Shown one piece after another: positions 1 through 64,000 of a stretch of 64,000 nt of DNA. The stretch is from Alphaproteobacteria bacterium. Lineage in GTDB: Bacteria; Pseudomonadota; Alphaproteobacteria; Micavibrionales; Micavibrionaceae. The notes beneath the pieces were generated by a model. That model saw nothing but the letters and a program-made list of their open reading frames with translations. It ran no database searches and was not told the origin of the DNA. The stretch lies in the NCBI GenBank assembly GCA_018399685.1, contig JAGYOK010000006.1, positions 1 through 64,000 of the forward strand, read 5' to 3'. The position numbers were made by a program, and so were the translations under genes. Position 1 is the stretch's first letter; each line of letters opens with the position of its first letter.

Positions 1-1
1 T

Positions 2-628
2 CATGACATCACTAGCTATGCGCAGGTTCAGGGCGATTATAAGCGTTTGGAAATGGAAAATGAGCGCCTGCGTCAATGGTATCATACAGCTCTTTTGCTG
101 GATTCCGAGAATCGCGCCTTGCGTGAGCTTCTTAATTTACGGGTAGATTCATCATATCGGCATGTTGCTGCGCGCATACTCGCAGATTCCGGCAATACCT
201 ATGTTAAGAGCGTCCTTGTTGCCGTGGGCAAGCGTGACGGCATAAATAAAGACGCCGCTGTCGTCTCAGGAGAGGGGCTTATCGGCCGTGTTGTAGAGGT
301 TGGAGAAGACACATCCCGCGTGCTTTTGGTTAATGATGTAAACTCACGCGTTCCTGTCGTCGTCGAAGATACAGGGCAGCACGCAATTATGGCCGGAACC
401 AATGAGGTCAATACGCGCCTCATTCATGTTCCAAAGGAAAGCAAAATTAATGAAGGCTCACGTATTATCACATCGGGATACGGGGGTGTGTTCCCCCAAG
501 GGCTTCCGGTAGGGCGCGTGCGCTTTGAAAAAAACGGGGAAATGAAAATCATTTTATTCTCTGATTTTGGTAAGATTCAAACTGTACGGGTGCTGCAAAA
601 AGGCATTTCCTTAGAAAGGAACAGGTAA
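2..628 (+). CDS. mreC: Rod shape-determining protein MreC (5' end outside window)
   Basis: MreC is a periplasmic scaffold anchored in the inner membrane that links MreB and MreD to the elongation-phase cell wall synthases. The frame is open to the left window edge, so the cytoplasmic part and membrane anchor are missing. What remains starts in the coiled coil (YKRLEMENERLRQWYHT) and continues into the two-lobed beta domain, with the conserved segment around VVSGEGLIGRVVEV and a C-terminal stretch ending near ITSGYGGVFPQGLPVGRV. It is followed after 7 bp by mreD and then by mrdA and rodA, the classical cell-shape operon order, so mreB presumably lies just upstream of the window. Identity is secure from both motifs and neighbours. 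Confidence 0.95.
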   Translation, partial: HDITSYAQVQGDYKRLEMENERLRQWYHTALLLDSENRALRELLNLRVDSSYRHVAARILADSGNTYVKSVLVAVGKRDGINKDAAVVSGEGLIGRVVEVGEDTSRVLLVNDVNSRVPVVVEDTGQHAIMAGTNEVNTRLIHVPKESKINEGSRIITSGYGGVFPQGLPVGRVRFEKNGEMKIILFSDFGKIQTVRVLQKGISLERNR

Positions 629-635
629 GGATATT

Positions 636-1169
636 ATGCAATCATTCGCAGACCATTTTCCAGTTTTCCTTCGCATGATGATAGTTTATCTAATCATGTT
701 TATTCTGTTTTTGCTCAACACTGTTTCTATTTCAACACCGTTGCCGACGACTATTGATGTACCTTTTATTATTATGATTATTTATTACTGGGCCATCTAC
801 CGTCCGACGCTTATTCCTCCATCTATGGTGTTTATAGCGGGTATTTGTTTTGATCTGTTAAGCGGGCTTCCTGTGGGTCTGAATGCTTTTGTATTTTTGC
901 TCTTGCGCCATATCATGGTATCACAGCGTCTGTTTTTGACAGGGCAGCCTTTTACTGTTGTGTGGATAGGCTTCATGATGGCCGGTCTGGCATCTATCTC
1001 CTTGCACTGGCTGCTATTGGGGCTAACCATGTTTCAATGGGGGGAGTTTTCTCCGGTATTCCTGACCAGCTTTGTAGCAATATTGCTGTTTCCGCTGATC
1101 TCTGTTGTGCTGCATTTTTCGCACAAGGCCTTGCCCTATATTCAAGACCAATACAGTGCGGTGAGCTAG
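636..1169 (+). CDS. mreD: Rod shape-determining protein MreD
   Basis: A 177-residue, very hydrophobic protein with about five predicted membrane segments, as expected for MreD, the integral membrane partner of MreC in the elongasome. The segment FIAGICFDLLSGLPVGLNAFVFL matches the conserved MreD core with its D-L-L-S-G-x-P-x-G-L pattern (only part of it is quoted as a motif). It lies 7 bp after mreC and 10 bp before mrdA, so translation is probably coupled. Family identification rests on length, hydrophobicity, the conserved core and operon position, because MreD sequences diverge strongly. Confidence 0.9.
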   Translation: MQSFADHFPVFLRMMIVYLIMFILFLLNTVSISTPLPTTIDVPFIIMIIYYWAIYRPTLIPPSMVFIAGICFDLLSGLPVGLNAFVFLLLRHIMVSQRLFLTGQPFTVVWIGFMMAGLASISLHWLLLGLTMFQWGEFSPVFLTSFVAILLFPLISVVLHFSHKALPYIQDQYSAVS

Positions 1170-1179
1170 GGAGAAAAGC

Positions 1180-3222
1180 GTGTATCACGATGATTACAGC
1201 GAAAAGCTTTTTTCCCGCCGGGCCTTTGTTATCGGGGGCTTGCAGCTCTGCGGGCTGGTTATATTGGGAGTTCGGCTAGCCTGGCTCCAGATTGCGCAGG
1301 GCAAACGCTATAAAATGCTTTCGGACAAAAACCGGATTAATATTAAAATTTTACCCCCGCCAAGAGGAGAGATCGTCGATCGCTTTGGCGTTCCTTTGGC
1401 TGTGAACAACCAGACCTACCGTGTTTTGATTATCCCAGAGCAAACTGATAACATAGAAAAATCCTTACGTGCTTTGCAGAGTGTTATTTATGTTGAAGAA
1501 GAGCACATAGACCGCATTTTGAAAGAAGCATCAAAAACGGCAAAGTTTATTCCTCTGCGGATCAAAGAGGGTCTTTCATGGGGAGATGTTGCCAGAGTCG
1601 AAGTGCGTTTGCCGGACTTGCCGGGCATATTTATTGACGTTGGAGATATTCGCTCTTATCCATATCGTGATGCCACGGCGCATATTGTCGGATATGTACG
1701 TGCAGCTTCCAAAGAAGATCTTGAAGATAATGACCCGGTATTGCGTCTTCCTGGTTTTCGTATCGGAAAAACGGGTATTGAAAAAGTTTATGATAAGGAA
1801 ATGCGCGGACGTCCCGGAGCTGCAGAAGTAGAGGTAAACGTAGTTGGCCGCGAAGTGCGGGAACTTAAACGTAAAGACCCATTGTTCGGCAGTCGTGTAA
1901 CGCTAAGCATTGATGGTGAGCTTCAGCGCATTACCCAAGAGGTTCTTTCGGAACATATAAGCGCTTCTGCTGTGGTTATGGATGCATATTCAGGGGCAAT
2001 ATATGCCATGGCCTCTTATCCGGCGTTTGACCCCAATGCATTTGTTCGTGGTTTGACAAAAGAGGAATGGGCGGTTATCTCCGAAGATCCAACTCATCCC
2101 CAGACGAACAAGGCTGTATCCGGCCAATATCCACCTGGTTCCACATTCAAAATGATTTCAGCACTTGCAGGTCTGGAAAAAGGTACTATCACGCGTGATA
2201 CGCTTATTTTTTGCCCCGGTCATTATGAATATGGCAAAAGCAGGTATCATTGCTGGAAGCGGGGCGGACATGGCTATGTAAATCTGGAAAAAGCATTGCA
2301 GGAATCATGTGACACCTTCTTCTATGAAATGGCTGTTGAAGTTGGTATCAATGCAATTGCCGATATGGCGCGGCGCTTTGGGCTTGGTGATACGTTAGGG
2401 TTAGAGCTTGGCGGCGAAAGATCAGGCCTCATTCCTGACGAGGCATGGAAGAAAAAAACAATGGGTGTAAGCTGGTATCCGGGCGAAACAATTATATCCA
2501 GCATCGGACAAGGCAATGTGCTTACTACGCCACTACAGCTTGCTGTTATGACTGCACGCATGGTTAATGGAGGAATTGGCGTAAAGCCGTGGATCACAGG
2601 ATATGTTGGTGAAGAATATCTGGAACGACGTGATTGGGATAAGATAGATGTAAACCCCAAACATCTGGCTTTGGTTCGTAGCGGAATGGATCGTGTTGTC
2701 AACAACAGGAAAGGAACCGCATATAGCTCTAGAATTGATATAGAGGGCATGGAAATGGGGGGTAAAACCGGCACATCTCAAGTCCAGAGAATTACCGCAG
2801 AGCAGCGGCGCCTTGGAATCAAAAACGAGGATTTACCATGGAGGCAGCGCCACCACGCGTTATTTGTCGGTTACGCTCCAATAAGTGATCCCCGCTATGT
2901 TTGTGCGGTTGTTGTAGAACATGGAATTGGCGGATCAACGGCTGCTGCGCCGATAGCAAAAATACTGCTGGAACAAACACAAAGGCGCGATCCCGCCGGA
3001 ACGCAAATGCAGCCTGAAATTATAGACAAAGACAAAAAAGAATCCAAAACAAGGTTGGAGGATTTTTCCGGGCAGAACAATCAGGAACTGGAAAAACCCT
3101 CTTTTACAATACCGCCAAAGAAACCTAAAATGCAGGGGCAGTCTTTGATGCAAGACTTTGCACCAGCTCCTGCACCAACTCAGAAAACAGTTAATAAAAT
3201 TGAAGGGATCTATAATGACTGA
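1180..3222 (+). CDS. mrdA: Penicillin-binding protein 2 (peptidoglycan DD-transpeptidase)
   Basis: PBP2 crosslinks peptidoglycan during lateral wall growth together with the glycosyltransferase RodA. The 680-residue protein has an N-terminal membrane anchor (about residues 15-38), a dimerisation/pedestal domain with the PPRGEIVDRFG box near residue 60, and a transpeptidase domain. The catalytic SxxK tetrad is in PPGSTFKM near residue 322, the second motif is SCD in ESCDTFFYEMA, and KTGTSQ is near residue 529. The start is GTG at 1180, giving MYHDDYSEKLFSRRAF; no ATG precedes the anchor in a better position. The C-terminal tail after residue 610 is rich in Lys, Pro and Gln and looks disordered. 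It sits between mreD and rodA in the shape operon. Confidence 0.95.
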   Translation: MYHDDYSEKLFSRRAFVIGGLQLCGLVILGVRLAWLQIAQGKRYKMLSDKNRINIKILPPPRGEIVDRFGVPLAVNNQTYRVLIIPEQTDNIEKSLRALQSVIYVEEEHIDRILKEASKTAKFIPLRIKEGLSWGDVARVEVRLPDLPGIFIDVGDIRSYPYRDATAHIVGYVRAASKEDLEDNDPVLRLPGFRIGKTGIEKVYDKEMRGRPGAAEVEVNVVGREVRELKRKDPLFGSRVTLSIDGELQRITQEVLSEHISASAVVMDAYSGAIYAMASYPAFDPNAFVRGLTKEEWAVISEDPTHPQTNKAVSGQYPPGSTFKMISALAGLEKGTITRDTLIFCPGHYEYGKSRYHCWKRGGHGYVNLEKALQESCDTFFYEMAVEVGINAIADMARRFGLGDTLGLELGGERSGLIPDEAWKKKTMGVSWYPGETIISSIGQGNVLTTPLQLAVMTARMVNGGIGVKPWITGYVGEEYLERRDWDKIDVNPKHLALVRSGMDRVVNNRKGTAYSSRIDIEGMEMGGKTGTSQVQRITAEQRRLGIKNEDLPWRQRHHALFVGYAPISDPRYVCAVVVEHGIGGSTAAAPIAKILLEQTQRRDPAGTQMQPEIIDKDKKESKTRLEDFSGQNNQELEKPSFTIPPKKPKMQGQSLMQDFAPAPAPTQKTVNKIEGIYND

Positions 3223-3267
3223 TTATATAATGGTTAAGTATAAGGCGAGAAGGGAAACACTGATTTA

Positions 3268-4392
3268 ATGCAATCCATGTTTAGAGAAAACGACCTTGGG
3301 ATCGCCCACAAATTTGCCAGAATAAACTGGGGGCTGGTCTTGCTGATCTTTTGTCTGGCCGGAATTGGAATAGCATCCCTTTATTCCGCAGCGGGGGGGA
3401 GCTTTGACCCATGGGCATCGCGTCAACTCGTGCGATTTGGCGTGGGAGTTATCGGCATGTTCATCATTGCCATGATGGATATACGCTGGTGGTACAAGCT
3501 AACCTGGCCAATATATTTCATTGGTATCATTATGCTGGTTTTTGTAGAGGCAAAAGGCCACGTCGGGATGGGCGCACAGCGCTGGATAGACCTCGGTTTT
3601 ATACACCTTCAACCATCCGAGCTTATGAAGATTGCTGTAATCATGGCTCTGGCGCGCCACTTCCACGGGCTAAGCCCGGAGCAGGTCAGGCGTATCCAAT
3701 ATCTGGTTGTTCCGGCTCTGGTGGTTTGTGCACCCGTGGGGCTGGTTCTGCTGCAACCGGATTTGGGAACTTCGCTGATGATTGTTATGGCTGGAGCCGG
3801 TATGGTTTTTATTGCCGGAGCGCCGCTGCGCCTGTTTATCGGCTCAGCTATTTTAACCATGATTAGCGTTCCAATCATCTGGCAGTTTTTGCGCGATTAT
3901 CAAAAGCAACGTGTTATGACTTTCATTAATCCCGAATCAGACCCGCTTGGCGCCGGTTACCACATTACCCAGTCAAAAATAGCGATTGGCTCTGGAGGCG
4001 TCGAGGGTAAAGGCTTTATGCAAGGCACCCAAAGTCACCTGAACTTTTTACCGGAAAAGCAAACGGACTTTATCTTTACGCTCTGGGTAGAGGAATGGGG
4101 CTTGTTCGGTGGGTTGTTTTTGCTGTCCCTGATCTTTTTGATATTTGCCATAGGCTTTGGTATAGCCATGCGCTGCCGCCATACATTCGGGCGCTATCTC
4201 GCATTGGGGATGAGTCTTAATTTCTCGCTCTATGTCTTTATCAATATCTCTATGGTGATGGGATTAATTCCAGTGGTGGGGGCGCCGCTGCCTCTGGTTT
4301 CCTATGGGGGAACATCCATGCTTGCCGCGCTTATAGGCTTTGGGCTTATGATGTCATGCTCAATCCACCGTCACAGCAAAGTAACGAGATAG
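3268..4392 (+). CDS. rodA: Rod shape-determining peptidoglycan glycosyltransferase RodA
   Basis: RodA is a SEDS-family lipid II polymerase working with PBP2. The 374-residue protein is almost entirely membrane helices. SEDS hallmarks are visible: GAQRWIDLGFIHLQPSE near residue 95, LLQPDLGTSLM near residue 160, GVEGKGFMQGTQSHL near residue 245 with LPEKQTDFIFT, and PVVGAPLPLVSYGGTSML near residue 335. A purine-rich AGAAGGGAAA stretch supports the start at 3268; an internal ATG follows four codons later. It is separated from mrdA by 45 bp that contain no obvious terminator. It is the last gene of the shape operon, and the DUF1476 gene converges on it with 2 bp between stops. Confidence 0.95.
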   Translation: MQSMFRENDLGIAHKFARINWGLVLLIFCLAGIGIASLYSAAGGSFDPWASRQLVRFGVGVIGMFIIAMMDIRWWYKLTWPIYFIGIIMLVFVEAKGHVGMGAQRWIDLGFIHLQPSELMKIAVIMALARHFHGLSPEQVRRIQYLVVPALVVCAPVGLVLLQPDLGTSLMIVMAGAGMVFIAGAPLRLFIGSAILTMISVPIIWQFLRDYQKQRVMTFINPESDPLGAGYHITQSKIAIGSGGVEGKGFMQGTQSHLNFLPEKQTDFIFTLWVEEWGLFGGLFLLSLIFLIFAIGFGIAMRCRHTFGRYLALGMSLNFSLYVFINISMVMGLIPVVGAPLPLVSYGGTSMLAALIGFGLMMSCSIHRHSKVTR

Positions 4393-4394
4393 AT

Positions 4395-4733
4395 TTATGC
4401 TTTGGGGCTTTTATCTTTGGAAGCAATCTCCTGCTGCGCCTGCTTTAGGCTTTTTCTCATGACGGCTTCCATTGTAGCGCGAGATATATCAAGCTCTTTT
4501 TTATCGAAGTCGATCTCAATGCGCTCGTAAATATCATTAAAACCCGGCTCTTTTAGGTTAGCCGTTATGACTTCGCGAGCGTAAGTGTTGATGTCTTCTC
4601 CTTCAAGGCCAAGCTGTTTTGCTGCCCAAAAGCCAAAGAATTTTGCTGCACGCGCTTCTATTTCAAAATCACGTGTGCCGTCTTTTACAAAGGCCTTCTC
4701 GAATACATCTTTGCGATCTTCAAATATGGTCAT
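4395..4733 (-). CDS. DUF1476 family protein
   Basis: A 112-residue protein starting MTIFEDRKDVFEKAFVKDG, typical of DUF1476. This is a small helical family almost restricted to Alphaproteobacteria, related to the zeta subunit that inhibits F1-ATPase in Paracoccus-type organisms. The frame extends upstream to 4775, but the extra 14 residues do not fit the family, so the ATG at 4733 is chosen. The gene is divergent from purC, an arrangement common in this class. Whether it acts as an F1 inhibitor here cannot be judged from sequence; it could be a generic DUF1476 paralogue. Confidence 0.85.
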   Translation of the reverse strand: MTIFEDRKDVFEKAFVKDGTRDFEIEARAAKFFGFWAAKQLGLEGEDINTYAREVITANLKEPGFNDIYERIEIDFDKKELDISRATMEAVMRKSLKQAQQEIASKDKSPKA

Positions 4734-4842
4734 ACGCTCTCCAATAGAAAAAATAATAAAAGGACATGAAAACATTTCAATTTTTCAGATTCCATTGTTA
4801 TATAGAGCGTAATCCATTTTGTAAATTAGAAGGACGAGTATA

Positions 4843-5658
4843 ATGGCCAAAGGCAAGCAAATCTATAACGGTAAAGCAAAAACACTCTTTGAAGGCCCCG
4901 ATGAAGGAACAATCATCCAGCATTTCAAAGACGATGCCACGGCCGGCAACGGTTTAAAGCACGCGATTATCCCGGGTAAAGGGGCTTTGAACAACCGCAT
5001 TTCATCACATATTTTAACCCAGCTTGAGGCTATCGGTATTCCAACGCACTTTATTCGCTCCCTTAACATGCGAGAGCAACTGGTTCGCAAGGTTGACATC
5101 ATTCCTGTGGAGGTGGTTGTCCGCAACATTCTGGCCGGAACTATTTGTAAAAAGCTGGGGCTGGAAGAAGGAGAGAAATTACCCGAAGCCTTGCTTGAGT
5201 TCTATTACAAGAAAGACGAGCTAAACGATCCGCTAATCAGCGCCGATCACATCGTTACTTTAGGCTGGGCCGAGGAATATGAACTGGAAGAAATTGTGGA
5301 TTATGCTTTGCGAATTAACGATTTCCTAAGCGGGATGTTTGCTGCGATTGGCTTGCGTCTGGTTGATTTCAAGCTTGAATTTGGCCGTATTGAAGATGAA
5401 GACGGCTTTGTATCTATCGTTCTGGCAGATGAATTCTCACCGGATAACTGCCGCTTGTGGGACATGGAAACAGGTGAGAAAATGGATAAGGATCGTTTCC
5501 GCCGTGACCTTGGCGACCTTATAGATGGTTATGAAGTTATTGCCAAGAAACTTGGCCTTATTCCGCAAGATTGTACTGTTCGTAAAGAAAACGGCGACGT
5601 GGATGAAAAGCTGTTCGAAAGACTATCGCTTATCGAGAATAAATATAGAGTGGCTTGA
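4843..5658 (+). CDS. purC: Phosphoribosylaminoimidazole-succinocarboxamide synthase (SAICAR synthetase)
   Basis: PurC joins CAIR and aspartate using ATP to give SAICAR in purine biosynthesis. The protein has 271 residues, somewhat longer than the E. coli form and normal for Alphaproteobacteria. Visible family signatures are [12 protein letters not shown] near the N-terminus, the segment [14 protein letters not shown], and [10 protein letters not shown] followed by [14 protein letters not shown], which carry ATP- and substrate-binding residues. The AGAAGGACG stretch ahead of the ATG is a good ribosome binding site. The next gene, NAD kinase, converges with 18 bp between the stops. The purS/purQ genes that often follow are not here; purH lies 44 kb away. 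Confidence 0.96.
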
Positions 5659-5676
5659 TTTGTCATTTTGTGCATT

Positions 5677-6438
5677 TTAAGGTGCAAATTGTTCTTGATA
5701 GATACGCTCTTCCAGATGATTGTCCGGGTCAAACAGCAAAGTCGAAGATATATCCTCTGCTTTTTCTATATCAACAGTGATGCAGTTTCTGGCCTCACAG
5801 GAATCAGCGGATGCGCTTACAGGGCGCTTTTCCGGGCTGATAATCTCAAAGCGCACCTTTGCTGTATCGGGTAGTAACGCTCCCGGCCAGCGCCGCGGGC
5901 GGAATACACTGATTGGAGTTATAGGTAAAACTTTGGCACTCAGGGGTACAATAGGGCCACCGGCAGAGGAGTTATAAGCTGTGCTCCCTACCGGCGTGGA
6001 AAGTATAATCCCGTCACAGATTAGCAACGGCAATCTGACTTCATTATTAACAGAAACCATAATTTTTGCGGTGCTATGAGTTTGCCGCAAAAGTGACACT
6101 TCGTTATAAGCAATAGCGTTGTGGATCTGGCCATCTTTGTCCGTGACCAGCATACGCAAAGGATGGATTTTATAGCCCCGTGATTCATGGATTCGCTGGG
6201 TTAAATCCTTGTTCTTATACTCATTTAGCAAAAAACCAAGCGTACCGAAATTAAGCCCGTAAAGGGGCAGATCATTATTTGAGAAATGGTGCAAGGCGCG
6301 GAGCATAGCTCCATCACCGCCAACAACAACTATAGCTTCGGCGTTTTCCAGATTTTCCTCATGCCCGTATTTTTCCTCAAGCTCACGAAAGGCGGCTTGC
6401 GGGCGCGGTAAACCCGATACAAAGAAATGAATTTTCAT
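5677..6438 (-). CDS. nadK: NAD kinase
   Basis: NadK phosphorylates NAD to NADP in the cytosol. The 253-residue protein carries the diagnostic GGDG motif in VVVGGDGAMLRALH near residue 40, then YGLNFGTLGFL. The substrate segment IAYNEVSLLR and the DGIILSTPVGSTAYN stretch near residue 145 are also present. The length fits the compact alphaproteobacterial NadK type. It starts with ATG at 6438, 24 bp downstream of the stop of the HTH-PyrE gene on the same strand, so the two are probably cotranscribed. Both are nucleotide-metabolism genes. Confidence 0.94.
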   Translation of the reverse strand: MKIHFFVSGLPRPQAAFRELEEKYGHEENLENAEAIVVVGGDGAMLRALHHFSNNDLPLYGLNFGTLGFLLNEYKNKDLTQRIHESRGYKIHPLRMLVTDKDGQIHNAIAYNEVSLLRQTHSTAKIMVSVNNEVRLPLLICDGIILSTPVGSTAYNSSAGGPIVPLSAKVLPITPISVFRPRRWPGALLPDTAKVRFEIISPEKRPVSASADSCEARNCITVDIEKAEDISSTLLFDPDNHLEERIYQEQFAP

Positions 6439-6462
6439 ATGTTTAAACCCTGAGTACTGATC

Positions 6463-7389
6463 CTAACAATTCTGCTCTTGCCATTTAGCAGGATCATCTA
6501 GGAAGGCCTCAACTGACGCCAGAGTTTCCTCATCAAAATAGTTTCTGGCTTTAGCAACCTCTATTACATTTTTCCATGTTGCCAAAGAGTGAAGCTTAAT
6601 GCCCAGATCTTCGGCATTCTTTTTGTTGGCTTCATAGATGCCGTAATCGAAAATAACAAAGACATTACCAACTTTTGTGCCAGTCTGGCGCAAGGCATCA
6701 ATAAAGATTTTTATGCTGCTGCCATGATTTTGCAAATCCTCAACCAAAACAACATTTGTCTTGTTTCCATCTTTATTTTTCTCAGGCAAGACCCCCTCAA
6801 TTTGTGACATGCGGCCATGGCCTTTGGGCTTTTTTCGCACGTAAACCATCGGCTTGTTCAGACGATCGGCCAGCAAAGCACAATAGGATATACCAGCTGT
6901 CTCTCCTCCGGCGAGAACGTCAATATTCTTGCTCCCGATTTGTGAAGCCAGCAGCCGCGCCCCGTCATTCATCAAAGTATTACGCTCTTTTGGGAATGAA
7001 TTAAGCCGCCTGCAATCAATATAAACAGGCCCTTTATTGCCGGATGTATAGGAGAAAGGCTCCTTGGTATTGAACATAATGGACTTTGTCTTGATAAGGA
7101 TTTCAGCCGTTCTGTGCGCAATATCTTTCTTTTCCTGAGCAGTTAAAGGAGCGAAGGGCACTTCATCAATCAAGGAAAAGAGCTCTGACACGGTGGAGTC
7201 CGTAGCAGCCAGAACCTTGGATAAACTTTCTGTAGAAGGCCAGCGAGGCTTTCCTTCCGGGCTTAGGCGTTTGCTTTTATTGAACGAGGTCGGATCCAGC
7301 CCTGATTTTTTTGCCAGACCTGAAGGGGAGTACCCTTTCTCTGCCGCCAGTCGATCTAATCCTTGCCATATCTGAGCATGTGTAAACAT
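6463..7389 (-). CDS. pyrE: Repressor-type HTH domain fused to orotate phosphoribosyltransferase
   Basis: OPRTase makes orotidine monophosphate from orotate and PRPP in UMP synthesis. Residues 1-75 are not part of any usual PyrE. They match the DNA-binding half of S24/LexA-like regulators, with a helix-turn-helix at SPSGLAKKSGLDPTSFNKSK and a conserved RWPSTESLSKVLAAT. Residues 82-308 are the phosphoribosyltransferase, with YIDCRRL, the catalytic loop RKKPKGHGRMSQIEG (186-200) and the PRPP motif NVVLVEDLQNHGSS (212-225). That motif departs from the usual D-D/E-D-x-x-T-x-G-G form (N-H-G-S-S instead). There is no ATG between codons 1 and 105, so an unfused PyrE could only use a GTG without a visible Shine-Dalgarno. 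The gene is divergent from the phage-like module, where a phage repressor would normally sit. Confidence 0.85.
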   Translation of the reverse strand: MFTHAQIWQGLDRLAAEKGYSPSGLAKKSGLDPTSFNKSKRLSPEGKPRWPSTESLSKVLAATDSTVSELFSLIDEVPFAPLTAQEKKDIAHRTAEILIKTKSIMFNTKEPFSYTSGNKGPVYIDCRRLNSFPKERNTLMNDGARLLASQIGSKNIDVLAGGETAGISYCALLADRLNKPMVYVRKKPKGHGRMSQIEGVLPEKNKDGNKTNVVLVEDLQNHGSSIKIFIDALRQTGTKVGNVFVIFDYGIYEANKKNAEDLGIKLHSLATWKNVIEVAKARNYFDEETLASVEAFLDDPAKWQEQNC

Positions 7390-7460
7390 GAATAATCATC
7401 CCTCTTTTGTAGTTCCGTAAAAAATAAACGTATCTTTTTTAGCACGTGGCATTCAAGAGT

Positions 7461-7611
7461 GGAACAAATACGTCCTATTGCCGCTTGAAAATGTGCGTAG
7501 GACAGTAGTCCCATTAATTTGCCCAAAGGTAAATAGGAAATTATTCATATTTTTCTTGACAACTCCTAATCTTTATATCATATATAAGAACATAAAGGGA
7601 ACAAATGTGTC
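7461..7611. repeat. Two-copy 14-bp direct repeat in the divergent control region
   Basis: GGAACAAATACGTC at 7461-7474 and GGAACAAATGTGTC at 7598-7611 agree at 12 of 14 positions and flank the module promoter. The second copy overlaps the LexA-like box. An inverted pair GTCCTA/TAGGAC lies at 7472-7477 and 7498-7503. These are plausible operators for either the divergent HTH-PyrE protein or another regulator; the binding protein is unknown. Confidence 0.45.
7556..7602 (+). promoter_or_regulatory. Promoter of the phage-like module with LexA-type (SOS) box
   Basis: TTGACA at 7556-7561 is a perfect -35, with AT-rich TATATA-like -10 sequence about 19 bp further on. Immediately downstream is GAAC (7588-7591), seven bases, GAAC (7599-7602). 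This is the direct-repeat box known for LexA of Alphaproteobacteria (GTTC-N7-GTTC on the other strand). Its position just after the -10 would block transcription when LexA is bound. The match is exact for all eight fixed bases. Confidence 0.6.
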
Positions 7612-7677
7612 TTTTTTACACTTTTAAAAAGTTCTTCGAATGCCACGGATACGAAAAAAGAGAGGGATCACAAAGAA

Positions 7678-8115
7678 ATGTCCAGAGAATACAAAAATAA
7701 CAAAGCAAGCAACGCCGGATATGAAAAATGTGATGAGTGTGTACCATTTGAATCTGTGGAAGAATTGTGGTTTTGGTTTATTGCTGCTCAACAGGCGCGC
7801 AATGATGGCGCTAGGTACGTTGCAGGAGTGGGTAATGTTCGCCGCCCCTGTGGGCCAGTGGATGTTTTAAAGGTTCTTGATTCGCTTTATCGCAAGCGGC
7901 GTTTGTTGCGCTCCCATTTTTTGGTGCTTTGCCATTATGGCAAGCGGTTTATGGCGCCCGATCCCAGGCGCATAAAAGAACAAAGAGCGCATTATATCTG
8001 GCGCGAAGCATTCGAACGTATGGAACCGGTTTTAGAGAAAAAGGGAATTGTCGTTCGCCCCCACTGGGTGCAGCAACACGGCTTTTCTTTCCTTCACGAG
8101 GGAGAGCGCATATGA
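7678..8115 (+). CDS. Conserved phage-module protein of unknown function
   Basis: A 145-residue basic protein and the first gene of the phage-like module. I recognise no enzymatic motif. A compact segment FESVEELWFWFIAAQQARND is followed by a Cys- and Arg-rich region (VRRPCGPVDVLKVLDSLYR) and an aromatic-rich helix. It ends with an ATGA overlap into the next gene, so the two are translated together. The overlapping frame starting at 7640 is a shadow. Position ahead of the head genes suggests a regulator or packaging accessory, but nothing in the sequence decides this. Confidence 0.7.
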   Translation: MSREYKNNKASNAGYEKCDECVPFESVEELWFWFIAAQQARNDGARYVAGVGNVRRPCGPVDVLKVLDSLYRKRRLLRSHFLVLCHYGKRFMAPDPRRIKEQRAHYIWREAFERMEPVLEKKGIVVRPHWVQQHGFSFLHEGERI

Positions 8116-8540
8116 GCCGCATTAACATCGAATCAAAAGAAGCTTTTGCCGATATAGTAGCTCATCTCGAAGGGCAGCGGGTCTGGGTTGTCTTTACCGA
8201 TCAGACCGAGCTTAAATTCGTGCGCATGCTAAAGCGCGGCTTCCGCCATTGCTTTGTGCTTATCCATGATGGCCAGCGCTGGATTAGTATTGATCCTATG
8301 GCCAATTATATGGAGGTCATGGTTCACGACCACTTGCCCGACGATTTCGATTTCGCGCGCTGGCTGGAAGAGCTCGGTCATAGCGTCGTTAGAGCAAAAT
8401 TATCGCGCAATATTATGACCGCCGCTCCGGTAATGCTTTTTACCTGCGTGGAAGCATGTAAACGCATTTTGGGTGTGCACAAATTTTCAATTCTTACACC
8501 GTGGCAGCTTTCCCGATTCCTCGCTGCCCAAAATAAATAG
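8112..8540 (+). CDS. Conserved phage-module protein, possible permuted papain-like fold
   Basis: A 142-residue protein whose ATG overlaps the stop of the upstream gene (ATGA). The order of conserved-looking features is a beta strand with H46 (GFRHCFVLIHDG), an acidic strand with D61 (WISIDPM), and a helix beginning at C112 (FTCVEACKRILG). Histidine before cysteine is the order seen in circularly permuted NlpC/P60-like and YiiX-type hydrolases, so a thiol amidase or peptidase fold is conceivable. The C-terminal FSILTPWQLSRFL is a further distinctive segment. This assignment is inference from motif order only; the protein could equally be non-enzymatic. It directly precedes a small gene and the portal gene. 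Confidence 0.65.
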   Translation: MSRINIESKEAFADIVAHLEGQRVWVVFTDQTELKFVRMLKRGFRHCFVLIHDGQRWISIDPMANYMEVMVHDHLPDDFDFARWLEELGHSVVRAKLSRNIMTAAPVMLFTCVEACKRILGVHKFSILTPWQLSRFLAAQNK

Positions 8541-8553
8541 GAGTACACAAAAA

Positions 8554-8805
8554 ATGGGAAGCCTTACATCGACCCCGAAAATTGCAAATCGCGTCCCACA
8601 GACGCCAAGCCCCGCAACAACCGCAGTTGAAGAAACTGCTCATGAGGAGATCCAAACGCGGGAGAAAAAAGCCGAAGAGCGCAGGAAAAGCCTGCTCGCC
8701 CGCGATCGTAGCGTTGCCGGTACTATCAAGACATCCTTGCAGGGCGTTTTAAGCCGTGTTGATGAAGACACAAGCACAAGCCACAAAACTCTGCTTGGAC
8801 AATAA
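8554..8805 (+). CDS. Small hydrophilic phage-module protein
   Basis: An 83-residue protein with a Pro/Thr-rich start (MGSLTSTPKIANRVPQTPSP), a charged helix (EEIQTREKKAEERRKSLLARDR) and a C-terminal Ser/Thr-rich tail. The start ATG at 8554 follows the previous stop by 13 bp with an AGGAG ribosome binding site; the open frame runs upstream without support. Small proteins of this composition often precede the portal gene in podovirus-like clusters, but I cannot assign a function. It is followed 28 bp later by the portal gene. Confidence 0.6.
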   Translation: MGSLTSTPKIANRVPQTPSPATTAVEETAHEEIQTREKKAEERRKSLLARDRSVAGTIKTSLQGVLSRVDEDTSTSHKTLLGQ

Positions 8806-8833
8806 AAACAACTAAAAGAAGGAAAACTGCGTA

Positions 8834-10501
8834 ATGACTGTCAACACCAAAGAAAAGAATAAACAAGGTGAAGAGGCTGAAAATACGTTACGTATGAAGC
8901 TTTTGCTCGAGCGCTATAACGCTGCCAAAAAACACCGCAATGTCTGGAACACACTTTGGGAGGAATGCTACGATTTCGCCCTGCCAAGATGCAGCGGATT
9001 TTACGGCGATCTTGCACCGGGACAAAAACGAAATACCCGCATCTATGACGCAACAGCCATGGACGCCGCAGATCAACTCGCAGCCAGCTTGCTTGGAAAC
9101 CTTACCCCCGGCTGGTCACAGTGGTTTGGCTTGAAACCCGGCCCCGAAGCTACGCCAGAGCAAGCCAGAGCGCTCGCGCCTGCTCTGGAAAAGGCCTCAA
9201 AAACCATTCAGGCACACTTCGACCATTCAAATTTTGCCGTAGAAATTCACCAGTGCTACCTCGATCTTGTCGTAGGAGGCACAGCCAGCCTGTTCTTCGA
9301 AGAATCCGACCCCGGCAATTTCTCGGCCTTTAGCTTCCACGCCGTCCCGCTCACACATATTGTGCTGGAAGAGGGCGCATCGGGATACCTCGATGGCTCA
9401 TTCAGGCGTCTGGCCATAACTCTCGACCAACTCGGCGCGCGCTACCCGCAAAGCGAAATCCCGCCTAAAATAATCCGCGAGGGGCGAAAAGACCCGCAAA
9501 TGCGCTTTGATGTTTTAGAAGCAGTTTTGCCAAATGAGCTGGTCTTCGATTACACAGCCATGCTCATCCATGATGCGAATAATCCGGTAATGTTGCAAAG
9601 CGGCTCGTTCCCGCAAAATCCGGCGATTAACTTCCGCTGGATCAAATCACCCGGAGAAATTTATGGCCGCTCGCCGGTTATGAAAGCTCTGCCGGATATC
9701 AAAACGGCAAACAAAGTCGTAGAGCTTATCTTAAAAAATGCAACTATAGCGATAACCGGCATATGGCAAGCCGATGATGACGGCGTTTTAAACCCCGCAA
9801 ATATAGAGCTGGTTCCCGGCACAATAATCCCCAAAGCCGTGGGTTCCAAAGGTTTACAGCCGCTTGAAATGCCCGGACAGTTCGATGTCTCCCAGCTTAT
9901 GCTGGAAAATCTGCAAAGCAATATCCGCCGCGCGATGCTGGCCGATAAGCTCCTCCCCGCAGCGGGCACACAGATGAGCGCTACCGAAGTTTTAGAGCGC
10001 GCTTCCGAAATCGCCATGATCCTTGGCGCCACCTATGGCCGCTTGCAAACCGAGCTTTTAACGCCACTTATCAAGCGTGCATACTCTATTTTGCGCCGCC
10101 GTGGAGAAGTGCCGGATATCGCTCTGGACGGGCGCTTGATAGCGATTGATTACCGCTCGCCGCTCGCCCGTTCGCAAGGCCAGAGGGATGTGCAAAATAC
10201 CCTTGGCTGGATCAAAGCTGTAAGCGCTATGGGCGCAGAAGGAGCCAGCTCTATTAATATGGCCGCCGCCGCCAGATTCCTTGGCGAGATGCTGTCTGTA
10301 CCGACAGAGCTTATCCGTGAGCAAGGCGAGAGCGGCCCCTCGGCCATGATGGATTCGCTCATGAACAAAGAATTAGACATTACTAATATGATAGCCGGAC
10401 TAGCCGAGCAAACAGCCAACCATGTCACCGAGGCTCTGATGGAAAAACTGACTTCTACCAAAATGCCTAAAAATTCCCCAAACCCAAAATCAGGAGAGTA
10501 A
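8834..10501 (+). CDS. Podovirus-type head-to-tail connector (portal) protein
   Basis: The portal forms the dodecameric channel at the capsid vertex through which DNA is packaged and ejected. The 555-residue length and internal segments fit the podovirus head-tail connector family. These include WNTLWEECYDFALPR near the N-terminus, AADQLAASLLGNLTPGWSQWF, and the conserved GEIYGRSPVMKALPDIKT region near residue 275. MSATEVLERASE near residue 380 is the well-conserved connector motif. The start follows an AAGAAGGAAAA ribosome binding site. The next gene begins 4 bp after its stop, at the position of a scaffold gene. Nothing suggests truncation. Confidence 0.88.
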   Translation: MTVNTKEKNKQGEEAENTLRMKLLLERYNAAKKHRNVWNTLWEECYDFALPRCSGFYGDLAPGQKRNTRIYDATAMDAADQLAASLLGNLTPGWSQWFGLKPGPEATPEQARALAPALEKASKTIQAHFDHSNFAVEIHQCYLDLVVGGTASLFFEESDPGNFSAFSFHAVPLTHIVLEEGASGYLDGSFRRLAITLDQLGARYPQSEIPPKIIREGRKDPQMRFDVLEAVLPNELVFDYTAMLIHDANNPVMLQSGSFPQNPAINFRWIKSPGEIYGRSPVMKALPDIKTANKVVELILKNATIAITGIWQADDDGVLNPANIELVPGTIIPKAVGSKGLQPLEMPGQFDVSQLMLENLQSNIRRAMLADKLLPAAGTQMSATEVLERASEIAMILGATYGRLQTELLTPLIKRAYSILRRRGEVPDIALDGRLIAIDYRSPLARSQGQRDVQNTLGWIKAVSAMGAEGASSINMAAAARFLGEMLSVPTELIREQGESGPSAMMDSLMNKELDITNMIAGLAEQTANHVTEALMEKLTSTKMPKNSPNPKSGE

Positions 10502-10505
10502 TATT

Positions 10506-11198
10506 ATGACTGACACCAACGAAGAAAACCTTTTAAATACAAGCGCTTCCGAGAATACACCGGAGAAATCACCAGAGAAATTTCCCGAAAAATTCAAAGA
10601 CCCTAAAACCGGCGAACTGCAAATAGATCTGCTGCTCAAATCCTACGCCGAGTTGGAAAAAAAACAATCCGCTTCGCCGCAAGTGCCAAAAATGCCGGAA
10701 GACTATCCGATCAAATGCGACCACGGCATGTTCGAGCCGGATATGGATATAAACCGCCGCTTGCATGAAAAGGGCTTTAACCCCGATCAGGCGCAGGCCG
10801 TTTATGATCTGGCCGCCGAGCGCATGCTCCCCATGCTTAAAGAGGTGGTCGCGGAATTCCGCGCTGAGCGCGAGATCGAAAAGCTGGTTAACCATTTTGG
10901 AGGAGCCGAGAACTGGAGCGAGCTTTCCCGCCAGCTTCTCTCATTTGGGCAAAAGAACCTGCCCGCGGATGTTTTGGATAATCTCTCCAGCTCATTTGAA
11001 GGAGTGCTGGCTCTATACCGCATGATGAAATCAGGCGCAGAGCCGAAGCTTGCAGGCCGCAAAAGTACGGCAGTGCAGGGCAATCCAGGGGAAGCGGAGC
11101 TTTCCTCTATGATGCGCAATCCCAAATACTGGCGCGAACGCGATCCTTCCTTTGTGGCAAAGGTTACGCAAGGCTTTGAGAATTTGTACGGAAAGTAG
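10506..11198 (+). CDS. Putative capsid assembly (scaffold) protein
   Basis: A 230-residue, highly charged protein directly after the portal, the usual position of the podovirus scaffold. The N-terminus is Pro/Glu/Lys-rich and low in complexity (NTPEKSPEKFPEKFKDPKTG). The middle has helical segments around YDLAAERMLPMLKEVVAEF, and the C-terminus carries a short amphipathic region (NPKYWRERDPSFVAKVTQGF). The segment QVPKMPEDYPIK is also seen in phage scaffold-like proteins. The assignment rests on order and composition rather than a hard motif. The capsid gene follows only after an interruption by a reversed PilZ gene. Confidence 0.65.
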   Translation: MTDTNEENLLNTSASENTPEKSPEKFPEKFKDPKTGELQIDLLLKSYAELEKKQSASPQVPKMPEDYPIKCDHGMFEPDMDINRRLHEKGFNPDQAQAVYDLAAERMLPMLKEVVAEFRAEREIEKLVNHFGGAENWSELSRQLLSFGQKNLPADVLDNLSSSFEGVLALYRMMKSGAEPKLAGRKSTAVQGNPGEAELSSMMRNPKYWRERDPSFVAKVTQGFENLYGK

Positions 11199-11215
11199 GG
11201 ATATACAAGTATAAA

Positions 11216-11312
11216 ACCACAAAGGCACCAAGACACCAAGTTGTTCTGTTACTACTCGTTTACGTTAGTGTGGGTGATATTAAATAACTTTGAGTCTTAG
11301 TGACTTCGTGGT
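11216..11312. repeat. Imperfect inverted repeat (MITE- or REP-like)
   Basis: The arm at 11216-11240 (ACCACAAAGGCACC and following) is the approximate reverse complement of 11288-11312 (ending GACTTCGTGGT). About 19 of 25 positions match across a 47-bp spacer. It lies in the intergenic gap between the scaffold and PilZ genes and resembles the widespread CACGAAG/ACCAAG-type dispersed repeats of bacterial genomes. Confidence 0.55.
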
Positions 11313-11400
11313 CAAAAAAGAAAAACACCAACGGCGCCATTCACATCGCGCTGGGCTGCTTCTTATCTGGGAGGCGTCTTATCAAAGAAATGAAAGACGA

Positions 11401-11796
11401 CTAGATCTGCGATTCCACAAAACGCTGCGATACATAATCGTCAACAACTCTTTGGAAGCTTGATTGAACAGGATTGGACAAACTCTCAAACTTCAGGGCA
11501 ACCTTGCCCGGAGCCTTGCGAATTACGGTGGCTTTATGATCCACTTCCATAATTTCATCGCGAAGCTTGAATTTGAGAGTGAATACACACTCCTGCCCGA
11601 TACTGAACAAGCGCTCATCAGCAGTGATAAGCATCCCCCCGTTACCCCAGTTTTCAACCGGATGCATCTGACCGTTGACGACGCCCACACAGCGATCATC
11701 ACTACGGCGGGGATGTTGGCGATTCACATGCGATGACGCAGCGCTTTCATCCCGATCCGACGTAGATACGCGTTTATTATACATATTTTTCTTCAT
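11401..11796 (-). CDS. PilZ domain protein
   Basis: PilZ domains bind cyclic di-GMP and control motility, adhesion or exopolysaccharide. The 131-residue protein has a low-complexity N-terminus and then RQHPRRSDDRCVGVVNGQ, where the paired arginines match the RxxxR loop. It continues with NWGNGGMLI, matching the [D/N]-x-S/G-x-x-G motif, and a beta-barrel segment ending in VALKFESL. The ATG at 11796 is preferred; a TTG two codons upstream is possible. It is the only gene transcribed against the phage-like module and lies between scaffold and capsid, so it is probably an inserted host-type gene or moron. Confidence 0.78.
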   Translation of the reverse strand: MKKNMYNKRVSTSDRDESAASSHVNRQHPRRSDDRCVGVVNGQMHPVENWGNGGMLITADERLFSIGQECVFTLKFKLRDEIMEVDHKATVIRKAPGKVALKFESLSNPVQSSFQRVVDDYVSQRFVESQI

Positions 11797-12142
11797 TTTC
11801 AATTACCATACACTCTGCTTGCGAAAATATTATAAATTTCTGGCAAAATTAAGGCAAAAGAGCGCATGGCTTAAAAAAGTCCACAAGAAAACAGCATGTT
11901 GAGTAAACAAGATAAAGTAAAAAAACTTCTTGACAAATGTAGGAAAATATTCATATATTAACCCATCAACACCACGATTCCGCCTATTTTGCATTAATTG
12001 ACGAAGCAATAACATATATGGCTTTGAAAGCGCAATAAATATACGCGGGTTCTAACTTTAAAGAACATCCCGGCCTTTGTAGACCAAAGACAACCATATG
12101 TTCGACCTTAAATAACCCCCAAAAATTATGAGGTAAAACCAA
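11797..12142 (+). promoter_or_regulatory. Gene-free control region ahead of the capsid gene, with promoter
   Basis: No credible gene is seen in these 346 bp. A good sigma-70-type promoter facing the capsid gene is present: TTGACA at 11930-11935, 18 bp, TATATT at 11954-11959. The leader would be about 175 nt. A short inverted pair GTTCT/AGAAC lies at 12049-12066. The region is AT-rich and also carries the upstream sequences of the reversed PilZ gene. Confidence 0.5.
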
Positions 12143-12976
12143 ATGTCTACAACAATAGATCAGGCCTTCATCAAGCAATTCGAACGCGAAGTGCACGAGG
12201 CCTACCAACGTCAGGGATCAAAGCTCCGCAACACGGTGCGCACGATCTCGAATGTTAATGGCAGCTCCGCCGTCTTCCAGAAAGTCGGGAAGGGTACAGC
12301 GTCCACTAAATCCACGCACGGCATGGTGCCCGTGATGAATCTGGATCACACAAATGTAGAGGTCGTATTAAGCGATTTTTACGCCGGTGACTGGGTTGAC
12401 CGCCTCGATGAGCTGAAAACCAATATCGACGAACGTCAGGTAATAGCAAATGCCGGTGCTAATGCACTGGGCCGCAAAACCGACGAGCTGATTATTAACG
12501 CCTTAAGCGGAGCCACTTCCCAGATTATTACCGATGATAATATCGGCATGACAAAAGAAAAAATCATGAACGCGTTTGAAACATTCGGCGAGAACGATGT
12601 GCCCGACGACGGTCAGCGTTACTGTATCGTCGGCTGGAAGCAGTGGAGCAATCTTCTTTCGATAGAAGAGTTCGTTAATGCCGATTATATCGGAGCCGAC
12701 GCCCTGCCATTTGCAAGCATAACTCAGGCCAAGATGTTCTTAGGGACTATCTTTATGCCGCACTCAGGCTTGCCTTTGGACGAAAACGATATCCGCTCAT
12801 GCTTCTATTATCACAAGACAGCAATAGGCCATGCCGCCGCCAGCGACGTGCAAACGGATATCTCATGGCACGGCGATAGAGCTGCTCACTTTGTCAATAA
12901 CATGATGAGTCAGGGCGCAGGCCTTATCGACCCGTCAGGTATCGTTGTCATTAAGTGTGATGAGACACCGGATTAG
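12143..12976 (+). CDS. Phage major capsid protein
   Basis: A 277-residue protein following the scaffold-like gene. The N-terminus (STTIDQAFIKQFEREVHEAY), the KLRNTVRTISNVNGSSAVFQKVGKG region and the segment LSDFYAGDWVDRLDELKTNIDER are typical of podovirus capsid proteins of the family seen with this portal type. The later part includes ANAGANALGRKTDELI and a C-terminal AIGHAAASDVQTDISWHGDRAAHFV. The ATG follows GAGGTAAAACCAA. Whether it assembles real particles depends on the rest of the module, which includes portal, terminase, tail and lysis genes. Confidence 0.82.
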   Translation: MSTTIDQAFIKQFEREVHEAYQRQGSKLRNTVRTISNVNGSSAVFQKVGKGTASTKSTHGMVPVMNLDHTNVEVVLSDFYAGDWVDRLDELKTNIDERQVIANAGANALGRKTDELIINALSGATSQIITDDNIGMTKEKIMNAFETFGENDVPDDGQRYCIVGWKQWSNLLSIEEFVNADYIGADALPFASITQAKMFLGTIFMPHSGLPLDENDIRSCFYYHKTAIGHAAASDVQTDISWHGDRAAHFVNNMMSQGAGLIDPSGIVVIKCDETPD

Positions 12977-12984
12977 CGTTTAGT

Positions 12985-13135
12985 TGTCATCCCCTGAATT
13001 CGTGAAACGAATTGTAAGGGGATCCGGGAATCTGTGCTTTAAAGCCCCGGATGCCCGCACACGAAGCAACGCACCGCGTTGTTCGTTTTTTGTAAAGCAG
13101 AACAAAGCTACGCTTTGCTTCTGTCGGGCATGACA
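12985..13135. repeat. Dispersed palindromic element, family A, copy with inserted arm
   Basis: The element starts TGTCATCCCC and ends GGGCATGACA, with internal GGGGATCCGGGAAT and CCGGATGCCCG. The same frame recurs at 19069-19154 and 36737-36815. This copy is longer (151 bp) because about 65 bp of extra palindrome, including GCAACGCACCGCGTTGTTCG, separates the last two blocks. It lies between the capsid gene and the next small gene. Confidence 0.7.
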
Positions 13136-13175
13136 TTTTCTGACAATTTCAAACATTTTACTTAGGAGATAAATC

Positions 13176-13415
13176 ATGGCTTTTACGGCACCTGATTTAA
13201 GCGTACTTGCGTACGCAAATAACTTTACATTGTGGCACTACACCACGCCTGATGCATCCGTGGAAACAGCGGGTTACTTTGATCTGGCAACGAGTATGCT
13301 CAATGTTAATGATCTGATTATTACCAATATCGATACCGACGGAACGCCGGTTACAACATTTTATGTTGTCTCGGCAAATGATGGCAGCAGCGTAACTGTT
13401 ACAGCTTACGCATAA
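13176..13415 (+). CDS. Small phage-module protein, possible capsid-associated protein
   Basis: A 79-residue beta-rich protein with an AGGAG ribosome binding site 7 bp before the ATG. It reads MAFTAPDLSVLAYANNFTLW and ends in a strand-rich region (TTFYVVSANDGSSVTVTAYA). It is acidic and lacks charged helices. Its place right after the capsid gene suggests a decoration or head fibre protein, but no family motif proves it. A structured, T-rich region with paired AAAAAGGG/CCCTTTTT arms follows. Confidence 0.65.
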   Translation: MAFTAPDLSVLAYANNFTLWHYTTPDASVETAGYFDLATSMLNVNDLIITNIDTDGTPVTTFYVVSANDGSSVTVTAYA

Positions 13416-13486
13416 AAAGGGTAGAACCCCGCCAAAGCGCTCGTTCCCTATCCCCACAAAAAAAGAGCGCGCCCACCCCTTTTTAC
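13415..13486 (+). terminator. Structured terminator-like region after the small capsid-neighbour gene
   Basis: An outer stem AAAAAGGG/CCCTTTTT encloses an inner GCGCTC/GAGCGC stem. The run of T at the right end allows termination. It closes the capsid-proximal transcription unit. Confidence 0.45.
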
Positions 13487-13511
13487 TGCCAATAACAGGT
13501 ATCGAACCAAA

Positions 13512-13560
13512 GACAACCGCAGCTCCTACTTACTTTCAAGAGTTGCGGTTGTCGCTTTAT
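13512..13560 (+). terminator. Hairpin with 14-bp stem followed by T-rich tract
   Basis: GACAACCGCAGCTC at 13512 pairs with GAGTTGCGGTTGTC ending at 13553, with one G-T wobble and a 14-nt loop. GCTTTATTTT follows. It lies just upstream of the tail tubular gene and may be a terminator or a leader hairpin. Confidence 0.5.
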
Positions 13561-13587
13561 TTTAAATTTTTCAGGAGAACCAAAATC

Positions 13588-14157
13588 ATGGCACTATCAG
13601 ACATAGCCCTTTGCTCCCGCTCCCTTATCAAGATTGGCGCCGCTCCCATAAGCGCTTTTGACGAAGGCACAGCCCAAAGCGAAATCGCCGGAGCTTTATA
13701 CGAACAAGCACGCGACAGCCTGCTTTCGGCCTATGCATGGAGCTTCGCTACCGGACAGGTGAAACTCGCCCGAACCAGCGAAACCCCGACCGCTGATTAT
13801 AGCTACGCCTATGAACTCCCTATAGACTTTCTACGCGCCCTGAGCGCCGGAAACGGATCACGCGGCAGAGGATTGAATTACCGCATTATGGGCGGCAAGC
13901 TGCACACAAATGCCCCGGAAGTAATACTCACTTACATATACAGACCTCAGGAAGAAAGCTTCCCGCCATATTTCGACAGCGTGCTTATTGCCCATCTCGC
14001 CGCAGAGTTTACTATCCCCATCACGGAAAACACCTCCCGCGCGGAAAGCCTTTATAAACGCGCAGAAGACGAATTTAAACGCGCCCGCCAGATCGACGCC
14101 CAGCAAGACACTCCAGGGCGAATAGAGGACTTTACGCTGATTGATGTAAGAAATTGA
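13588..14157 (+). CDS. Tail tubular protein A-like protein (T7 gp11 type)
   Basis: A 189-residue protein of the podovirus gp11-like tail tubular family. It begins MALSDIALCSRSLIKIGAAPI, the typical start of this family, with the conserved W of SAYAWSFATGQVKLA and the LPIDFLRAL segment. The C-terminal helix SRAESLYKRAEDEFKRARQ is also characteristic. The ATG at 13588 has an AGGAGAA site 8-10 bp ahead; the frame is open for 15 further codons upstream, without support. This protein normally forms the ring between portal and the gp12-like nozzle, which is encoded 1.3 kb downstream after two inserted small genes. Confidence 0.8.
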   Translation: MALSDIALCSRSLIKIGAAPISAFDEGTAQSEIAGALYEQARDSLLSAYAWSFATGQVKLARTSETPTADYSYAYELPIDFLRALSAGNGSRGRGLNYRIMGGKLHTNAPEVILTYIYRPQEESFPPYFDSVLIAHLAAEFTIPITENTSRAESLYKRAEDEFKRARQIDAQQDTPGRIEDFTLIDVRN

Positions 14158-14183
14158 CATAAATATTGTTTTGCGATTAAAAT
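14154..14183 (+). promoter_or_regulatory. Promoter of moron-like gene 1
   Basis: TTGACA at 14154-14159, 18 bp, TAAAAT at 14178-14183. It overlaps the end of the tail tubular gene and serves the 134-residue gene at 14256. TTGACATAA at its left edge recurs before two other inserted genes. An 8-bp unit AGAATATA is repeated three times in the leader at 14221-14244. Confidence 0.55.
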
Positions 14184-14255
14184 CGCGTCATAATTTAAAC
14201 AACCACTTAAATATACACTTAGAATATAAGAATATAAGAATATAAGGAAACAAAC

Positions 14256-14660
14256 ATGCTTTCACAAGGCGGCGATCTGAAAAATAGTTTTAACGTACCG
14301 GAAGGGCAGGAAAAAGAGTTTGCTATTGTAAAGCTTGCCATGTATTCGGCGATAGACAGTATCTTTGCAAGAGAAAGCAAAAAGCTGCTGATGAAGGACA
14401 GGGATGCCGATGAGCCTCAAGAACGCTTTGCGCTGCATAAAGTAAACAATATTTACGAGACCTCAGCAAACTTCCTTTTTATGAATGCCAGCGAAATGAT
14501 AGAAGATAAAATTCAGATTTGTGCGGATTCAGAAGAGATGCGCCGCACCGCCACTGAGCTTTATTGCGAAATGAGCCCGGATGAGAGAAGACAGCTTTTT
14601 GCTACATTGTTGCCCAAGGCTCTGGAAAGCCTGAGCGCACAGCACGCCCTGACGATGTAA
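14256..14660 (+). CDS. Unknown small protein, moron-like cassette 1
   Basis: A 134-residue, mostly helical acidic protein with no motif I recognise. Segments such as KEFAIVKLAMYSAIDSIFAR and EMSPDERRQLFATLLPKALE are amphipathic. It has its own sigma-70-like promoter, so it is probably expressed independently of the structural operon. That is the usual pattern for morons, genes that benefit the host or block competitors. A CACCCC/GGGGTG stem lies after the stop at 14662-14700 but lacks a clear T run. It is inserted between the gp11-like and gp12-like genes, which are adjacent in most podoviruses. Confidence 0.6.
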   Translation: MLSQGGDLKNSFNVPEGQEKEFAIVKLAMYSAIDSIFARESKKLLMKDRDADEPQERFALHKVNNIYETSANFLFMNASEMIEDKIQICADSEEMRRTATELYCEMSPDERRQLFATLLPKALESLSAQHALTM

Positions 14661-14754
14661 TGCCACCCCATTCTTTCCGTATGCCCTCACGGGTGGGGTG
14701 ACGGATACTTGTGGTTAATTTTATCATTAAATATCAAACACATACCGTATATTT

Positions 14755-14783
14755 TTGACATAAGTCAGGAATTTTACTAGTAT
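14755..14783 (+). promoter_or_regulatory. Promoter of moron-like gene 2
   Basis: TTGACA at 14755-14760, 17 bp, TAGTAT at 14778-14783. TTGACATAAG at its left edge resembles the preceding cassette promoter. It drives the 142-residue gene at 14832. Confidence 0.6.
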
Positions 14784-14831
14784 CGCGTTCGGTTTATAAA
14801 GATATAATTACAAAAATAAAGGGTCACACCA

Positions 14832-15260
14832 ATGACGGTTAGAGAAGCAAGAAAAAGTGCGCTGGTAAAAAACGGAATTCCTGAAGACCTGTCGCCAGAG
14901 TTAACCAACAGGTTTATGACAGCTACTCTTATTGTATCACGCGCCACAGATTTTGCGATTTCCAAAGCACTTATAAGTGACAGGAAATTGATCGAGAGAT
15001 TCAGAAGCGGCGATACCGATAAAAGCAGGAGAGTGGAATTGTCGCGCTATGATGTAGAGCAGCTTACACATCGCGCTTTATCACGTATGCCAGAGTGCAT
15101 TAAAAATCGCGCTGAATATGAGGAAGATTCTAATCTTGTTCGCAATGATGCTATAGCGATTTTCGAAAGCTATGGCTTTGAAAAGCAAATAGAGAAGATT
15201 AAAAGCCGCATGCCAAAGGTGCTTAGAGCCGCTTGTGTGATGCCCGAACCTGAAATATAA
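14832..15260 (+). CDS. Unknown small protein, moron-like cassette 2
   Basis: A 142-residue basic helical protein beginning MTVREARKSALVKNGIPEDL. No family is recognised. It has its own promoter and is followed within 40 bp by a strong intrinsic terminator, so it is a self-contained transcription unit inside the tail gene region. The helical, Arg/Lys-rich middle (RKLIERFRSGDTDKSRRVEL) could bind nucleic acid or another protein, but nothing specific is visible. Confidence 0.6.
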   Translation: MTVREARKSALVKNGIPEDLSPELTNRFMTATLIVSRATDFAISKALISDRKLIERFRSGDTDKSRRVELSRYDVEQLTHRALSRMPECIKNRAEYEEDSNLVRNDAIAIFESYGFEKQIEKIKSRMPKVLRAACVMPEPEI

Positions 15261-15299
15261 AGCAAGCCAGACTTTCTGGATAAATCACAAAAACAAACC

Positions 15300-15328
15300 A
15301 AAGCCGCCCATCTGAGGGCGGTTTTTTG
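15300..15328 (+). terminator. Intrinsic terminator, shared type (copy 1)
   Basis: AAGCCGCCCATCTGAGGGCGG followed by six T. The stem CCGCCC/GGGCGG is the same as in the terminators at 21511 and 21832, suggesting a common cassette origin. Confidence 0.85.
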
Positions 15329-15337
15329 TGCCTATAC

Positions 15338-15402
15338 CAATCCACCTATCTCTAACAAAGATCGTATGGATTGCCGCGTCGCATGCGCTCCTCGCAATGA
15401 CA
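15338..15402. repeat. Dispersed GCAATGAC-type element, family B (half copy)
   Basis: GGATTGCCGCGTCGC followed by CTCCTCGCAATGACA matches the right half of the full copy at 37436-37520; the left half is degenerate (CCAATCCACC). This element type is scattered in many proteobacterial genomes. Confidence 0.65.
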
Positions 15403-15426
15403 ACACATACATTATAAGGAAAAAAC

Positions 15427-17376
15427 ATGACCAGAATAACCGACATTAAAACCACATTCACCGCTGGTGAAGTATCGCCCGAGCTTCTAGGCCGTGGGGA
15501 TTTGCGCGCCTATGATAACGGGGCGCTATGCTTGCAAAACGTATTCATAAAGCCCACAGGTGGGGTCACGCGGCGCTTTGGTCTGGGGTATGTAGATACC
15601 GCAGCAGGCAATGGCAAGCTTATCGCATTCGAGTTCAACGCAGAACAAACCGCTTTATTAGTGATTACTAATGAACAAATAGATGTCTACTCCGGCGGCG
15701 TGAAAGAAGCCACACTACAAACACCATGGACACTCGATCAAATCCCGCAAATAGCATGGACGCAAAGCGCGGATACACTGCTCCTCACGCATCCGGACAC
15801 TCCCCCGAAAAAACTTGTCCGCTCGGCTCTTGGCACATGGAGCCTCAATGACTGGAATTTCTACGTCGAAGACGGCACAAGCTATCAGCCATATTACAAA
15901 TTCGCAAACAGCCAATCCACATTGACCGCCAGCGGTTTAAGCGGAGATATCACCCTAACCGCCAGCGAAGATGTATTCGCGCAAGGCCATGAAAACACCC
16001 GCCTAAGAGTGCAGGGCGTAGATGTCCTGATTACCGATTATGAATCCCCGACAGTGGTCAGCGCCACAGTAATTCCGCGCAAAAACCCCGATTATGACGC
16101 GAGCGTTTCAGGCTCGGAAGAATATTTCACCCTGAGCGAAACCACGCCCAATATCGACTGGTTCGAGCAGGCTTTTTCCCCCGTTCGCGGCTATCCGGTG
16201 ACAGTTGCTTTCCATCAGGATCGCCTCGTTATTGGCGGATCCAGAGATTTGCCCAACCGCATGTGGTTTTCCAAATCCGGCGATTTGATGAACTTTGATC
16301 TGGGCGAAGGACTGGACGACGAAGCCATAGAGTTTTCCATACTTTCCGATCAGGTCAACGCCATTCGCGGGGTGTTCTCCTCACGCCACTTGCAGGTCTT
16401 TACCAGCGGCGCAGAATGGATGGTCACCGGCAATCCGCTTACTCCGGCTTCGGTGCAAATCCTAAGGCAGACAAGATTTGGCAGCCGCACAGACCGCTAT
16501 ATCCCGCCCGTTAACGTGGATGGAGCGACGCTGTATTGCGCGCGTTCAGGAACCGAGATTTACGAGTACCTCTACACCGATCTGGAGGCAGCTTATACCT
16601 CCGGCGATCTTGCGCTGCTCTCGCATCACGTGGTCGAAAAGCCGGTGGATCAGGACTATGACCAGAAAAACCGCCTCTTGTTTATTGTGCGCGATGACGG
16701 GAATTTTGCAACTCTCACAGTTTATCGAGCAGAAAGCATTTCCGCATGGACGCAGCATGACACGCAAGGAAACGCCAAATCCGTAGCCGTCGTGGGCGAT
16801 GATGTTTATATGCTTATCGAGCGCGAAGGCGCCTATTTCATAGAGCAACTGGATGCTGCACTTAATCTGGACAGCGCATTAACGGGTCAGGTCGAAAATG
16901 CTGCACTCGTGTGGAGCGGCCTTGATCACCTTGAAGGACAGAGCATTTCCATCGTTGCTGATGGTGCATTAGTGGATCAGAAATTGGTGCAAGGCGGGTC
17001 AGTGACCCTGAGTGAGCCAGCCTGCGCGGTGCAGATTGGCCTGCCCTATACGCACAAAATTACACCCCTGCCGCCCAATGAAGTGGCCAAAGTCGGGGGA
17101 GCGCGGAAACTTCGGCTCGTAAGGGCGCTGTTCAGGTTAAAGGATACCGCTGCGCTCTCGCTGGATATCGGGCGCGGGCCTAAGGATATAAGCCTCAAAC
17201 AGTTCGGCAGGGACGATATCCTCGATACCCCTAATCCGGCTGTGAGCGGGGATATCGAAATCCGCGGCCTCGGCTGGCAGGATGGAGGAACCTCGCCGCT
17301 TTGGGAAATCGAGCAATCCGCTCCGCTGCCCTTTACGCTGCTGATGGTCTCTACGGAATTAAAAGTGAATGATTAA
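15427..17376 (+). CDS. Tail tubular protein B-like protein (T7 gp12 type)
   Basis: A 649-residue protein of the podovirus tail nozzle family. It opens with FTAGEVSPELLGRGDLRAYDNGALCLQNV and PTGGVTRRFGLGYVDTA (shown here as motifs), the hallmark start of gp12-like nozzle proteins. FHQDRLVIGGSRDLPNRMWFSKSGD near residue 255 is the second conserved block. Length and motif order are normal for the family. In a T7-like particle it follows the gp11 ring and forms the tail tube. Here the two genes are separated by the two moron-like cassettes and a terminator, so this gene needs its own promoter; none is obvious in the 100 bp ahead. Confidence 0.82.
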   Translation: MTRITDIKTTFTAGEVSPELLGRGDLRAYDNGALCLQNVFIKPTGGVTRRFGLGYVDTAAGNGKLIAFEFNAEQTALLVITNEQIDVYSGGVKEATLQTPWTLDQIPQIAWTQSADTLLLTHPDTPPKKLVRSALGTWSLNDWNFYVEDGTSYQPYYKFANSQSTLTASGLSGDITLTASEDVFAQGHENTRLRVQGVDVLITDYESPTVVSATVIPRKNPDYDASVSGSEEYFTLSETTPNIDWFEQAFSPVRGYPVTVAFHQDRLVIGGSRDLPNRMWFSKSGDLMNFDLGEGLDDEAIEFSILSDQVNAIRGVFSSRHLQVFTSGAEWMVTGNPLTPASVQILRQTRFGSRTDRYIPPVNVDGATLYCARSGTEIYEYLYTDLEAAYTSGDLALLSHHVVEKPVDQDYDQKNRLLFIVRDDGNFATLTVYRAESISAWTQHDTQGNAKSVAVVGDDVYMLIEREGAYFIEQLDAALNLDSALTGQVENAALVWSGLDHLEGQSISIVADGALVDQKLVQGGSVTLSEPACAVQIGLPYTHKITPLPPNEVAKVGGARKLRLVRALFRLKDTAALSLDIGRGPKDISLKQFGRDDILDTPNPAVSGDIEIRGLGWQDGGTSPLWEIEQSAPLPFTLLMVSTELKVND

Positions 17377-17416
17377 TAGGTTCTGACTCTAACATTAATA
17401 ACGAAAGGAAATTAAA

Positions 17417-17854
17417 ATGGCTGCAATGACACCAATGCTGCTGACCTACGCCATGAGCGAGGCATCAAACCAGCAGGCAAGCAATAATATGGCGCAGATG
17501 CACGCGCTTGAAGAAGCCCAGTCGGCAGATAAAGCCGCGCTGGAAAAAGCAAAAATCCGGCAAGACACCGCCGCCGATGCTAAAAACCGTAAAGCCGCTC
17601 TGCGCCGCGCTATAGCCAGCAAAAAAGCAGGCTTCGGAGCGCAAGGGGTTTCCTCATCCGGCGGCTCATCCGAAGCGGTTTTACTGGGCATGATTAAGGA
17701 TTCAGATGAAGACCGGCTCGAAAGCTACAATGTAAACTCTTTGAAACTCGCCGCGATTAATCAGGATCTGGAGCAGGAAAGGGCGCTCAACGTTCTTCAG
17801 CGCACGCAAATGCAAAAGAAAAATAACCTGTCCATGCTTGATAAATTCCTGTAG
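17417..17854 (+). CDS. Internal virion-like protein (T7 gp14 position)
   Basis: A 145-residue helical protein, rich in Ala and charged residues, with a long amphipathic segment (AALEKAKIRQDTAADAKNRK) and a Gly/Ser linker (GFGAQGVSSSGGSSEAVLLG). In podoviruses the gene after the gp12-like nozzle commonly encodes the gp14-like ejection protein, and the GVxxSxGSxxxVL pattern fits that class. The large ejection proteins gp15 and gp16 that usually follow are not present here. Assignment rests on order and composition. Confidence 0.6.
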   Translation: MAAMTPMLLTYAMSEASNQQASNNMAQMHALEEAQSADKAALEKAKIRQDTAADAKNRKAALRRAIASKKAGFGAQGVSSSGGSSEAVLLGMIKDSDEDRLESYNVNSLKLAAINQDLEQERALNVLQRTQMQKKNNLSMLDKFL

Positions 17855-17963
17855 CTTCACCCCCTCGTGTCAGGCAAATTTGCACAAAAACACGATTATA
17901 CGCTAAGCTACATCGCGACAGATTATAAATGCAGTAACTATGGGTAAAACGGAGAGTAACCAG

Positions 17964-18401
17964 ATGAAAAATCAATTTGATGACATCGCCGGAGTGCTGG
18001 ACATCCCAAGCTTTGATAATTTTGATGAAAGCACGATCGAAAAAGACGGGCTGTATTTTGAAGTCAGAAATGCCTCTCAGCCATTGGAAGATAAAAAGAA
18101 CATCGCCCTTGATGGGATTTCGCGCGAAAGCGGCGTGTCCAATCAGGACTTCTTGTATATGATGCAGGATTTCGCCAATCGCCATGGGCAAGAAATAATC
18201 GTGGCAAAAGAAGATAGCCTTATAATGACAGGAGCCGCGGATATTATCGACAAATTCAAAACCGAATTTAAACAGCAGCAATTCTTTTGTGAATATAAAT
18301 ACCCCGAATTACTGGAAGAGTTTTTCAGAGTAATAAGGATTGCCGAAAAAGCAATAAAAGAAAAATCCGCTCAGCCTCAAGAGCTGGTAATGTACTCATA
18401 G
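17964..18401 (+). CDS. Unknown small protein, tandem paralogue 1
   Basis: A 145-residue protein with clear similarity to the next gene. Both share SNQDFLY-M--DFANRH--E-IVAK near their middle, and both have a weak hydrophobic strand (SLIMTGAADI versus IIITGSADI) and an acidic N-terminus. The ATG at 17964 is preferred over 17940 because GGAGAG lies ahead of it and the start then aligns with the paralogue. No family is recognised. It occupies the place of missing ejection proteins, but size and composition argue against that role. Confidence 0.6.
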   Translation: MKNQFDDIAGVLDIPSFDNFDESTIEKDGLYFEVRNASQPLEDKKNIALDGISRESGVSNQDFLYMMQDFANRHGQEIIVAKEDSLIMTGAADIIDKFKTEFKQQQFFCEYKYPELLEEFFRVIRIAEKAIKEKSAQPQELVMYS

Positions 18402-18597
18402 TTTATAGCCATAATCTCTAAATCACGATCTGTTTAACTACAAATCTTTCTGATATTTATTTTTATCCCCTTGTGTATTCAAGGGGTTACATATGAATGC
18501 ATAATTCGCTTGTATCATAAAAAATAGCTTTACGATCAGTATCTAAAGTGTTGTAATAATATACGATAAACATAAAACTAAAACAATAGTTGTAATC

Positions 18598-19026
18598 ATG
18601 ACAGAAAACAATGATTTCAATGAAGTTGCAGGAATAGAAAACCTTCCAAACACAGAGAGGTTCGACGAGGAAACTCTTGATGAGACGGCACGTTATTTCT
18701 CAGTCAGGAATTATGGAAGAGCAAAAATACAATCAACTAATATTGCCGAGGCAGATTACCCTTATCTTCCTAGCGGTATATCCAATCAGGATTTCCTCTA
18801 TACAATGTGCGATTTTGCCAATCGCCACAGTCTGGAAACAATAGTAGCCAAAGGAAGTATTATAATTATAACGGGCAGCGCGGATATTCCAAAGCTTATG
18901 AAAAAAGAGTTTGGAGAAACTTTCCTTGTCGAGCCGCGCAACGCAAAACTGTTAAAGTTTTTGCTCAAGGAAGATAAAAGAAGCGCATCTTTAACCAGAC
19001 AAATAAAGCCGATTGAGCCGAGTTAG
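18598..19026 (+). CDS. Unknown small protein, tandem paralogue 2
   Basis: A 142-residue protein paralogous to the gene at 17964 (shared SNQDFLYTMCDFANRHSLET pattern). It is AT-rich and follows a 196-bp gap, probably with its own promoter, though a confident one was not found. The N-terminus (MTENNDFNEVAGIENLPNTE) aligns with the paralogue. No function can be assigned. A family A repeat and then the tailspike gene follow. Confidence 0.6.
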   Translation: MTENNDFNEVAGIENLPNTERFDEETLDETARYFSVRNYGRAKIQSTNIAEADYPYLPSGISNQDFLYTMCDFANRHSLETIVAKGSIIIITGSADIPKLMKKEFGETFLVEPRNAKLLKFLLKEDKRSASLTRQIKPIEPS

Positions 19027-19068
19027 CTTTTATCTTTCAGTCGCCGGATACCTGTCCGCGCCTTCCTT

Positions 19069-19154
19069 TGTCATCCCCGCTAAGCGCAGCGCATGCGGGG
19101 ATCCGGGAATGCCCGCCATAAAGCTCCGGATGCCCGAATAAATCGGGCATGACA
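19069..19154. repeat. Dispersed palindromic element, family A
   Basis: An 86-bp element reading TGTCATCCCCGC at the left, GCGGGGATCCGGGAAT in the middle and TCGGGCATGACA at the right. It shares the layout of 12985-13135 and 36737-36815 and lies 32 bp before the tailspike gene. Confidence 0.75.
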
Positions 19155-19186
19155 AATAATCATAATTCAACAACAGGAGACACCCA

Positions 19187-21211
19187 ATGACCGAGCACAT
19201 AAAAATGCCCGATATCACGCCGATTGTGCGTTACAACGCCGATGGAGCTATGACTAGCTACACATACCCATTCCCGATTTTCGCCAGTGAAGATCTGGCC
19301 GTGTATCTGGACGGAGCGCGGCATTCCAGCGGTTACACAATTAACGGAGACGGCGAGACAGCGGGCGGAGCAGTGGTTTTTGATAGTGCCCCAATGGCGG
19401 GAACAATCATTACCCTCGCGCGTGAACTGCCCATAGAGCGGGTAAGCGATTACATCGAAGGCGGAGATTTTTCTGCCGCCAGCATAAATTCCGAGCTGGA
19501 TTATATTATCGCAAGCCTGCAACAGGTGAACCGTGCCAATGATCTGATGCTGCGATATAGCGACCATGAAACGCCAGCCAATGTGACTTTGCCTGCCAGA
19601 AATGCGCGCGCGAATATGGCTCTGGGCTTTGATGGTGAGGGCAATCCAATAGCGGTACCACTTGAAGGCTCTGTTGCCTCGCCGGATTATACCGCTATCG
19701 GTGAGGGTGCAGCCACACGTACGGTTTATGACAAACTAAGCGATATAGCAAGCGTCAAGGATTTCGGCGCAACCGGAGACGGCCTTACCGATGACACGGG
19801 CGCGATCATCAATGCTCTGAGCGCAAGCGATGCGGTATTTTTACCCGAAGGAGAATATCTGGTCAGCGCTACAATCACCCTGAAAACGGGGCAGTCTTTA
19901 TACGGAGCAGGCGCCGCCAGCGTGATTAAAGCAAACTCCAACAATTTCAATGCCTTAGAAGTTACCGAAGACTATGCGCGGATAGCTGATTTACGCATAC
20001 AAGGCGGGAATATCGGCATAAAGCTATACGGCCTGACCCGCCCCGTGGTGCAAACCTCTATCACCGACGTTACGATTATCGGTGCAAATATCGGGGTGCA
20101 GCTCGATGGCGGGGATAACGTGAATTACCCATGCTATTGGAATAATTTCACCCGCGTGCTGGTCGAGCAGCCCGCCACATATGGCTTTCACCTCACCAAA
20201 AGCGGCGCAGGCGATACGCCAAACGCCAATAAATTTACCGCCTGCCGCGCCTATTCTCATGGCACTGATACCAGCGGAGCGGGGTTTTATATCGAAGCAG
20301 GGCGCTATAATAACGCCTTCATCGATTGTGAAGCCAATGTAGCGCCAAGTGCGCAGGGGTGTTTTATAATCGGCGCTTTAAGCGAGAAAACCCTGCTGAT
20401 AAACCCCTATGCCGAAAGCTCTAATCAGGTGCCGAATATCAAGCTGGAGGCGGGCTCCACCGAAACCGCCATATATAATCTGCTCTCGATGAGTGACGGG
20501 GCGGCGATTTGGGATCTCTCGGGTGGGGAATATACAGCTTATAATGCCGGATATCCGTATAAAAACCGCCTGCAAAGAACCACTGTGACCGATATGAATG
20601 CGACCTTGCAGCGCTATGACACGGAATATATTGATACTAGCGGAACTGTCAGCCTAGATCTATCGCATTCGGTGCATCTGGTTTCATCATTTGGCGGCGC
20701 GCTGGAAGTGGTTTTACCCAATGCCGGCGAGGCCACCGGCGCTATGATGGTGGTCAAGAAAACCGATGCTTCAGCTAATGTGATAACCATTACCGAAGAT
20801 GGGGGGAATGGCCCCGACGGCAAAGCCTTTATGCTCGGCGCGCGCTATGATTATGTGATGATGCAATCTAATGGCGCGGTCTGGTATGTGATTGCCTCTA
20901 ACCGCTCGGCAGGAAATACGCGCTATTTCGATGGCAGCGGGACTTATGATATCGATATGGCGGTCGATACTTATTTGCTCTCAAGCTATGGCGGCGCGAT
21001 GATTGCAAGGCTGCCCCCCGCCAATGCCGCGCAGGCCATAGGGCGCACAATCACAATCAAAAAGACCGATGGTTCAAGCAATGTGATTAGCGTCACCGAG
21101 CAAGGAGGCTCCGGCCCAGATAACTACGCCCAGCCGTTAAACTCCCAATATGCGGCGATAACGGTTGTTTCTGATGGCAGTAAGTGGTTGATCTTGAGTC
21201 GGTTTTCTTAA
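19187..21211 (+). CDS. Phage tail fibre/tailspike with pectate-lyase-like beta-helix
   Basis: A 674-residue receptor-binding protein. Residues 1-130 resemble the T7 gp17-type tail-attachment domain (YNADGAMTSYTYPFPIF, GTIITLARELPIER). DFGATGDGLTDDTGAI near residue 192 is the diagnostic start of the pectate-lyase superfamily beta-helix, which runs to about residue 450. The C-terminal third contains two related segments of about 93 residues (483-577 and 582-674), each with a SSYGGA/SSFGGA turn and a KKTD-S-NVI-VTE core. Such spikes bind or cleave surface polysaccharide. A stable tailspike gene in a module without integration genes suggests that the particle still needs a receptor. Confidence 0.85.
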   Translation: MTEHIKMPDITPIVRYNADGAMTSYTYPFPIFASEDLAVYLDGARHSSGYTINGDGETAGGAVVFDSAPMAGTIITLARELPIERVSDYIEGGDFSAASINSELDYIIASLQQVNRANDLMLRYSDHETPANVTLPARNARANMALGFDGEGNPIAVPLEGSVASPDYTAIGEGAATRTVYDKLSDIASVKDFGATGDGLTDDTGAIINALSASDAVFLPEGEYLVSATITLKTGQSLYGAGAASVIKANSNNFNALEVTEDYARIADLRIQGGNIGIKLYGLTRPVVQTSITDVTIIGANIGVQLDGGDNVNYPCYWNNFTRVLVEQPATYGFHLTKSGAGDTPNANKFTACRAYSHGTDTSGAGFYIEAGRYNNAFIDCEANVAPSAQGCFIIGALSEKTLLINPYAESSNQVPNIKLEAGSTETAIYNLLSMSDGAAIWDLSGGEYTAYNAGYPYKNRLQRTTVTDMNATLQRYDTEYIDTSGTVSLDLSHSVHLVSSFGGALEVVLPNAGEATGAMMVVKKTDASANVITITEDGGNGPDGKAFMLGARYDYVMMQSNGAVWYVIASNRSAGNTRYFDGSGTYDIDMAVDTYLLSSYGGAMIARLPPANAAQAIGRTITIKKTDGSSNVISVTEQGGSGPDNYAQPLNSQYAAITVVSDGSKWLILSRFS

Positions 21212-21220
21212 TAAAACTAA

Positions 21221-21250
21221 TTGACATAAATTAGTATACGTGAATATGTT
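21221..21250 (+). promoter_or_regulatory. Promoter of moron-like gene 3
   Basis: TTGACA at 21221-21226, 18 bp, TATGTT at 21245-21250, beginning with TTGACATAAA like the other cassette promoters. It precedes the 55-residue gene at 21312. Confidence 0.45.
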
Positions 21251-21311
21251 ACATCCTTCACATTTCATAAAAATAATAGTCTTTATTGATGAGACAACGA
21301 GGAGAGCAAAA

Positions 21312-21479
21312 ATGGCAGATAAGAAATATAACACAAGAAGCCGTAAAGATTTCGGCGAAAAAAGCGGTTTGGACAGAACCAAAATTTCTGGCTTATATGT
21401 AGAAGAGATGGCTAAAGGCGAATTCAAGGAAGACGCAGCCAGATTTGAGCAGGACGAAGATCTCGCTCCGACTCTTTAG
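21312..21479 (+). CDS. Unknown 55-residue protein, moron-like cassette 3
   Basis: A small charged protein (MADKKYNTRSRKDFGEKSGL) with an acidic C-terminus. The ATG at 21312 follows GAGGAGAGCAAAA and is preferred over an ATG at 21240 that would give a poorly supported hydrophobic start. It has its own promoter and an intrinsic terminator 32 bp after the stop. Nothing suggests a function beyond membership in the cassette set. Confidence 0.5.
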   Translation: MADKKYNTRSRKDFGEKSGLDRTKISGLYVEEMAKGEFKEDAARFEQDEDLAPTL

Positions 21480-21510
21480 GCTTTTTTACTATAAGTTAAA
21501 TTTTTCCGTA

Positions 21511-21536
21511 AAGCCGCCCATTCGGGCGGTTTTTTG
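21511..21536 (+). terminator. Intrinsic terminator, shared type (copy 2)
   Basis: AAGCCGCCCATTCGGGCGG followed by six T, nearly identical to the copies at 15300 and 21832. Confidence 0.88.
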
Positions 21537-21596
21537 TTGCGCATTTTAATGACACTTATTAAATTGCATAAATTAAAGTAAGCAAAGGGTAATATA

Positions 21597-21797
21597 ATGT
21601 CGAATAACAAAAACAAACAAAAAGCAGATTTGATCCGTCGCAAGATAGCAAGACATTTTAGTGACACTGTAATTAATGTTCCCAGAGGAGCAGAGGCGGC
21701 TTTTACTGAGGCCTTTGGACAAGGAATGTTTGATAACAAAACTGTCGTGATTTTCCCTTATACAGATAAGAGCGAGGAAGTGCTCGATTTAGTGTAA
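21597..21797 (+). CDS. Unknown 66-residue protein, moron-like cassette 4
   Basis: A small protein starting MSNNKNKQKADLIRRKIARH and ending in a strand-rich region (KTVVIFPYTDKSEEVLDLV). It starts shortly after a GGG-containing purine stretch and is followed by an intrinsic terminator of the shared type. No family is recognised. Confidence 0.5.
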   Translation: MSNNKNKQKADLIRRKIARHFSDTVINVPRGAEAAFTEAFGQGMFDNKTVVIFPYTDKSEEVLDLV

Positions 21798-21831
21798 GAC
21801 ATAGCCTGCAATTATCTGACCCTTAAAACAC

Positions 21832-21858
21832 AAGCCGCCCATTCGGGCGGTTTTTTTT
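21832..21858 (+). terminator. Intrinsic terminator, shared type (copy 3)
   Basis: AAGCCGCCCATTCGGGCGG followed by eight T, the strongest of the three shared-type terminators. Confidence 0.9.
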
Positions 21859-21971
21859 ATGTTCTGCGCTACAGCTACGGAGCTGTTCCTCGCAGGTGAC
21901 GCAAAACCCTAAACCCCAAAAACCCTAAAAAACCCAACCAATTCCAACTTATGAAAAGGAGAATAAACCCC

Positions 21972-22397
21972 ATGGAATCGACTGAACAAAAAGTAATACA
22001 GCAAGTAAATGAGTTTCTGATCGACGCTGCTGCAACGGCAATTAACTCTTATAAAGGCCACTTAAACAAAATCGAAGAGAATAAGGATAACAGCGGATTC
22101 AAAGCCCATCAGGCCGCCTGCAACTCTGCGCTTGTTCACATAAAATCAATTATCAGCATAGCAAAAGAGACCACCCCGCCAAACAATTTAAAAAAGCATA
22201 AAAGCGGGATTTCTCAGGAAAATTTGAGCGAGATGATAAGGCGCGCCGAGTCCGGAGTAGAAGAGCTGGAAAAGAAAAGAACAGAAAAGAAAGACAATAA
22301 AAACAGAAATACAAACAAAAACAGAAACGGAAACGGAAACGGAAACAGAAACAGAAACGGAAACAGAAACGGAAACAGAAACGGAAACAGAAGATAA
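21972..22397 (+). CDS. Hypothetical protein in small-terminase position, Asn/Arg/Gly-repeat tail
   Basis: A 141-residue protein just ahead of the large terminase, the usual place of the small terminase subunit (DNA recognition). The ATG at 21972 has AAGGAG ahead of it at good spacing; an ATG at 21951 has none. Residues 1-105 are helical (TEQKVIQQVNEFLIDAAATA), and the last 40 are a run of N, R, G and K residues encoded by an imperfect AAACGG/AAACAG repeat. Basic low-complexity tails can bind DNA. No helix-turn-helix is evident, so the small-terminase call is by position only. Confidence 0.5.
   Translation: MESTEQKVIQQVNEFLIDAAATAINSYKGHLNKIEENKDNSGFKAHQAACNSALVHIKSIISIAKETTPPNNLKKHKSGISQENLSEMIRRAESGVEELEKKRTEKKDNKNRNTNKNRNGNGNGNRNRNGNRNGNRNGNRR
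22303..22392 (+). repeat. Hexanucleotide tandem repeat encoding an N/R/G tail
   Basis: About fifteen units of the type GGAAAC/AGAAAC run to the end of the gene, encoding alternating Asn with Gly or Arg. Because the unit is 6 bp, copy-number changes keep the frame and would only vary tail length. Confidence 0.85.
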
Positions 22398-22416
22398 AAG
22401 CCGGAAAGACCCCCTC

Positions 22417-23916
22417 ATGAAAAAAGAACAACAAATCCCCTCCGTAAAGTTTAAGACCTTCATCTATTTGTGGAACCAAATGCAAGACCGCACCATACCG
22501 GATATCCATCTGGAAATGGCCGGTTGGCTGGAAGAGTGCTGGAACGAAGGCGAGCGCCGTATGCTGCTTATGGCCTTTAGAGGCGCCGGAAAAAGCACAA
22601 TAATCGGGCTGTTCGCAGCCTGGCTGATCTATAAAAACGTCAATATCCGCATAATGGTGCTGGCCGCCGACCAGATGCTGGCAGGCAAGATGGTGCGCAA
22701 CGTAAAACGCATCATAGAAAGCCACCCCCTGACCATGGGACTAAAGCCTGATAATGCCGACCAATGGGCGTCTGACAGATTTACAGTCAAGCGCAATCTG
22801 GAGCTGCGCGACCCTACCATGCTGGCCAAAGGGATAATCTCGAATATTACCGGCAGCCGCGCCGATGTCTTTATTTGCGACGATGTCGAAGTCCCCAATA
22901 CCTGCGATTCTCCGGGCAAGCGCGAGGATCTGCGCGAGCGTCTGGGAGAAATCCCCTATGTTCTGGTATCGGAAGGCTTGCAGCTCTATGTCGGCACGCC
23001 GCACCATTATTACTCGATTTACGCAGATGCGCCGCGGGATGAAATCGGCGAGAAAGAGCCGTTCCTGAAAGATTTTGAACGCCTTAGCGTCCCCGCTTTG
23101 GACGAGAACAATGACAGCACATGGCCAGAGGAATTAAGCAATGAGGATATAGAGCAAAAGCGCATCGACGAAGGCCCGAACAAGTTCGACGCCCAGATGA
23201 TGCTGCGCCCCGTCAACATCATGCAAGGGCGCCTGGATCCTGATTTGCTGAAAAGCTATCGCGGAGAAGCGGAGTATGACCGGATTTATAAAAAGCTCTT
23301 TATCGGCGGTTCGGAAATGGCCGGAGCGTCATGCTGGTGGGATCCGTCTTTTGGCAAAACCACCAGCGATGATAGCGTCTGCGCCGTGGTCTATAGCGAT
23401 CCGGGCGGATATTTCTTTCTCCATGATGTGGTTTATATCAAGGTAGACGAGCATGACGAGCTTGCCGAAGCCGCCCAGCAAGTGGCCATTGTCGCAAAAA
23501 TCACCAATAAATACTACCTGCCCTCCATTACAATAGAGGCTAACGGGCTGGGCAAATTCCTGCCTAATATGCTCCGCAATGAAATGAACAAGGAAAAGAT
23601 CCCAACCAGAGTGCGTGGCCTAACCTCTACGCGCCCCAAGGCTTTGCGCATTATTGAGGGCTTTGATGCCCTGATGGCGTCTGGCCGCCTGTACGTGCAC
23701 GAAAAAGTGCGGGAAACCAATTTTATAATGGAAATGCGCGAATGGCGCCCGTCAAAAAATGGCCACTCTTCCAAAGGTAAGGACGACGCGCTGGACGCAG
23801 TGGCAGGCGCTCTTTCGCAACATCCCGACAGGTACGCCCGCGGCTTTCCTGAAGGCTCTTTCAGTTGGCAGCGCGCAAGCTCCACCCACACCGCTAAAGG
23901 CGATTGGGAGTTGTAG
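22417..23916 (+). CDS. Phage terminase large subunit
   Basis: TerL is the ATP-driven motor and nuclease that packages DNA through the portal. In this 499-residue protein the Walker A is FRGAGKST (residues 54-61) and the Walker B is VFICDDVE (151-158). The nuclease domain begins near WWDPSFGKTTSDD (about 307) and has the late acidic motif KGKDDALDAVAGAL near residue 450. The gene follows the hypothetical tail-repeat protein by 19 bp and looks intact. Intact motor and nuclease motifs argue that packaging is still possible. The start MKKEQQIPSVKFKTF has no strong alternative. Confidence 0.9.
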   Translation: MKKEQQIPSVKFKTFIYLWNQMQDRTIPDIHLEMAGWLEECWNEGERRMLLMAFRGAGKSTIIGLFAAWLIYKNVNIRIMVLAADQMLAGKMVRNVKRIIESHPLTMGLKPDNADQWASDRFTVKRNLELRDPTMLAKGIISNITGSRADVFICDDVEVPNTCDSPGKREDLRERLGEIPYVLVSEGLQLYVGTPHHYYSIYADAPRDEIGEKEPFLKDFERLSVPALDENNDSTWPEELSNEDIEQKRIDEGPNKFDAQMMLRPVNIMQGRLDPDLLKSYRGEAEYDRIYKKLFIGGSEMAGASCWWDPSFGKTTSDDSVCAVVYSDPGGYFFLHDVVYIKVDEHDELAEAAQQVAIVAKITNKYYLPSITIEANGLGKFLPNMLRNEMNKEKIPTRVRGLTSTRPKALRIIEGFDALMASGRLYVHEKVRETNFIMEMREWRPSKNGHSSKGKDDALDAVAGALSQHPDRYARGFPEGSFSWQRASSTHTAKGDWEL

Positions 23917-23969
23917 AGCGCGGGTGACGCAAAACCAACCAAACCAAATAAATTAAGGAAATCAACAAC

Positions 23970-24263
23970 ATGACTAAAACAACAATAGACCTGATCTGGT
24001 GGATCACAGTAGTAGACATTCCCGCGATGGCCGGATTGCTATGGATGATCCTGCGCCTGCGTGGCGAAACCGCCCGCTCTATAGATGAGCTGGAAGACGC
24101 CCTGCACGAGTTCAAACTGGACGTAGCCAAGACCTACGCCTCGCAAGCCGATATGCGCGCCATAGAAAAACGTATCACCCGTCACCTCTTGCGCATCGAA
24201 TCCAAACTCGACGCTACCGCCCTTAAAACCGAAGGGCTGGCGGGCAAACATTCTAAAGATTAA
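23970..24263 (+). CDS. Single-pass membrane protein in holin position
   Basis: A 97-residue protein with one N-terminal membrane helix (IDLIWWITVVDIPAMAGLLWMI) and a long charged coiled-coil-like tail (ELEDALHEFKLDVAKTYASQ). It lies between terminase and endolysin, where holins or spanin-like proteins sit. One membrane helix with a long helical tail is compatible with a class III-like holin or an anchored accessory protein. No decisive motif is seen. Confidence 0.6.
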   Translation: MTKTTIDLIWWITVVDIPAMAGLLWMILRLRGETARSIDELEDALHEFKLDVAKTYASQADMRAIEKRITRHLLRIESKLDATALKTEGLAGKHSKD

Positions 24264-24298
24264 TTCCCGGACTTTCCCAGACTTTAAGGAGTAAAACC

Positions 24299-24805
24299 AT
24301 GAACAACCGACCCACACTAACAGCGCTGAATCAAGGCGCAAGCCACGTCATCACCGGCGATCTGGAAGAAAAAACCATGCAGGAATTCTATGATGGAGTA
24401 GAAGCCGACATTCTGGCACGTACACTTTGGGGCGAGGCCAGAGGCGAGGGCACGCAAGGCATGCACGCCGTGGCAAACGTAATCCTCAACCGCGTGGCCG
24501 TAGCCGAAAAATTTGGCTCTTTCTGGTGGGGCAACGACATCATACAAGTCTGCCAAAAGCCGTATCAGTTCTCGTGCTGGAACCGGGGCGACCCGAATTA
24601 TAAAAAGCTCCAAAGAGTGGACACCACAAATTTGTACTTCGCCACAGCAAAGCGTATGGCACTAAGAGCGCAGGCTAACACTTTGGAAGATATAACAAAA
24701 GGCGCCACGCACTATCACACAAAAAGCATCAAACCCTATTGGGCCAAAGGCAGAAAACCCTGCGCAATCATCGGAAACCACGTCTTTTATTCCATGATCC
24801 GGTAA
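24299..24805 (+). CDS. SleB-type cell wall hydrolase (candidate endolysin)
   Basis: A 168-residue protein with the SleB/hydrolase-2 signature: ARTLWGEARGEGTQGMHAVA followed by NVILNRV, then CQKPYQFSCWN and a C-terminal THYHTKSIKPYWAKG region. GEARGE contains the expected catalytic glutamate. Such enzymes cut the glycan strand of peptidoglycan. There is no signal peptide, as expected for an endolysin released through a holin, and the holin-position gene is immediately upstream. The start follows AAGGAGTAAAACC. Confidence 0.83.
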   Translation: MNNRPTLTALNQGASHVITGDLEEKTMQEFYDGVEADILARTLWGEARGEGTQGMHAVANVILNRVAVAEKFGSFWWGNDIIQVCQKPYQFSCWNRGDPNYKKLQRVDTTNLYFATAKRMALRAQANTLEDITKGATHYHTKSIKPYWAKGRKPCAIIGNHVFYSMIR

Positions 24806-24921
24806 TTCTTGAAAAATCAGGGGAAGCCCCGCCGATTTTATTACCCATGCCCTTGTGCATAAAATATATTGTGTTTAAAATCTGCAAAGGACAATATTTT
24901 TTCGGCTTTAGGTGGGTGTGT

Positions 24922-25671
24922 ATGTCTTCCGTTTATCTTAATAAATTTTCAGTTTTAGCGTTTTTCATAGTTGCACTTGGCATATCGCCAGCACTCGCAG
25001 ATTTCGAAGTACCCGGAAGAGCACATGATTCGAGTTACGAAGAAGTTTACACCCCGGTCATGACAACAACATCCATAGTCATTGATGGTGACGAAACTCC
25101 GCCTGTAGAACCAAATATTGGTGAAGCAACATATATTAAATACCCCGCTTTAACCTCTTTAGAAGAGCGCGTCGCCCGCCTGCTTTTCGGGATTAAAACC
25201 TATATCAGGCCGGAATACGATCATTTCGGACACGAGATTCGCCTTCACATGTCCCGCATAGGGAACCTGAAAATTTACTCGGATCCTGACTATATGCTTG
25301 AGCAATTTAGAAACGTAAAAAAGGCAAAAGTGGTGGCCGATTTCTGGAAAAAGCATCTGGAATCAGAAATCGAGGAAATTCAAAAAATCATGGATAATGA
25401 CGAGACTATCCCCTTAAAAGCGCGAACAGCGTTCCGCCAGAACAAAGCTGCTGTCCGTTCATTTTTAATGAGCCTGAAAGCGTGGATTGACTCAAACGAA
25501 CAACTGCTGAGAATAATCGCAAAAGAGCGGGAAGACCTCGAAGTTGTGTATCCGGAAATTATCACCTTAACGCCAACCGTGCGGGTGGATTTACACAACG
25601 CTCTCTCGGTTCGCACCGCCAGACTGAAGGATATACGCCAGTATCCCCCCTTTACCATCATGGTTTATTAA
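24922..25671 (+). CDS. Secreted protein of unknown function
   Basis: A 249-residue protein with a clear signal peptide (FSVLAFFIVALGISPALA) and a helical mature part. The segment MLEQFRNVKKAKVVADFWKK and the DNDETIPLKARTAFRQNK region are amphipathic; the C-terminus has LTPTVRVDLHNALSVRTARL. The ATG at 24922 fits the signal peptide; an upstream extension to 24739 overlaps the lysin gene and lacks support. No family is recognised. It may be a late moron or the first host gene after the module; base composition gives no clear answer. Confidence 0.65.
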   Translation: MSSVYLNKFSVLAFFIVALGISPALADFEVPGRAHDSSYEEVYTPVMTTTSIVIDGDETPPVEPNIGEATYIKYPALTSLEERVARLLFGIKTYIRPEYDHFGHEIRLHMSRIGNLKIYSDPDYMLEQFRNVKKAKVVADFWKKHLESEIEEIQKIMDNDETIPLKARTAFRQNKAAVRSFLMSLKAWIDSNEQLLRIIAKEREDLEVVYPEIITLTPTVRVDLHNALSVRTARLKDIRQYPPFTIMVY

Positions 25672-25755
25672 AGAACTTCGATATTTTCCGTTTGTCAGCG
25701 TTACTCGTCGCTGTCGTTCTTCGTCGCTCATGTATAAAGGTGGATTGCCGCACTT

Positions 25756-26604
25756 TTACCCGCGGCGGTTTATAGCAGCTCTGATCGTATTCGCCAGCAG
25801 GCAGGTAATAGTCATCGGCCCGACCCCGCCCGGCACAGGCGTAATAGCTCCCGCCACACCCTGCGCCGCGTCAAAATCAACATCTCCGCAAAGCTTACCG
25901 CTTTCCATACGGTTAATCCCCACATCAATCACAACAGCTCCGGGCTTTATCCAATCACCCTTGACCAGCTTTGCCACCCCCGCGGCAGCCACCAGAATAT
26001 CCGCCCGCGTGCACACCTCCGGCAAATCCCGTGTACGCGAATGAGCCATCGTCACAGTGCAATTCTCCTGCAATAGCAAATGCGCCATCGGCTTGCCAAA
26101 TAGCAAAGAACGCCCGATCACAAGCGCGTTCATGCCGCTTAAATTCTCCATAACAGATTTAATCAGGATCATCGCCCCTTGAGGAGTACAAGGGATCATC
26201 CCGCTATCATGCCCGGCGACAAGTGATCCGACATTCACAAAATTTAGCCCGTCAACATCCTTTTCCGGCGCAATAAGCTGCACCAGCATATCGCTGTTCA
26301 GGTGCTTTGGCAGGGGGAGTTGAAGTAAAATACCATCAATTTCAGGATCGGCGTTCAAAGGCTCGATCACGCGGGCGATATCCTCGTTCGAAGCATCGGC
26401 AGCAATGCGCCGCTCTATACTGCGAATTCCCACTTTCTCACAGGCCTTGATTTTGTTGCGAACATAGACCTGCGAGGCGGGATCGTCGCCCACTAAAATA
26501 GCGGCAAGCCCCGGCTGGTAAGGCAGACAGGCGACCTCTTTTGCAAGGTCGCCACGGAGCTTCGCGGCAATAGGTTTGCCGTCAATTATATTTGTTATGT
26601 TCAT
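25756..26604 (-). CDS. folD: Methylenetetrahydrofolate dehydrogenase/cyclohydrolase
   Basis: FolD interconverts 5,10-methylene-, methenyl- and 10-formyl-tetrahydrofolate. The 282-residue protein shows the family hallmarks: QVYVRNKIKACEKVGI with the catalytic lysine, ILLQLPLPKHL, PEKDVDGLN, GRSLLFGKPMAHLL and the C-terminal PGGVGPMTI. It starts with ATG, 3 bp after the stop of the YggT gene, so the two form an operon on the minus strand. 10-formyl-THF is also needed by PurH, encoded further along. Confidence 0.96.
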   Translation of the reverse strand: MNITNIIDGKPIAAKLRGDLAKEVACLPYQPGLAAILVGDDPASQVYVRNKIKACEKVGIRSIERRIAADASNEDIARVIEPLNADPEIDGILLQLPLPKHLNSDMLVQLIAPEKDVDGLNFVNVGSLVAGHDSGMIPCTPQGAMILIKSVMENLSGMNALVIGRSLLFGKPMAHLLLQENCTVTMAHSRTRDLPEVCTRADILVAAAGVAKLVKGDWIKPGAVVIDVGINRMESGKLCGDVDFDAAQGVAGAITPVPGGVGPMTITCLLANTIRAAINRRG

Positions 26605-26607
26605 ATC

Positions 26608-26907
26608 TTACATAAAGAAAAGAGAAACAAACAACCCGCCGATAACCTGCACAAGGATGATTAAAACCAAAGGGCTCATATCAATTCCACCAACAGGGGG
26701 AATATATTTGCGCAGATGCTTGTATGCAGGCTCTGTAAAGCGGCTTAAAAGAGCGCTCAGCCTTTGGGCAGCCTCATTCTTTGCATTTACAATATCCAGC
26801 GCAATAAGCCAGCTCAAGCCGACTTCCAAAACAATAATCAGGGTGTATAAATACAAAATCGTATAAAGAATACTCCCTATAAAAAATAATGGACCTGATA
26901 ACCACAT
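26608..26907 (-). CDS. YggT family membrane protein
   Basis: A 99-residue protein with two membrane segments (GPLFFIGSILYTILYLYTLI and LVLIILVQVIGGLFVSLFF) flanking a loop with ALLSRFTEPAYKHLRKYIPP, the typical YggT region. YggT proteins are poorly characterised and have been linked to membrane and cell-division integrity. It lies immediately upstream of folD on the same strand. Confidence 0.82.
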   Translation of the reverse strand: MWLSGPLFFIGSILYTILYLYTLIIVLEVGLSWLIALDIVNAKNEAAQRLSALLSRFTEPAYKHLRKYIPPVGGIDMSPLVLIILVQVIGGLFVSLFFM

Positions 26908-27048
26908 AATATCTACCTACCTGTTTGTTGTTCGCAAAATATGAATGATCTCTTTAAGTTATACCGCTTTTATCACTCAAGGTCTAGGGTCAGAACCTAT
27001 TAATTATATACAATTATTCCACAATTTTAAGGAGATGTTTAACTTTTA

Positions 27049-27057
27049 TGGTATAAT
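27049..27057 (+). promoter_or_regulatory. Extended -10 promoter for the HELKH protein gene
   Basis: TGGTATAAT is a perfect extended -10, 35 bp before the start codon. No -35 match is needed for this promoter type. The 26908-27091 gap also contains one copy of the dispersed GGTTCTGACCCTA motif. Confidence 0.55.
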
Positions 27058-27091
27058 GTAAGGACGCAAAAAAGAGGCGGTTTTTAAAAAT

Positions 27092-27817
27092 ATGATTGGA
27101 TTTGACCCCGTAACATTATCATCCTTGTTGATACTGGCAGCATCGAGCGTAGCTGAATGCCCCGATCATGCGCCGACCAAAATCAACGTAATCCCACACA
27201 CTGCAAAGGTTAAATACGATTATAGCCAGTCGTTAGAGCAGATACAGGCCTATCAGACCGACACTGTCGATCCATATTCTTTTCATGGCAAAACAATCAC
27301 TCAGGGCTTTATGAAAGGGCAGATCGAACTGCGCCACAAAATGACTCTGGGGAAATCGGAAAATCAGCGTCATGGCTATGGCTGCCTGTGGTACGACACA
27401 ATTGATATTGAGCTGAATATTGACCCCGAAATCGTGATAGCCAAAGAGCTGTACCGTGACAAATGTATGCGCGATTCTATTATCGAGCATGAGCTGAAAC
27501 ACGTACGTGTGGATCGTGAAGTGGTCAATAAATACGCAAACAGCATCGGCCAGCGTGTATTCACCGCTCTTAAAAGCCGCGGCTTTTCTGTAGGCCCGTT
27601 CGAGATTTGGCGCATGGAAGAGGTGCAAGGCAAAATGGAGCGGGTGATAAACCAGATTTTAGAGCTTGAATATAAAAAGCTCGGCATTGAGCGGCAGGAA
27701 CGCCAACGCGCCGTTGACTCTCTTGAAGAGTATGAAAGCGTGGATGATAAGTGCCCTGGCTTTGAAAAAAAGAAATCAACGCTCTATAAGAATGCGTTCA
27801 AAGGCAAGACTTATTAA
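27092..27817 (+). CDS. Secreted HExxH-type protein, putative metallopeptidase-like
   Basis: A 241-residue protein with a hydrophobic N-terminal signal (LSSLLILAASSVA) and cleavage likely before EC. HELKH at residues 133-137 fits the HExxH zinc-binding consensus and sits in a helix after a strand (TIDIELNIDPEI). The flanking IIEHELKHVRVDREV is similar in layout to secreted DUF922-like proteins. A third zinc ligand is not obvious; E142 downstream is one candidate. The C-terminal third is a charged helix. Function unknown; peptidase activity is only suggested by the motif. Confidence 0.6.
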   Translation: MIGFDPVTLSSLLILAASSVAECPDHAPTKINVIPHTAKVKYDYSQSLEQIQAYQTDTVDPYSFHGKTITQGFMKGQIELRHKMTLGKSENQRHGYGCLWYDTIDIELNIDPEIVIAKELYRDKCMRDSIIEHELKHVRVDREVVNKYANSIGQRVFTALKSRGFSVGPFEIWRMEEVQGKMERVINQILELEYKKLGIERQERQRAVDSLEEYESVDDKCPGFEKKKSTLYKNAFKGKTY

Positions 27818-27900
27818 ATTTTTTCGGCTTTAATCCCTCGTTCTCTGGGGAGTATAAGTCCTCTTACCTGACGGGGAGGGAGCTTGTTGCTGTGCCCGCT

Positions 27901-28329
27901 TTATTCGCCACTACCAGCCGTCAATCCGGCAACTATCTCACGGTTGATATTAATCAAAATATCCAGCTTTGCTTTTTCGGGATTGGCCAGAATATCCATC
28001 TCGCGCTTGAATATAAAGTTCGCCAGATTAATGATATTATTGCGCAAAGCGTCGGGCTGGCCGTTTTCCTTCTTTTCCATCGCCGTATCATAAAAAAGCA
28101 TCCAGATGTTGCGGTTATACTTTAATGTCTCTTCCAGCAAATCGCCGGGGCGCGAATCCCACATTGAAGAGAGCTGCTGAATCATACGATTGGATTTAAG
28201 CAAAATCTGCGCCTCAAGCTCCCGCTGGTCGCTCGCGAGATTTTTCGCACTATTATCATAGGCACTTGCAGCGCGGCTGTGAGGATCATTTATAATACTA
28301 TCAGACACGTTCCAATAACTCCCGTTCAT
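27901..28329 (-). CDS. flaF: Flagellar biosynthesis regulator FlaF
   Basis: FlaF helps flagellin secretion and expression in Alphaproteobacteria, working against FlbT. The 142-residue protein contains the family core AEAQILLKSNRM-like region and ETLKYNRNIWMLFYDTAME, then LRNNIINLANFIFKRE. Its start overlaps the end of flbT by 29 bp, so translation is coupled. Same strand as flagellin and flbT, in the canonical order flagellin-flbT-flaF. Confidence 0.88.
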   Translation of the reverse strand: MNGSYWNVSDSIINDPHSRAASAYDNSAKNLASDQRELEAQILLKSNRMIQQLSSMWDSRPGDLLEETLKYNRNIWMLFYDTAMEKKENGQPDALRNNIINLANFIFKREMDILANPEKAKLDILININREIVAGLTAGSGE

Positions 28330-28684
28330 GTTCTATAAGTTCACGCGCAACCTTCATGGCTTTGTAATGTGTGCCGTTAATAATCTGCTCGTTAATCTGC
28401 ATAAAGAAAATAGAGCTTGACGGCGCGGCCTTCTGGATATCGTGAACCAGATCAAAATATCGCTTGTGATATTCCTTTGGATTTCGCGAGATATACATAC
28501 ACTGGATAAGAAAATAGACTTTCTTGCAAGGCGTATCTGTTTGATCTTCCTGCATAATATCTTTTTCACGAATAATCGGGGCATCACCGGCAATGTGCAG
28601 ACGCGTACGCTGCGAGCTGTTGGTGATGACGGCTTCGCCGATCAATATTTTTTCCTGAGGTTTTAAGTCAATGACCAGAGCCAT
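28301..28684 (-). CDS. flbT: Flagellin mRNA regulator FlbT
   Basis: FlbT binds flagellin mRNA and limits its translation until the hook is built. The 127-residue length is slightly short of the usual 135-140. Visible features are LKPQEKILIGEAVITNSS at the N-terminus and CKKVYFLIQCMYISRN, typical of the family. The gene follows flagellin by 40 bp and overlaps flaF. The gene order itself is strong support. Confidence 0.88.
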   Translation of the reverse strand: MALVIDLKPQEKILIGEAVITNSSQRTRLHIAGDAPIIREKDIMQEDQTDTPCKKVYFLIQCMYISRNPKEYHKRYFDLVHDIQKAAPSSSIFFMQINEQIINGTHYKAMKVARELIEHERELLERV

Positions 28685-28724
28685 AAAGTATTCCTTTAAA
28701 TTATATCCTGCTTTTTATAACAGG

Positions 28725-29534
28725 TTAAAACAGGCGAAGGACATCTTCTTGCGTTTGAGATGCCATCGACCATGATGTTGTACTCAGTGTCATCTTGGTT
28801 TGCAAGGCCAGAAGGTTCGCTCCTTCTTCATTCAAAGAAGTAATATTAATGGCTTTTCCGCCAGCTTCAAGAGTGCTTATCGTTTCTTGCGTGAAAGCCT
28901 GCCGTGTTTGAATGTCTTTAAGGTCGCCGGAAACAGTGAGCCTCAGGCTTTGGGTTTCATCCATAGCGCTTCGAATAATCTCGATCGAATCGGTAATGGA
29001 GGAGGGCGTGGCAAAAGACAGATTGTCAAAATTCAAAACAGCCGGAGAAAGGTTTATGCCTTCTGTGATGATGGCGTTGCGCTCACCGCCGCCAAAAGCA
29101 GTCTTTAACTCATCGCCGTTTAAAAGATTTATTCCGGCCACTTCGGCATTATTAACAATAGAGATAATGCGGTCTTTTATAGCGCCTAATTGCGTTTCTT
29201 GCTCCGCGCCGCTTCCAGCTTTTTGGGCTTCAAGCGCGAGGGATTCCGCCTCTCTGATAATGTCGGTAAGCTCCGTAATCGAGCGGCTGGCTTTTTCCAG
29301 AGTTTTGATGGATTGCGAAAGATGGTCTAAAAGCCGGGTTAGCTCACTCGCGCGGCTGCTCAGTGTTTGTGTGCAAAAATCCTGCGCGGCTTGCCTGATG
29401 ATATCCGCCGTGGCAGATTCTGACACATTGCCGCTTACCGGCGCTGTGTTGTGGATGCGCTCGGCGCCCGTCGTTTTTTGCAAAGACCGTAGATTGTTCT
29501 GTAATGCGGAAGTTAGTGTTACGTCAGATGTCAT
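28725..29534 (-). CDS. Flagellin
   Basis: A 269-residue flagellin. The N-terminal D0/D1 helix (MTSDVTLTSALQNNLRSLQK) and the C-terminal helix (ALQTKMTLSTTSWSMASQTQ) follow the flagellin pattern, with NNAEVAGINLLNGDELKT as the typical NLLNG region. The protein is short, like other alphaproteobacterial flagellins with a reduced variable domain. ATG at 29534 is chosen; a TTG at 29543 gives only three more residues. A full CtrA-type box lies about 90 bp upstream. Confidence 0.9.
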   Translation of the reverse strand: MTSDVTLTSALQNNLRSLQKTTGAERIHNTAPVSGNVSESATADIIRQAAQDFCTQTLSSRASELTRLLDHLSQSIKTLEKASRSITELTDIIREAESLALEAQKAGSGAEQETQLGAIKDRIISIVNNAEVAGINLLNGDELKTAFGGGERNAIITEGINLSPAVLNFDNLSFATPSSITDSIEIIRSAMDETQSLRLTVSGDLKDIQTRQAFTQETISTLEAGGKAINITSLNEEGANLLALQTKMTLSTTSWSMASQTQEDVLRLF

Positions 29535-29620
29535 TTTACTCAAGTGTCCTTTCCGGGAGGCTCAGTTTTTAAGCCTTAGATTTCTTCATTAACTCTTGTT
29601 ATATAATATTATTGTGCCGT

Positions 29621-29635
29621 TTAACAAAAGTTTAA
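29621..29635 (-). promoter_or_regulatory. CtrA-type binding site upstream of flagellin
   Basis: TTAA at 29621-29624, seven bases (CAAAAGT), TTAA at 29632-29635. This is an exact full CtrA site (TTAA-N7-TTAA). It is palindromic in its fixed bases, so strand is assigned by the gene it serves. Presence of chpT in the same window supports a CckA-ChpT-CtrA pathway. Confidence 0.6.
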
Positions 29636-29726
29636 ATCAAAAACATCGATATTTTTTGATTTATAATGGATTTTTAAGTCCTGATCCTGTCACCCATTTT
29701 TGTTATCACCGAATTTTTGTATAAGA

Positions 29727-30278
29727 CTATTCCTTGGCCATCCGGTTTTCTATCATACGTATAAAATGATCCAGATCCGGCAGGAAAGGCGCGCTTTCAG
29801 GAGATACTTCCCGCGCCGTACGCAGGGTTTTTAAAGCTTCGTCAAACCGCCCTTGTTCGGCAAAAAGCAGTCCCTTGGCGAAATAGGCTTTAGCGATTTG
29901 CACGGTAAGCTCGCCTTGCGGGAAATTCTGCTCTTTGGATTTTAACATGGTGATAGCCTCATCATACTCATCCCGGCTCATATAGGCCTCAGCCATAGCA
30001 ATCACAGAGCCCAGGTCATCAGGCGCCGCTTCGAGCGTTTTTGAAAGAGCTTCCACATCCTCCTGCGTGGCGGGAGTATAAGCCGGAGCCTGAAGCGGTT
30101 CTGCGGCTGTGGGAGGCTTTGTAAGATAAACATACAGCCCGCAGCCTAGCAGCGGAAGCAAAAACATAACCGCCAGTCCGGCGCCCATGCGTTCGCGCAA
30201 AAACCGGTGAGTGATAAAAAGCGCAATAACACCGCTAATTACGATTGATAAAATGACCCCGGTCATAGTCATCGTCAT
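29727..30278 (-). CDS. Membrane-anchored TPR protein, CcmI/CycH-like
   Basis: A 183-residue protein with two N-terminal membrane segments (ILSIVISGVIALFITHRFL and GLAVMFLLPLLGCGLYVYL) and a periplasmic TPR-like part (LGSVIAMAEAYMSRDEYDEA, GLLFAEQGRFDEALKTLRTA). This layout, with a short first loop, matches CcmI/CycH, which delivers apocytochrome c to the haem lyase. It is downstream of acnA; cytochrome c maturation genes are often near acnA in Alphaproteobacteria, but no other ccm gene is in this window. A generic TPR protein remains possible. Confidence 0.65.
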   Translation of the reverse strand: MTMTMTGVILSIVISGVIALFITHRFLRERMGAGLAVMFLLPLLGCGLYVYLTKPPTAAEPLQAPAYTPATQEDVEALSKTLEAAPDDLGSVIAMAEAYMSRDEYDEAITMLKSKEQNFPQGELTVQIAKAYFAKGLLFAEQGRFDEALKTLRTAREVSPESAPFLPDLDHFIRMIENRMAKE

Positions 30279-30399
30279 GTAAAAGCTCCTTAATTAATAA
30301 TCAGAATTAATAATCAAACCCTCGTTTTTAAAACGCAATGACATAAATAGAGTTTTTATCACCCGCGAGGGAAGGGCGCGCGGGGTGGCCGTCCTTATG

Positions 30400-33129
30400 T
30401 CACCCCTGCACCAAATATCTTAACACATAGCGCAAGATACCACCATGGCGGTAATATTCCAGCTCATCATTTGTGTCAATGCGGCAGGTAAGATCGGCGC
30501 TGCGCTCTGAGCCATCGGCATAATTCACGGTGAGTGTTACATCGCCGCCCGGCTTCAGACCCTTTGCAATTCCGGTAATGCTATAACGCTCATCCCCGCA
30601 TAGATCAAGGGTTTTGCGGTTAGCATCGCTCTTGAATTGCAGCGGCAGCACGCCCATTCCAATCAGGTTAGAGCGGTGTATGCGATCAAATCCCTCTGCG
30701 ATTACGGCTTTTACCCCCAAAAGCCGAGTGCCTTTAGCCGCCCAGTCGCGCGGCGATCCTGTGCCGTATCCGCTTCCTGCTATAACAATCAAGGGTTGCT
30801 CGTCCGCCTGATAGCGCATGGCTGCGTCATAGATGCTCATCTCCTCGCCGCTTGGGATATGCTTTGTAAAGCCCCCTTCGGTTTCAGGCAATATCTGGTT
30901 ACGTAGGCCGGAATTGGCAAATGTGCCGCGGGTCATTACCTGATCGTTGCCGCGGCGCGAGCCATAGGAGTTAAAGCCCGCTGGCTCGATCTGGCGGGCG
31001 CGCAAATATTCTCCGGCTGGAGAGCTTGGCAAAATATCGCCCGCAGGTGAAATCTGCTCGGTAGTTATATTGTCGCCCAATACCAGCAAAGCATATGCGT
31101 TGTTAATATTTTCCATTGCGCCTGCTTCCTTGCCCATCCCTGCGAAGAATGGCGGCTTGCGCACATAGGTAGAGCCTTCCTGCCAGCGATAGATATTGTT
31201 GCCCCCCGCGGCAGGCTCAGCTTCCTTGTTATCCTCGCCATCCGGCAGCAGCCCTTTATCCGCGCCTGTAGAGCGCCACGCCACCGGCCCTTTGAACAAA
31301 TCCGCATATTGCTGTGTGAATATTTCGCTGTTCAGGCTCGCGGTTATAGTTCCGGCGATTTCGGCAGCGCTCGGCCAGATGTCCTCGAGATAGATATCCC
31401 GCCCCTTTTCATCGGCGCCCAATGCTTCGGTTGTGATATCGACATGCATGGAGCCAGCCAGCGCGTAAGCCACTACCAGCGCGGGGCTAGCCAGATAGCT
31501 GTATTTAACCTGCGGGGAAACCCATCCTTCAAAGTTGCGATTACCGGAGAGCACGGAAGCGACGTTCAACTTTCCCTCTTCGATGGCTTTGGCAATGGGT
31601 TCGGGCAGCGCACCGGAATTGCCAAAACAGGTGGTGCAACCATAGCCGACCAGATTAAAGCCCAGCGCGTCCAGATCTTCCTGTAATCCCGCTTCGACGA
31701 GATATTCGCTTACCACGCGGGAGCCGGGAGCCAGCGAGGTTTTCACCCACGGTTTGACGCTCAGTCCAAAAGCGCGTGCCTTGCGTGCGAGCAATCCGGC
31801 GGCCACCATCGCAGAAGGGTTGGATGTGCTCAAGCAGCCGGTAATAGCGGCAATCACTATATCCCCGTGTCCAAGTTTATAATCGGCTCCGGCGACTGGC
31901 ACGACTGCCTTCTCTTGCGGCTCCAGCTTGTCAAAAGCCTGTGCAGCATTTTTGAGCGCCATGCGCTTGTGCGGCTGGTGAGGGCCGGAGATAGACGGCT
32001 CAACACTGCTTAGGTCAAGGTACATGGTTTGGGAGAATTCCGGCTCCGGCGTTTGTGCATCGCGCCACAGCCCTTGCGCTTTTGCGTATTCCTCTACCAG
32101 TTTGACGTGGTGATCGTCCCGCCCCGTGAGCTTCAGATAGTTGATCGTTTCCTCATCAATGGGGAAAAATCCGCAGATCGCCCCGTATTCCGGCGCCATA
32201 TTGCTTATTGTTGCGCGGTCAGGCAGTGAAAGCGCGTCCAGCCCTGCGCCGCAAAATTCCACAAATTTACCGGCCACCCATGACCTGCGCAGCATTTGAG
32301 TTACATGCAGGACAAGATCAGTGGCGGTAACGCCTTCTTTCATCCTGCCGGAGATTTTAAGGCCGATAACATCGGGAACAAGCATCGAAACGCTCTGGCC
32401 GAGCATGGCCGCCTGAGCTTCGATCCCGCCAACTCCCCAGCCCAGAACGCCCAAAGCATTGACCATAGTAGTATGGGAATCCGTGCCAAGCAGTGTATCG
32501 GGATAGATCATGCGCCTTTTGGGGTCGCTCTTTTCGTCCAGCCACACGACTTTTGCGAGATGTTCCAGATTGATCTGGTGGCATATGCCTGTGTCCGGCG
32601 GCACGACGCGGAAATTATCAAAGGCCTGCTGCCCCCATTTGAGGAAGGCATAACGCTCCCCGTTGCGCTCGAACTCCCGCGCTACATTGGTCTGGAATGC
32701 GCGGGGGCTGCCGAACTCATCTACCATCACGGAATGGTCAATCACCAGATCGACAGGCAATAGCGGGTTAATCTTTTTCGGGTTGCCGCCAAGCTCTGCC
32801 ATTGCCTCCCGCATCGCGGCAAGATCAACGAGGGCGGGCACTCCGGTAAAGTCCTGCATCAAAATGCGGGCGGGCTTAAAGGCGATTTCATGGGGGGCAG
32901 TGGTGGTTTTCTTTGGCCGGTTGGCAAGCTCTATAATGTCTTCCTTTCGCACTGTGCGCCCGTTTTCATGGCGTAACAGATTTTCCAGCAAAATTTTCAG
33001 GCAGCAGGGGAGTTTGGAAATATCGCCGGTTTCTTTTTGCGCGGCTTCCAGCGAATAATAGTAATATTTCTCCCCCTCCACGATAAGACTTTTTCTGGTT
33101 TTAAGGGAGTTTTTGACGGTTAGTGGCAT
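30400..33129 (-). CDS. acnA: Aconitate hydratase A
   Basis: Aconitase converts citrate to isocitrate in the TCA cycle using a [4Fe-4S] cluster. The 909-residue length fits AcnA/IRP-type enzymes. Cluster cysteines are visible in GYGCTTCFGNSG near residue 495 and in AAITGCLSTSNPSAM near residue 432. DSHTTMVNALGVLGWGVGG is the substrate-binding region, and GSGYGTGSPRDWAAKG is in the C-terminal swivel domain. The cysteine segment ITGCLSTSNP differs from the more common ITSCTNTSNP in flanking residues, though the cysteine is kept. The gene ends 121 bp before the TPR gene. Confidence 0.96.
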   Translation of the reverse strand: MPLTVKNSLKTRKSLIVEGEKYYYYSLEAAQKETGDISKLPCCLKILLENLLRHENGRTVRKEDIIELANRPKKTTTAPHEIAFKPARILMQDFTGVPALVDLAAMREAMAELGGNPKKINPLLPVDLVIDHSVMVDEFGSPRAFQTNVAREFERNGERYAFLKWGQQAFDNFRVVPPDTGICHQINLEHLAKVVWLDEKSDPKRRMIYPDTLLGTDSHTTMVNALGVLGWGVGGIEAQAAMLGQSVSMLVPDVIGLKISGRMKEGVTATDLVLHVTQMLRRSWVAGKFVEFCGAGLDALSLPDRATISNMAPEYGAICGFFPIDEETINYLKLTGRDDHHVKLVEEYAKAQGLWRDAQTPEPEFSQTMYLDLSSVEPSISGPHQPHKRMALKNAAQAFDKLEPQEKAVVPVAGADYKLGHGDIVIAAITGCLSTSNPSAMVAAGLLARKARAFGLSVKPWVKTSLAPGSRVVSEYLVEAGLQEDLDALGFNLVGYGCTTCFGNSGALPEPIAKAIEEGKLNVASVLSGNRNFEGWVSPQVKYSYLASPALVVAYALAGSMHVDITTEALGADEKGRDIYLEDIWPSAAEIAGTITASLNSEIFTQQYADLFKGPVAWRSTGADKGLLPDGEDNKEAEPAAGGNNIYRWQEGSTYVRKPPFFAGMGKEAGAMENINNAYALLVLGDNITTEQISPAGDILPSSPAGEYLRARQIEPAGFNSYGSRRGNDQVMTRGTFANSGLRNQILPETEGGFTKHIPSGEEMSIYDAAMRYQADEQPLIVIAGSGYGTGSPRDWAAKGTRLLGVKAVIAEGFDRIHRSNLIGMGVLPLQFKSDANRKTLDLCGDERYSITGIAKGLKPGGDVTLTVNYADGSERSADLTCRIDTNDELEYYRHGGILRYVLRYLVQG

Positions 33130-33489
33130 GCTAAAACCTTTATAAACAAAGCGCTGATAAGCGCGGTAGCGCCCAGATCAGCCAGTGTACAACATAAGTA
33201 TGGTATGCGTAAGAAGGGATTTCACAAAAATAATAGATCCCGACCCTAATTTGGTCACAATTTTTTGTCATACTGTAAGGAGTGATACGACGGTCTCCGG
33301 GAGGTTGTTACAAATTTTATAGGTTTCAGCTTCTTCCTCATTTTTAAATCATTTGCTTACTTACGAAATTCATAACCGCTGCCTCCCTCAGGGCAGCGGT
33401 TTTTTCATGTGCTTTCACATCGTACCCGCTATGAAATTATTTTTTTAAATCACTTTATTCGCAAGGGCGCCTCTGCTAGCCTCGAATTC
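33130..33489 (+). other. Intergenic region with an orphan terminator, possible small RNA
   Basis: No ORF is supported in these 360 bp. The left part holds acnA upstream sequence. One copy of the dispersed GACCCTA motif is at 33232-33250. A strong intrinsic terminator at 33374-33406 reads on the plus strand although no gene ends before it, so a short non-coding transcript starting near 33260-33290 is possible. No known RNA family was recognised. Confidence 0.4.
33374..33406 (+). terminator. Intrinsic terminator without an upstream gene
   Basis: CCGCTGCC (33376-33383), 8-nt loop, GGCAGCGG (33392-33399), then six T. The eight-base stem is perfect. Confidence 0.85.
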
Positions 33490-33711
33490 ATGAGATTCAC
33501 TATAAAATATCTTTCTTTATTTTGTGTTTGCCTGATTTTAAGCGGGTGCGGAGCTACCGGACGCTTGCTTGGCAATATTACCATGCTGCCGATCAACGCT
33601 TCCAAAGCCGTTGTGCGCGCGGCCTCATATCAGGATGGTGCAGAAATTCCTGCTACAGATATTTCCGGCTATAACGCGATAGAGGCAATGCCTTTGCATC
33701 ATATTGACTAA
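33490..33711 (+). CDS. Small lipoprotein
   Basis: A 73-residue protein with a clear lipoprotein signal: MRFTIKYLSLFCVCLILSGC, lipobox LSGC. The mature part is about 54 residues (GATGRLLGNITMLPINASKA), Ala/Ile-rich. The ATG at 33490 is preferred; the upstream extension to 33409 would bury the signal peptide behind 27 residues. It looks like other small alphaproteobacterial lipoproteins ending soon after a short helix. Function unknown. Confidence 0.68.
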   Translation: MRFTIKYLSLFCVCLILSGCGATGRLLGNITMLPINASKAVVRAASYQDGAEIPATDISGYNAIEAMPLHHID

Positions 33712-34122
33712 AGTAAAAAAAGGGAGATCGGGGAGAAGGGAGCCTCGGCCATCCGGAGGGAGTGTATGTGGGGGAGAGACAGCCGAGGATTACTGGATTT
33801 ATATTCCTCTTTTTTTGGACTATCAACAAAAAAAGTACTTTTTGTCATATTTTTTAGCTTTTTTTTGGCACTTTTTATATAACTGTTTGAGAACAAACAA
33901 TTTTGCTTTAACCGTTAATATATATAAAAATACTTATAAGCACGAATTAATTCCTATGTTTATGGCTTTTAGGGCTTATGGGATAATAAAGGCGACAATG
34001 TAAGCTAATAATGTAGGCATAATTGTTTTTTAGCGAATCGGTTCTGATCCTAAATAGCTTCTTGTATTCAAATGCTCCTGCCCCTAAAATAGACACCAAA
34101 AGCAGGAGATGAGATTAGACAA
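33712..34122 (+). other. Gene-free 411-bp region with hairpins
   Basis: No convincing gene. CCTCGGC/GCCGAGG pair around 33745-33790. The middle is very AT-rich with long T runs. One copy of the dispersed GGTTCTGATCCTA motif is at 34036-34053. Just before the DUF3137 gene a CTCCTGC/GCAGGAG stem closes over a 20-nt loop and would cover the AGGAG ribosome binding site. Confidence 0.5.
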
Positions 34123-35259
34123 ATGAGCAAAAGAGGCAAAACAGAATTTCAGACAAAACGGCAAAACGCGCAGGAAAATAAAGAGACAACAAGCGAAGTT
34201 GACCACATCGATGAACGGCGTTTTTCAAAAGATCTGACACAGTTAATCAAAGAATCCGAGGAACTGCGCCTTGATTACATGCGCCGCCATCAAATGCGTA
34301 ACTGGGTTTCCCTGAATTTGAGCATTTTGTTTGTGCTGGCCGGAGCCGGTGTTTTCGGCTGGTACTTCATGATGGAAGCGCAAGTTGTTATGCCTTTCTT
34401 TGTTCTGATTGCTTCTTTCCTTCCTACGATCTTTCTTAATATCTGGGCGGGGGAGCCGCTCAAGGCCTATGCGCGGGTGCACAAACGCGAGTTTATGCCA
34501 AAAATGGCCAAGGCTCTTGGGGGGTTGAGCTATCATCCCTCACGCGGTGTCAGTGCAAAGATGATTAACAAGCTGGCCGTTGTTCCGGCGTATGACCGCT
34601 ATGATGCCGAAGACTGCTTTATGGGCAATTACAAGGGGATGAAGGTAATTTTATCCGAAGCGCGGCTATACACCAAAGCCCGCAAGGATGCTCCGGTATT
34701 TAACGGTTTGTTTGTGCTGCTTGAAGCTCCCGAAGATGTCTTTGAGGGGCACACTATTATCACCTCCAATGATAAAATGGTGAACGCCTATGCGTCAACG
34801 CGCTGGAAAACCATGAGTCCTGTAAATGTTATGGTCTCGGAAGCCAGTTGGGACAGGTTTAAAATCTACTCGACAAAACCGGATGCCGCTGCCCACACGG
34901 TTAATGAGCGCCTGTTAAAAGAACTGGCCGAGGCCGGAGATGTTTTTGATAAAGCTCCAATTACGGCTGTATTGTTCAAAAAGCGCTATATCTTCATGAT
35001 GATCCCGCATGATAAGGATATGTTTGAGGCCTCTGGCCTGTTTGTGCCTGTGACAACGCGGGATCAGGCTTTACGCGTTAAAAAAGAAATCGAGCAACTT
35101 TTGGAAGTCGTGGATGTATTTGATCTTTATTATTATAATGATGAAGACAAAGAATCTCCCGCTGTCGCTGCTGTGCCGCCTGTAGAAACATCGGCTGACG
35201 ATGCTGATACTGACGATGCCGATACTGATGCTGGCGATAATTCTGATAATAGGTCCTGA
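34123..35259 (+). CDS. DUF3137 family membrane protein
   Basis: A 378-residue protein with two adjacent membrane segments near residues 64-110 (LSILFVLAGAGVFGWYFMM and FFVLIASFLPTIFLNIW) and a large soluble C-terminal domain containing SYHPSRGVSAKMINK and EDCFMGNYKGMKVILSEARL. This layout fits DUF3137. The soluble part ends in an Asp-rich tail made by a near-repeat of GATGCTGATACTGAC-type units (ADDADTDDADTD). Biological role unknown. The CheZ-like gene follows on the same strand. Confidence 0.75.
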   Translation: MSKRGKTEFQTKRQNAQENKETTSEVDHIDERRFSKDLTQLIKESEELRLDYMRRHQMRNWVSLNLSILFVLAGAGVFGWYFMMEAQVVMPFFVLIASFLPTIFLNIWAGEPLKAYARVHKREFMPKMAKALGGLSYHPSRGVSAKMINKLAVVPAYDRYDAEDCFMGNYKGMKVILSEARLYTKARKDAPVFNGLFVLLEAPEDVFEGHTIITSNDKMVNAYASTRWKTMSPVNVMVSEASWDRFKIYSTKPDAAAHTVNERLLKELAEAGDVFDKAPITAVLFKKRYIFMMIPHDKDMFEASGLFVPVTTRDQALRVKKEIEQLLEVVDVFDLYYYNDEDKESPAVAAVPPVETSADDADTDDADTDAGDNSDNRS

Positions 35260-35440
35260 CCCTAGGATCCACACATACCATAGAAGGTCTGCATTAAGGT
35301 CATAAAGGCTGTTCTATTCTTATTTGCTTTTATGTAGTATTTTGTTAACGATTTTTTGGGTAAAATCTATTTGTTGGATTTTTCTTGATATCGACACCCG
35401 TGATATACACTCCAACATATTTTTTATAAGGCCAATCTAT

Positions 35441-36124
35441 ATGACTCCTGATCCTGAAAACAAGCTGACCAAAGATCAAGAAGAAGTTTACAGAACAGTT
35501 GACATTGTAAATAAACAGCTACAGACGCTGGAGGATTTTATTTCCCGCCGCTTTGATGAGCTTTCGATGGAGATTAACGCTACGTCCCAGCAATTTGATA
35601 TGGCTGAAGATGTTATTACAAAGCGCTTTTCAGAGATACTGGAAATTTTGGGGGCGATTGGCTATAGCGGGCGGAGCGGTGGTACATCGGCTAATACCGG
35701 AGTTGAGCTTGAGGCCGTGATCGAAGATACAGAGAACGCTGCGAACAACATTTTGGATGCTGCGGATCGTATTGCCGAATATGTCAGCGATGAGAAAAAC
35801 TGGGAAGATAACGAAACCCGCAATGAAATGCGTGAGCGTATCAAAAATGATGTTCAGGAAATCCTTATGGCCTGTACGTTTCAGGATCTCACGGGGCAAC
35901 GTATCCGCAACACGCTGAATAATCTGCACTCTATTGAGGAGCGTTTAAGCTCTACATTCCAGCGTCTGGGAATTGATGTTATGCCAGAGGAAGACCTTGT
36001 AAAACGCCATGTGCGCGAGGCCTCCGACCAAAGCGAGATCGATAATATGTTCGCCTCGGAGAGCAAAAAGCCGACAAGCTCCGCCCCCGTATCTCAAGAT
36101 GATGTCGACGGCATGTTTGATTAG
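35441..36124 (+). CDS. CheZ-like protein phosphatase with two FliM/CheY-binding-type peptides
   Basis: CheZ removes phosphate from CheY-P. This 227-residue protein has the diagnostic CheZ catalytic core FQDLTGQRI at residues 147-155 (D149 and Q153, in the four-residue spacing of E. coli D143/Q147) inside long helices. The C-terminus carries DQSEIDNMFA (196-205) and SQDDVDGMFD (218-227). Both resemble the [S/Q]-x-x-[I/V]-D-x-[L/M]-[L/F] peptide by which FliM and CheZ bind CheY. The ATG at 35441 gives a good start; an upstream extension would add a stray membrane segment. The other chemotaxis genes are 15 kb away. An intrinsic terminator follows. Confidence 0.78.
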   Translation: MTPDPENKLTKDQEEVYRTVDIVNKQLQTLEDFISRRFDELSMEINATSQQFDMAEDVITKRFSEILEILGAIGYSGRSGGTSANTGVELEAVIEDTENAANNILDAADRIAEYVSDEKNWEDNETRNEMRERIKNDVQEILMACTFQDLTGQRIRNTLNNLHSIEERLSSTFQRLGIDVMPEEDLVKRHVREASDQSEIDNMFASESKKPTSSAPVSQDDVDGMFD

Positions 36125-36147
36125 GGGGTAACGCCCCCCTGTTTTTT
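36124..36147 (+). terminator. Intrinsic terminator after the CheZ-like gene
   Basis: AGGGGGTAACGCCCCCCTG followed by six T. GGGGG/CCCCC stem begins at the stop codon of the gene. Confidence 0.8.
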
Positions 36148-36250
36148 GTCATCACCCGAATTTTCATTCAGAAAATTATAGCGTGATCCAGTGATGTTAG
36201 GAGTATTTGCTGGATTCCCCTAGGAGTACTGCGTAATCCGGAGAATGACA
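36147..36250. repeat. Dispersed palindromic element, diverged form
   Basis: TGTCATCACCCG at the left and GGAGAATGACA at the right, with internal GTGATCCAGTGA and CTGGATTCCCC. It follows the same TGTCAT...ATGACA layout as family A but with different inner sequence. Confidence 0.5.
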
Positions 36251-36281
36251 ATGGAGGGTATGACAGGGGTGAGCCAATAAG

Positions 36282-36665
36282 TTAGTTATGACCAGTAAGA
36301 GCTGCATTCACCATATAAGTCGAACGTTTCATACCCATTGTAGCGGCTGCCGCATCGATGGCCTCAAGCTCGCTCGCCTGCAGGGTAATGTTCACCCGCA
36401 CAGTCTTATCCTGCTCTTTGATAGAGACGATAAACGCAAATCCGTTAGTATAATCCGGTTCTTTGGCAATATCATCCAGAGCAGACGGAGCAGGGATATC
36501 CGCTCCATCCTCGCGCAATCCATCTATATGAAAGGCCAATGCCTCAGTGGCCATATCTTTGGCCTCATCAAGCGTTCTTCCTGCGGTCACGCATCCCGGA
36601 AAATCCGGAAAGCTAACCCCATAATCACTCTCACTATCTTTGTGCAAAATTGCTACATAATCCAT
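36282..36665 (-). CDS. Orphan HicB-type antitoxin
   Basis: A 127-residue HicB-like protein. Residues 1-60 form the partial RNase H-like fold with the family signature YGVSFPDFPGCVTAGRTLDEA, and residues 85-127 look like a ribbon-helix-helix DNA-binding domain (VNITLQASELEAIDAAAATM). HicB normally neutralises the mRNA interferase HicA, encoded next door. No HicA-like ORF is found in the 200 bp on either side, which are filled by palindromic repeats. It may be a remnant or a regulator with another role. Confidence 0.82.
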   Translation of the reverse strand: MDYVAILHKDSESDYGVSFPDFPGCVTAGRTLDEAKDMATEALAFHIDGLREDGADIPAPSALDDIAKEPDYTNGFAFIVSIKEQDKTVRVNITLQASELEAIDAAAATMGMKRSTYMVNAALTGHN

Positions 36666-36736
36666 CGCGTTTTCTTCCTTAATACGTTAACACGAGCGTA
36701 AGGGATGCAATTCAAAAGTGCAATCCAGAAAACGTG

Positions 36737-36815
36737 TGTCATCCCCGCTTTATGCGGGGATCTGGGAATATGGAGCGCTCGACTTTCCGGATGCCCGAAC
36801 ACGTCGGGTATGACA
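36737..36815. repeat. Dispersed palindromic element, family A
   Basis: TGTCATCCCCGC at the left, GCGGGGATCTGGGAAT in the middle, CCGGATGCCCG and GTCGGGTATGACA at the right; 79 bp. Same layout as 12985-13135 and 19069-19154. It occupies the position where a hicA would be expected. Confidence 0.75.
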
Positions 36816-36869
36816 GGGGAGATTGCCGCCTCCCCCCATTCGCGCTGTGCTTATAATATGGTTAAGGAA

Positions 36870-37421
36870 TTAGGTGTCTATAAAACGTATGTGTAGGCCG
36901 GAAGAAGGACGAGGGCACTTTTTGTCAGAAACAAAGTCTTTCCAAATACCAAAGGAGTTAAAAGTTGGCCATAGCCAATTTATCAAATGTACATGGCTTC
37001 CACATTTCCAGTTGTTGTTTTCTTTACTTACATCTCTTTGATCGAAGTAAAAAAAGTACCATCTAGAAAAATCGTTATTATAAAATAGGTGACCAGCAGA
37101 AATTTTTCTGTCTTCGAACATTTGGGTGATTTTATTAACAGATTTCTTTGTATTTGGTTTGAAACTGCCGACACCATTATTTGCTATAGCTTTATGGTCT
37201 AATTCATTTAGTCTTAGGTGTTCAGGCTCAAACGTATCATAGTGTGACATGCAGTTTATACGAGCTTTTCCATAGGTTGCAGAAAAGACAAGTTTAGAGA
37301 AGTCTCGTTTTGATATAATTGTGTCTTTGCAGTGTTTTTTTAGTTCTTTTTTACTGTCTATAAGGAAGATTCTATGAAAGTTTCTGGTTTGGTTTTCGTC
37401 GTGCATGCTATCACTCATCAC
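36870..37421 (-). CDS. Hypothetical protein, likely horizontally acquired
   Basis: A 183-residue protein, AT-rich compared with its neighbours. Recognisable pieces are FSATYGKARINCMSHYDTFE, NELDHKAIANNGVGSFKPNT and an aromatic C-terminal half (NDFSRWYFFYFDQRD, GSHVHLINWLWP). No catalytic motif or membrane segment is clear. It lies between two families of dispersed repeats, downstream of an orphan antitoxin. Base composition and surroundings suggest acquisition; function unknown. Confidence 0.6.
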   Translation of the reverse strand: MMSDSMHDENQTRNFHRIFLIDSKKELKKHCKDTIISKRDFSKLVFSATYGKARINCMSHYDTFEPEHLRLNELDHKAIANNGVGSFKPNTKKSVNKITQMFEDRKISAGHLFYNNDFSRWYFFYFDQRDVSKENNNWKCGSHVHLINWLWPTFNSFGIWKDFVSDKKCPRPSSGLHIRFIDT

Positions 37422-37435
37422 CCATTTTTTGTTTC

Positions 37436-37520
37436 GTCATTGCGAGCCTAGGCGAAGCAATCCAAAAGTGCAACGATGAATAGATTGCCGCGTCGGACGT
37501 TCGTCCTCCTCGCAATGACA
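37436..37520. repeat. Dispersed GTCATTGCGAG element, family B (full copy)
   Basis: GTCATTGCGAGCC at the left and GGCGAAGCAATCC, then GATTGCCGCGTCGGACG and CCTCCTCGCAATGACA at the right. The ends are inverted. A half copy is at 15338-15402. Such elements are common in diverse bacterial genomes. Confidence 0.75.
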
Positions 37521-37527
37521 ACTATGA

Positions 37528-39336
37528 TCAATCATCACCCATCTTCAGCGCAGCGATGAAGGCGCTTTGGGGGATGTCGACGTTCCCGTACTGGCGCATT
37601 TTGGCCTTACCTTTTTTCTGCTTTTCCAGCAGCTTTTTCTTGCGCGTAATATCCCCGCCATAGCACTTTGCCGTCACGTCTTTACGCAGAGCCGAGACAT
37701 TCTCCCGCGCGATCACCTTTCCGCCAATCGCGGCCTGAATAGCAATCTTGAACATCTGGCGCGGTATTAACGTCTTCAAACGCTCGCACATTTGCCGCCC
37801 ACGCCCTTCCGCAGTTGTGCGGTGCACAATCATCGCCAGCGCGTCCACAGGCTCCTCATTGACCCTTATTTCGAGCTTAACGAGGTCATTCTCGCCATAA
37901 CCATCCAGCTCATAGTCAAAACTCGCATATCCTTTGGACAAGCTCTTCAAGCGGTCATAAAAATCAAACACCACCTCGTTCAAAGGCAAGCGGTAAACCA
38001 GCATCGCCCGCCCGCCAACATAGGTAAGGTCTATCTGTACGCCTCTACGATCCTGACAAAGTTGCAACAAGCTGCCCAGAAATTCGTCCGGCACAAGGAT
38101 GGTGGCCTTGATCCATGGCTCTTCAATGGTTTTGATCTTGACCACATCGGGCATGTCCACAGGGTTATAAAGCTCTATATTCTCGCCATTGGTCAGGTTG
38201 ATTTTGTAAACAACGCTCGGCGCAGTGGGGATCAGATCAAGGTCAAATTCGCGCTCGAGGCGCTCTTGTATGATCTCCATATGCAAAAGGCCGAGGAACC
38301 CGCATCGAAAGCCAAGTCCCAGAGCTTGCGAGCTTTCCGCTTCGTAATGCAGGCTCGCATCATTCAGGCGGATTTTGCCCAAAGACTCACGCAGCTTTTC
38401 AAACTCGCTGGCATCAGCCGGATAAAACGAGCAAAACACCATCGGAATAGAGGGTTTAAAGCCGGGGAGCTTCACGGCGCAAGGGGTCTTGTCATCGGTG
38501 ATCGTGTCACCAACATTCGTCTCGGATATATCTTTAATCGAAGCGGTGATAAAGCCCATCTCGCCGGGGCCGAGCTCTGGCAGCTCAACCTTTTTGGGGG
38601 TAAACATACCCACATGGTCGATCTCGCGCTTGGCGCCATTGCTCATAAAACGGATCTTCTGGCCTTTTTTCAGCGTGCCGTCGATCACACGTACAAGCAC
38701 CACAACGCCAAGATAAATGTCGTACCAGCTATCCACCAGCAAAGCTTTGGTCGGCTTTGTAATATCGCCCTCTTCAGGGCAGGGCAGGCGGGTGACAATC
38801 GCCTCGAGCAATTCATCAATCCCTGCGCCGGTCTTGGCCGAAGTTAGTATAGCATCATCGGCAGGCAAGCCGATTACATCTTCTATCTGGCTTTTGGCAT
38901 TTTCGGGATCGGCCGCAGGAAGGTCGATTTTGTTAATCACCGGAACGATCTCGTGATCGTTATCCATCGCCTGATATACATTGGCCAGCGTCTGCGCCTC
39001 CACCCCTTGCGTGGAATCCACCACCAGCAGCGAGCCTTCGCATGATGCCAGCGAGCGGGAAACCTCATAGGAAAAGTCCACATGGCCGGGCGTGTCCATC
39101 AAATTAAGCTGGTACTCGATCCCGTCTTTGGCAGTATAGGCAAGGCGCACAGTCTGCGCTTTGATCGTAATGCCGCGCTCACGCTCAATATCTGTATTAT
39201 CGAGCACTTGCTCGCTCATCTCGCGCTCTTCCAGCCCGCCACAAGTCTGGATCAACCGGTCGGCAAGAGTACTCTTCCCATGATCGATATGGGCAATAAT
39301 TGCGAAATTGCGAATATGTTCAAGCTTTTGCGTCAT
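37528..39336 (-). CDS. lepA: Elongation factor 4 (back-translocating GTPase LepA)
   Basis: LepA is a ribosome-associated GTPase. The 602-residue protein starts [20 protein letters not shown] with the P-loop AHIDHGKST at residues 15-23, [12 protein letters not shown] (G3), [11 protein letters not shown] (G4) and the LepA-specific C-terminal domain around [20 protein letters not shown]. Its ATG overlaps the stop codon of a 32-residue upstream ORF whose first 16 codons resemble lepA itself (see the entry at 39333). Otherwise a normal LepA. Confidence 0.97.
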
Positions 39337-39431
39337 TTGGTCTCTTTTATTTCGCCGAACAATGCCTGCGCATTGCTTCGGTCATGGGCAATAATGGCAA
39401 AGTTTCGTATGTGCTTTAAGTCTTTTGTCAT
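39333..39431 (-). CDS. 32-residue leader ORF repeating the N-terminus of LepA
   Basis: The ORF reads [20 protein letters not shown] and ends GEIKETK. Its first 16 residues match the start of LepA ([16 protein letters not shown]) with 13 identities. The ten codons for [10 protein letters not shown] differ from those of lepA at six third positions while coding the same residues. That is more than expected for a recent copy and hints at selection on the peptide or an old duplication. The stop TGA overlaps the lepA ATG (ATGA), so translation is probably coupled. It could regulate lepA in cis, act as a decoy leader, or be a remnant of a duplication. Confidence 0.6.
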
Positions 39432-39554
39432 GGCAGGGAAGATACGGATTTTATTGAGATACAGCAATCAAAAAATGAACGGATAATAAGAGGGCTTTTT
39501 GTTTGCCACGAAATTGTGTAAAGATTAAGTATAAATATGTATGAGGAACAACTT

Positions 39555-39806
39555 ATGAGCACTCCAAAAAAACAAACAAAAAAGAAGCAAAAAGCGCATG
39601 AGCCGGAATTGTTTGAAAAATCCTATCTGCCATCAGAGGAAGAGGGGAAAAAGCCGCCTTATATATTCCTCGCGCTGATTGCCTTTGTTATCCTGACTTT
39701 TATATGGAAGGGGATGGCCACGAAAGATGCAGATGAGGCCGCCCGCAGTAGCGTGCCCAATATCTCTCAAAACGAGGTCGCCAAACCCGTTGATATGATG
39801 AAGTAG
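39555..39806 (+). CDS. Small single-pass membrane protein
   Basis: An 83-residue protein: a Lys-rich N-terminus (MSTPKKQTKKKQKAHEPELF), one membrane helix (YIFLALIAFVILTFIWKGM) and a short polar tail. The ATG at 39555 has AGGAAC ahead of it; an ATG six codons earlier is possible. It is divergent from lepA and convergent with the minus-strand island. Function unknown. Confidence 0.6.
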   Translation: MSTPKKQTKKKQKAHEPELFEKSYLPSEEEGKKPPYIFLALIAFVILTFIWKGMATKDADEAARSSVPNISQNEVAKPVDMMK

Positions 39807-39847
39807 AATTAGGGGGATATTTGCGCGGCAATGCTGCGCTGCGCAAA

Positions 39848-39877
39848 AAGAAAGGCAGGCGGGAGTTATCGCCTGCA
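39848..39877 (-). terminator. Minus-strand terminator of the 40-49 kb island
   Basis: On the minus strand GCAGGCG, 8-nt loop, CGCCTGC is followed by CTTTCTTTTT. It lies 50 bp downstream of the 57-residue ORF. Confidence 0.7.
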
Positions 39878-39929
39878 CTTAAATAAAATAGGAGTGTTAA
39901 TTTCTATATGGTCTAGTCGCTCTCAACCC

Positions 39930-40103
39930 TTACATTCCGAATGTATCGAATGTGTGCTGAGCATCCGGTGTAGCGACTGCTGCATCGTTGCTGGCAGCTC
40001 CACAAACAGACTCGAACAAGCTGGAAATTGGTGCAGCGCCATGCTGTGTCATTTCCATTGTGTGGCTGGCGAGCAGATTAAATGAACCCGTTAAATTTCT
40101 CAT
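39930..40103 (-). CDS. 57-residue protein, last gene of the 40-49 kb island
   Basis: A small ORF (57 codons plus stop) starting MRNLTGSFNLLASHTMEMTQ and ending HTFDTFGM. AAGGAG with 8 bp spacing (AAGGAGTGAAGACATG) is a strong ribosome binding site, and the codons avoid rare triplets, so it is probably translated. It lies 70 bp downstream of the 122-residue gene and is followed by a minus-strand terminator. Composition is Ala/Ser/Thr/His-rich with one Cys; no membrane segment. Function unknown. Confidence 0.55.
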   Translation of the reverse strand: MRNLTGSFNLLASHTMEMTQHGAAPISSLFESVCGAASNDAAVATPDAQHTFDTFGM

Positions 40104-40173
40104 GTCTTCACTCCTTATTTGTTTTTTATCTTTAAAACTAAATCCTCGCCTGCTTATACGCAGATCTCATTAT

Positions 40174-40542
40174 TTAGTCCCTGTGCAGGATAAGGGGGAT
40201 ATAGTGGCCTTCCTTGGCGTCTCCCGTTTCCTCATCTAGCAAAACTGCTAATATCTGGTGGGCATTGTGCATATGCTTCGAAACTGATTTGTCTAAAGGC
40301 ATACCAAAATCACGTACCATTCCACCGTCTAAAATAAAGTCTAACTTGTTGGTTTCTAAATCAAATTCTAACCATGACAAGTCGTTTTTAAAAACTTTAT
40401 TATGAAAGAGAATAACTCTTCCGTCATCATTTATAGCGACTTCAACCTTAAACGGACTATCATCTGTAACACCATAAACAAAGTCAGTCAGGTTCCCAAC
40501 TGGAGGCCTATGATTGTCTTGTGCTACATATTCGTTTGTCAT
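40174..40542 (-). CDS. Unknown protein, paralogue of the 160-residue island protein
   Basis: A 122-residue protein. It shares a clear pattern with the preceding gene: LEFDLETNKLDFILDG here versus LEYDPDTCRITVITND there, and LDEETGDAKEGHYIPLIL here versus RTEDGKSIDGVIVPLKI there. Both look like strand-rich, acidic domains of one fold. It is 83 bp downstream of the 160-residue gene on the same strand. No known family is recognised. Confidence 0.6.
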   Translation of the reverse strand: MTNEYVAQDNHRPPVGNLTDFVYGVTDDSPFKVEVAINDDGRVILFHNKVFKNDLSWLEFDLETNKLDFILDGGMVRDFGMPLDKSVSKHMHNAHQILAVLLDEETGDAKEGHYIPLILHRD

Positions 40543-40625
40543 CCCGTTTATTTATTCTCTATCCTTAACAATATTATATAATGTCCAGCTAAAAAAAGCC
40601 CGTTTTTTTTACACTTTTTTTTATA

Positions 40626-41108
40626 TTAATTTACGGTTTTTGTTATTTGCGGAGCCTTGATTTTCAAAGGAACAATAACGCCGTCAATCGACTTACCATC
40701 TTCAGTCCTGATAATATACAAATCCTGCTCTTTGGCAATATAGGGACGCACCAGCCATTGAATTCTTACACCTAAATCCAGACGTTGCCGGTCGTTCGTA
40801 ATCACGGTAATCCGGCATGTATCGGGGTCATATTCAAGATGATCGATTGTGCAGCCCAGCTCCGGCCCGTGGAAAATATAGTTTATGCCGTTTTTATGGT
40901 CACAAAAAATATCAAGATCATCCGGGTTTTCAAACAGCTTCGAGCGCCCGGATCCATATCCGGTGCCCCAATCATCGCCCATGCTCTTTGGTGAAGAGGG
41001 GGCGGAGCTGTTGTTTTTCTCTTTGTCTGACATCATAAGGTTTGCCATAAATGGCTCATTATTAGAGCGTTCAGGGGAAGTATATCCTGTAACACTTAAT
41101 AAAATCAT
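40626..41108 (-). CDS. Unknown protein, paralogue of the 122-residue island protein
   Basis: A 160-residue protein with a Ser/Pro/Asn-rich first third (KNNSSAPSSPKSMGDDWG) and a strand-rich domain from residue 58 to the end, paralogous to the 122-residue gene. The start at 41108 follows AAGGTTAATGTT, a good ribosome binding site; a second ATG at 41048 is possible. It lies 42 bp downstream of the 679-residue gene, so it is likely in the same operon. Function unknown. Confidence 0.6.
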   Translation of the reverse strand: MILLSVTGYTSPERSNNEPFMANLMMSDKEKNNSSAPSSPKSMGDDWGTGYGSGRSKLFENPDDLDIFCDHKNGINYIFHGPELGCTIDHLEYDPDTCRITVITNDRQRLDLGVRIQWLVRPYIAKEQDLYIIRTEDGKSIDGVIVPLKIKAPQITKTVN

Positions 41109-41150
41109 AACATTAACCTTGTTATATGGGAAGACTTGAGCGTCGATGAT

Positions 41151-43190
41151 TTACATACCATCGGTTCCGGTAGCATCAAGCTGGTTTGATTGCTGCCCTG
41201 CAATAAGTTTTTCGACAAATCCCTGACCGACTTCATAGCGAACCTTGATAGCATTTTCACCCAGATCGACACCATTGATTTTATTGATGGTAACAACGCC
41301 GGGGTAGGAAAGATCATTAGGAACGTTTTTCCCGCTACCGGACATGTTTGCAACGATTTCATCATGATTTCTGGCAATAAGCTCGCCTTGAATGTGTTCA
41401 TCAATTTTTGTTTTAATCGCATCCCTGATCTCGGGAGAAACCTTCAGAACTTCACCTTTTTCAGGCAATTTAATGAGGTTACCGTTTACAACAGTCAGCT
41501 TGCCGCCATCCGCAGCCTGTTTTCTGATTTCGCCATCAGGGTAATCAAGAACAATGTTTTTGACAACGTTGCCATGAGAATCTTTGATAAGCAGACCTTT
41601 ATTATCGTTCGATGTTTCGCTTTTGTTGTAATCATCCGCTGTGCCCTGTCTAGGCAGAGAGCTCGGAACAGTTCTTCCGCTACCTTGACCGGAATAATAA
41701 TTGCCCATTCTTGCGTCTGCGGCTTTCACCATTTCTGTGCCGGTCTCGCCAGAGCGGTGCAGAAGGTAGCCAACCATACCAATTATAAGGCCCCATTTAA
41801 CAACGCCGGGCATCTGGCCGCCGAAGAACATACTGTTAACCGTATTAAGTGCGAGCAAGCCACCAAAGCCAATAGCAACCTGTTCGGTCACGTTGAGAAT
41901 GTTGCGCTCTTTTTGGGTTTTGGCATTCATTTTCATGTCGTGCCACCCGTCAGTGAATTTACTGACACCGTTAAAGACAGTGTTTATGCCGGTTGATATA
42001 GCGCTTTTCCCACCGTATGGATCACCGCCAAACGTTTGATTTAAAATGCCGTATTCACCGCCAAGCATCTCATCGGCATGGTAATGACTAAAAGCGGGAT
42101 TACTTTGCAACGTAGAAATTCGCTTGTCTGTATCAATGGCAGCTTCTTTTAAAATACCGCCAGCCTCTTTAGAGCCTTCTTTGATAACGTCAAGATTTGT
42201 TTGGATATCTTTAAGAAGTGCTTTCGCCGTATCGGCATCAGAGGCTGTTTTAAGGGCATCAACCTCTTTTTGCAGAGTTTCGATATTATCAAGATTTGGC
42301 TTCACGTCGCCGTGAATATCTTTAATCACGCTTTGAAAGCTTCTTAAAGCCTCAAAGCCCGGAAGAACGTTCATCTCTCGAATGCTGCTAACAACATTTG
42401 CCAGATCATTTTGGCCTTTTTCTATAAAGCCATCGACAGCGTCAATAGCCAGCTTGTCATTGATTTTCAAAAGCGTGATAAGCTCACCAACACCGGTGCT
42501 CTCTCCCGGCATTGTAGTCGCATAATTATTGATTTTCTGAAGCTCTCTTTTTGCTTCTTCAAGCATCCTTTGTGCCTCGTCCTTTTCAGAGGCCAATGGA
42601 TCAACCGGCTTTGGCGGAGGAGGAGGCGCTGCTGGTTGTGTAGTGTCACCCTGTTGTGTAGTGTCACCCTGCGCTACTGGCTGCTGTGTAGTGGTGTTTG
42701 GTGGCGCAGGTTGTCCGGGAATAGTGCCAGTTGCCACTTGCGGATTTTCGGTAGACGCTGGTTGAAGCATTCTGTGTGAAGCTACTGCCAAAGAAGTGAA
42801 CATAGGGAAAAGCAGTTTGTTTTTACTCATACCGAGATCTTCGGCCAGCGCCAGTGTTACTGCTGTAGCTTTATCCTGAGTTAATACTTCTCCTTTATCA
42901 GCCATCTTGCCGATAGCTTCACTGAAACCTTTCAGCTCGGCAATCTTCTTACGTTCAAAGATATCAAAAGAATCATTTTTAATAGTTCTTTTCTCTTTTT
43001 TATCGAGGTCTTCATCAAGATCTTTTTTTACGGTCTTCTCCCATTTGGGGAGAGCCTCAACGAGATTGCCCTCGTGCTTTTTTATGTAGTTTTCCAAGTG
43101 GTCAAGCACAGGTTCGGACATGCCCTCCCGGTTCATACCCTGGAGGAGAGCATCAATAACCTTATGAAATTCTCTAGGATCTTTTGCCAT
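41151..43190 (-). CDS. Large island protein 4: Pro-rich linker, coiled coil, membrane segments
   Basis: A 679-residue protein of unknown family. Layout: N-terminal helical domain (residues 1-150) containing HLENYIKKHEGNLVEALPKW, shared with the 1088-residue protein. A Pro/Thr/Gln linker near 157-200 has a tandem VAQGDTTQQGDTTQP repeat. A coiled-coil region follows (about 210-390), then two adjacent hydrophobic segments (435-478: FGGLLALNTVNSMFFGG, VKWGLIIGMVGYLLHR) and a soluble C-terminus (about 500-679). No signal peptide. Its promoter is nearly identical to that of the 1088-residue gene. Confidence 0.65.
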   Translation of the reverse strand: MAKDPREFHKVIDALLQGMNREGMSEPVLDHLENYIKKHEGNLVEALPKWEKTVKKDLDEDLDKKEKRTIKNDSFDIFERKKIAELKGFSEAIGKMADKGEVLTQDKATAVTLALAEDLGMSKNKLLFPMFTSLAVASHRMLQPASTENPQVATGTIPGQPAPPNTTTQQPVAQGDTTQQGDTTQPAAPPPPPKPVDPLASEKDEAQRMLEEAKRELQKINNYATTMPGESTGVGELITLLKINDKLAIDAVDGFIEKGQNDLANVVSSIREMNVLPGFEALRSFQSVIKDIHGDVKPNLDNIETLQKEVDALKTASDADTAKALLKDIQTNLDVIKEGSKEAGGILKEAAIDTDKRISTLQSNPAFSHYHADEMLGGEYGILNQTFGGDPYGGKSAISTGINTVFNGVSKFTDGWHDMKMNAKTQKERNILNVTEQVAIGFGGLLALNTVNSMFFGGQMPGVVKWGLIIGMVGYLLHRSGETGTEMVKAADARMGNYYSGQGSGRTVPSSLPRQGTADDYNKSETSNDNKGLLIKDSHGNVVKNIVLDYPDGEIRKQAADGGKLTVVNGNLIKLPEKGEVLKVSPEIRDAIKTKIDEHIQGELIARNHDEIVANMSGSGKNVPNDLSYPGVVTINKINGVDLGENAIKVRYEVGQGFVEKLIAGQQSNQLDATGTDGM

Positions 43191-43246
43191 AAGATATCAA
43201 CCTGTTATCACCTAAATAAACTGTTATTATAATTATACTTAATAAA

Positions 43247-43276
43247 ATAGTACCGGAAATGGAGAGCGTCTGTCAA
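43247..43276 (-). promoter_or_regulatory. Strong promoter of the 679-residue gene
   Basis: On the minus strand: TTGACA (43276-43271), 18 bp, TACTAT (43252-43247). The spacer ends CTCCATTTCCGG, as in the promoter at 46614. The leader that follows also shares TATAATTATAATAA and GGTTGAT with the other copy. Confidence 0.75.
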
Positions 43277-43292
43277 ACTTTTTCATAAATAA

Positions 43293-46200
43293 CTAAATTT
43301 GCAAATTCACAAAATCCGGGGTTTTAGCCAAATCTGTTTGAGCGCTGTTTTTCTGCGCCCCATCATTGCCAGTAGCAGCTATAAGGGTTCCGGTAGCCTT
43401 GTTAGCAAAATGATTGTTCAAGGTGCTTGTGTCAAGGTGCGCACTCTCAAAAGCTTTCTTCATCGCTGTTTTTAAAAGATTGTCTGTATCGTCCGGTTTT
43501 TCTGATGTGCTGCCCTCAAGCTCTTTTTTCCACTTCGGCGTGTCGTCAGGCTCTCCTTCAAGCGTCTTTTTCCACTCCGGTGTGTCGTCCCCGAATGTTT
43601 TTTCCAGTTTATTCGAAGCTGCGGAAAAAGGAGTTGATATTACTTCAAACAAGGTGTCGTAAGATTTCCCTTCCGCACGGGCAGCTTCATCAAATTCTTT
43701 ACCGGGGACAATTTCATTATCAAATTTATCTATAAGGGAAAATGTATAAGGATCGACTAGATCTCTAACCAAGCTGGCATCGAAGTCGTTCCCTATCTGT
43801 CCCAATAAATTTTTCCCGAATGTAAGCGGGTCATCCCGATCACCTTCATCTGCGGCCGCGTAACTAATAGTGGAGCCTACAGCGTGCCCCAATGAATACA
43901 CACCGGTTCCAATTATTCCTGCGCCATATGTAGCAGCTTTACTGAACCATATAGCCGGCGTTGCTGTATCCCGCGCCCACTTGCCAGCTGTAATTACACC
44001 CCATTCTACGGGGTTTGCCTGATCGTCGCTGTCTGTACGCATGTAATTAATACCCGCCAGGCCAGTATTTGCAGTCGCATATGCTGCAAAGGGCATCATA
44101 AGATGCCATGTTTTGACTTCGACAGGGAATTTTATCAGAGCATTGTTCCAATTCGCCGGGTTAAGCAGGGACATACCTGAATTTCTGTAGACAAAACGAA
44201 GGGGTGTATACCTGTCAAATTCGGCTGTATAGGACTTTTTCCCCAGATTACTCATATAACGATCGCCGACATACTTGCCGCCTTTGTCCAACAGCTCTTT
44301 ATTATCAAGATTATCTTTAATCTTTCTACCCATTGCCCAGTCAAGATAATGGCTTCTGGCGCCCCTTATACGTTGCCACATCAAGTCGGTAGCAGGACTG
44401 GACATTCCCCCGAAACTTGTAACGTAATTCCAGGTCTTGCCTAAATAAGGAGTATAACTAAGGGGGTTAACAGCATCTTTCCATGTGATAGAACTAGCCC
44501 CTTTATCAACTTTGTTTATCAGGTTGTAAAGTGCCGGATCAGCACCAAATTTGTCGGCCATATATCGCTGACTACCGGGCCAGGAACCATCATATGTAAA
44601 AACAGCGGCTTCTTTAATATTCTCGACAGCACGAATGTCATAAGGGTTGTCCAGGCTTTTTATAATCTCGTCCATTGCGGATGAAAACTCATCGGGCATT
44701 GTTTTTAAGACATGCTCACCTTCCATCATTTTCATAATTTTTACAATTTGAACTGCGGTGGTTTCGCCAGGACCTCCAAATTTAATAAAGTTTTTAAAAG
44801 CAGCTTTAAAGTTTCTTAAATCACCGGTACCACCCCAAGTGACCCCTCCGGAGCCTTCCGGATTCAATTGTTTTATAAACAGATTGAAGGGGCTCAATAA
44901 TTTTGCTCCCAAATTTCCTTCATCCCCTTTGGGCAGAGGTTTTACACGAGTTTGATTGTTATAGGCGTGGGTAAGTCTTTCCTCAAGATCATGCTTAACA
45001 CGCCAAAGAACATTGTCGCCAAGCATAACGTTGCCTTTTTTATCACGGGCAAATCCGCCCTCCGCAGCATCTGCAAGTTGCTTACCAAATCTGCGTTCGT
45101 AATAAGAGCTCCCAACGCGCTCCCCGATTCCGCTATCAATAATCGCATTCAGGGTTTCTGATCCTTTTGTACGAATACTAAGCGTATTTCCGTCAGCATT
45201 TTTGATGGTTTTATCTATTTGTATCTGAATAGTTTCCATCAAACCTTTGTTAGCTTCCGGATTCAAAGCATATTCAACGCGCTCAATATTGTCATTGGCC
45301 CATTCAAGCAAACGTGCTTTTTGAAGATGATCCATACCGTTTTTAAATGAATATTTTTTTGTCTCATTAACAACCGGTACGATTTTCTCAAAATCTTCAC
45401 GCATTTTGAGTAGCTCGTCATGAAACGATTTAAGAGAATCTCTGTAGCCAGACTGGTTAGCCTTACTGGTGAAAACCTCATGCATTTTCCTGACGACATT
45501 ATCATGCGTAATTACTTCACCTTCGTACTCTCCCTTTCTGGAAAAAGCATGGGTAACTTTCTTCAGCTCGCTTTGGAGATCAACAAACTTATCAAGCGCC
45601 CCAGTTTCTTTTAATGCATTGTCAAAATCCTTGATGCGGGGTCGCATATGTATTCTGCTAATCCCAAAATTGGGAAGATGGAGAGGCACGCCGCGGTCAT
45701 TTTCCCTTATAGCTTTAAGGAAATTAGGTGCTTCCATAATATTGGCGGCATAGCTTCTCCACGCACCAAACGTATTTTGGTACCATTCGCGCTCTGCAAG
45801 AAGTTTTGCCGAATTATCCCCGGAAGAAAAACTGTTAAAGACTTTGGAAATACCAGTTTTAAGAACATCTAGAGTTGATTTATTACCACCATCATCCGCC
45901 ACCTTAGCAGCAGTGCTGGCGGCGTCATCAGCAATATCCGCTCCCGGTGTTGCCCCGGATTTCACAGATGGCTTGGCTTCGATATTGGCCATTTTCTGGC
46001 TTAGTTCTTCACGAGCCAGCTTATCTATTTCTGCCCCGTCCAGACTCTTTCCTGCGGCTTTTAATTCTGCACTAATATTGTTTCTATAACTTTTAAGTAA
46101 TTCTTCTCTGGTTTTAAATCCCTCAAGAGATTCTTCAACCACATCTTTCATGAAGCGGACTTTGCTGATGTCCTCAACCGCCTCATCTTTTACTATCAAT

Positions 46201-46559
46201 CCGGCATCATCGGCCAGCTTGGTAAGCATGTTGTCAAGGTCGCTTTTTGTGAAAACTTCAGAACCATTCAATTTAAGAGCAAGCTCATCGCCAAACTTGT
46301 CGAAGACGGCCAGCCTCTTTCCGCTTAGAAGGAATTTCATAGCGTTACTATCAAAAAAATCTTTAGCAGCCGGAGACAGTTTTACATCATGGGATTCTTT
46401 AAGCTTTTTAATGAAATCGGGAAAAGATTCGTCAAGGTTTCCCTTACTGGTTCTGACAAAATCATCAAGATGCTTGGCTATCGCTGTGTCCAGCACGTCG
46501 TCGCCGGAGGATCCAATCATCCCCTTAAACATTTTTACAAGACTGTTAGGATTTGCCAT
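43293..46559 (-). CDS. Large island protein 3, 1088 residues
   Basis: The biggest gene of the window. The N-terminal domain (residues 1-150) contains HLDDFVRTSKGNLDESFPDF, aligned with the 679-residue protein. A helical middle follows with segments such as FHDELLKMREDFEKIVPVVN. Hydrophobic segments lie near residues 814-840 (HLMMPFAAYATANTGLAGI) and 866-900 (AATYGAGIIGTGVYSLGHAV). The C-terminal 150 residues are charged with GEPDDTPKWKKELEGS-type repeats (TPEWKKTLEGEPDDTPKWKK). No signal peptide and no known domain recognised. It has its own strong promoter at 46614. Confidence 0.65.
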   Translation of the reverse strand: MANPNSLVKMFKGMIGSSGDDVLDTAIAKHLDDFVRTSKGNLDESFPDFIKKLKESHDVKLSPAAKDFFDSNAMKFLLSGKRLAVFDKFGDELALKLNGSEVFTKSDLDNMLTKLADDAGLIVKDEAVEDISKVRFMKDVVEESLEGFKTREELLKSYRNNISAELKAAGKSLDGAEIDKLAREELSQKMANIEAKPSVKSGATPGADIADDAASTAAKVADDGGNKSTLDVLKTGISKVFNSFSSGDNSAKLLAEREWYQNTFGAWRSYAANIMEAPNFLKAIRENDRGVPLHLPNFGISRIHMRPRIKDFDNALKETGALDKFVDLQSELKKVTHAFSRKGEYEGEVITHDNVVRKMHEVFTSKANQSGYRDSLKSFHDELLKMREDFEKIVPVVNETKKYSFKNGMDHLQKARLLEWANDNIERVEYALNPEANKGLMETIQIQIDKTIKNADGNTLSIRTKGSETLNAIIDSGIGERVGSSYYERRFGKQLADAAEGGFARDKKGNVMLGDNVLWRVKHDLEERLTHAYNNQTRVKPLPKGDEGNLGAKLLSPFNLFIKQLNPEGSGGVTWGGTGDLRNFKAAFKNFIKFGGPGETTAVQIVKIMKMMEGEHVLKTMPDEFSSAMDEIIKSLDNPYDIRAVENIKEAAVFTYDGSWPGSQRYMADKFGADPALYNLINKVDKGASSITWKDAVNPLSYTPYLGKTWNYVTSFGGMSSPATDLMWQRIRGARSHYLDWAMGRKIKDNLDNKELLDKGGKYVGDRYMSNLGKKSYTAEFDRYTPLRFVYRNSGMSLLNPANWNNALIKFPVEVKTWHLMMPFAAYATANTGLAGINYMRTDSDDQANPVEWGVITAGKWARDTATPAIWFSKAATYGAGIIGTGVYSLGHAVGSTISYAAADEGDRDDPLTFGKNLLGQIGNDFDASLVRDLVDPYTFSLIDKFDNEIVPGKEFDEAARAEGKSYDTLFEVISTPFSAASNKLEKTFGDDTPEWKKTLEGEPDDTPKWKKELEGSTSEKPDDTDNLLKTAMKKAFESAHLDTSTLNNHFANKATGTLIAATGNDGAQKNSAQTDLAKTPDFVNLQI

Positions 46560-46613
46560 AACACATCAACCCATTTATCACGAATACAATTATTATAATT
46601 ATAAATTAACTAC

Positions 46614-46643
46614 ATAGTACCGGAAATGGCGGCTGTTTGTCAA
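46614..46643 (-). promoter_or_regulatory. Strong promoter of the 1088-residue gene
   Basis: On the minus strand: TTGACA (46643-46638), 18 bp, TACTAT (46619-46614). CCATTTCCGGTACTAT is identical to the promoter at 43247. The near identity extends from -35 through the leader, so one is a duplicate of the other. Confidence 0.75.
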
Positions 46644-46661
46644 ATTTAATTACATATATAA

Positions 46662-48290
46662 CTACTGGGGCAGGAGGTAAAGGGAAGGGTCTTTTCTTAC
46701 TTCTGCATCAGGGGTTTGAGTATTGGTCTGCCCGGATGGATCCGCAGGTATGACAGTATTCAGCCCACGGTTGTTGAATTCGTTTCTTCTTAGGGGGTCT
46801 TCGCCAAGATTTGGCTGGTCTTTTGATGAGCTTTGGGACGCACCTTTTACTTTGCCAAAATCACTATTAATGTTAGGTTTATTGGCCGCTTCTGCTTTTT
46901 CTTTTTCCAGTAAAGCCTTGAGGTTATTGGTTGTATCTCCAACACCAGACATTTCCTTCACAACCTTATTTGCATCATCTTCTTTTTCCTGCGTTTCACC
47001 TTTGCCTGCACTGTAACTGAGGTAAGAAGCAAGACCAAAGCCGGGGATTTCCATCCATGGATTTCTTAAAGGATCTGTAAAATGAACGCCTCTGGCTGCA
47101 CCAACGCGCGCGCCTTCTATAATATTCCCCAGATACGACCCTGTGTTTGTGTATTGAACCTTATTGGCAAGGTGCAAAGCATCTTCGGCTTTATAGGTTT
47201 TCAGTCCCAAACGTTCGGCGACCTTGTTAACTCCCTCATCAAGCTTCTCTTGGATGGCGTCAAGCTTTTTCGTTTTAGCTGTTTCAGAGAGGCCTTTTGC
47301 TTCTATTTTTTGCACTTTTCTAGAGAATTTTTCCCCGACATAAGCATCCAGATCCGCTTGTTTATTGGCCGTGCCGCCTGTACTGGGATCAATTTTTCGA
47401 TGAAGATTATCAATCACAGTATCACCTTTTTTGCCGTGCAATACATCATCCGCTTTTTGCAATTTTTTTTGTGATTTTTCCATAAGATCAGCCGCGGCTC
47501 GGCCGGTTTCCCCTGCGCTTTTTGTGGTCAGCTTTTTAGATTTTTTAATCAACTCAATAGCGTCATCAACATGGGTGACGGTTTTTGTATATTCAAGAGA
47601 TTTTGTACCGCGAGCAAGAAATTCCGCGCCCGGTATTTTATTCATTAAGGGTATTTTGCTGGGTAGCGCGAAATATTTGGCATTTTTCAAGCTGCCAAGA
47701 ACAGCTCCCATTCCTCCAGCGCTTCCAACAAACATAACTGTGTCGCCAACACCTGTGCCGATCCCTTTTAAAACAAACTCGGTATTGGCATGCGGGTTCT
47801 TCGTTACGCCATCTTTCAGATACAGACTTGTTGGCTCAACAAATTCAATTTTCTTAACAGCGGCTTCCGTAAGGGACATAAAGCCGCCCTTATCTTCCCA
47901 AGCTTTCCAGGCAGCTTCTTCACCCCATATACCTGTAGTCGTTGCATTAAATAATGCTGCGCCCGGATCGTATGTAAGAGCTGTGGCAATATCAAGAACT
48001 ATGGTTCCGCAAGAAGCGGCTGATTCAACGACGCCTTCTGCAAGCAGCCCCATGCTGCGCCCGAAGTTTTTCAAAGGATCTTCGGCTATATAGGCGGGAA
48101 CGGTTTTTACGCCGTTTACAACTTTGTCGCCAAACTCACCGAGTTTTTCCCCGGTTGAGCGTGTATCAAGATGTTTTTTGATTTCTTCGATATCAGGGTT
48201 ACCGGTTTGAGCGCCAACATTCGCTCCCCAGCCAGCATTTTCTTTAGCAAGGTCGAAAGTCTGGTTTTTTTGTTGCTCGGTTTCTGACAT
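46662..48290 (-). CDS. Large island protein 2, 542 residues
   Basis: A 542-residue protein. Hydrophobic or small-residue segments lie near residues 82-112 (LLAEGVVESAASCGTIVLDI) and 176-205 (GTGVGDTVMFVGSAGGMGAV), separated by charged helices. The middle (residues 240-390) is Lys/Glu/Ala-rich and probably coiled coil (AAADLMEKSQKKLQKADDVL). The C-terminal 100 residues are Asn/Pro/Gln-rich and probably unstructured. It starts 67 bp downstream of the 260-residue gene. No signal peptide, no recognised family. Confidence 0.6.
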   Translation of the reverse strand: MSETEQQKNQTFDLAKENAGWGANVGAQTGNPDIEEIKKHLDTRSTGEKLGEFGDKVVNGVKTVPAYIAEDPLKNFGRSMGLLAEGVVESAASCGTIVLDIATALTYDPGAALFNATTTGIWGEEAAWKAWEDKGGFMSLTEAAVKKIEFVEPTSLYLKDGVTKNPHANTEFVLKGIGTGVGDTVMFVGSAGGMGAVLGSLKNAKYFALPSKIPLMNKIPGAEFLARGTKSLEYTKTVTHVDDAIELIKKSKKLTTKSAGETGRAAADLMEKSQKKLQKADDVLHGKKGDTVIDNLHRKIDPSTGGTANKQADLDAYVGEKFSRKVQKIEAKGLSETAKTKKLDAIQEKLDEGVNKVAERLGLKTYKAEDALHLANKVQYTNTGSYLGNIIEGARVGAARGVHFTDPLRNPWMEIPGFGLASYLSYSAGKGETQEKEDDANKVVKEMSGVGDTTNNLKALLEKEKAEAANKPNINSDFGKVKGASQSSSKDQPNLGEDPLRRNEFNNRGLNTVIPADPSGQTNTQTPDAEVRKDPSLYLLPQ

Positions 48291-48357
48291 TAACCATTCC
48301 TAAGTTATCATCCCCTCGCCAGCGGTAGCCTTTTATATGCTGCCATTAAGCCCTGAC

Positions 48358-49140
48358 CTAGCCAATATCCAGTGTTGGGTAGTTGTGATTTTCTGTCATG
48401 GCAAGATTTCTTGCCGGTACAGGTCCGGCGTTGTTCGAGCCAAGACTGGAATTTAGTACCTCATCAGGGATGACAACTCCGCTTCCGCGCATATTGGAAA
48501 TACTGTTACCTGCTTTTTCAACACCCAGTTTGTCGAGCGTGAATTCTTTTATCGTATCCCAGTTAATAGCAGTAAAGGCTATAAGAGACATGCCAAGGAA
48601 CGGGCCGGTAAAGTTGGTCCCACTAAATTTTTTGAATATCAATGAAAGAAGACCTGCGCCAGTTGCGGCCGCAGCAGACCCCTTCCAGTTAATACCGTCG
48701 TCATTCTTATCGCCCATAAGCATCTCTGCGACGCGATCCGTGATGCCGTCATTTTTCTTGCCCGGATCACCGCCCATTATGCCACCAGTGATATCGCCAA
48801 CTTTCTGTCTCAGGCTTTTATCTTCCGAACCGTTTTCTCCTAAAATTGGAGATAAACGACCCACATCTTTTCCCTCAACATTCTTTCCAGTAGCAATCGT
48901 ATACGCATCATCAATTCTGTCCCCAGTCCAGGCGAAGGCCGTTCCAATACCGCCGAAGGCGGCCTTGCTGGCGCTTTTGGTTCCGTCCCACGCGCCTTTA
49001 ATATCCAAGTCATCTTTTTGACCGTCACCATCCGCATCTGTATAGGCATTTTCTTTCCACGCGCGGCTTATTTTCCCCCTGAGGGCATAAATCGAGCTGC
49101 CGACTGCGCCAGTAAACATTAAAGGTAAAAACAAACCCAT
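48358..49140 (-). CDS. Large island protein 1, 260 residues with calcium-loop-like motifs
   Basis: A 260-residue protein with an N-terminal hydrophobic segment (LFLPLMFTGAVGSSIYAL) and further hydrophobic segments near residues 155-190 (AAAATGAGLLSLIF, GPFLGMSLIAFTAINW). Residues 35-46 (DADGDGQKDDLD) match the DxDxDG calcium-binding loop of thrombospondin type 3 and EF-hand-like repeats. A second weaker loop (GDKNDDGINW) follows near residue 143. Such loops are usually found outside the cytoplasm. It lies just after a 24-residue ORF with a good ribosome binding site. Function unknown. Confidence 0.6.
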   Translation of the reverse strand: MGLFLPLMFTGAVGSSIYALRGKISRAWKENAYTDADGDGQKDDLDIKGAWDGTKSASKAAFGGIGTAFAWTGDRIDDAYTIATGKNVEGKDVGRLSPILGENGSEDKSLRQKVGDITGGIMGGDPGKKNDGITDRVAEMLMGDKNDDGINWKGSAAAATGAGLLSLIFKKFSGTNFTGPFLGMSLIAFTAINWDTIKEFTLDKLGVEKAGNSISNMRGSGVVIPDEVLNSSLGSNNAGPVPARNLAMTENHNYPTLDIG

Positions 49141-49142
49141 GA

Positions 49143-49217
49143 CTATAGCCCTCCCTTGCTTGAAGTAAGAGAAGGTGGCGTATTTTTAGAGCCATATGTG
49201 CGAGGAATATTAAACAT
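49143..49217 (-). CDS. 24-residue leader ORF of the island
   Basis: On the minus strand MFNIPRTYGSKNTPPSLTSS and a short tail (KGGL) end with TAG two bases before the ATG of the 260-residue gene. AAAGGA lies 7 bp before its ATG. It may be a regulatory leader or a true small protein. Confidence 0.4.
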   Translation of the reverse strand: MFNIPRTYGSKNTPPSLTSSKGGL

Positions 49218-49284
49218 TCCGCTTTCCTTTTATCACCTTTATTATAGCACGCTTTTACGCGCTTTTTTATATCTAGTTATTAGC

Positions 49285-49314
49285 ATTATAAAATATGTAA
49301 AGCAATAAATGCAA
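49285..49314 (-). promoter_or_regulatory. Candidate promoter of the island
   Basis: On the minus strand: TTGCAT (49314-49309), 18 bp, TATAAT (49290-49285). The -10 is perfect; the -35 is partial. It lies about 70 bp before the 24-residue ORF. A second TATAAT occurs further downstream at about 49245. Confidence 0.5.
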
Positions 49315-49459
49315 GTTTTTAATGCTTATTCAAACGGATGAAATAGATTGATACCGCTATCGGATAAGCCGTCAAAGCTATTTATATCACAAAACCCGGC
49401 ATATCCGCGAGTTTTTTGTCATAAGACAGTGCTTTACTATTTTTGGAGCTATGGCGGTT

Positions 49460-51070
49460 TTAGTGATTAAAGTGACGCAAGCCGGTAAAGACCATAGCCA
49501 GACCACGCTCATTGGCAGCATCAATTACCTCCTGATCGCGGATAGAGCCACCGGGTTGGATAATCGCTGTAACTCCGGCATCCGCAGCCGTTATCAGGCC
49601 ATCGGCAAACGGGAAGAATGCATCAGAGGCAACAACCGAGCCAGTGGTCAAAGGCTCATCCCATCCGGCATCTTTTGCGGCTTTTTGTGCTTTCAAGACG
49701 GCTATGCGGCAGGAATCAACCCGGCTCATCTGTCCGGCTCCAATACCGACTGTCGCGCGGTCTTTCGCATAAACGATAGCATTGGACTTCACATGCTTGG
49801 CAACAGCAAAGGCAAAAAGCAGGTCGTCCATCTCTCTTTGTGTAGGTTCACGGTCTGTTACCGTGCGTAAATTTTCCTCATCAATCAGCAGGCTATCAGC
49901 ATCCTGAACCAGCAATCCGCCCGCAATGCGTTTTATAATGCGCGAGCGTTGTTGCTCACGATCTGGCATGGTTCCTGTTTCAAGCACACGGATGTTGCTT
50001 TTACGATTCAAGGCATCAAACGCATCTTCTTCAATGGAAGGAGCAATAATAACCTCGACAAAGCGCTCCACTATTGTTGCGGCAAGCTCTCCGGTAAGAG
50101 GGCGGTTCAGCGCAATAATCCCGCCAAACGCGCTTTCCTGATCGCAAAAAAGAGCCTGTTTATAAGCATCTAATACATTGTTGCCAACAGCTACACCGCA
50201 TGGGTTTGAATGTTTTATAATGGCCACGGCAGGATCATCAAATTCGAAAACCAGTTCAAATGCTGCATCGGTATCCGCCAGATTATTGTAGGAAAGTTCC
50301 TTACCTTGCCTTTGCCTGGCAAGAGCCGCACCCGGGCGGGGCGCTGAATCATCACTCAAATAAAGAGCAGCACTCTGATGAGGGTTTTCGCCATAGCGCA
50401 ATTTTTGCTTTAACGTGCCGGAAAAGCTGATCCGACGGGGTGTTGCCTCATCATTTTGCGCGGCAAGCCAGCCAGAGATGGAAGAATCATATGTTGCAGT
50501 CAGGGAAAACGCTGTAAGAGCAAGGTCTTGGCGAGTTTTATAGGTAATGGCGCCGTCATTTTCTTCCATTTCCTTGATGATGTACTCATAATCCTGAGGG
50601 TCTGTAACCACGGCAACATGCTCATGATTTTTGGCAGAAGCCCGGATCATCGCCGGCCCGCCAATATCTATATTCTCGATACATTCCTGAAAAGGCTTAC
50701 CGCTTTGTATAGTTTCGACAAACGGATAAAGGTTGACCACCACCATATCTATTGGGGCAATATCGTGTTCACGCATCACAGCAATATGATCTTCGTTGTC
50801 ATGCTTGCCCAAAATTCCGCCATGGATCTTAGGGTGCAGCGTCTTTACACGTCCTTCCATAATCTCTGGGAAGCCTGTGTGACTGGACACGTCTTTTACA
50901 GTAATACCGGCCTCGGTAAGGGCTTTGGCAGTCCCGCCGGTTGAAAGAATTTCCACGCCATGCCCGCTCAATTTTCTGGCAAAGGCTTCAATCCCTAATT
51001 TATCGGATACGGAAATAAGGGCGCGTTTGATCTTCTTTGTTTTCGGATCATTAATTACTGTGTCATTCAT
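49460..51070 (-). CDS. purH: Bifunctional AICAR transformylase/IMP cyclohydrolase
   Basis: PurH performs the last two steps of IMP synthesis. In this 536-residue protein the N-terminal IMP cyclohydrolase is marked by [34 protein letters not shown] and [14 protein letters not shown]. The C-terminal transformylase shows [36 protein letters not shown] and [12 protein letters not shown], and ends with a metal/substrate segment [15 protein letters not shown]. Start ATG at 51070. The 390 bp downstream towards the island hold no gene but include the island promoter. With purC and folD it shows a full route to purines in this organism. Confidence 0.97.
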
Positions 51071-51211
51071 GATAATAAAGCATTCTTAAATTAGTGTAAG
51101 GATATATTGAAATATGGTTGATAAATAGTCAGTCAATGCGGCTTTTATAAACGTAAAAAACCTATCCTGCAAATCTTCTTCAAACCAGACAAAAAATATA
51201 TTTTAAAAGTT

Positions 51212-52066
51212 CTAGCCTGTTGCGACGGCAGGCGTTTTTACTTCACAGTGAACACTACCGGTTTTTGTGTATAATCCACGCACTTCCGGAACAATTTTAA
51301 GGTCTTCCGTAATCCCCAAAACAGTTTCAGCACCACCAAGGAAGAAAAACCCGTCATCCGCCATTTGTTTGCTCGCACGCTCCATAATGTCTTTTTTCGT
51401 GGGTTGGTCAAAATAAATCAGAACATTTCTGCAAAAAATAATATCGAATTTTCCAAGATTGCTCATCCCGTCTAGCAGGTTAAAATATTTAAAATTAACC
51501 ATCTTTTTGATTTCATCTTTTATAATCCATTTATCACCATCCTGAATAAAGTATTTCATCAAAAGCGTAATGGGCAAGCCGCGCTGTACTTCGAACTGCG
51601 AGTAAATCCCGTCTTTTGCTTGCGCCAGAATTTCATGTGAAATATCTGTAGCAGAAATAGAAAATCGCCAATCCGGCATTTTTGCAGCTTCTTCTTTCAA
51701 AAGCATGGCCAAAGAGTATGGCTCCTGTCCGCTTGATGCGGCAGCACACCAAATCTTCAGATGCTTGGAGCTATTAGGATTTGTTTGATAATAGGGCAGA
51801 ACAGTATTCTTAAAAACGTCAAAAGGCTTGGTGTCGCGGAAAAACGATGTCTCATTAGTTGTCATTGCCTCGATTATATCATTAACCAGATCCTTGGGCG
51901 GCACACCGCGCAGGACTTTAGTCATGTCAGAAATGCCCTCGTAACCCCATTTTTTTGCGACCGGGTTGAGGCGTGATTCGACAAGATACGACTTGTCCTG
52001 AGAAAGCACCAACCCTGATTTTTCCTTCAGGATATCTTTGTATATGTCAAAATCAGTTATATTCAT
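51212..52066 (-). CDS. cheR: Chemotaxis protein methyltransferase CheR
   Basis: CheR methylates glutamates of chemoreceptors with S-adenosylmethionine. The 284-residue protein has the N-terminal helical domain (DILKEKSGLVLSQDKSYLVE) and a Rossmann domain with MTTNETSFFRDTKPFDV, KIWCAAASSGQEPYSLAMLL (SAM-binding) and FDIIFCRNVLIYFDQPTKK. It starts at ATG 52066. It is the last of the minus-strand chemotaxis genes, downstream of cheB. No receptor gene is in this window. Confidence 0.95.
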   Translation of the reverse strand: MNITDFDIYKDILKEKSGLVLSQDKSYLVESRLNPVAKKWGYEGISDMTKVLRGVPPKDLVNDIIEAMTTNETSFFRDTKPFDVFKNTVLPYYQTNPNSSKHLKIWCAAASSGQEPYSLAMLLKEEAAKMPDWRFSISATDISHEILAQAKDGIYSQFEVQRGLPITLLMKYFIQDGDKWIIKDEIKKMVNFKYFNLLDGMSNLGKFDIIFCRNVLIYFDQPTKKDIMERASKQMADDGFFFLGGAETVLGITEDLKIVPEVRGLYTKTGSVHCEVKTPAVATG

Positions 52067-52222
52067 CGCTTCTTATCTTTTAAATTATAATCGTTGTTTC
52101 TTACAAAATATTACACAAAGTTTAGTCTTACTTAGCCCGCTCGTCACGCTATGGCGTTAAAGTACATCCTACCGTCTTCTATCTGCCGCCTTGGTCAAGG
52201 CAGCAGGTTTTGTTAACTCCTC

Positions 52223-53329
52223 CTAATATAGATGACAGGCTCGCCTGACCCAGTTTCCCATTTCTGAAATTGGTAATACAGCAGAGCATATTCCAGCCAT
52301 TGCAACAGCTCCGGGCATACCCCATACCACACTTGTTTCTTCATCCTGTGCAATTATACGGCCACCAAGATCTACAAGCTTTTTCGATCCTTCAAGACCG
52401 TCATGCCCCATGCCGGTTAAAATTACGCACAATACTTTATTGCCATAGATTTCCATAAGAGAGCGCAACATTGGATCTGTTGACGGTCTACAAAAATTTT
52501 CCTGTGGCCCGTCATCAAGTTTTATAATCAGCCGACCCTCTTTTCGCTCAAAAACCATATGCCAGTTGCCGGGTGCGATATAGATTTTACCCGGTTCAAC
52601 CACCATACCGTCCTCGCCCTCAAAAGCGGGCAGGCCGGTTTGTTGCGTGATGTGTTCGGCCAGAAGTTTGGTAAAAGTTGCTGGCATGTGTTGAGTAATA
52701 ACAATGGGAATATCCAGAATATCAATATCTTGCAATATGTTGAATAGAGCTTTCGGCCCACCCGTGGAGCTGCCAATCGCAATAATCTCGGGCTTACCCC
52801 TGTAAGCGCCAAAATCATTTTTAAGAGTAAAACTTTTATCTAGCGGGGCAGGGGCAGGAGCCACGACTAGTCTATCTGCACCCGTTTTTTGCACCCCGCA
52901 AGGAGGTTTGTCTTTAGGCGCAAGCGATTTGACGATACTAATTAGTGTTTTCCTGAAAGTAGAGTCTTCCCCCCTTGCTTCTGCGCTTGACGGCTTGACA
53001 AGACACTCCACTGCTCCAAGAGCCATGGCCTTCATTGTCGTGTCAGCCCCTTTTGCAGTAAGGCTTGAACACATAACAACCTTTGTATCGGGAGAGTATT
53101 TGAGGATTTCAGGCAGCGCCGTCAAACCATCCATAACAGGCATTTCAACATCAAGAATAATAACATCAGGATGTTTGTTTTTGGCCATCATTATGGCGTT
53201 TTCACCATTGGAAACCGATGCCACTACATCAATACAAGGTTCGGAATTAAGGATACTCGCAATAATACTGCGGATGACGCTGGAATCATCTACAAGCATT
53301 ACAGTGATTTTATCGGAAGGAGAACTCAT
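52223..53329 (-). CDS. cheB: Protein-glutamate methylesterase/response regulator CheB
   Basis: CheB demethylates chemoreceptors after phosphorylation by CheA. The 368-residue protein has an N-terminal receiver domain (VMLVDDSSVIRSIIASIL, phosphorylation in VIILDVEMPVMDG) and a C-terminal esterase. The esterase has Ser in AIGSSTGGPKAL, His in VITQHMPATFTKLLAEH and Asp in GMGHDGLEGSKKL, the expected triad. The linker of about 45 residues contains two Pro-rich turns. It is upstream of cheR on the same strand and downstream of cheY. Confidence 0.95.
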   Translation of the reverse strand: MSSPSDKITVMLVDDSSVIRSIIASILNSEPCIDVVASVSNGENAIMMAKNKHPDVIILDVEMPVMDGLTALPEILKYSPDTKVVMCSSLTAKGADTTMKAMALGAVECLVKPSSAEARGEDSTFRKTLISIVKSLAPKDKPPCGVQKTGADRLVVAPAPAPLDKSFTLKNDFGAYRGKPEIIAIGSSTGGPKALFNILQDIDILDIPIVITQHMPATFTKLLAEHITQQTGLPAFEGEDGMVVEPGKIYIAPGNWHMVFERKEGRLIIKLDDGPQENFCRPSTDPMLRSLMEIYGNKVLCVILTGMGHDGLEGSKKLVDLGGRIIAQDEETSVVWGMPGAVAMAGICSAVLPISEMGNWVRRACHLY

Positions 53330-53456
53330 ATTTTAACACAACCAGCAAAGAGAAAATATATAAACAACAGGAAAATATCAATTAACGCGGCCTGTTTTTA
53401 AAAAGGTAAAACAATACAACAATTTCAAAAAACTACAGCGCCTTTCTTTAGCATAA

Positions 53457-53831
53457 TTATTTAGCATCCAGCAAACCAACCTGAACAAACTTGGACTCGA
53501 TGATTTCGCTGTCAAAAGGCTTCATGATATATTCATTGGCACCGGCCTGTATAGCGCGCTGGATATGGTTTATATCATTCTCCGTCGTGCAAAAAACCAC
53601 CATAGGGCGATCTCCACCCTCCATCAAACGGAGTTTTTCAAGAAACTCAATCCCGCTCATCACCGGCATATTCCAATCAAGTATTATGGCATCGGGCATG
53701 AATTCTTCACATGCCTCATATGCTTGTTGCCCATCTTCAGCTTCGCGGTATTCAAACCCCAGATCGTGAACGATTCGACCTGCAACTTTCCGCACCACTC
53801 TGCTGTCATCTACGATTAAACAAGATTTCAT
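53457..53831 (-). CDS. cheY: Single-domain response regulator CheY
   Basis: A 124-residue receiver domain. The acidic pocket is in CLIVDDSRVVRKVAG, the phospho-Asp in AIILDWNMPVMSGIEFL, the Thr switch in VVFCTTENDIN and the Lys in EYIMKPFDSEII. CheY-P controls the flagellar motor and is likely the substrate of the CheZ-like protein at 35.4 kb. CheW follows on the same strand (217 bp gap). Confidence 0.93.
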   Translation of the reverse strand: MKSCLIVDDSRVVRKVAGRIVHDLGFEYREAEDGQQAYEACEEFMPDAIILDWNMPVMSGIEFLEKLRLMEGGDRPMVVFCTTENDINHIQRAIQAGANEYIMKPFDSEIIESKFVQVGLLDAK

Positions 53832-54048
53832 GAATCTCCTCTTATCTATTATTAAAACCCTACAACAAAGCGATTTGCAAACAACGCCGCGAAAAGGAAA
53901 ACAAGCCCAAGTGTTTCCGGCTTTTTAAAAGCAATAAAACCATAACACAGGCTACTAAAGATATACACGCAAGATTCACCGCGAGCAAGGCCTTAAAAGG
54001 CGGCTTTTAACAGTCTTTTAGCAATAGCAGGCTTTAACAACGTGAGTA

Positions 54049-54519
54049 TCAGGTATAAGAACCAATATCTTCCAGTAACCTTGAGACGTCCATTATAACC
54101 AAAAGCTCATTTTCCATTTGGTAAATACCTGTAGAAATATTTCTCCAAAGAGGATCAAGCGTTCCCGGGTTGCTCTCATAATACTTGTCTTTAAAGCTTA
54201 CAACATCCCCGACACTGTCTATGATAAGGCTGAACAATTCGTTTTTGTGCTCTACGACAACACTCATGCTTGGCAGGCCATCGTCTTTTTCCGGTAGCCC
54301 CAGACGTTTGCGAACATCAATCGCGGTAACAATGCGCCCGCGCAAATTCAATGATCCGGCCACCTCCTTTGAGGCGAGGGGGATGCGCGTAACTCTTTGT
54401 TCTCTTAAAACATCCTGTACCTGTAAAACCGGTATACCAAAGCGCTGACCTGCAATCATAACGGTAAGGTAATCTCTGGACTCATTGTTCATTTCTTTTG
54501 ATGATCTTTCTTCGGACAT
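54049..54519 (-). CDS. cheW: Chemotaxis adaptor CheW
   Basis: CheW couples chemoreceptors to CheA. The 156-residue protein has a 12-residue charged lead (SEERSSKEMNNE), then the CheW fold (YLTVMIAGQRFGIPVLQVQD, PEVAGSLNLRGR-like ASKEVAGSLNLRGRIVTAID, then LIIDSVGDVVSFKDKYYE). The NLRGRIVTAIDVR segment is the typical receptor/CheA contact. It lies between cheY and cheA. Confidence 0.93.
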   Translation of the reverse strand: MSEERSSKEMNNESRDYLTVMIAGQRFGIPVLQVQDVLREQRVTRIPLASKEVAGSLNLRGRIVTAIDVRKRLGLPEKDDGLPSMSVVVEHKNELFSLIIDSVGDVVSFKDKYYESNPGTLDPLWRNISTGIYQMENELLVIMDVSRLLEDIGSYT

Positions 54520-54597
54520 ACTTCATACGTCTCCCTTAAAATAGTACAAATAACTTTATAGTATAAACTTTATAACATATACGCACCCGCCGCGATT

Positions 54598-57585
54598 CTA
54601 GCGACCATCCAGAGTTTTGGCTATAGCGCTGAGCAATGTTTCCTTGTCGAATTTAGCAACATAGTTCCTATAGCCAGAACTCATACCCCGCTCAATATCC
54701 TTGGGCGTAGCATGAGAGGATAGAGCAACCATAGGGGTATCCGCCCAAAGACCACCTTCGCTCCTAATCATGCGGGCAAATTCAAAGCCATCTATATCCG
54801 GCATCTCGATATCGCTAACGATAATATCAAACGAGACACCTTCTTCCTGAAGTTTCAGGGCTTCTGTTGGCCCGTTAAGCGTTGTGACTTCATAGCCTGC
54901 AACACTTAGCACCGGAGTAAGCATGTTGCGGAAGAAGGGGCTGTCATCAATCAGCAGAACGCGCTTTTTGCCCCTTATCTCTTCTTCGTCCCCTTCGCCA
55001 AACGGCGCATTGTTATGATCTCTGAACCATGTCTTGTTAACGTCATTAAGGAAATGGGCAATGTCCACAACATCAGTAGCCGCACCATTAATAATAGCGC
55101 TTCCCAAAAGGCCTTTTTGTGAAGAATTGAGTTTTACGTCAATATGCTCTTCTATGATGTCAACTATATCATTAACAATAATACCCATAGACCGATCTTT
55201 ATCGGCGAAAACCAGCACAGGTCTGCCATGCTCTTCATCAATTTTTACCGAGTTGCTGAACGGAACAAGAGGCATCAAGGTACCGCGATATTGCATCATC
55301 ATCTGGCCGCTTGAATATTCTATGTTCTCCTTGCGGATATTTTCCAGACGAGCCACCAACGATAGAGGGACGGCTTTTGGAGTATTGTCCCCAACATTGA
55401 ATAGCAGCAAAGATGTCTTCTTTTCAGAATCCGCGCGATGCTTGGTTCCCTGCATTGTTGCATCCTCTTCAATATTATCTATACCGCCGGAGGCGTTCGC
55501 AATACCGTTAGGATCAAGAATCATAATCACGCTACCATCGCCAAGAATGGTATTTCCAGAGAAGAGCTTCAAGCCTTTAAGCATTTGCGCTACTGGCTTG
55601 ACAACGATTTCCTCTGTGTCAAATACGCGGTCAACAATAATACCGAATTGATAGCCGCCAACCTCTGCAATAACAATGTAAAGATTGCGCGCGAGTTTCT
55701 TTTTCTCTTTCTTTTTCTCTTTTTTAGTTTTCTCAGCGGCACGCTTCAATGATTTTACAAGTGCTTTTTCCTGCTCCGGCCCGATCGCATCAAGAGCCTC
55801 ACCTGTTTCTTCTACTGCTTCTTCTTGTTCTTCTTCGGCTGCGCTTTCTATAACTTCTTCTTTAGGTTCCTCTTTTTCAGGTTTTAAGATGCTCTCGGAA
55901 GCAAGACAAAGAACCTCGCTCAGCGAGACAAGTGGCAACAATCGGTCACGCAGACGGAATACAGGGGCGCCCTTGATATACTCAATCCGGTTATCGCCAT
56001 GGTCAGAAACCATGACCAGCTCGCTAACGGAAAGCTGGGGTATAGCGAAACGCTCGCCCGCCGCTTCAACTATAAGGGCATGCACAATCGCGAGGGTAAG
56101 AGGGATCTTGATCGTAAAGATAGAGCCTTTACCTTCCGTAGATTTCAACTCAACCGAGCCGCCGATCCTTTCAATATTAGTGCGCACAACATCCATTCCA
56201 ACACCGCGACCGGAAACAGAAGTAACCTTCTCCGCCGTCGAAAAGCCAGGCTTAAAGATGAATTGCTGGACTTGTTGGGAAGACATTTCTTTCAACTCTT
56301 CGGCAGTTGCCAGCCCGTTATTAAGAATTTTCTCACGAATTTTCTCTTCATTTAAGCCCTTACCATCATCGGAAATTTTTATAATGATATGCCCGCCCTC
56401 ATGATAAGCATTAAGCTTGATTGTACCCGTTTCAGATTTGCCTGCGGCTATGCGCTCTGCCGGGAGCTCAATCCCGTGATCGCCGGAGTTACGCACCATG
56501 TGGGTCAAGGGGTCTTTAATCATTTCAAGAACCTGACGGTCAAGCTCTGTATCCTGACCATGCATATCAAGATTTACTTTCTTGCCAAGCTCGATAGAAA
56601 GGTCGCGGATAATACGGGGAAGCTTTGACCACGCATTACCGATGGGCTGCATCCGTGTTTTCATCACGCCTTCCTGAAGCTCGGAAACAACGTGATTTAA
56701 ACGTTGCAGCGGTGTTGTGAAAGCCGTCTCTCCCTCTGCGCGAACAATCTGCAATAGCTGGTTCCGGGTAAGAACAAGCTCGCTGACCATTGTCATAAGG
56801 TCTTCAAGCACATCAACATTGACACGCAAAGTCTGGTTTGCAGTTGCCCTTGTCTCGGTTTTTGTATATTCGTCATCGCCAGAATCACTCCCGGTTTCAT
56901 TAACTAATACTTCGTCTATTTTGGGTTCTTCGCTCACTTTAGCCTCTGTCGTTTGTTTAGCCTGTTTCTGTTTTTCCAAATCAGCGGGATTAACAATCCC
57001 CTCCATCCCCGGCGCCGCAGCAAAAGCTGCCTCCAATTCTTCCATGGAGGCATCCCCCGGAGCCAGATCCGTTCTTTCTTTAATTATCAATTCGATTATT
57101 TCTTCTTCGGGCTGAGCTTCTTCAACCGCTTCCTCAGCCTCAACTTCCTCAATCTTTTCGGCAGCAGCAAGAGGCTCTTCTTCCGCCGCTTCATCATCAG
57201 ATATAACTTTTCCCTCATAGGCGGCATCAAGCTTTGCTATGATAGCGGAGTCATCTCCTTCAGGCTCTTTGCCGGTCTTTTCCAGTTCCTTTAGGATGAA
57301 TTTGATCCGGTCGATAGATTCAAAGATCAGGGTTACATATTCAGGGATAACTTCCAGATCCCCGTCGCGGAAACGCCCCAAAACATTTTCCGCGTGGTGC
57401 GCTACTTTTTCCAGTCGGGGGAGATCAAGAAATCCGCAGGTTCCCTTGATGGTATGCACCAGACGGAATATTTTACCCAGAAGCTCCGTATCATTGGGAT
57501 TTTGCTCCAGATTAACCAGATCCACATCAATCTCGTCAATACTTTCATTAGTCTCTGTTAAAAACTCGACAACAAGATCATCCAT
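54598..57585 (-). CDS. cheA: Multidomain chemotaxis histidine kinase CheA with tandem CheW-type domains and receiver
   Basis: A 995-residue CheA. Order: Hpt domain with phospho-His H44 in LVHTIKGTCGF, a Glu-rich linker, dimerisation domain (DVLEDLMTMVSELVLTRNQL), HATPase (HMVRNSGDHGIELP, DDGKGLNEEKI, GRGVGMDVVRTN), then a CheW-like domain interrupted near residues 590-655 by an acidic and Lys-rich insert (EEEQEEAVEETGEAL, KKEKKKEKKKLA). A second CheW-like domain follows (about 735-860), and a C-terminal receiver (872-995) with phospho-Asp near 925 in IIVSDIEMPDIDG. No P2 domain motif is obvious. The extra CheW-like domain and receiver make it a hybrid kinase, as found in some cell-cycle-linked chemotaxis systems. 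Confidence 0.92.
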   Translation of the reverse strand: MDDLVVEFLTETNESIDEIDVDLVNLEQNPNDTELLGKIFRLVHTIKGTCGFLDLPRLEKVAHHAENVLGRFRDGDLEVIPEYVTLIFESIDRIKFILKELEKTGKEPEGDDSAIIAKLDAAYEGKVISDDEAAEEEPLAAAEKIEEVEAEEAVEEAQPEEEIIELIIKERTDLAPGDASMEELEAAFAAAPGMEGIVNPADLEKQKQAKQTTEAKVSEEPKIDEVLVNETGSDSGDDEYTKTETRATANQTLRVNVDVLEDLMTMVSELVLTRNQLLQIVRAEGETAFTTPLQRLNHVVSELQEGVMKTRMQPIGNAWSKLPRIIRDLSIELGKKVNLDMHGQDTELDRQVLEMIKDPLTHMVRNSGDHGIELPAERIAAGKSETGTIKLNAYHEGGHIIIKISDDGKGLNEEKIREKILNNGLATAEELKEMSSQQVQQFIFKPGFSTAEKVTSVSGRGVGMDVVRTNIERIGGSVELKSTEGKGSIFTIKIPLTLAIVHALIVEAAGERFAIPQLSVSELVMVSDHGDNRIEYIKGAPVFRLRDRLLPLVSLSEVLCLASESILKPEKEEPKEEVIESAAEEEQEEAVEETGEALDAIGPEQEKALVKSLKRAAEKTKKEKKKEKKKLARNLYIVIAEVGGYQFGIIVDRVFDTEEIVVKPVAQMLKGLKLFSGNTILGDGSVIMILDPNGIANASGGIDNIEEDATMQGTKHRADSEKKTSLLLFNVGDNTPKAVPLSLVARLENIRKENIEYSSGQMMMQYRGTLMPLVPFSNSVKIDEEHGRPVLVFADKDRSMGIIVNDIVDIIEEHIDVKLNSSQKGLLGSAIINGAATDVVDIAHFLNDVNKTWFRDHNNAPFGEGDEEEIRGKKRVLLIDDSPFFRNMLTPVLSVAGYEVTTLNGPTEALKLQEEGVSFDIIVSDIEMPDIDGFEFARMIRSEGGLWADTPMVALSSHATPKDIERGMSSGYRNYVAKFDKETLLSAIAKTLDGR

Positions 57586-57889
57586 AAAACATATTCCTTA
57601 ACTATTATTTTGGTTCATAATGTCCCCGGACTACAACAGGCGCTTTCTTGTAAAAGAATGTGGGTAGAACGCCTACGTATGCAAGATGGGTACACAAGCT
57701 ACACGAACAAGCTTCACGTAAATGATTCCGGTTTGTTGATAACACACAAACAAACACACAAATAAATACGCAAAAACCAGAGATACGCAGATGTAAAAAA
57801 AACGGAAAATACGCAGATTATATAGAATACTCAGACTATAACGCACAAAGAAGTGCTAAACGCATAAGCCCTGTAAGGGCAGTCGGTAA
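57586..57889 (-). other. Gene-free 304-bp region between cheA and chpT, with TACGCAGAT repeats
   Basis: On the minus strand ATCTGCGTAT occurs twice within about 40 bp (centre near 57790-57820), with a third related TTTGCGTATT nearby. A weak hairpin GCCCTTACAGGGC follows chpT at 57868-57880 and may terminate chpT. The direct repeats could be regulator sites for cheA. No ORF is supported. Confidence 0.4.
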
Positions 57890-58528
57890 CTAGGATACAA
57901 CAGCTTGTTTTAATCTCAAGAAAATAAAATTTTCAGGAGCATCGCAAACCGTTATTTCATAGCCATATTTGTTGGCAAACAGCCGTGTAATAAAGGGGTG
58001 GACAAGTTTCGGATCGAGATCCTCAACCGGTGTTTTAAGAGCTAAAGCCTCAATAATATTGTCTTTTAAATTGGCTTTTTCGCCCTCTGCCGAGATCAGC
58101 AGGGAATCATCCTCCTGAGCTTTTACGCTCACCATGCCACCTTTTGGCAGGCCATCACCGGCCAAAATCAGGCAGCACATTAAAAGCTTTGGAAAGCCGC
58201 GATTCTTTTCAAAACCGATATCCATATACGGATTCCAATCTTGTTTTATCCGGTTGTCCCCGACAATAAATTCGTTATAGGTCTGGTGGATTTGCTCCAG
58301 CTTGATGCTCTCATCAGCGCCGCCCAGCCCATAAGCCATGCGCAGTGTCTTGAGCTTGGCTCCGGCTTGTGTAGCGGTAAAGGATATCAAAGACATCACA
58401 TTATCATCAGCTCCCATTTCTTCCATGATCTCTATACCATTGGCAATGGCACCAACGGGGCTGGTAAGATCGTGACAAATTTTAGAGGCAATAAGTTCGG
58501 TTAGAAGAGCTGTATCTCGGTCGTTCAT
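57890..58528 (-). CDS. chpT: Histidine phosphotransferase ChpT
   Basis: ChpT passes phosphate from the hybrid kinase CckA to CtrA and CpdR in Alphaproteobacteria. The 212-residue protein starts MNDRDTALLTELIASKICHD; H19 in KICHDLTSPVGAIANGIEIM is the expected phospho-accepting site in the DHp-like helix, with a degenerate ATPase-like C-terminal part (EVHPFITRLFANKYGYEITV-like region). The open frame extends upstream to 58600, adding a hydrophobic stretch not seen in ChpT, so the ATG at 58528 is chosen. It matches the CtrA box seen before flagellin. Confidence 0.88.
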   Translation of the reverse strand: MNDRDTALLTELIASKICHDLTSPVGAIANGIEIMEEMGADDNVMSLISFTATQAGAKLKTLRMAYGLGGADESIKLEQIHQTYNEFIVGDNRIKQDWNPYMDIGFEKNRGFPKLLMCCLILAGDGLPKGGMVSVKAQEDDSLLISAEGEKANLKDNIIEALALKTPVEDLDPKLVHPFITRLFANKYGYEITVCDAPENFIFLRLKQAVVS

Positions 58529-58635
58529 GCAAATCCCAAAAATATAAACAAAAATATAAAAAGCTGTATCAACCCGGATGTGGGTCAAAGAGAATAACAC
58601 CGGATCAAAACGACATAATTATTTTTGATTCGGTA

Positions 58636-60042
58636 TCAAACGTCTAAAGTATAGCCTATTTTTTCAACAGCTTCACGTGCCATCTTCTTTAAACGTTCCA
58701 ACCCTTCGGGGCTGTTTGCTTCCATGCGCCCGCTCAGAACGTTCTGGGTGTTGGAAGGGCGTAAGAGCCACCATCCATCAGGGGTTGAGACACGCACTCC
58801 ATCAACATCATTCAGTGTGATGCTTTCATCATTTGCGGCCAAAGCTTTAAGTTCTGCCGCAATGCGGGGGACAAGCTCGAATTTCTCTGCTTCATCTACT
58901 TCAAAACGCACTTCCGGGGTATTGTATAATTGTGGAATATGCGCAGTTAACGAGGATAAGCCGCCTTCAACCGCAGATAGCGTATTTATAAGGCGTACGC
59001 TGCAATAAAGCGCATCGTCAAAGCCATAATATTTATCTGCAAAAAAGATATGCCCTGACAGCTCGCCGGCCAATGGAGAGTTCAATTCGCGCATTTTGTC
59101 CTTAACCAGAGAGTGTCCGGTCTTCCACATAACGCCTTTGCCACCCATTTTGTTGATCTCGTCAAACATGACCTGAGAACATTTCACGTCGCCGATAATT
59201 GACGCTCCCGGATGATTAGCGAGAACCTCGCGTGCATAAATGGCCATCAACAGGTCGCATCGAAGAATTGTACCTTTTTCATCAACCACGCCGATGCGGT
59301 CGCCATCTCCATCAAAAGCAATACCAAGGTCACATTTTTCGCGTGCAACAAGCTCTTGTAGATCCACAAGATTTGCATCAACCGTCGGGTCAGGGTGGTG
59401 ATTAGGGAAGTTGCCGTCAATCTCGTCATAAAGAAGGTGGTGCGTCCCCGGAATTTTGGCAGTAAGCCTGCGAAGGATTTCACCGGCTGCGCCATTACCG
59501 GCGTCCCATGCAATGGTCATCTCGCGGTTCATCTGGGCAAGGTCTTTAAGCAGGCGCTCTACATATGCATCTTGAATATCCAGATTTTCGATAGAGCCTT
59601 CGCCATCCATAAGCTCTCCATCAGCGGAAAGCTTGCCAATAGCCTGGATGGTTGAACCAAAAACAGGCTCGGCATTCAAGGTCATTTTAAAGCCATTGTA
59701 ATCAGGTGGGTTGTGCGAGCCGGTCACCATAATTCCAGCATCGGTATTCAGGTGCTTGACCGAAAAGTAAAGCATAGGCGTAGGCCCCATCCCGACATTG
59801 ATAACACGCACGCCGGTTTCTTTCAGCCCCTCACACAGAATTTTTGATAGAGAAGGGGAGCTTGTCCGTCCGTCATAGCCAACGCATACCGTATAAACAT
59901 CTCCTATTGCCGGAGCTTTTTGCTGGACAAAAGAGCCAAAAGCCTTACCCAGAGCATGAGCGTCTTTCTCTGACAGACTTTTACCGATTTGCCCGCGAAT
60001 GTCATATTCACGCAATATTCCGGGGTCAAATTGATAGCTCAT
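58636..60042 (-). CDS. Phosphomannomutase/phosphoglucomutase
   Basis: A 468-residue alpha-D-phosphohexomutase. It has the active-site serine loop VTGSHNPPDYNGFK near residue 105, the metal-binding DGDGDRIGVVDE near residue 245, GELSGHIFFADKYYGFDDAL (sugar-binding) and a C-terminal phosphate-binding RPSNTQNVLSGRMEA. This order and length match the bifunctional PMM/PGM (AlgC/ManB) class, which makes glucose-1-phosphate or mannose-1-phosphate. It is 19 bp upstream-adjacent to galU on the same strand, so sugar-nucleotide synthesis for surface polysaccharide is likely. Confidence 0.93.
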   Translation of the reverse strand: MSYQFDPGILREYDIRGQIGKSLSEKDAHALGKAFGSFVQQKAPAIGDVYTVCVGYDGRTSSPSLSKILCEGLKETGVRVINVGMGPTPMLYFSVKHLNTDAGIMVTGSHNPPDYNGFKMTLNAEPVFGSTIQAIGKLSADGELMDGEGSIENLDIQDAYVERLLKDLAQMNREMTIAWDAGNGAAGEILRRLTAKIPGTHHLLYDEIDGNFPNHHPDPTVDANLVDLQELVAREKCDLGIAFDGDGDRIGVVDEKGTILRCDLLMAIYAREVLANHPGASIIGDVKCSQVMFDEINKMGGKGVMWKTGHSLVKDKMRELNSPLAGELSGHIFFADKYYGFDDALYCSVRLINTLSAVEGGLSSLTAHIPQLYNTPEVRFEVDEAEKFELVPRIAAELKALAANDESITLNDVDGVRVSTPDGWWLLRPSNTQNVLSGRMEANSPEGLERLKKMAREAVEKIGYTLDV

Positions 60043-60061
60043 GATAATGTCTCCGTTTTAA

Positions 60062-60940
60062 TTATAACAAGTCTTTTATGATAGAGCGCACGCCTGCGCT
60101 GACAGCAGGGTCTTTAAGCCCGTAAGCAAGGTTCGCCGCGATAAAGCCAAGACGGCTGCCGCAGTCAAAATGCTGGCCTTCAAAGCGCAGCCCGTGGAAA
60201 GGCTGTACGCCGAGCAGTTTGGCCATAGCATCTGTTAGCTGGATTTCATTACCTGCGCCGCGCTCAAACACAGATAAATGTTCAAAAATCTCCGGCTGAA
60301 GGATATAGCGCCCGATAATGGAAAGCGTGGAAGGGGCATCTTCAGGGTTTGGCTTTTCGACCAACCCCTTAATAGAAACAGCCGCACCTTTTTTTTCTCC
60401 GATATCCAAAATACCGTATTTGTTAGTCTCTTCCCGCGGGACATTTTTCACTGCAACGACGTTCCCGCCAAACTCGTTATAGGTTTCAATCATCTGCGCG
60501 AGGCAGCCCTTCTCATGATTTACAATGTCATCGGGCAGCAGGATCGCAAAAGGCTCATTCCCGACCAGCTTATGTGCACACCATACGGCATGGCCAAGGC
60601 CAAGAGGTTTGGGCTGGCGGGTAGTAAAAAGCTTACCTTCCGGCATTTCGGAATCACGTACGGCAGCGAGCATGTCTTCTTTGCCGCGGGAACTAAGTGT
60701 CTCTTCCAGCTCTGGCTGATAGTCGAAATGTTCCTCAAGCATGTTTTTGTAACGTCCGGTTACAAAGATAAATTCTTCGATACCTGCATCGCGCGCTTCT
60801 TCATAAACATGCTGGATAAGAGGGCGGTCATTAATCGGCAGCATCTCTTTTGGCATAACCTTTGTTGCTGGCAAAAACCGCGTGCCCAGACCCGCTACGG
60901 GGAAAACAGCCTTTCTAACAGGCTTGGAGCTTACATTCAT
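60062..60940 (-). CDS. galU: UTP-glucose-1-phosphate uridylyltransferase
   Basis: GalU makes UDP-glucose from UTP and glucose-1-phosphate. The 292-residue protein has GLGTRFLPATKVMPKEMLP at the N-terminus (nucleotide binding), PIIQHVYEEA-like RPLIQHVYEEARDAGI, ILLPDDIV, and KGLVEKPNPEDAPS. It works next to the phosphohexomutase that supplies glucose-1-phosphate. The mutase gene follows 19 bp after its stop. Confidence 0.95.
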   Translation of the reverse strand: MNVSSKPVRKAVFPVAGLGTRFLPATKVMPKEMLPINDRPLIQHVYEEARDAGIEEFIFVTGRYKNMLEEHFDYQPELEETLSSRGKEDMLAAVRDSEMPEGKLFTTRQPKPLGLGHAVWCAHKLVGNEPFAILLPDDIVNHEKGCLAQMIETYNEFGGNVVAVKNVPREETNKYGILDIGEKKGAAVSIKGLVEKPNPEDAPSTLSIIGRYILQPEIFEHLSVFERGAGNEIQLTDAMAKLLGVQPFHGLRFEGQHFDCGSRLGFIAANLAYGLKDPAVSAGVRSIIKDLL

Positions 60941-61061
60941 AAATTGTCCTCTTTGAATCTTTATTAGTTAAATCCGCGTAGAGAAATCGCATATTTTGGT
61001 AAATAATGCAAGAGGTTACATAATTAACTATCAAGTAACTATAGAAATAGAAGAAGGCACG

Positions 61062-61913
61062 TTAAGCAACATTCTTGGTTTTTCCGGAAGGCGGCTTGGC
61101 GTAGCCTTTGGCGGTTTCCGGTGCAATCTCTACAATCAGGTTGCGAACTTCCTGACGGGCGGAGATCTGCGAAAGCGTAAGGCCACCATCCTGATCTTCC
61201 TTTAGATCCAAAAGAGTAAGGCCTTTAAGGAACAATTCTTTGAAGACGACGCGCTCTCCAAATCCCGGAGCCAGCCGGAAATTTGCCCGCTTGGAGATCG
61301 TGTCTAAAAGATCGGCAATAACCTTGTTGTTGTTCGTGTTAAGGTGAGTCATACGGTTGCGCATAACAATCCATTCTATCCCCGTTCCATCACGCGCTTT
61401 CTTTTTCTTGCGCTGGGTATTGACCATGGAAGAATAAATCGACGACCCCTTGATCTCATAGTGCTTCATGTCAATATCGGCTAGCAAATCCAGATCAATG
61501 AAACTGTCATTCATCGGAGTAACCAGCGTATCGGCGTAGCTGTGGGCGAGGCGGCTTAAAAAGCTGTCAGTGCCGGGAGTGTCTATGACTATAAAGTCGC
61601 TCACCCGGTTAAGCTCATCCAAAGCCATAAGCAAGAACGCCTCTTCCTCGTCGTTATTCTGGCGTACGCTTTCATGACGGCTGCGCTCAATAGACATATG
61701 AGCGGGGCTTGGAAGGGACTCGTTATTACGGGTTATATAATCAAAGCGCTTTTTCAGGTAACGTGTTAGTGTGCCCTGACGCGCATCAAGGTCTATAGTG
61801 CCGACGCGGTATCCCATCCGTAAAAGGGCAATAGCCGTATGCATGGCGGTGGTAGATTTACCTGATCCACCTTTTTCGTTGCCGAAAACTATTATATGGG
61901 CTGTTTTTTTCAT
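61062..61913 (-). CDS. mipZ: MipZ-type ParA ATPase (division site positioning)
   Basis: MipZ forms a polar gradient with ParB and blocks FtsZ near the poles in Alphaproteobacteria. The 283-residue protein has the deviant Walker A EKGGSGKSTTAMH (residues 13-25), DLDARQGTLTRYLKKR near residue 42, and VIDTPGTDSFLSRLAHS (Walker B) near residue 118. The segment TPMNDSFIDLDLLADIDMKH is typical of MipZ. The Lys-rich C-terminus is distinctive. Starts with ATG at 61913, divergent from the aminopeptidase gene with 70 bp between. Confidence 0.92.
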   Translation of the reverse strand: MKKTAHIIVFGNEKGGSGKSTTAMHTAIALLRMGYRVGTIDLDARQGTLTRYLKKRFDYITRNNESLPSPAHMSIERSRHESVRQNNDEEEAFLLMALDELNRVSDFIVIDTPGTDSFLSRLAHSYADTLVTPMNDSFIDLDLLADIDMKHYEIKGSSIYSSMVNTQRKKKKARDGTGIEWIVMRNRMTHLNTNNNKVIADLLDTISKRANFRLAPGFGERVVFKELFLKGLTLLDLKEDQDGGLTLSQISARQEVRNLIVEIAPETAKGYAKPPSGKTKNVA

Positions 61914-61983
61914 TAATAGCGCGCTACCTTATCTTTTGACAAAAAGTACTTACGTTCACTTTTTAAAGTTGAGATCAGTGATA

Positions 61984-63780
61984 ATGCCAGAAAACACACT
62001 AACATATCAAGAAAGACTATCATCTTTGCGCAAAGAAATTTCCGGGGAGGGGATTGATGGTTACATAATTCCGCGCACCGATGAGTTCCAAGGTGAGTTT
62101 TTAGCTGATTATGCACAGCGCCTCAAATGGATCAGCGGCTTTACCGGCAGCGCGGGTAGCGCGGTTATCCTGCCTGAAAAGGCCGTGGTCATGAGTGACG
62201 GTCGCTATACACTGCAACTGCGCGAGGAAGTAGACCGGAGCTTGTTTGAGCTTGAAGACATTACGCTTATATCTTTAGGAAGGTGGTTAAAAGAGAATGC
62301 ACCTGAGGGCAGCACTATAGGCTATGATGTCCGGCTCCACACGCCAGGACAAATTGAAGACATTGAGAAATATTGCAAAGAGGGCAAGATCAGGTTAAAG
62401 CCGTGTGAGCGAAACCTGATAGATGCAATATGGTATAATCAGCCGCAGCGCCCGCAAGGCAAGATCATCCTGTTCCCCGATGAGATAGCAGGCAAGTCAG
62501 CCGTAGAAAAATGCGATCAGATCGCTGCACAAATCAGGACATGCAACGCGAAGGCATGTTTGCTGAGCGCCGGAGATTCCATCGGCTGGCTGCTCAATAT
62601 CCGCGGTACGGACATTGAATACTCCCCCTTGTGCCTGTCTTATGTTTTGCTGCACGAGGATGGCTACGTTGACTGGTTTATTGATCCGGCAAAGATCACA
62701 AATGAAATCATGGAAAAATCGGAAGGGCGTTTACGTGTCTTCGGCTTTGATGCCCTTGAGGGCCGGTTAAATGCGCTGCTTACACAAAAGGAAGAGGTGA
62801 GCATCTGGCTTGATCGCAGCTCGGCTCCCATATGGTTCGAGCATGTTGCTTTAAAGGCAGGCCTGAATATTCTCGATAAAGCCGATCCGTGCGTCATGCC
62901 AAAAGCTATAAAAACCGGAACCGAGCAAGAAGCTATTCGCAAGGCACATATCGAAGATGGCGTAGCGCTTACGCGTTTTCTGAAATGGATTGACGAGAAC
63001 CAAAACATAGACCTTGAAATGGATGAGCTTTCTGTTGAGGCTAGATTGGAGAAATTTCGTAAAGAGGGAAAAAACTATATCGAGCCAAGCTTCCCGACAA
63101 TCGCCGGATTTGCTGAAAACGGCGCTATTGTGCATTACCGCGCCAGTGAGAAAAGCTGTAAAGAAATCAGAGGCAACGGTATTTTGCTGGTCGATAGCGG
63201 GGGGCAATATCGCTGGGGCACAACCGATATAACGCGCACCAGGAGTATCGGCACCCCGACGCAGGAAATGAGGGAAAATTATACGCGCGTTCTAAAAGGG
63301 CATATTGCCGTGGCCAGCGCTGTTTTCCCCAAAGAAACAACCGGCTCCGGAATTGATGTACGCGCACGAAAAGCCCTGCGGGAAGCGGGGCTGGATTATG
63401 CTCATGGCACGGGGCATGGCGTGGGATGTTATTCATGTGTTCATGAAGCTGGCACAGGTATTTCCGCGCGCATTGAAAAGCCCTTTGAACCGGGGATGCT
63501 GGTTTCCAATGAGCCGGGCTATTACAAAGAAGGCGAATACGGAATCCGTATAGAAAACCTCGTGCTTGTGAAGGAAAGCGATAAGCATGGATATTATTGC
63601 TTTGAAACAGTTAGCCTCGCGCCATTTGATCCTAAGCTGATTGTAAAAGATATGCTGGATAATTCAGAAAAAGAATGGCTTTTGAAATATCTGACCACGG
63701 TAAAAGAGCTATTATCCGAATATCTGAATGATGATGAGCGCTCATGGCTAGCCAGCCAAATCAACGATTCCCGTCCCTGA
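61984..63780 (+). CDS. Xaa-Pro aminopeptidase (M24B family)
   Basis: Removes N-terminal residues next to proline. The 598-residue length fits the large APP2/three-domain type, with two creatinase-like N-terminal domains and a C-terminal pita-bread catalytic domain. Metal ligands are visible in VDSGGQYRWGTTDITRTR, in HGTGHGVGCYSCVHEAG and in ENLVLVKE. The ATG at 61984 is chosen; the frame is open for 62 codons upstream into the mipZ coding region, but no matching residues are there. It is convergent with a partial gene at the window edge. Confidence 0.93.
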   Translation: MPENTLTYQERLSSLRKEISGEGIDGYIIPRTDEFQGEFLADYAQRLKWISGFTGSAGSAVILPEKAVVMSDGRYTLQLREEVDRSLFELEDITLISLGRWLKENAPEGSTIGYDVRLHTPGQIEDIEKYCKEGKIRLKPCERNLIDAIWYNQPQRPQGKIILFPDEIAGKSAVEKCDQIAAQIRTCNAKACLLSAGDSIGWLLNIRGTDIEYSPLCLSYVLLHEDGYVDWFIDPAKITNEIMEKSEGRLRVFGFDALEGRLNALLTQKEEVSIWLDRSSAPIWFEHVALKAGLNILDKADPCVMPKAIKTGTEQEAIRKAHIEDGVALTRFLKWIDENQNIDLEMDELSVEARLEKFRKEGKNYIEPSFPTIAGFAENGAIVHYRASEKSCKEIRGNGILLVDSGGQYRWGTTDITRTRSIGTPTQEMRENYTRVLKGHIAVASAVFPKETTGSGIDVRARKALREAGLDYAHGTGHGVGCYSCVHEAGTGISARIEKPFEPGMLVSNEPGYYKEGEYGIRIENLVLVKESDKHGYYCFETVSLAPFDPKLIVKDMLDNSEKEWLLKYLTTVKELLSEYLNDDERSWLASQINDSRP

Positions 63781-63999
63781 TTATTCTGGTGAAGACTCAA
63801 TCTGAGGCGGTTTGTATCTTTCCGGATGGAAAGTCAATATCTCATTAAATAATAAATCCGGAAGCCCCGCCTTGGTGTGATTCCCGCTTGATAATATTTC
63901 CTGCACAACAGCAGTATCTCCCGCATAAAATATTTTCAGCATCAAGGACGAAATATAAGGTTTGTCTTCAGGAGGGGAAATAATCATACGGGAGTTCAT
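63781..63999 (-). CDS. Hypothetical protein, possibly partial at window edge
   Basis: A 72-residue frame that starts at an ATG 1 bp from the window edge, so the true start may lie outside. The protein (MNSRMIISPPEDKPYISSLM, then LPDLLFNEILTFHPERYKPP) has no motif that I recognise. It converges on the aminopeptidase gene with no space between the stops. Coding status is uncertain. Confidence 0.4.
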   Translation of the reverse strand: MNSRMIISPPEDKPYISSLMLKIFYAGDTAVVQEILSSGNHTKAGLPDLLFNEILTFHPERYKPPQIESSPE

Positions 64000-64000
64000 T

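Follow-up and report, generated by a model that had tools for sequence, protein, structure and literature searches.

Between lepA and purH in a Micavibrionaceae genome lies an island of seven minus-strand genes (A to G) and a 24-aa leader ORF. Two of its products, E and F, are members of a single new family of small, mostly acidic beta-domain proteins (here called EF). Tentatively, and with somewhat less than even confidence, E and F are interpreted as adaptors, and A to D and G as substrates, of a type IVB secretion system (T4BSS) used on prey, Micavibrio being a bacterial group that preys on other bacteria. E and F may bind A to D and G in the cytoplasm and deliver them to the secretion apparatus, through which these substrates (A, B, the giant C-D and G) would reach the surface or the interior of prey cells and may act there. 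The observations on which this reading draws are the gene order, the contrast in rate between the giants and E, the dedicated promoters, a T4BSS ATPase gene in the same genome and the linkage of EF genes to icmB and to orphan genes. Neither the lepA-purH locus, the EF family nor the EF-icmB link was found in the literature searched on Micavibrio.

The island between lepA and purH

The window (the whole stretch of 64,000 nucleotides analysed) is part of contig C65 of a 2.1-Mb genome, G000. All six ORFs named in a previous sequence-only reading are present on its minus strand at the lengths given there, and the ORFs of 24 and 57 aa that it added both recur at corresponding places in other loci (Table 1). 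The leader ORF has a counterpart abutting or overlapping A in seven of 15 other loci (six ORFs of 24 to 26 aa and, in L066, one of 30 aa) and none in eight. At the position of G, an ORF of 56 to 90 aa lies no more than about 90 nt downstream of F in 9/9 other loci read, homology here being judged by position and tail only. Gene A has homologues in G009 (33% identity) and G003 (32%), G010 has no A, and in other genera small ORFs occupy its position.

Table 1. Features of the island, in order of transcription (positions in the window)
Feature	Position	Strand	Remarks
-10 element (TGCTATAAT), head promoter of A	49241..49246	-	AAGGTGATAA conserved in genus loci; coordinates counted by hand from aligned sequence
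Leader ORF, 24 aa	49143..49217	-	Stop codon 2 nt upstream of A
Gene A, 260 aa, small hydrophobic protein	48358..49140	-	Homologues in G009 and G003
Gene B, 542 aa	46662..48290	-	Homologues in G009, G010, G003, G005 and G006
Promoter of C, TTGACA-N8-CCATTTCCGG-TACTAT	46614..46643	-	
Gene C, 1088 aa	43293..46559	-	N-terminal plus central region of the giant
Promoter of D	43247..43276	-	Duplicate of the C promoter
Gene D, 679 aa	41151..43190	-	N-domain copy, long helical part, C-terminal domain
Promoter of E, extended -10, TTCCCA-N17-TATGAT	41104..41132	-	TG before the -10
Gene E, very probably from M26, about 135 aa	40626..41033 (annotated ORF to 41108)	-	EF-domain
Gene F, 122 aa	40174..40542	-	EF-domain
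Gene G, 57 aa	39930..40103	-	After F; ends in GM
Terminator-like hairpin	39855..39876	-	Closes the unit

Hydrophobic segments had been claimed for all four large proteins. Hydropathy (threshold 1.3, window 19) revealed such a segment in A, B and D (at 438-456 in D), but none in C. The terminator proposed for the tail corresponds to a hairpin-like site, which alone is weak evidence, as there are 17 terminator-like sites in the region and 11.4 in shuffles. A search of Rfam with 36000-52500 gave no match. Elsewhere in the window, a plus-strand run of ORFs (555, 230, 277, 204, 649, 674 and 499 aa, and others) at 8834-25671 has a prophage-like layout, and 39537-39806, also on the plus strand, encodes an 89-aa protein with one hydrophobic stretch, relatives of which are encoded close to lepA in several loci of the genus.

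The view that none of these proteins belongs to a recognised family held up: all Pfam and NCBIfam matches of A to F were far under the curated cut-offs, and PHROGs gave nothing better than an E-value of 0.015. When 26 giants were compared with Pfam, 11 families were matched by one member each (best E 3.4e-4, a coiled-coil family), and five EF proteins from outside the lepA-purH locus, together with five neighbours, gave nothing at cut-off in the family libraries. The AlphaFold model of C is poor (pLDDT 41) and almost all helical.

Promoters and start sites

Two strong internal promoters had been predicted, and promoter-like sites (TTGACA-N8-CCATTTCCGGTACTAT) are indeed present upstream of both C and D, identical at 22/22 specified bases and conserved across species. 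With up to three mismatches allowed, this pattern occurs six times in 12 genus genomes: before C and D in both G000 and G009, before the giant of G006 and once in G007, where it has three mismatches, lies on another contig and is the sole occurrence not preceding a giant. The reversed pattern, used as a control, has zero occurrences in the same genomes. In G003, G005 and G010, TTGACA-N18 is retained with a variant -10.

The N-termini of C and D align with an hhalign probability of 96.6% (E 6e-10); with a C profile broadened to six species, the probability is only 4.0%. Taken together, the duplicated promoter and the matching N-domains suggest that the C/D split arose by copying of the 5' end of the giant. 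The E and F proteins share a single domain. Two paralogous pairs had been noticed earlier, and internal duplication is seen in the C/D N-domain match.

A conserved extended -10 overlaps the annotated ATG of E, and in L077, L080 and L092 the start of E is found far downstream of a similar element. Because the annotated ATG falls within this promoter element, M26 is very probably the start of E; the ORF of 160 aa stands as such.

A fixed place and fast-changing giants

The gene order lepA, F, E, D/C, B, A, purH is shared by G009 and G003, and by G010 without A, while in G003, G005, G006 and G010 the counterpart of C and D is one gene of 1488 to 1632 aa. Among 44 loci read, 30 contain both lepA and purH, on the same strand in 30/30 and with other ORFs between them; the remaining 14 lack one or both flanks owing to contig ends or rearrangement (for example, L076, L077 and L083). 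The gap holds one to three co-directional proteins of 285 to 2101 aa in 22 of the 30 two-flank loci, these 22 having been chosen for holding E or F and the other eight coming from genomes with no E-profile match. Those eight gaps measure 3.5 to 6.2 kb in seven cases and 0.8 kb in one; three contain an EF gene and five do not. In the gap of G047, an EF gene is the sole ORF of ≥ 90 aa. The giants are homologous across genera via chains of BLAST matches.

Of 142 genomes in the order, 62 contain a match to the E profile, and the seven named relatives of E are all from alphaproteobacterial MAGs, two of them Micavibrio sp. Where the locus was read, the homologues share their gene order instead of lying scattered, though in 16 genomes without an E match that were searched for both flanks, lepA and purH are close in eight and apart or on different contigs in the other eight. 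An origin as a phage or foreign island was ruled out by the recurrent place of the locus and the absence of a good PHROGs match.

Between the window and G009, the closest relative found, identity is 33 to 36% for A to D, 55% for F and 73% for E. The flank ends are 97.5% (LepA, 80 aa) and 94% (PurH, 70 aa) identical, and two fragments of aconitase from the same pair of genomes are 73 and 74% identical. Judged by these identities, the giants evolve unusually fast at a fixed chromosomal place.

The island had been read as one functional assembly, perhaps a membrane-associated complex or a secreted structure. A single functional unit is supported by the shared order, the conserved promoters and the occurrence of C-D as a single gene in four relatives. 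As a membrane scaffold, A to D might be stable components of the envelope or of the cell interior, put together with the help of E and F and not exported. Such a scaffold would fit the hydrophobic segments and long helical parts of D and other giants, the fixed order and the union of C and D in relatives, but it is unlikely, given that A to D are unusually divergent for an internal scaffold when set against LepA, PurH and aconitase, and that EF paralogues pair with many dissimilar orphans and in some genomes adjoin icmB. These linkages argue for secreted substrates and their adaptors rather than a single membrane assembly.

The EF family and its partners

The model of E (mean pLDDT 59) is usable only for residues about 64-150, a beta-rich core (pLDDT about 60 to 85) in which the EF domain has seven strands at moderate confidence. 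Foldseek returned no match to this model with E below 0.001, and VIA-align gave Z 3.0 at most, with chains of the FACT complex on top, which was taken as noise. There was no convincing match of EF to solved structures either by profile or by fold; in particular, IcmS, IcmW and LvgA among the solved structures showed no EF match by profile or by Foldseek (the latter with residues about 64-150 of the model).

A joint E/F profile has matches in 84 of 104 family genomes and none in 20. E and F are the only two EF matches of the window genome among the matches listed, and many family genomes have stand-alone EF genes elsewhere. In 19 of 22 stand-alone loci, picked by hand from profile matches and earlier loci, a co-directional orphan of 149 to 886 aa lies within 76 nt; of the other three, one has its orphan at 261 nt, one is at a contig end and one has no orphan. 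Eight further stand-alone EF genes include six with such a neighbour. Compared with Pfam, 28 EF-linked orphans matched three families, with one member each, at E ≤ 0.01, the best being Zeta_toxin. This match is to a stretch at residues 112-189 of an 886-aa protein (L131:4409-7069, G007; E 1.4e-4, 0.5 bits under the cut-off). Another EF-linked protein of G007, of 395 aa (L085:1896-3083), has a zinc-protease-like HEAFH stretch and no Pfam match.

The EF tree places E with EF proteins linked to orphans and to icmB (branch 93/90, not among the starred branches). F groups with the lone EF of L148, with two EF proteins of a different family within the order and with five from outside the order. The EF genes from outside the order are those of L106 to L110, and those of L106, L108 and L110 adjoin recR/YbaB/dnaX-like genes (identified by eye). 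Given its position on a second EF branch, its relatives outside the family and the three genes beside recR, F may serve a different function.

The orphans could instead be antibacterial toxins of the T4BSS, with EF proteins as their immunity partners. EF genes adjoin orphans, one orphan has the Zeta-toxin-like stretch and, in the available part of the published account, the T4BSS of Pseudomonas putida has a co-transcribed immunity protein that is predicted to be cytosolic (PMC9519443). However, there are two EF genes for one set of giants, and in G047 the EF gene has the lepA-purH gap to itself. Furthermore, E is far more conserved across relatives (64 to 73% identical) than its partners (25 to 36%), whereas immunity proteins usually track their toxin. 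Toxin-immunity pairing is thus distinctly unlikely.

Linkage to type IVB secretion

In L134, L137, L145, L146 and L149, a gene for an ATPase is followed by at least one short gene and then by EF. The ATPase is a protein of about 1000 aa (truncated by the locus edge in two of the five loci), and among its 3768 matches in plasmid records one bears the annotation IcmB and shares its region with DotB, DotC and IcmO. A search of 103 family genomes (all but G002) revealed icmB, encoding the T4BSS ATPase IcmB/DotO, in 100 of them and in 39/39 genera. The only icmB of the window genome (G000:C52; 69% over residues 5-994) is on a different contig from the island.

EF and icmB lie within 3 kb on one contig in at least 13 genomes of seven genera (G035, G089, G072, G032, G084, G082, G033, G124, G085, G123, G023, G112 and G113), compared with about one genome expected from a rough binomial with 250 sites that treats related genomes as independent. 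In seven of the eight such loci fetched the two genes are co-directional; in G113, EF is on the opposite strand. Of the 20 family genomes with no EF match, 19 have icmB (the other is G002), and since these 19 have the ATPase gene without an EF match, EF is not needed for the T4BSS as such. A small EF domain of housekeeping or regulatory function, linked to orphans and icmB by operon coincidence, is quite unlikely. In keeping with such a role, EF genes occur in five of the 385 genomes sampled outside the family and adjoin recR in three of the five, and 19 genomes have icmB but no EF match. The proximity to icmB, however, far exceeds the single genome or so expected.

Other T4BSS components accompany icmB. 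In G010, DotI near icmB is above the NCBIfam and Pfam cut-offs, DotH is above that of Pfam (E 3e-69) and DotG is below cut-off (E 3e-38). In G033, DotD is above Pfam's cut-off (E 2.7e-43), and DotB (E 2.5e-115) and DotF (E 2e-10) are below theirs. Opposite the T4BSS genes of G010 (L176 and the start of L171; G010:C2) are several proteins of about 350 to 470 aa that look alike by eye, and G035 has a similar run (L174).

C-terminal tails of the candidate substrates

In tests devised after the tails had been seen, with rough controls that include some spurious ORFs, the last 30 residues of the EF-linked orphans (n = 19) contain 27% P+Q, whereas 125 further ORFs from these loci average 9.5% (p 2.5e-8). 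The corresponding values for locus proteins are 19% (20 proteins under 250 aa) and 14% (50 larger), so the C-termini are P/Q-rich and K/R-poor in the orphans and more weakly so in island-type proteins. Met occurs in the last eight residues of 11/19 orphans and 8/10 G ORFs, compared with 13/125 controls; against small same-locus ORFs it is 8/10 for G and 5/23 for the others, and the orphan enrichment weakens against 285 ORFs of ≥ 250 aa from the loci read (p 0.0017 and 0.011). A C-terminal Met tag common to all giants was considered and dropped, Met not being enriched in the B/C/D groups or in the A-like group (from which the small ORFs L076_16323 and L058_8811 were left out).

The candidates lack the Legionella-type C-terminal motifs FxxxLxxxK and EExxE, which are absent from the four window proteins, 72 listed locus proteins and 19 EF-linked orphans; these motifs are rare in controls too (4/125 and 2/125, respectively). 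E-rich tails are not enriched (1/19 orphans and 7/72 locus proteins versus 24/125 controls).

Relation to known systems

The DotI, DotH, DotG, DotF, DotB, DotD and IcmB families of Dot/Icm are all present in Micavibrionaceae. As with the Dot/Icm adaptors, in so far as the available text describes them (PMC7251119), EF proteins are small, mostly acidic partners beside large candidate substrates. They differ in forming a beta-rich family of their own, for which the searches of solved structures gave no convincing match by profile or, with the usable part of the model, by fold. The presence of this T4SS type (pT4SSi) has already been reported in seven Micavibrionales, and no substrate, adaptor or lepA-purH locus was found in the portion of that report available (PMC9418006). 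In the 2011 genome paper, within the accessible part of its text, no such secretion system was found (PMC3189940).

A T4BSS kills bacteria in P. putida, according to the available part of that study, and its targets are thus bacterial, as is proposed here; the kib system was described there as a single island of recent acquisition that carries one effector-immunity pair (PMC9519443). In contrast, icmB occurs throughout the genera of Micavibrionaceae, and the candidate substrates are scattered.

In its widest form, the proposal is that the lepA-purH locus may be the main prey-facing arsenal of the whole predator family, with hypervariable giants injected by the T4BSS and loaded by EF adaptors that also mark scattered effectors; at that breadth we consider it rather unlikely. 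If true, EF genes would point to effectors, and thus give a direct handle on a T4BSS with a recognisable adaptor family.
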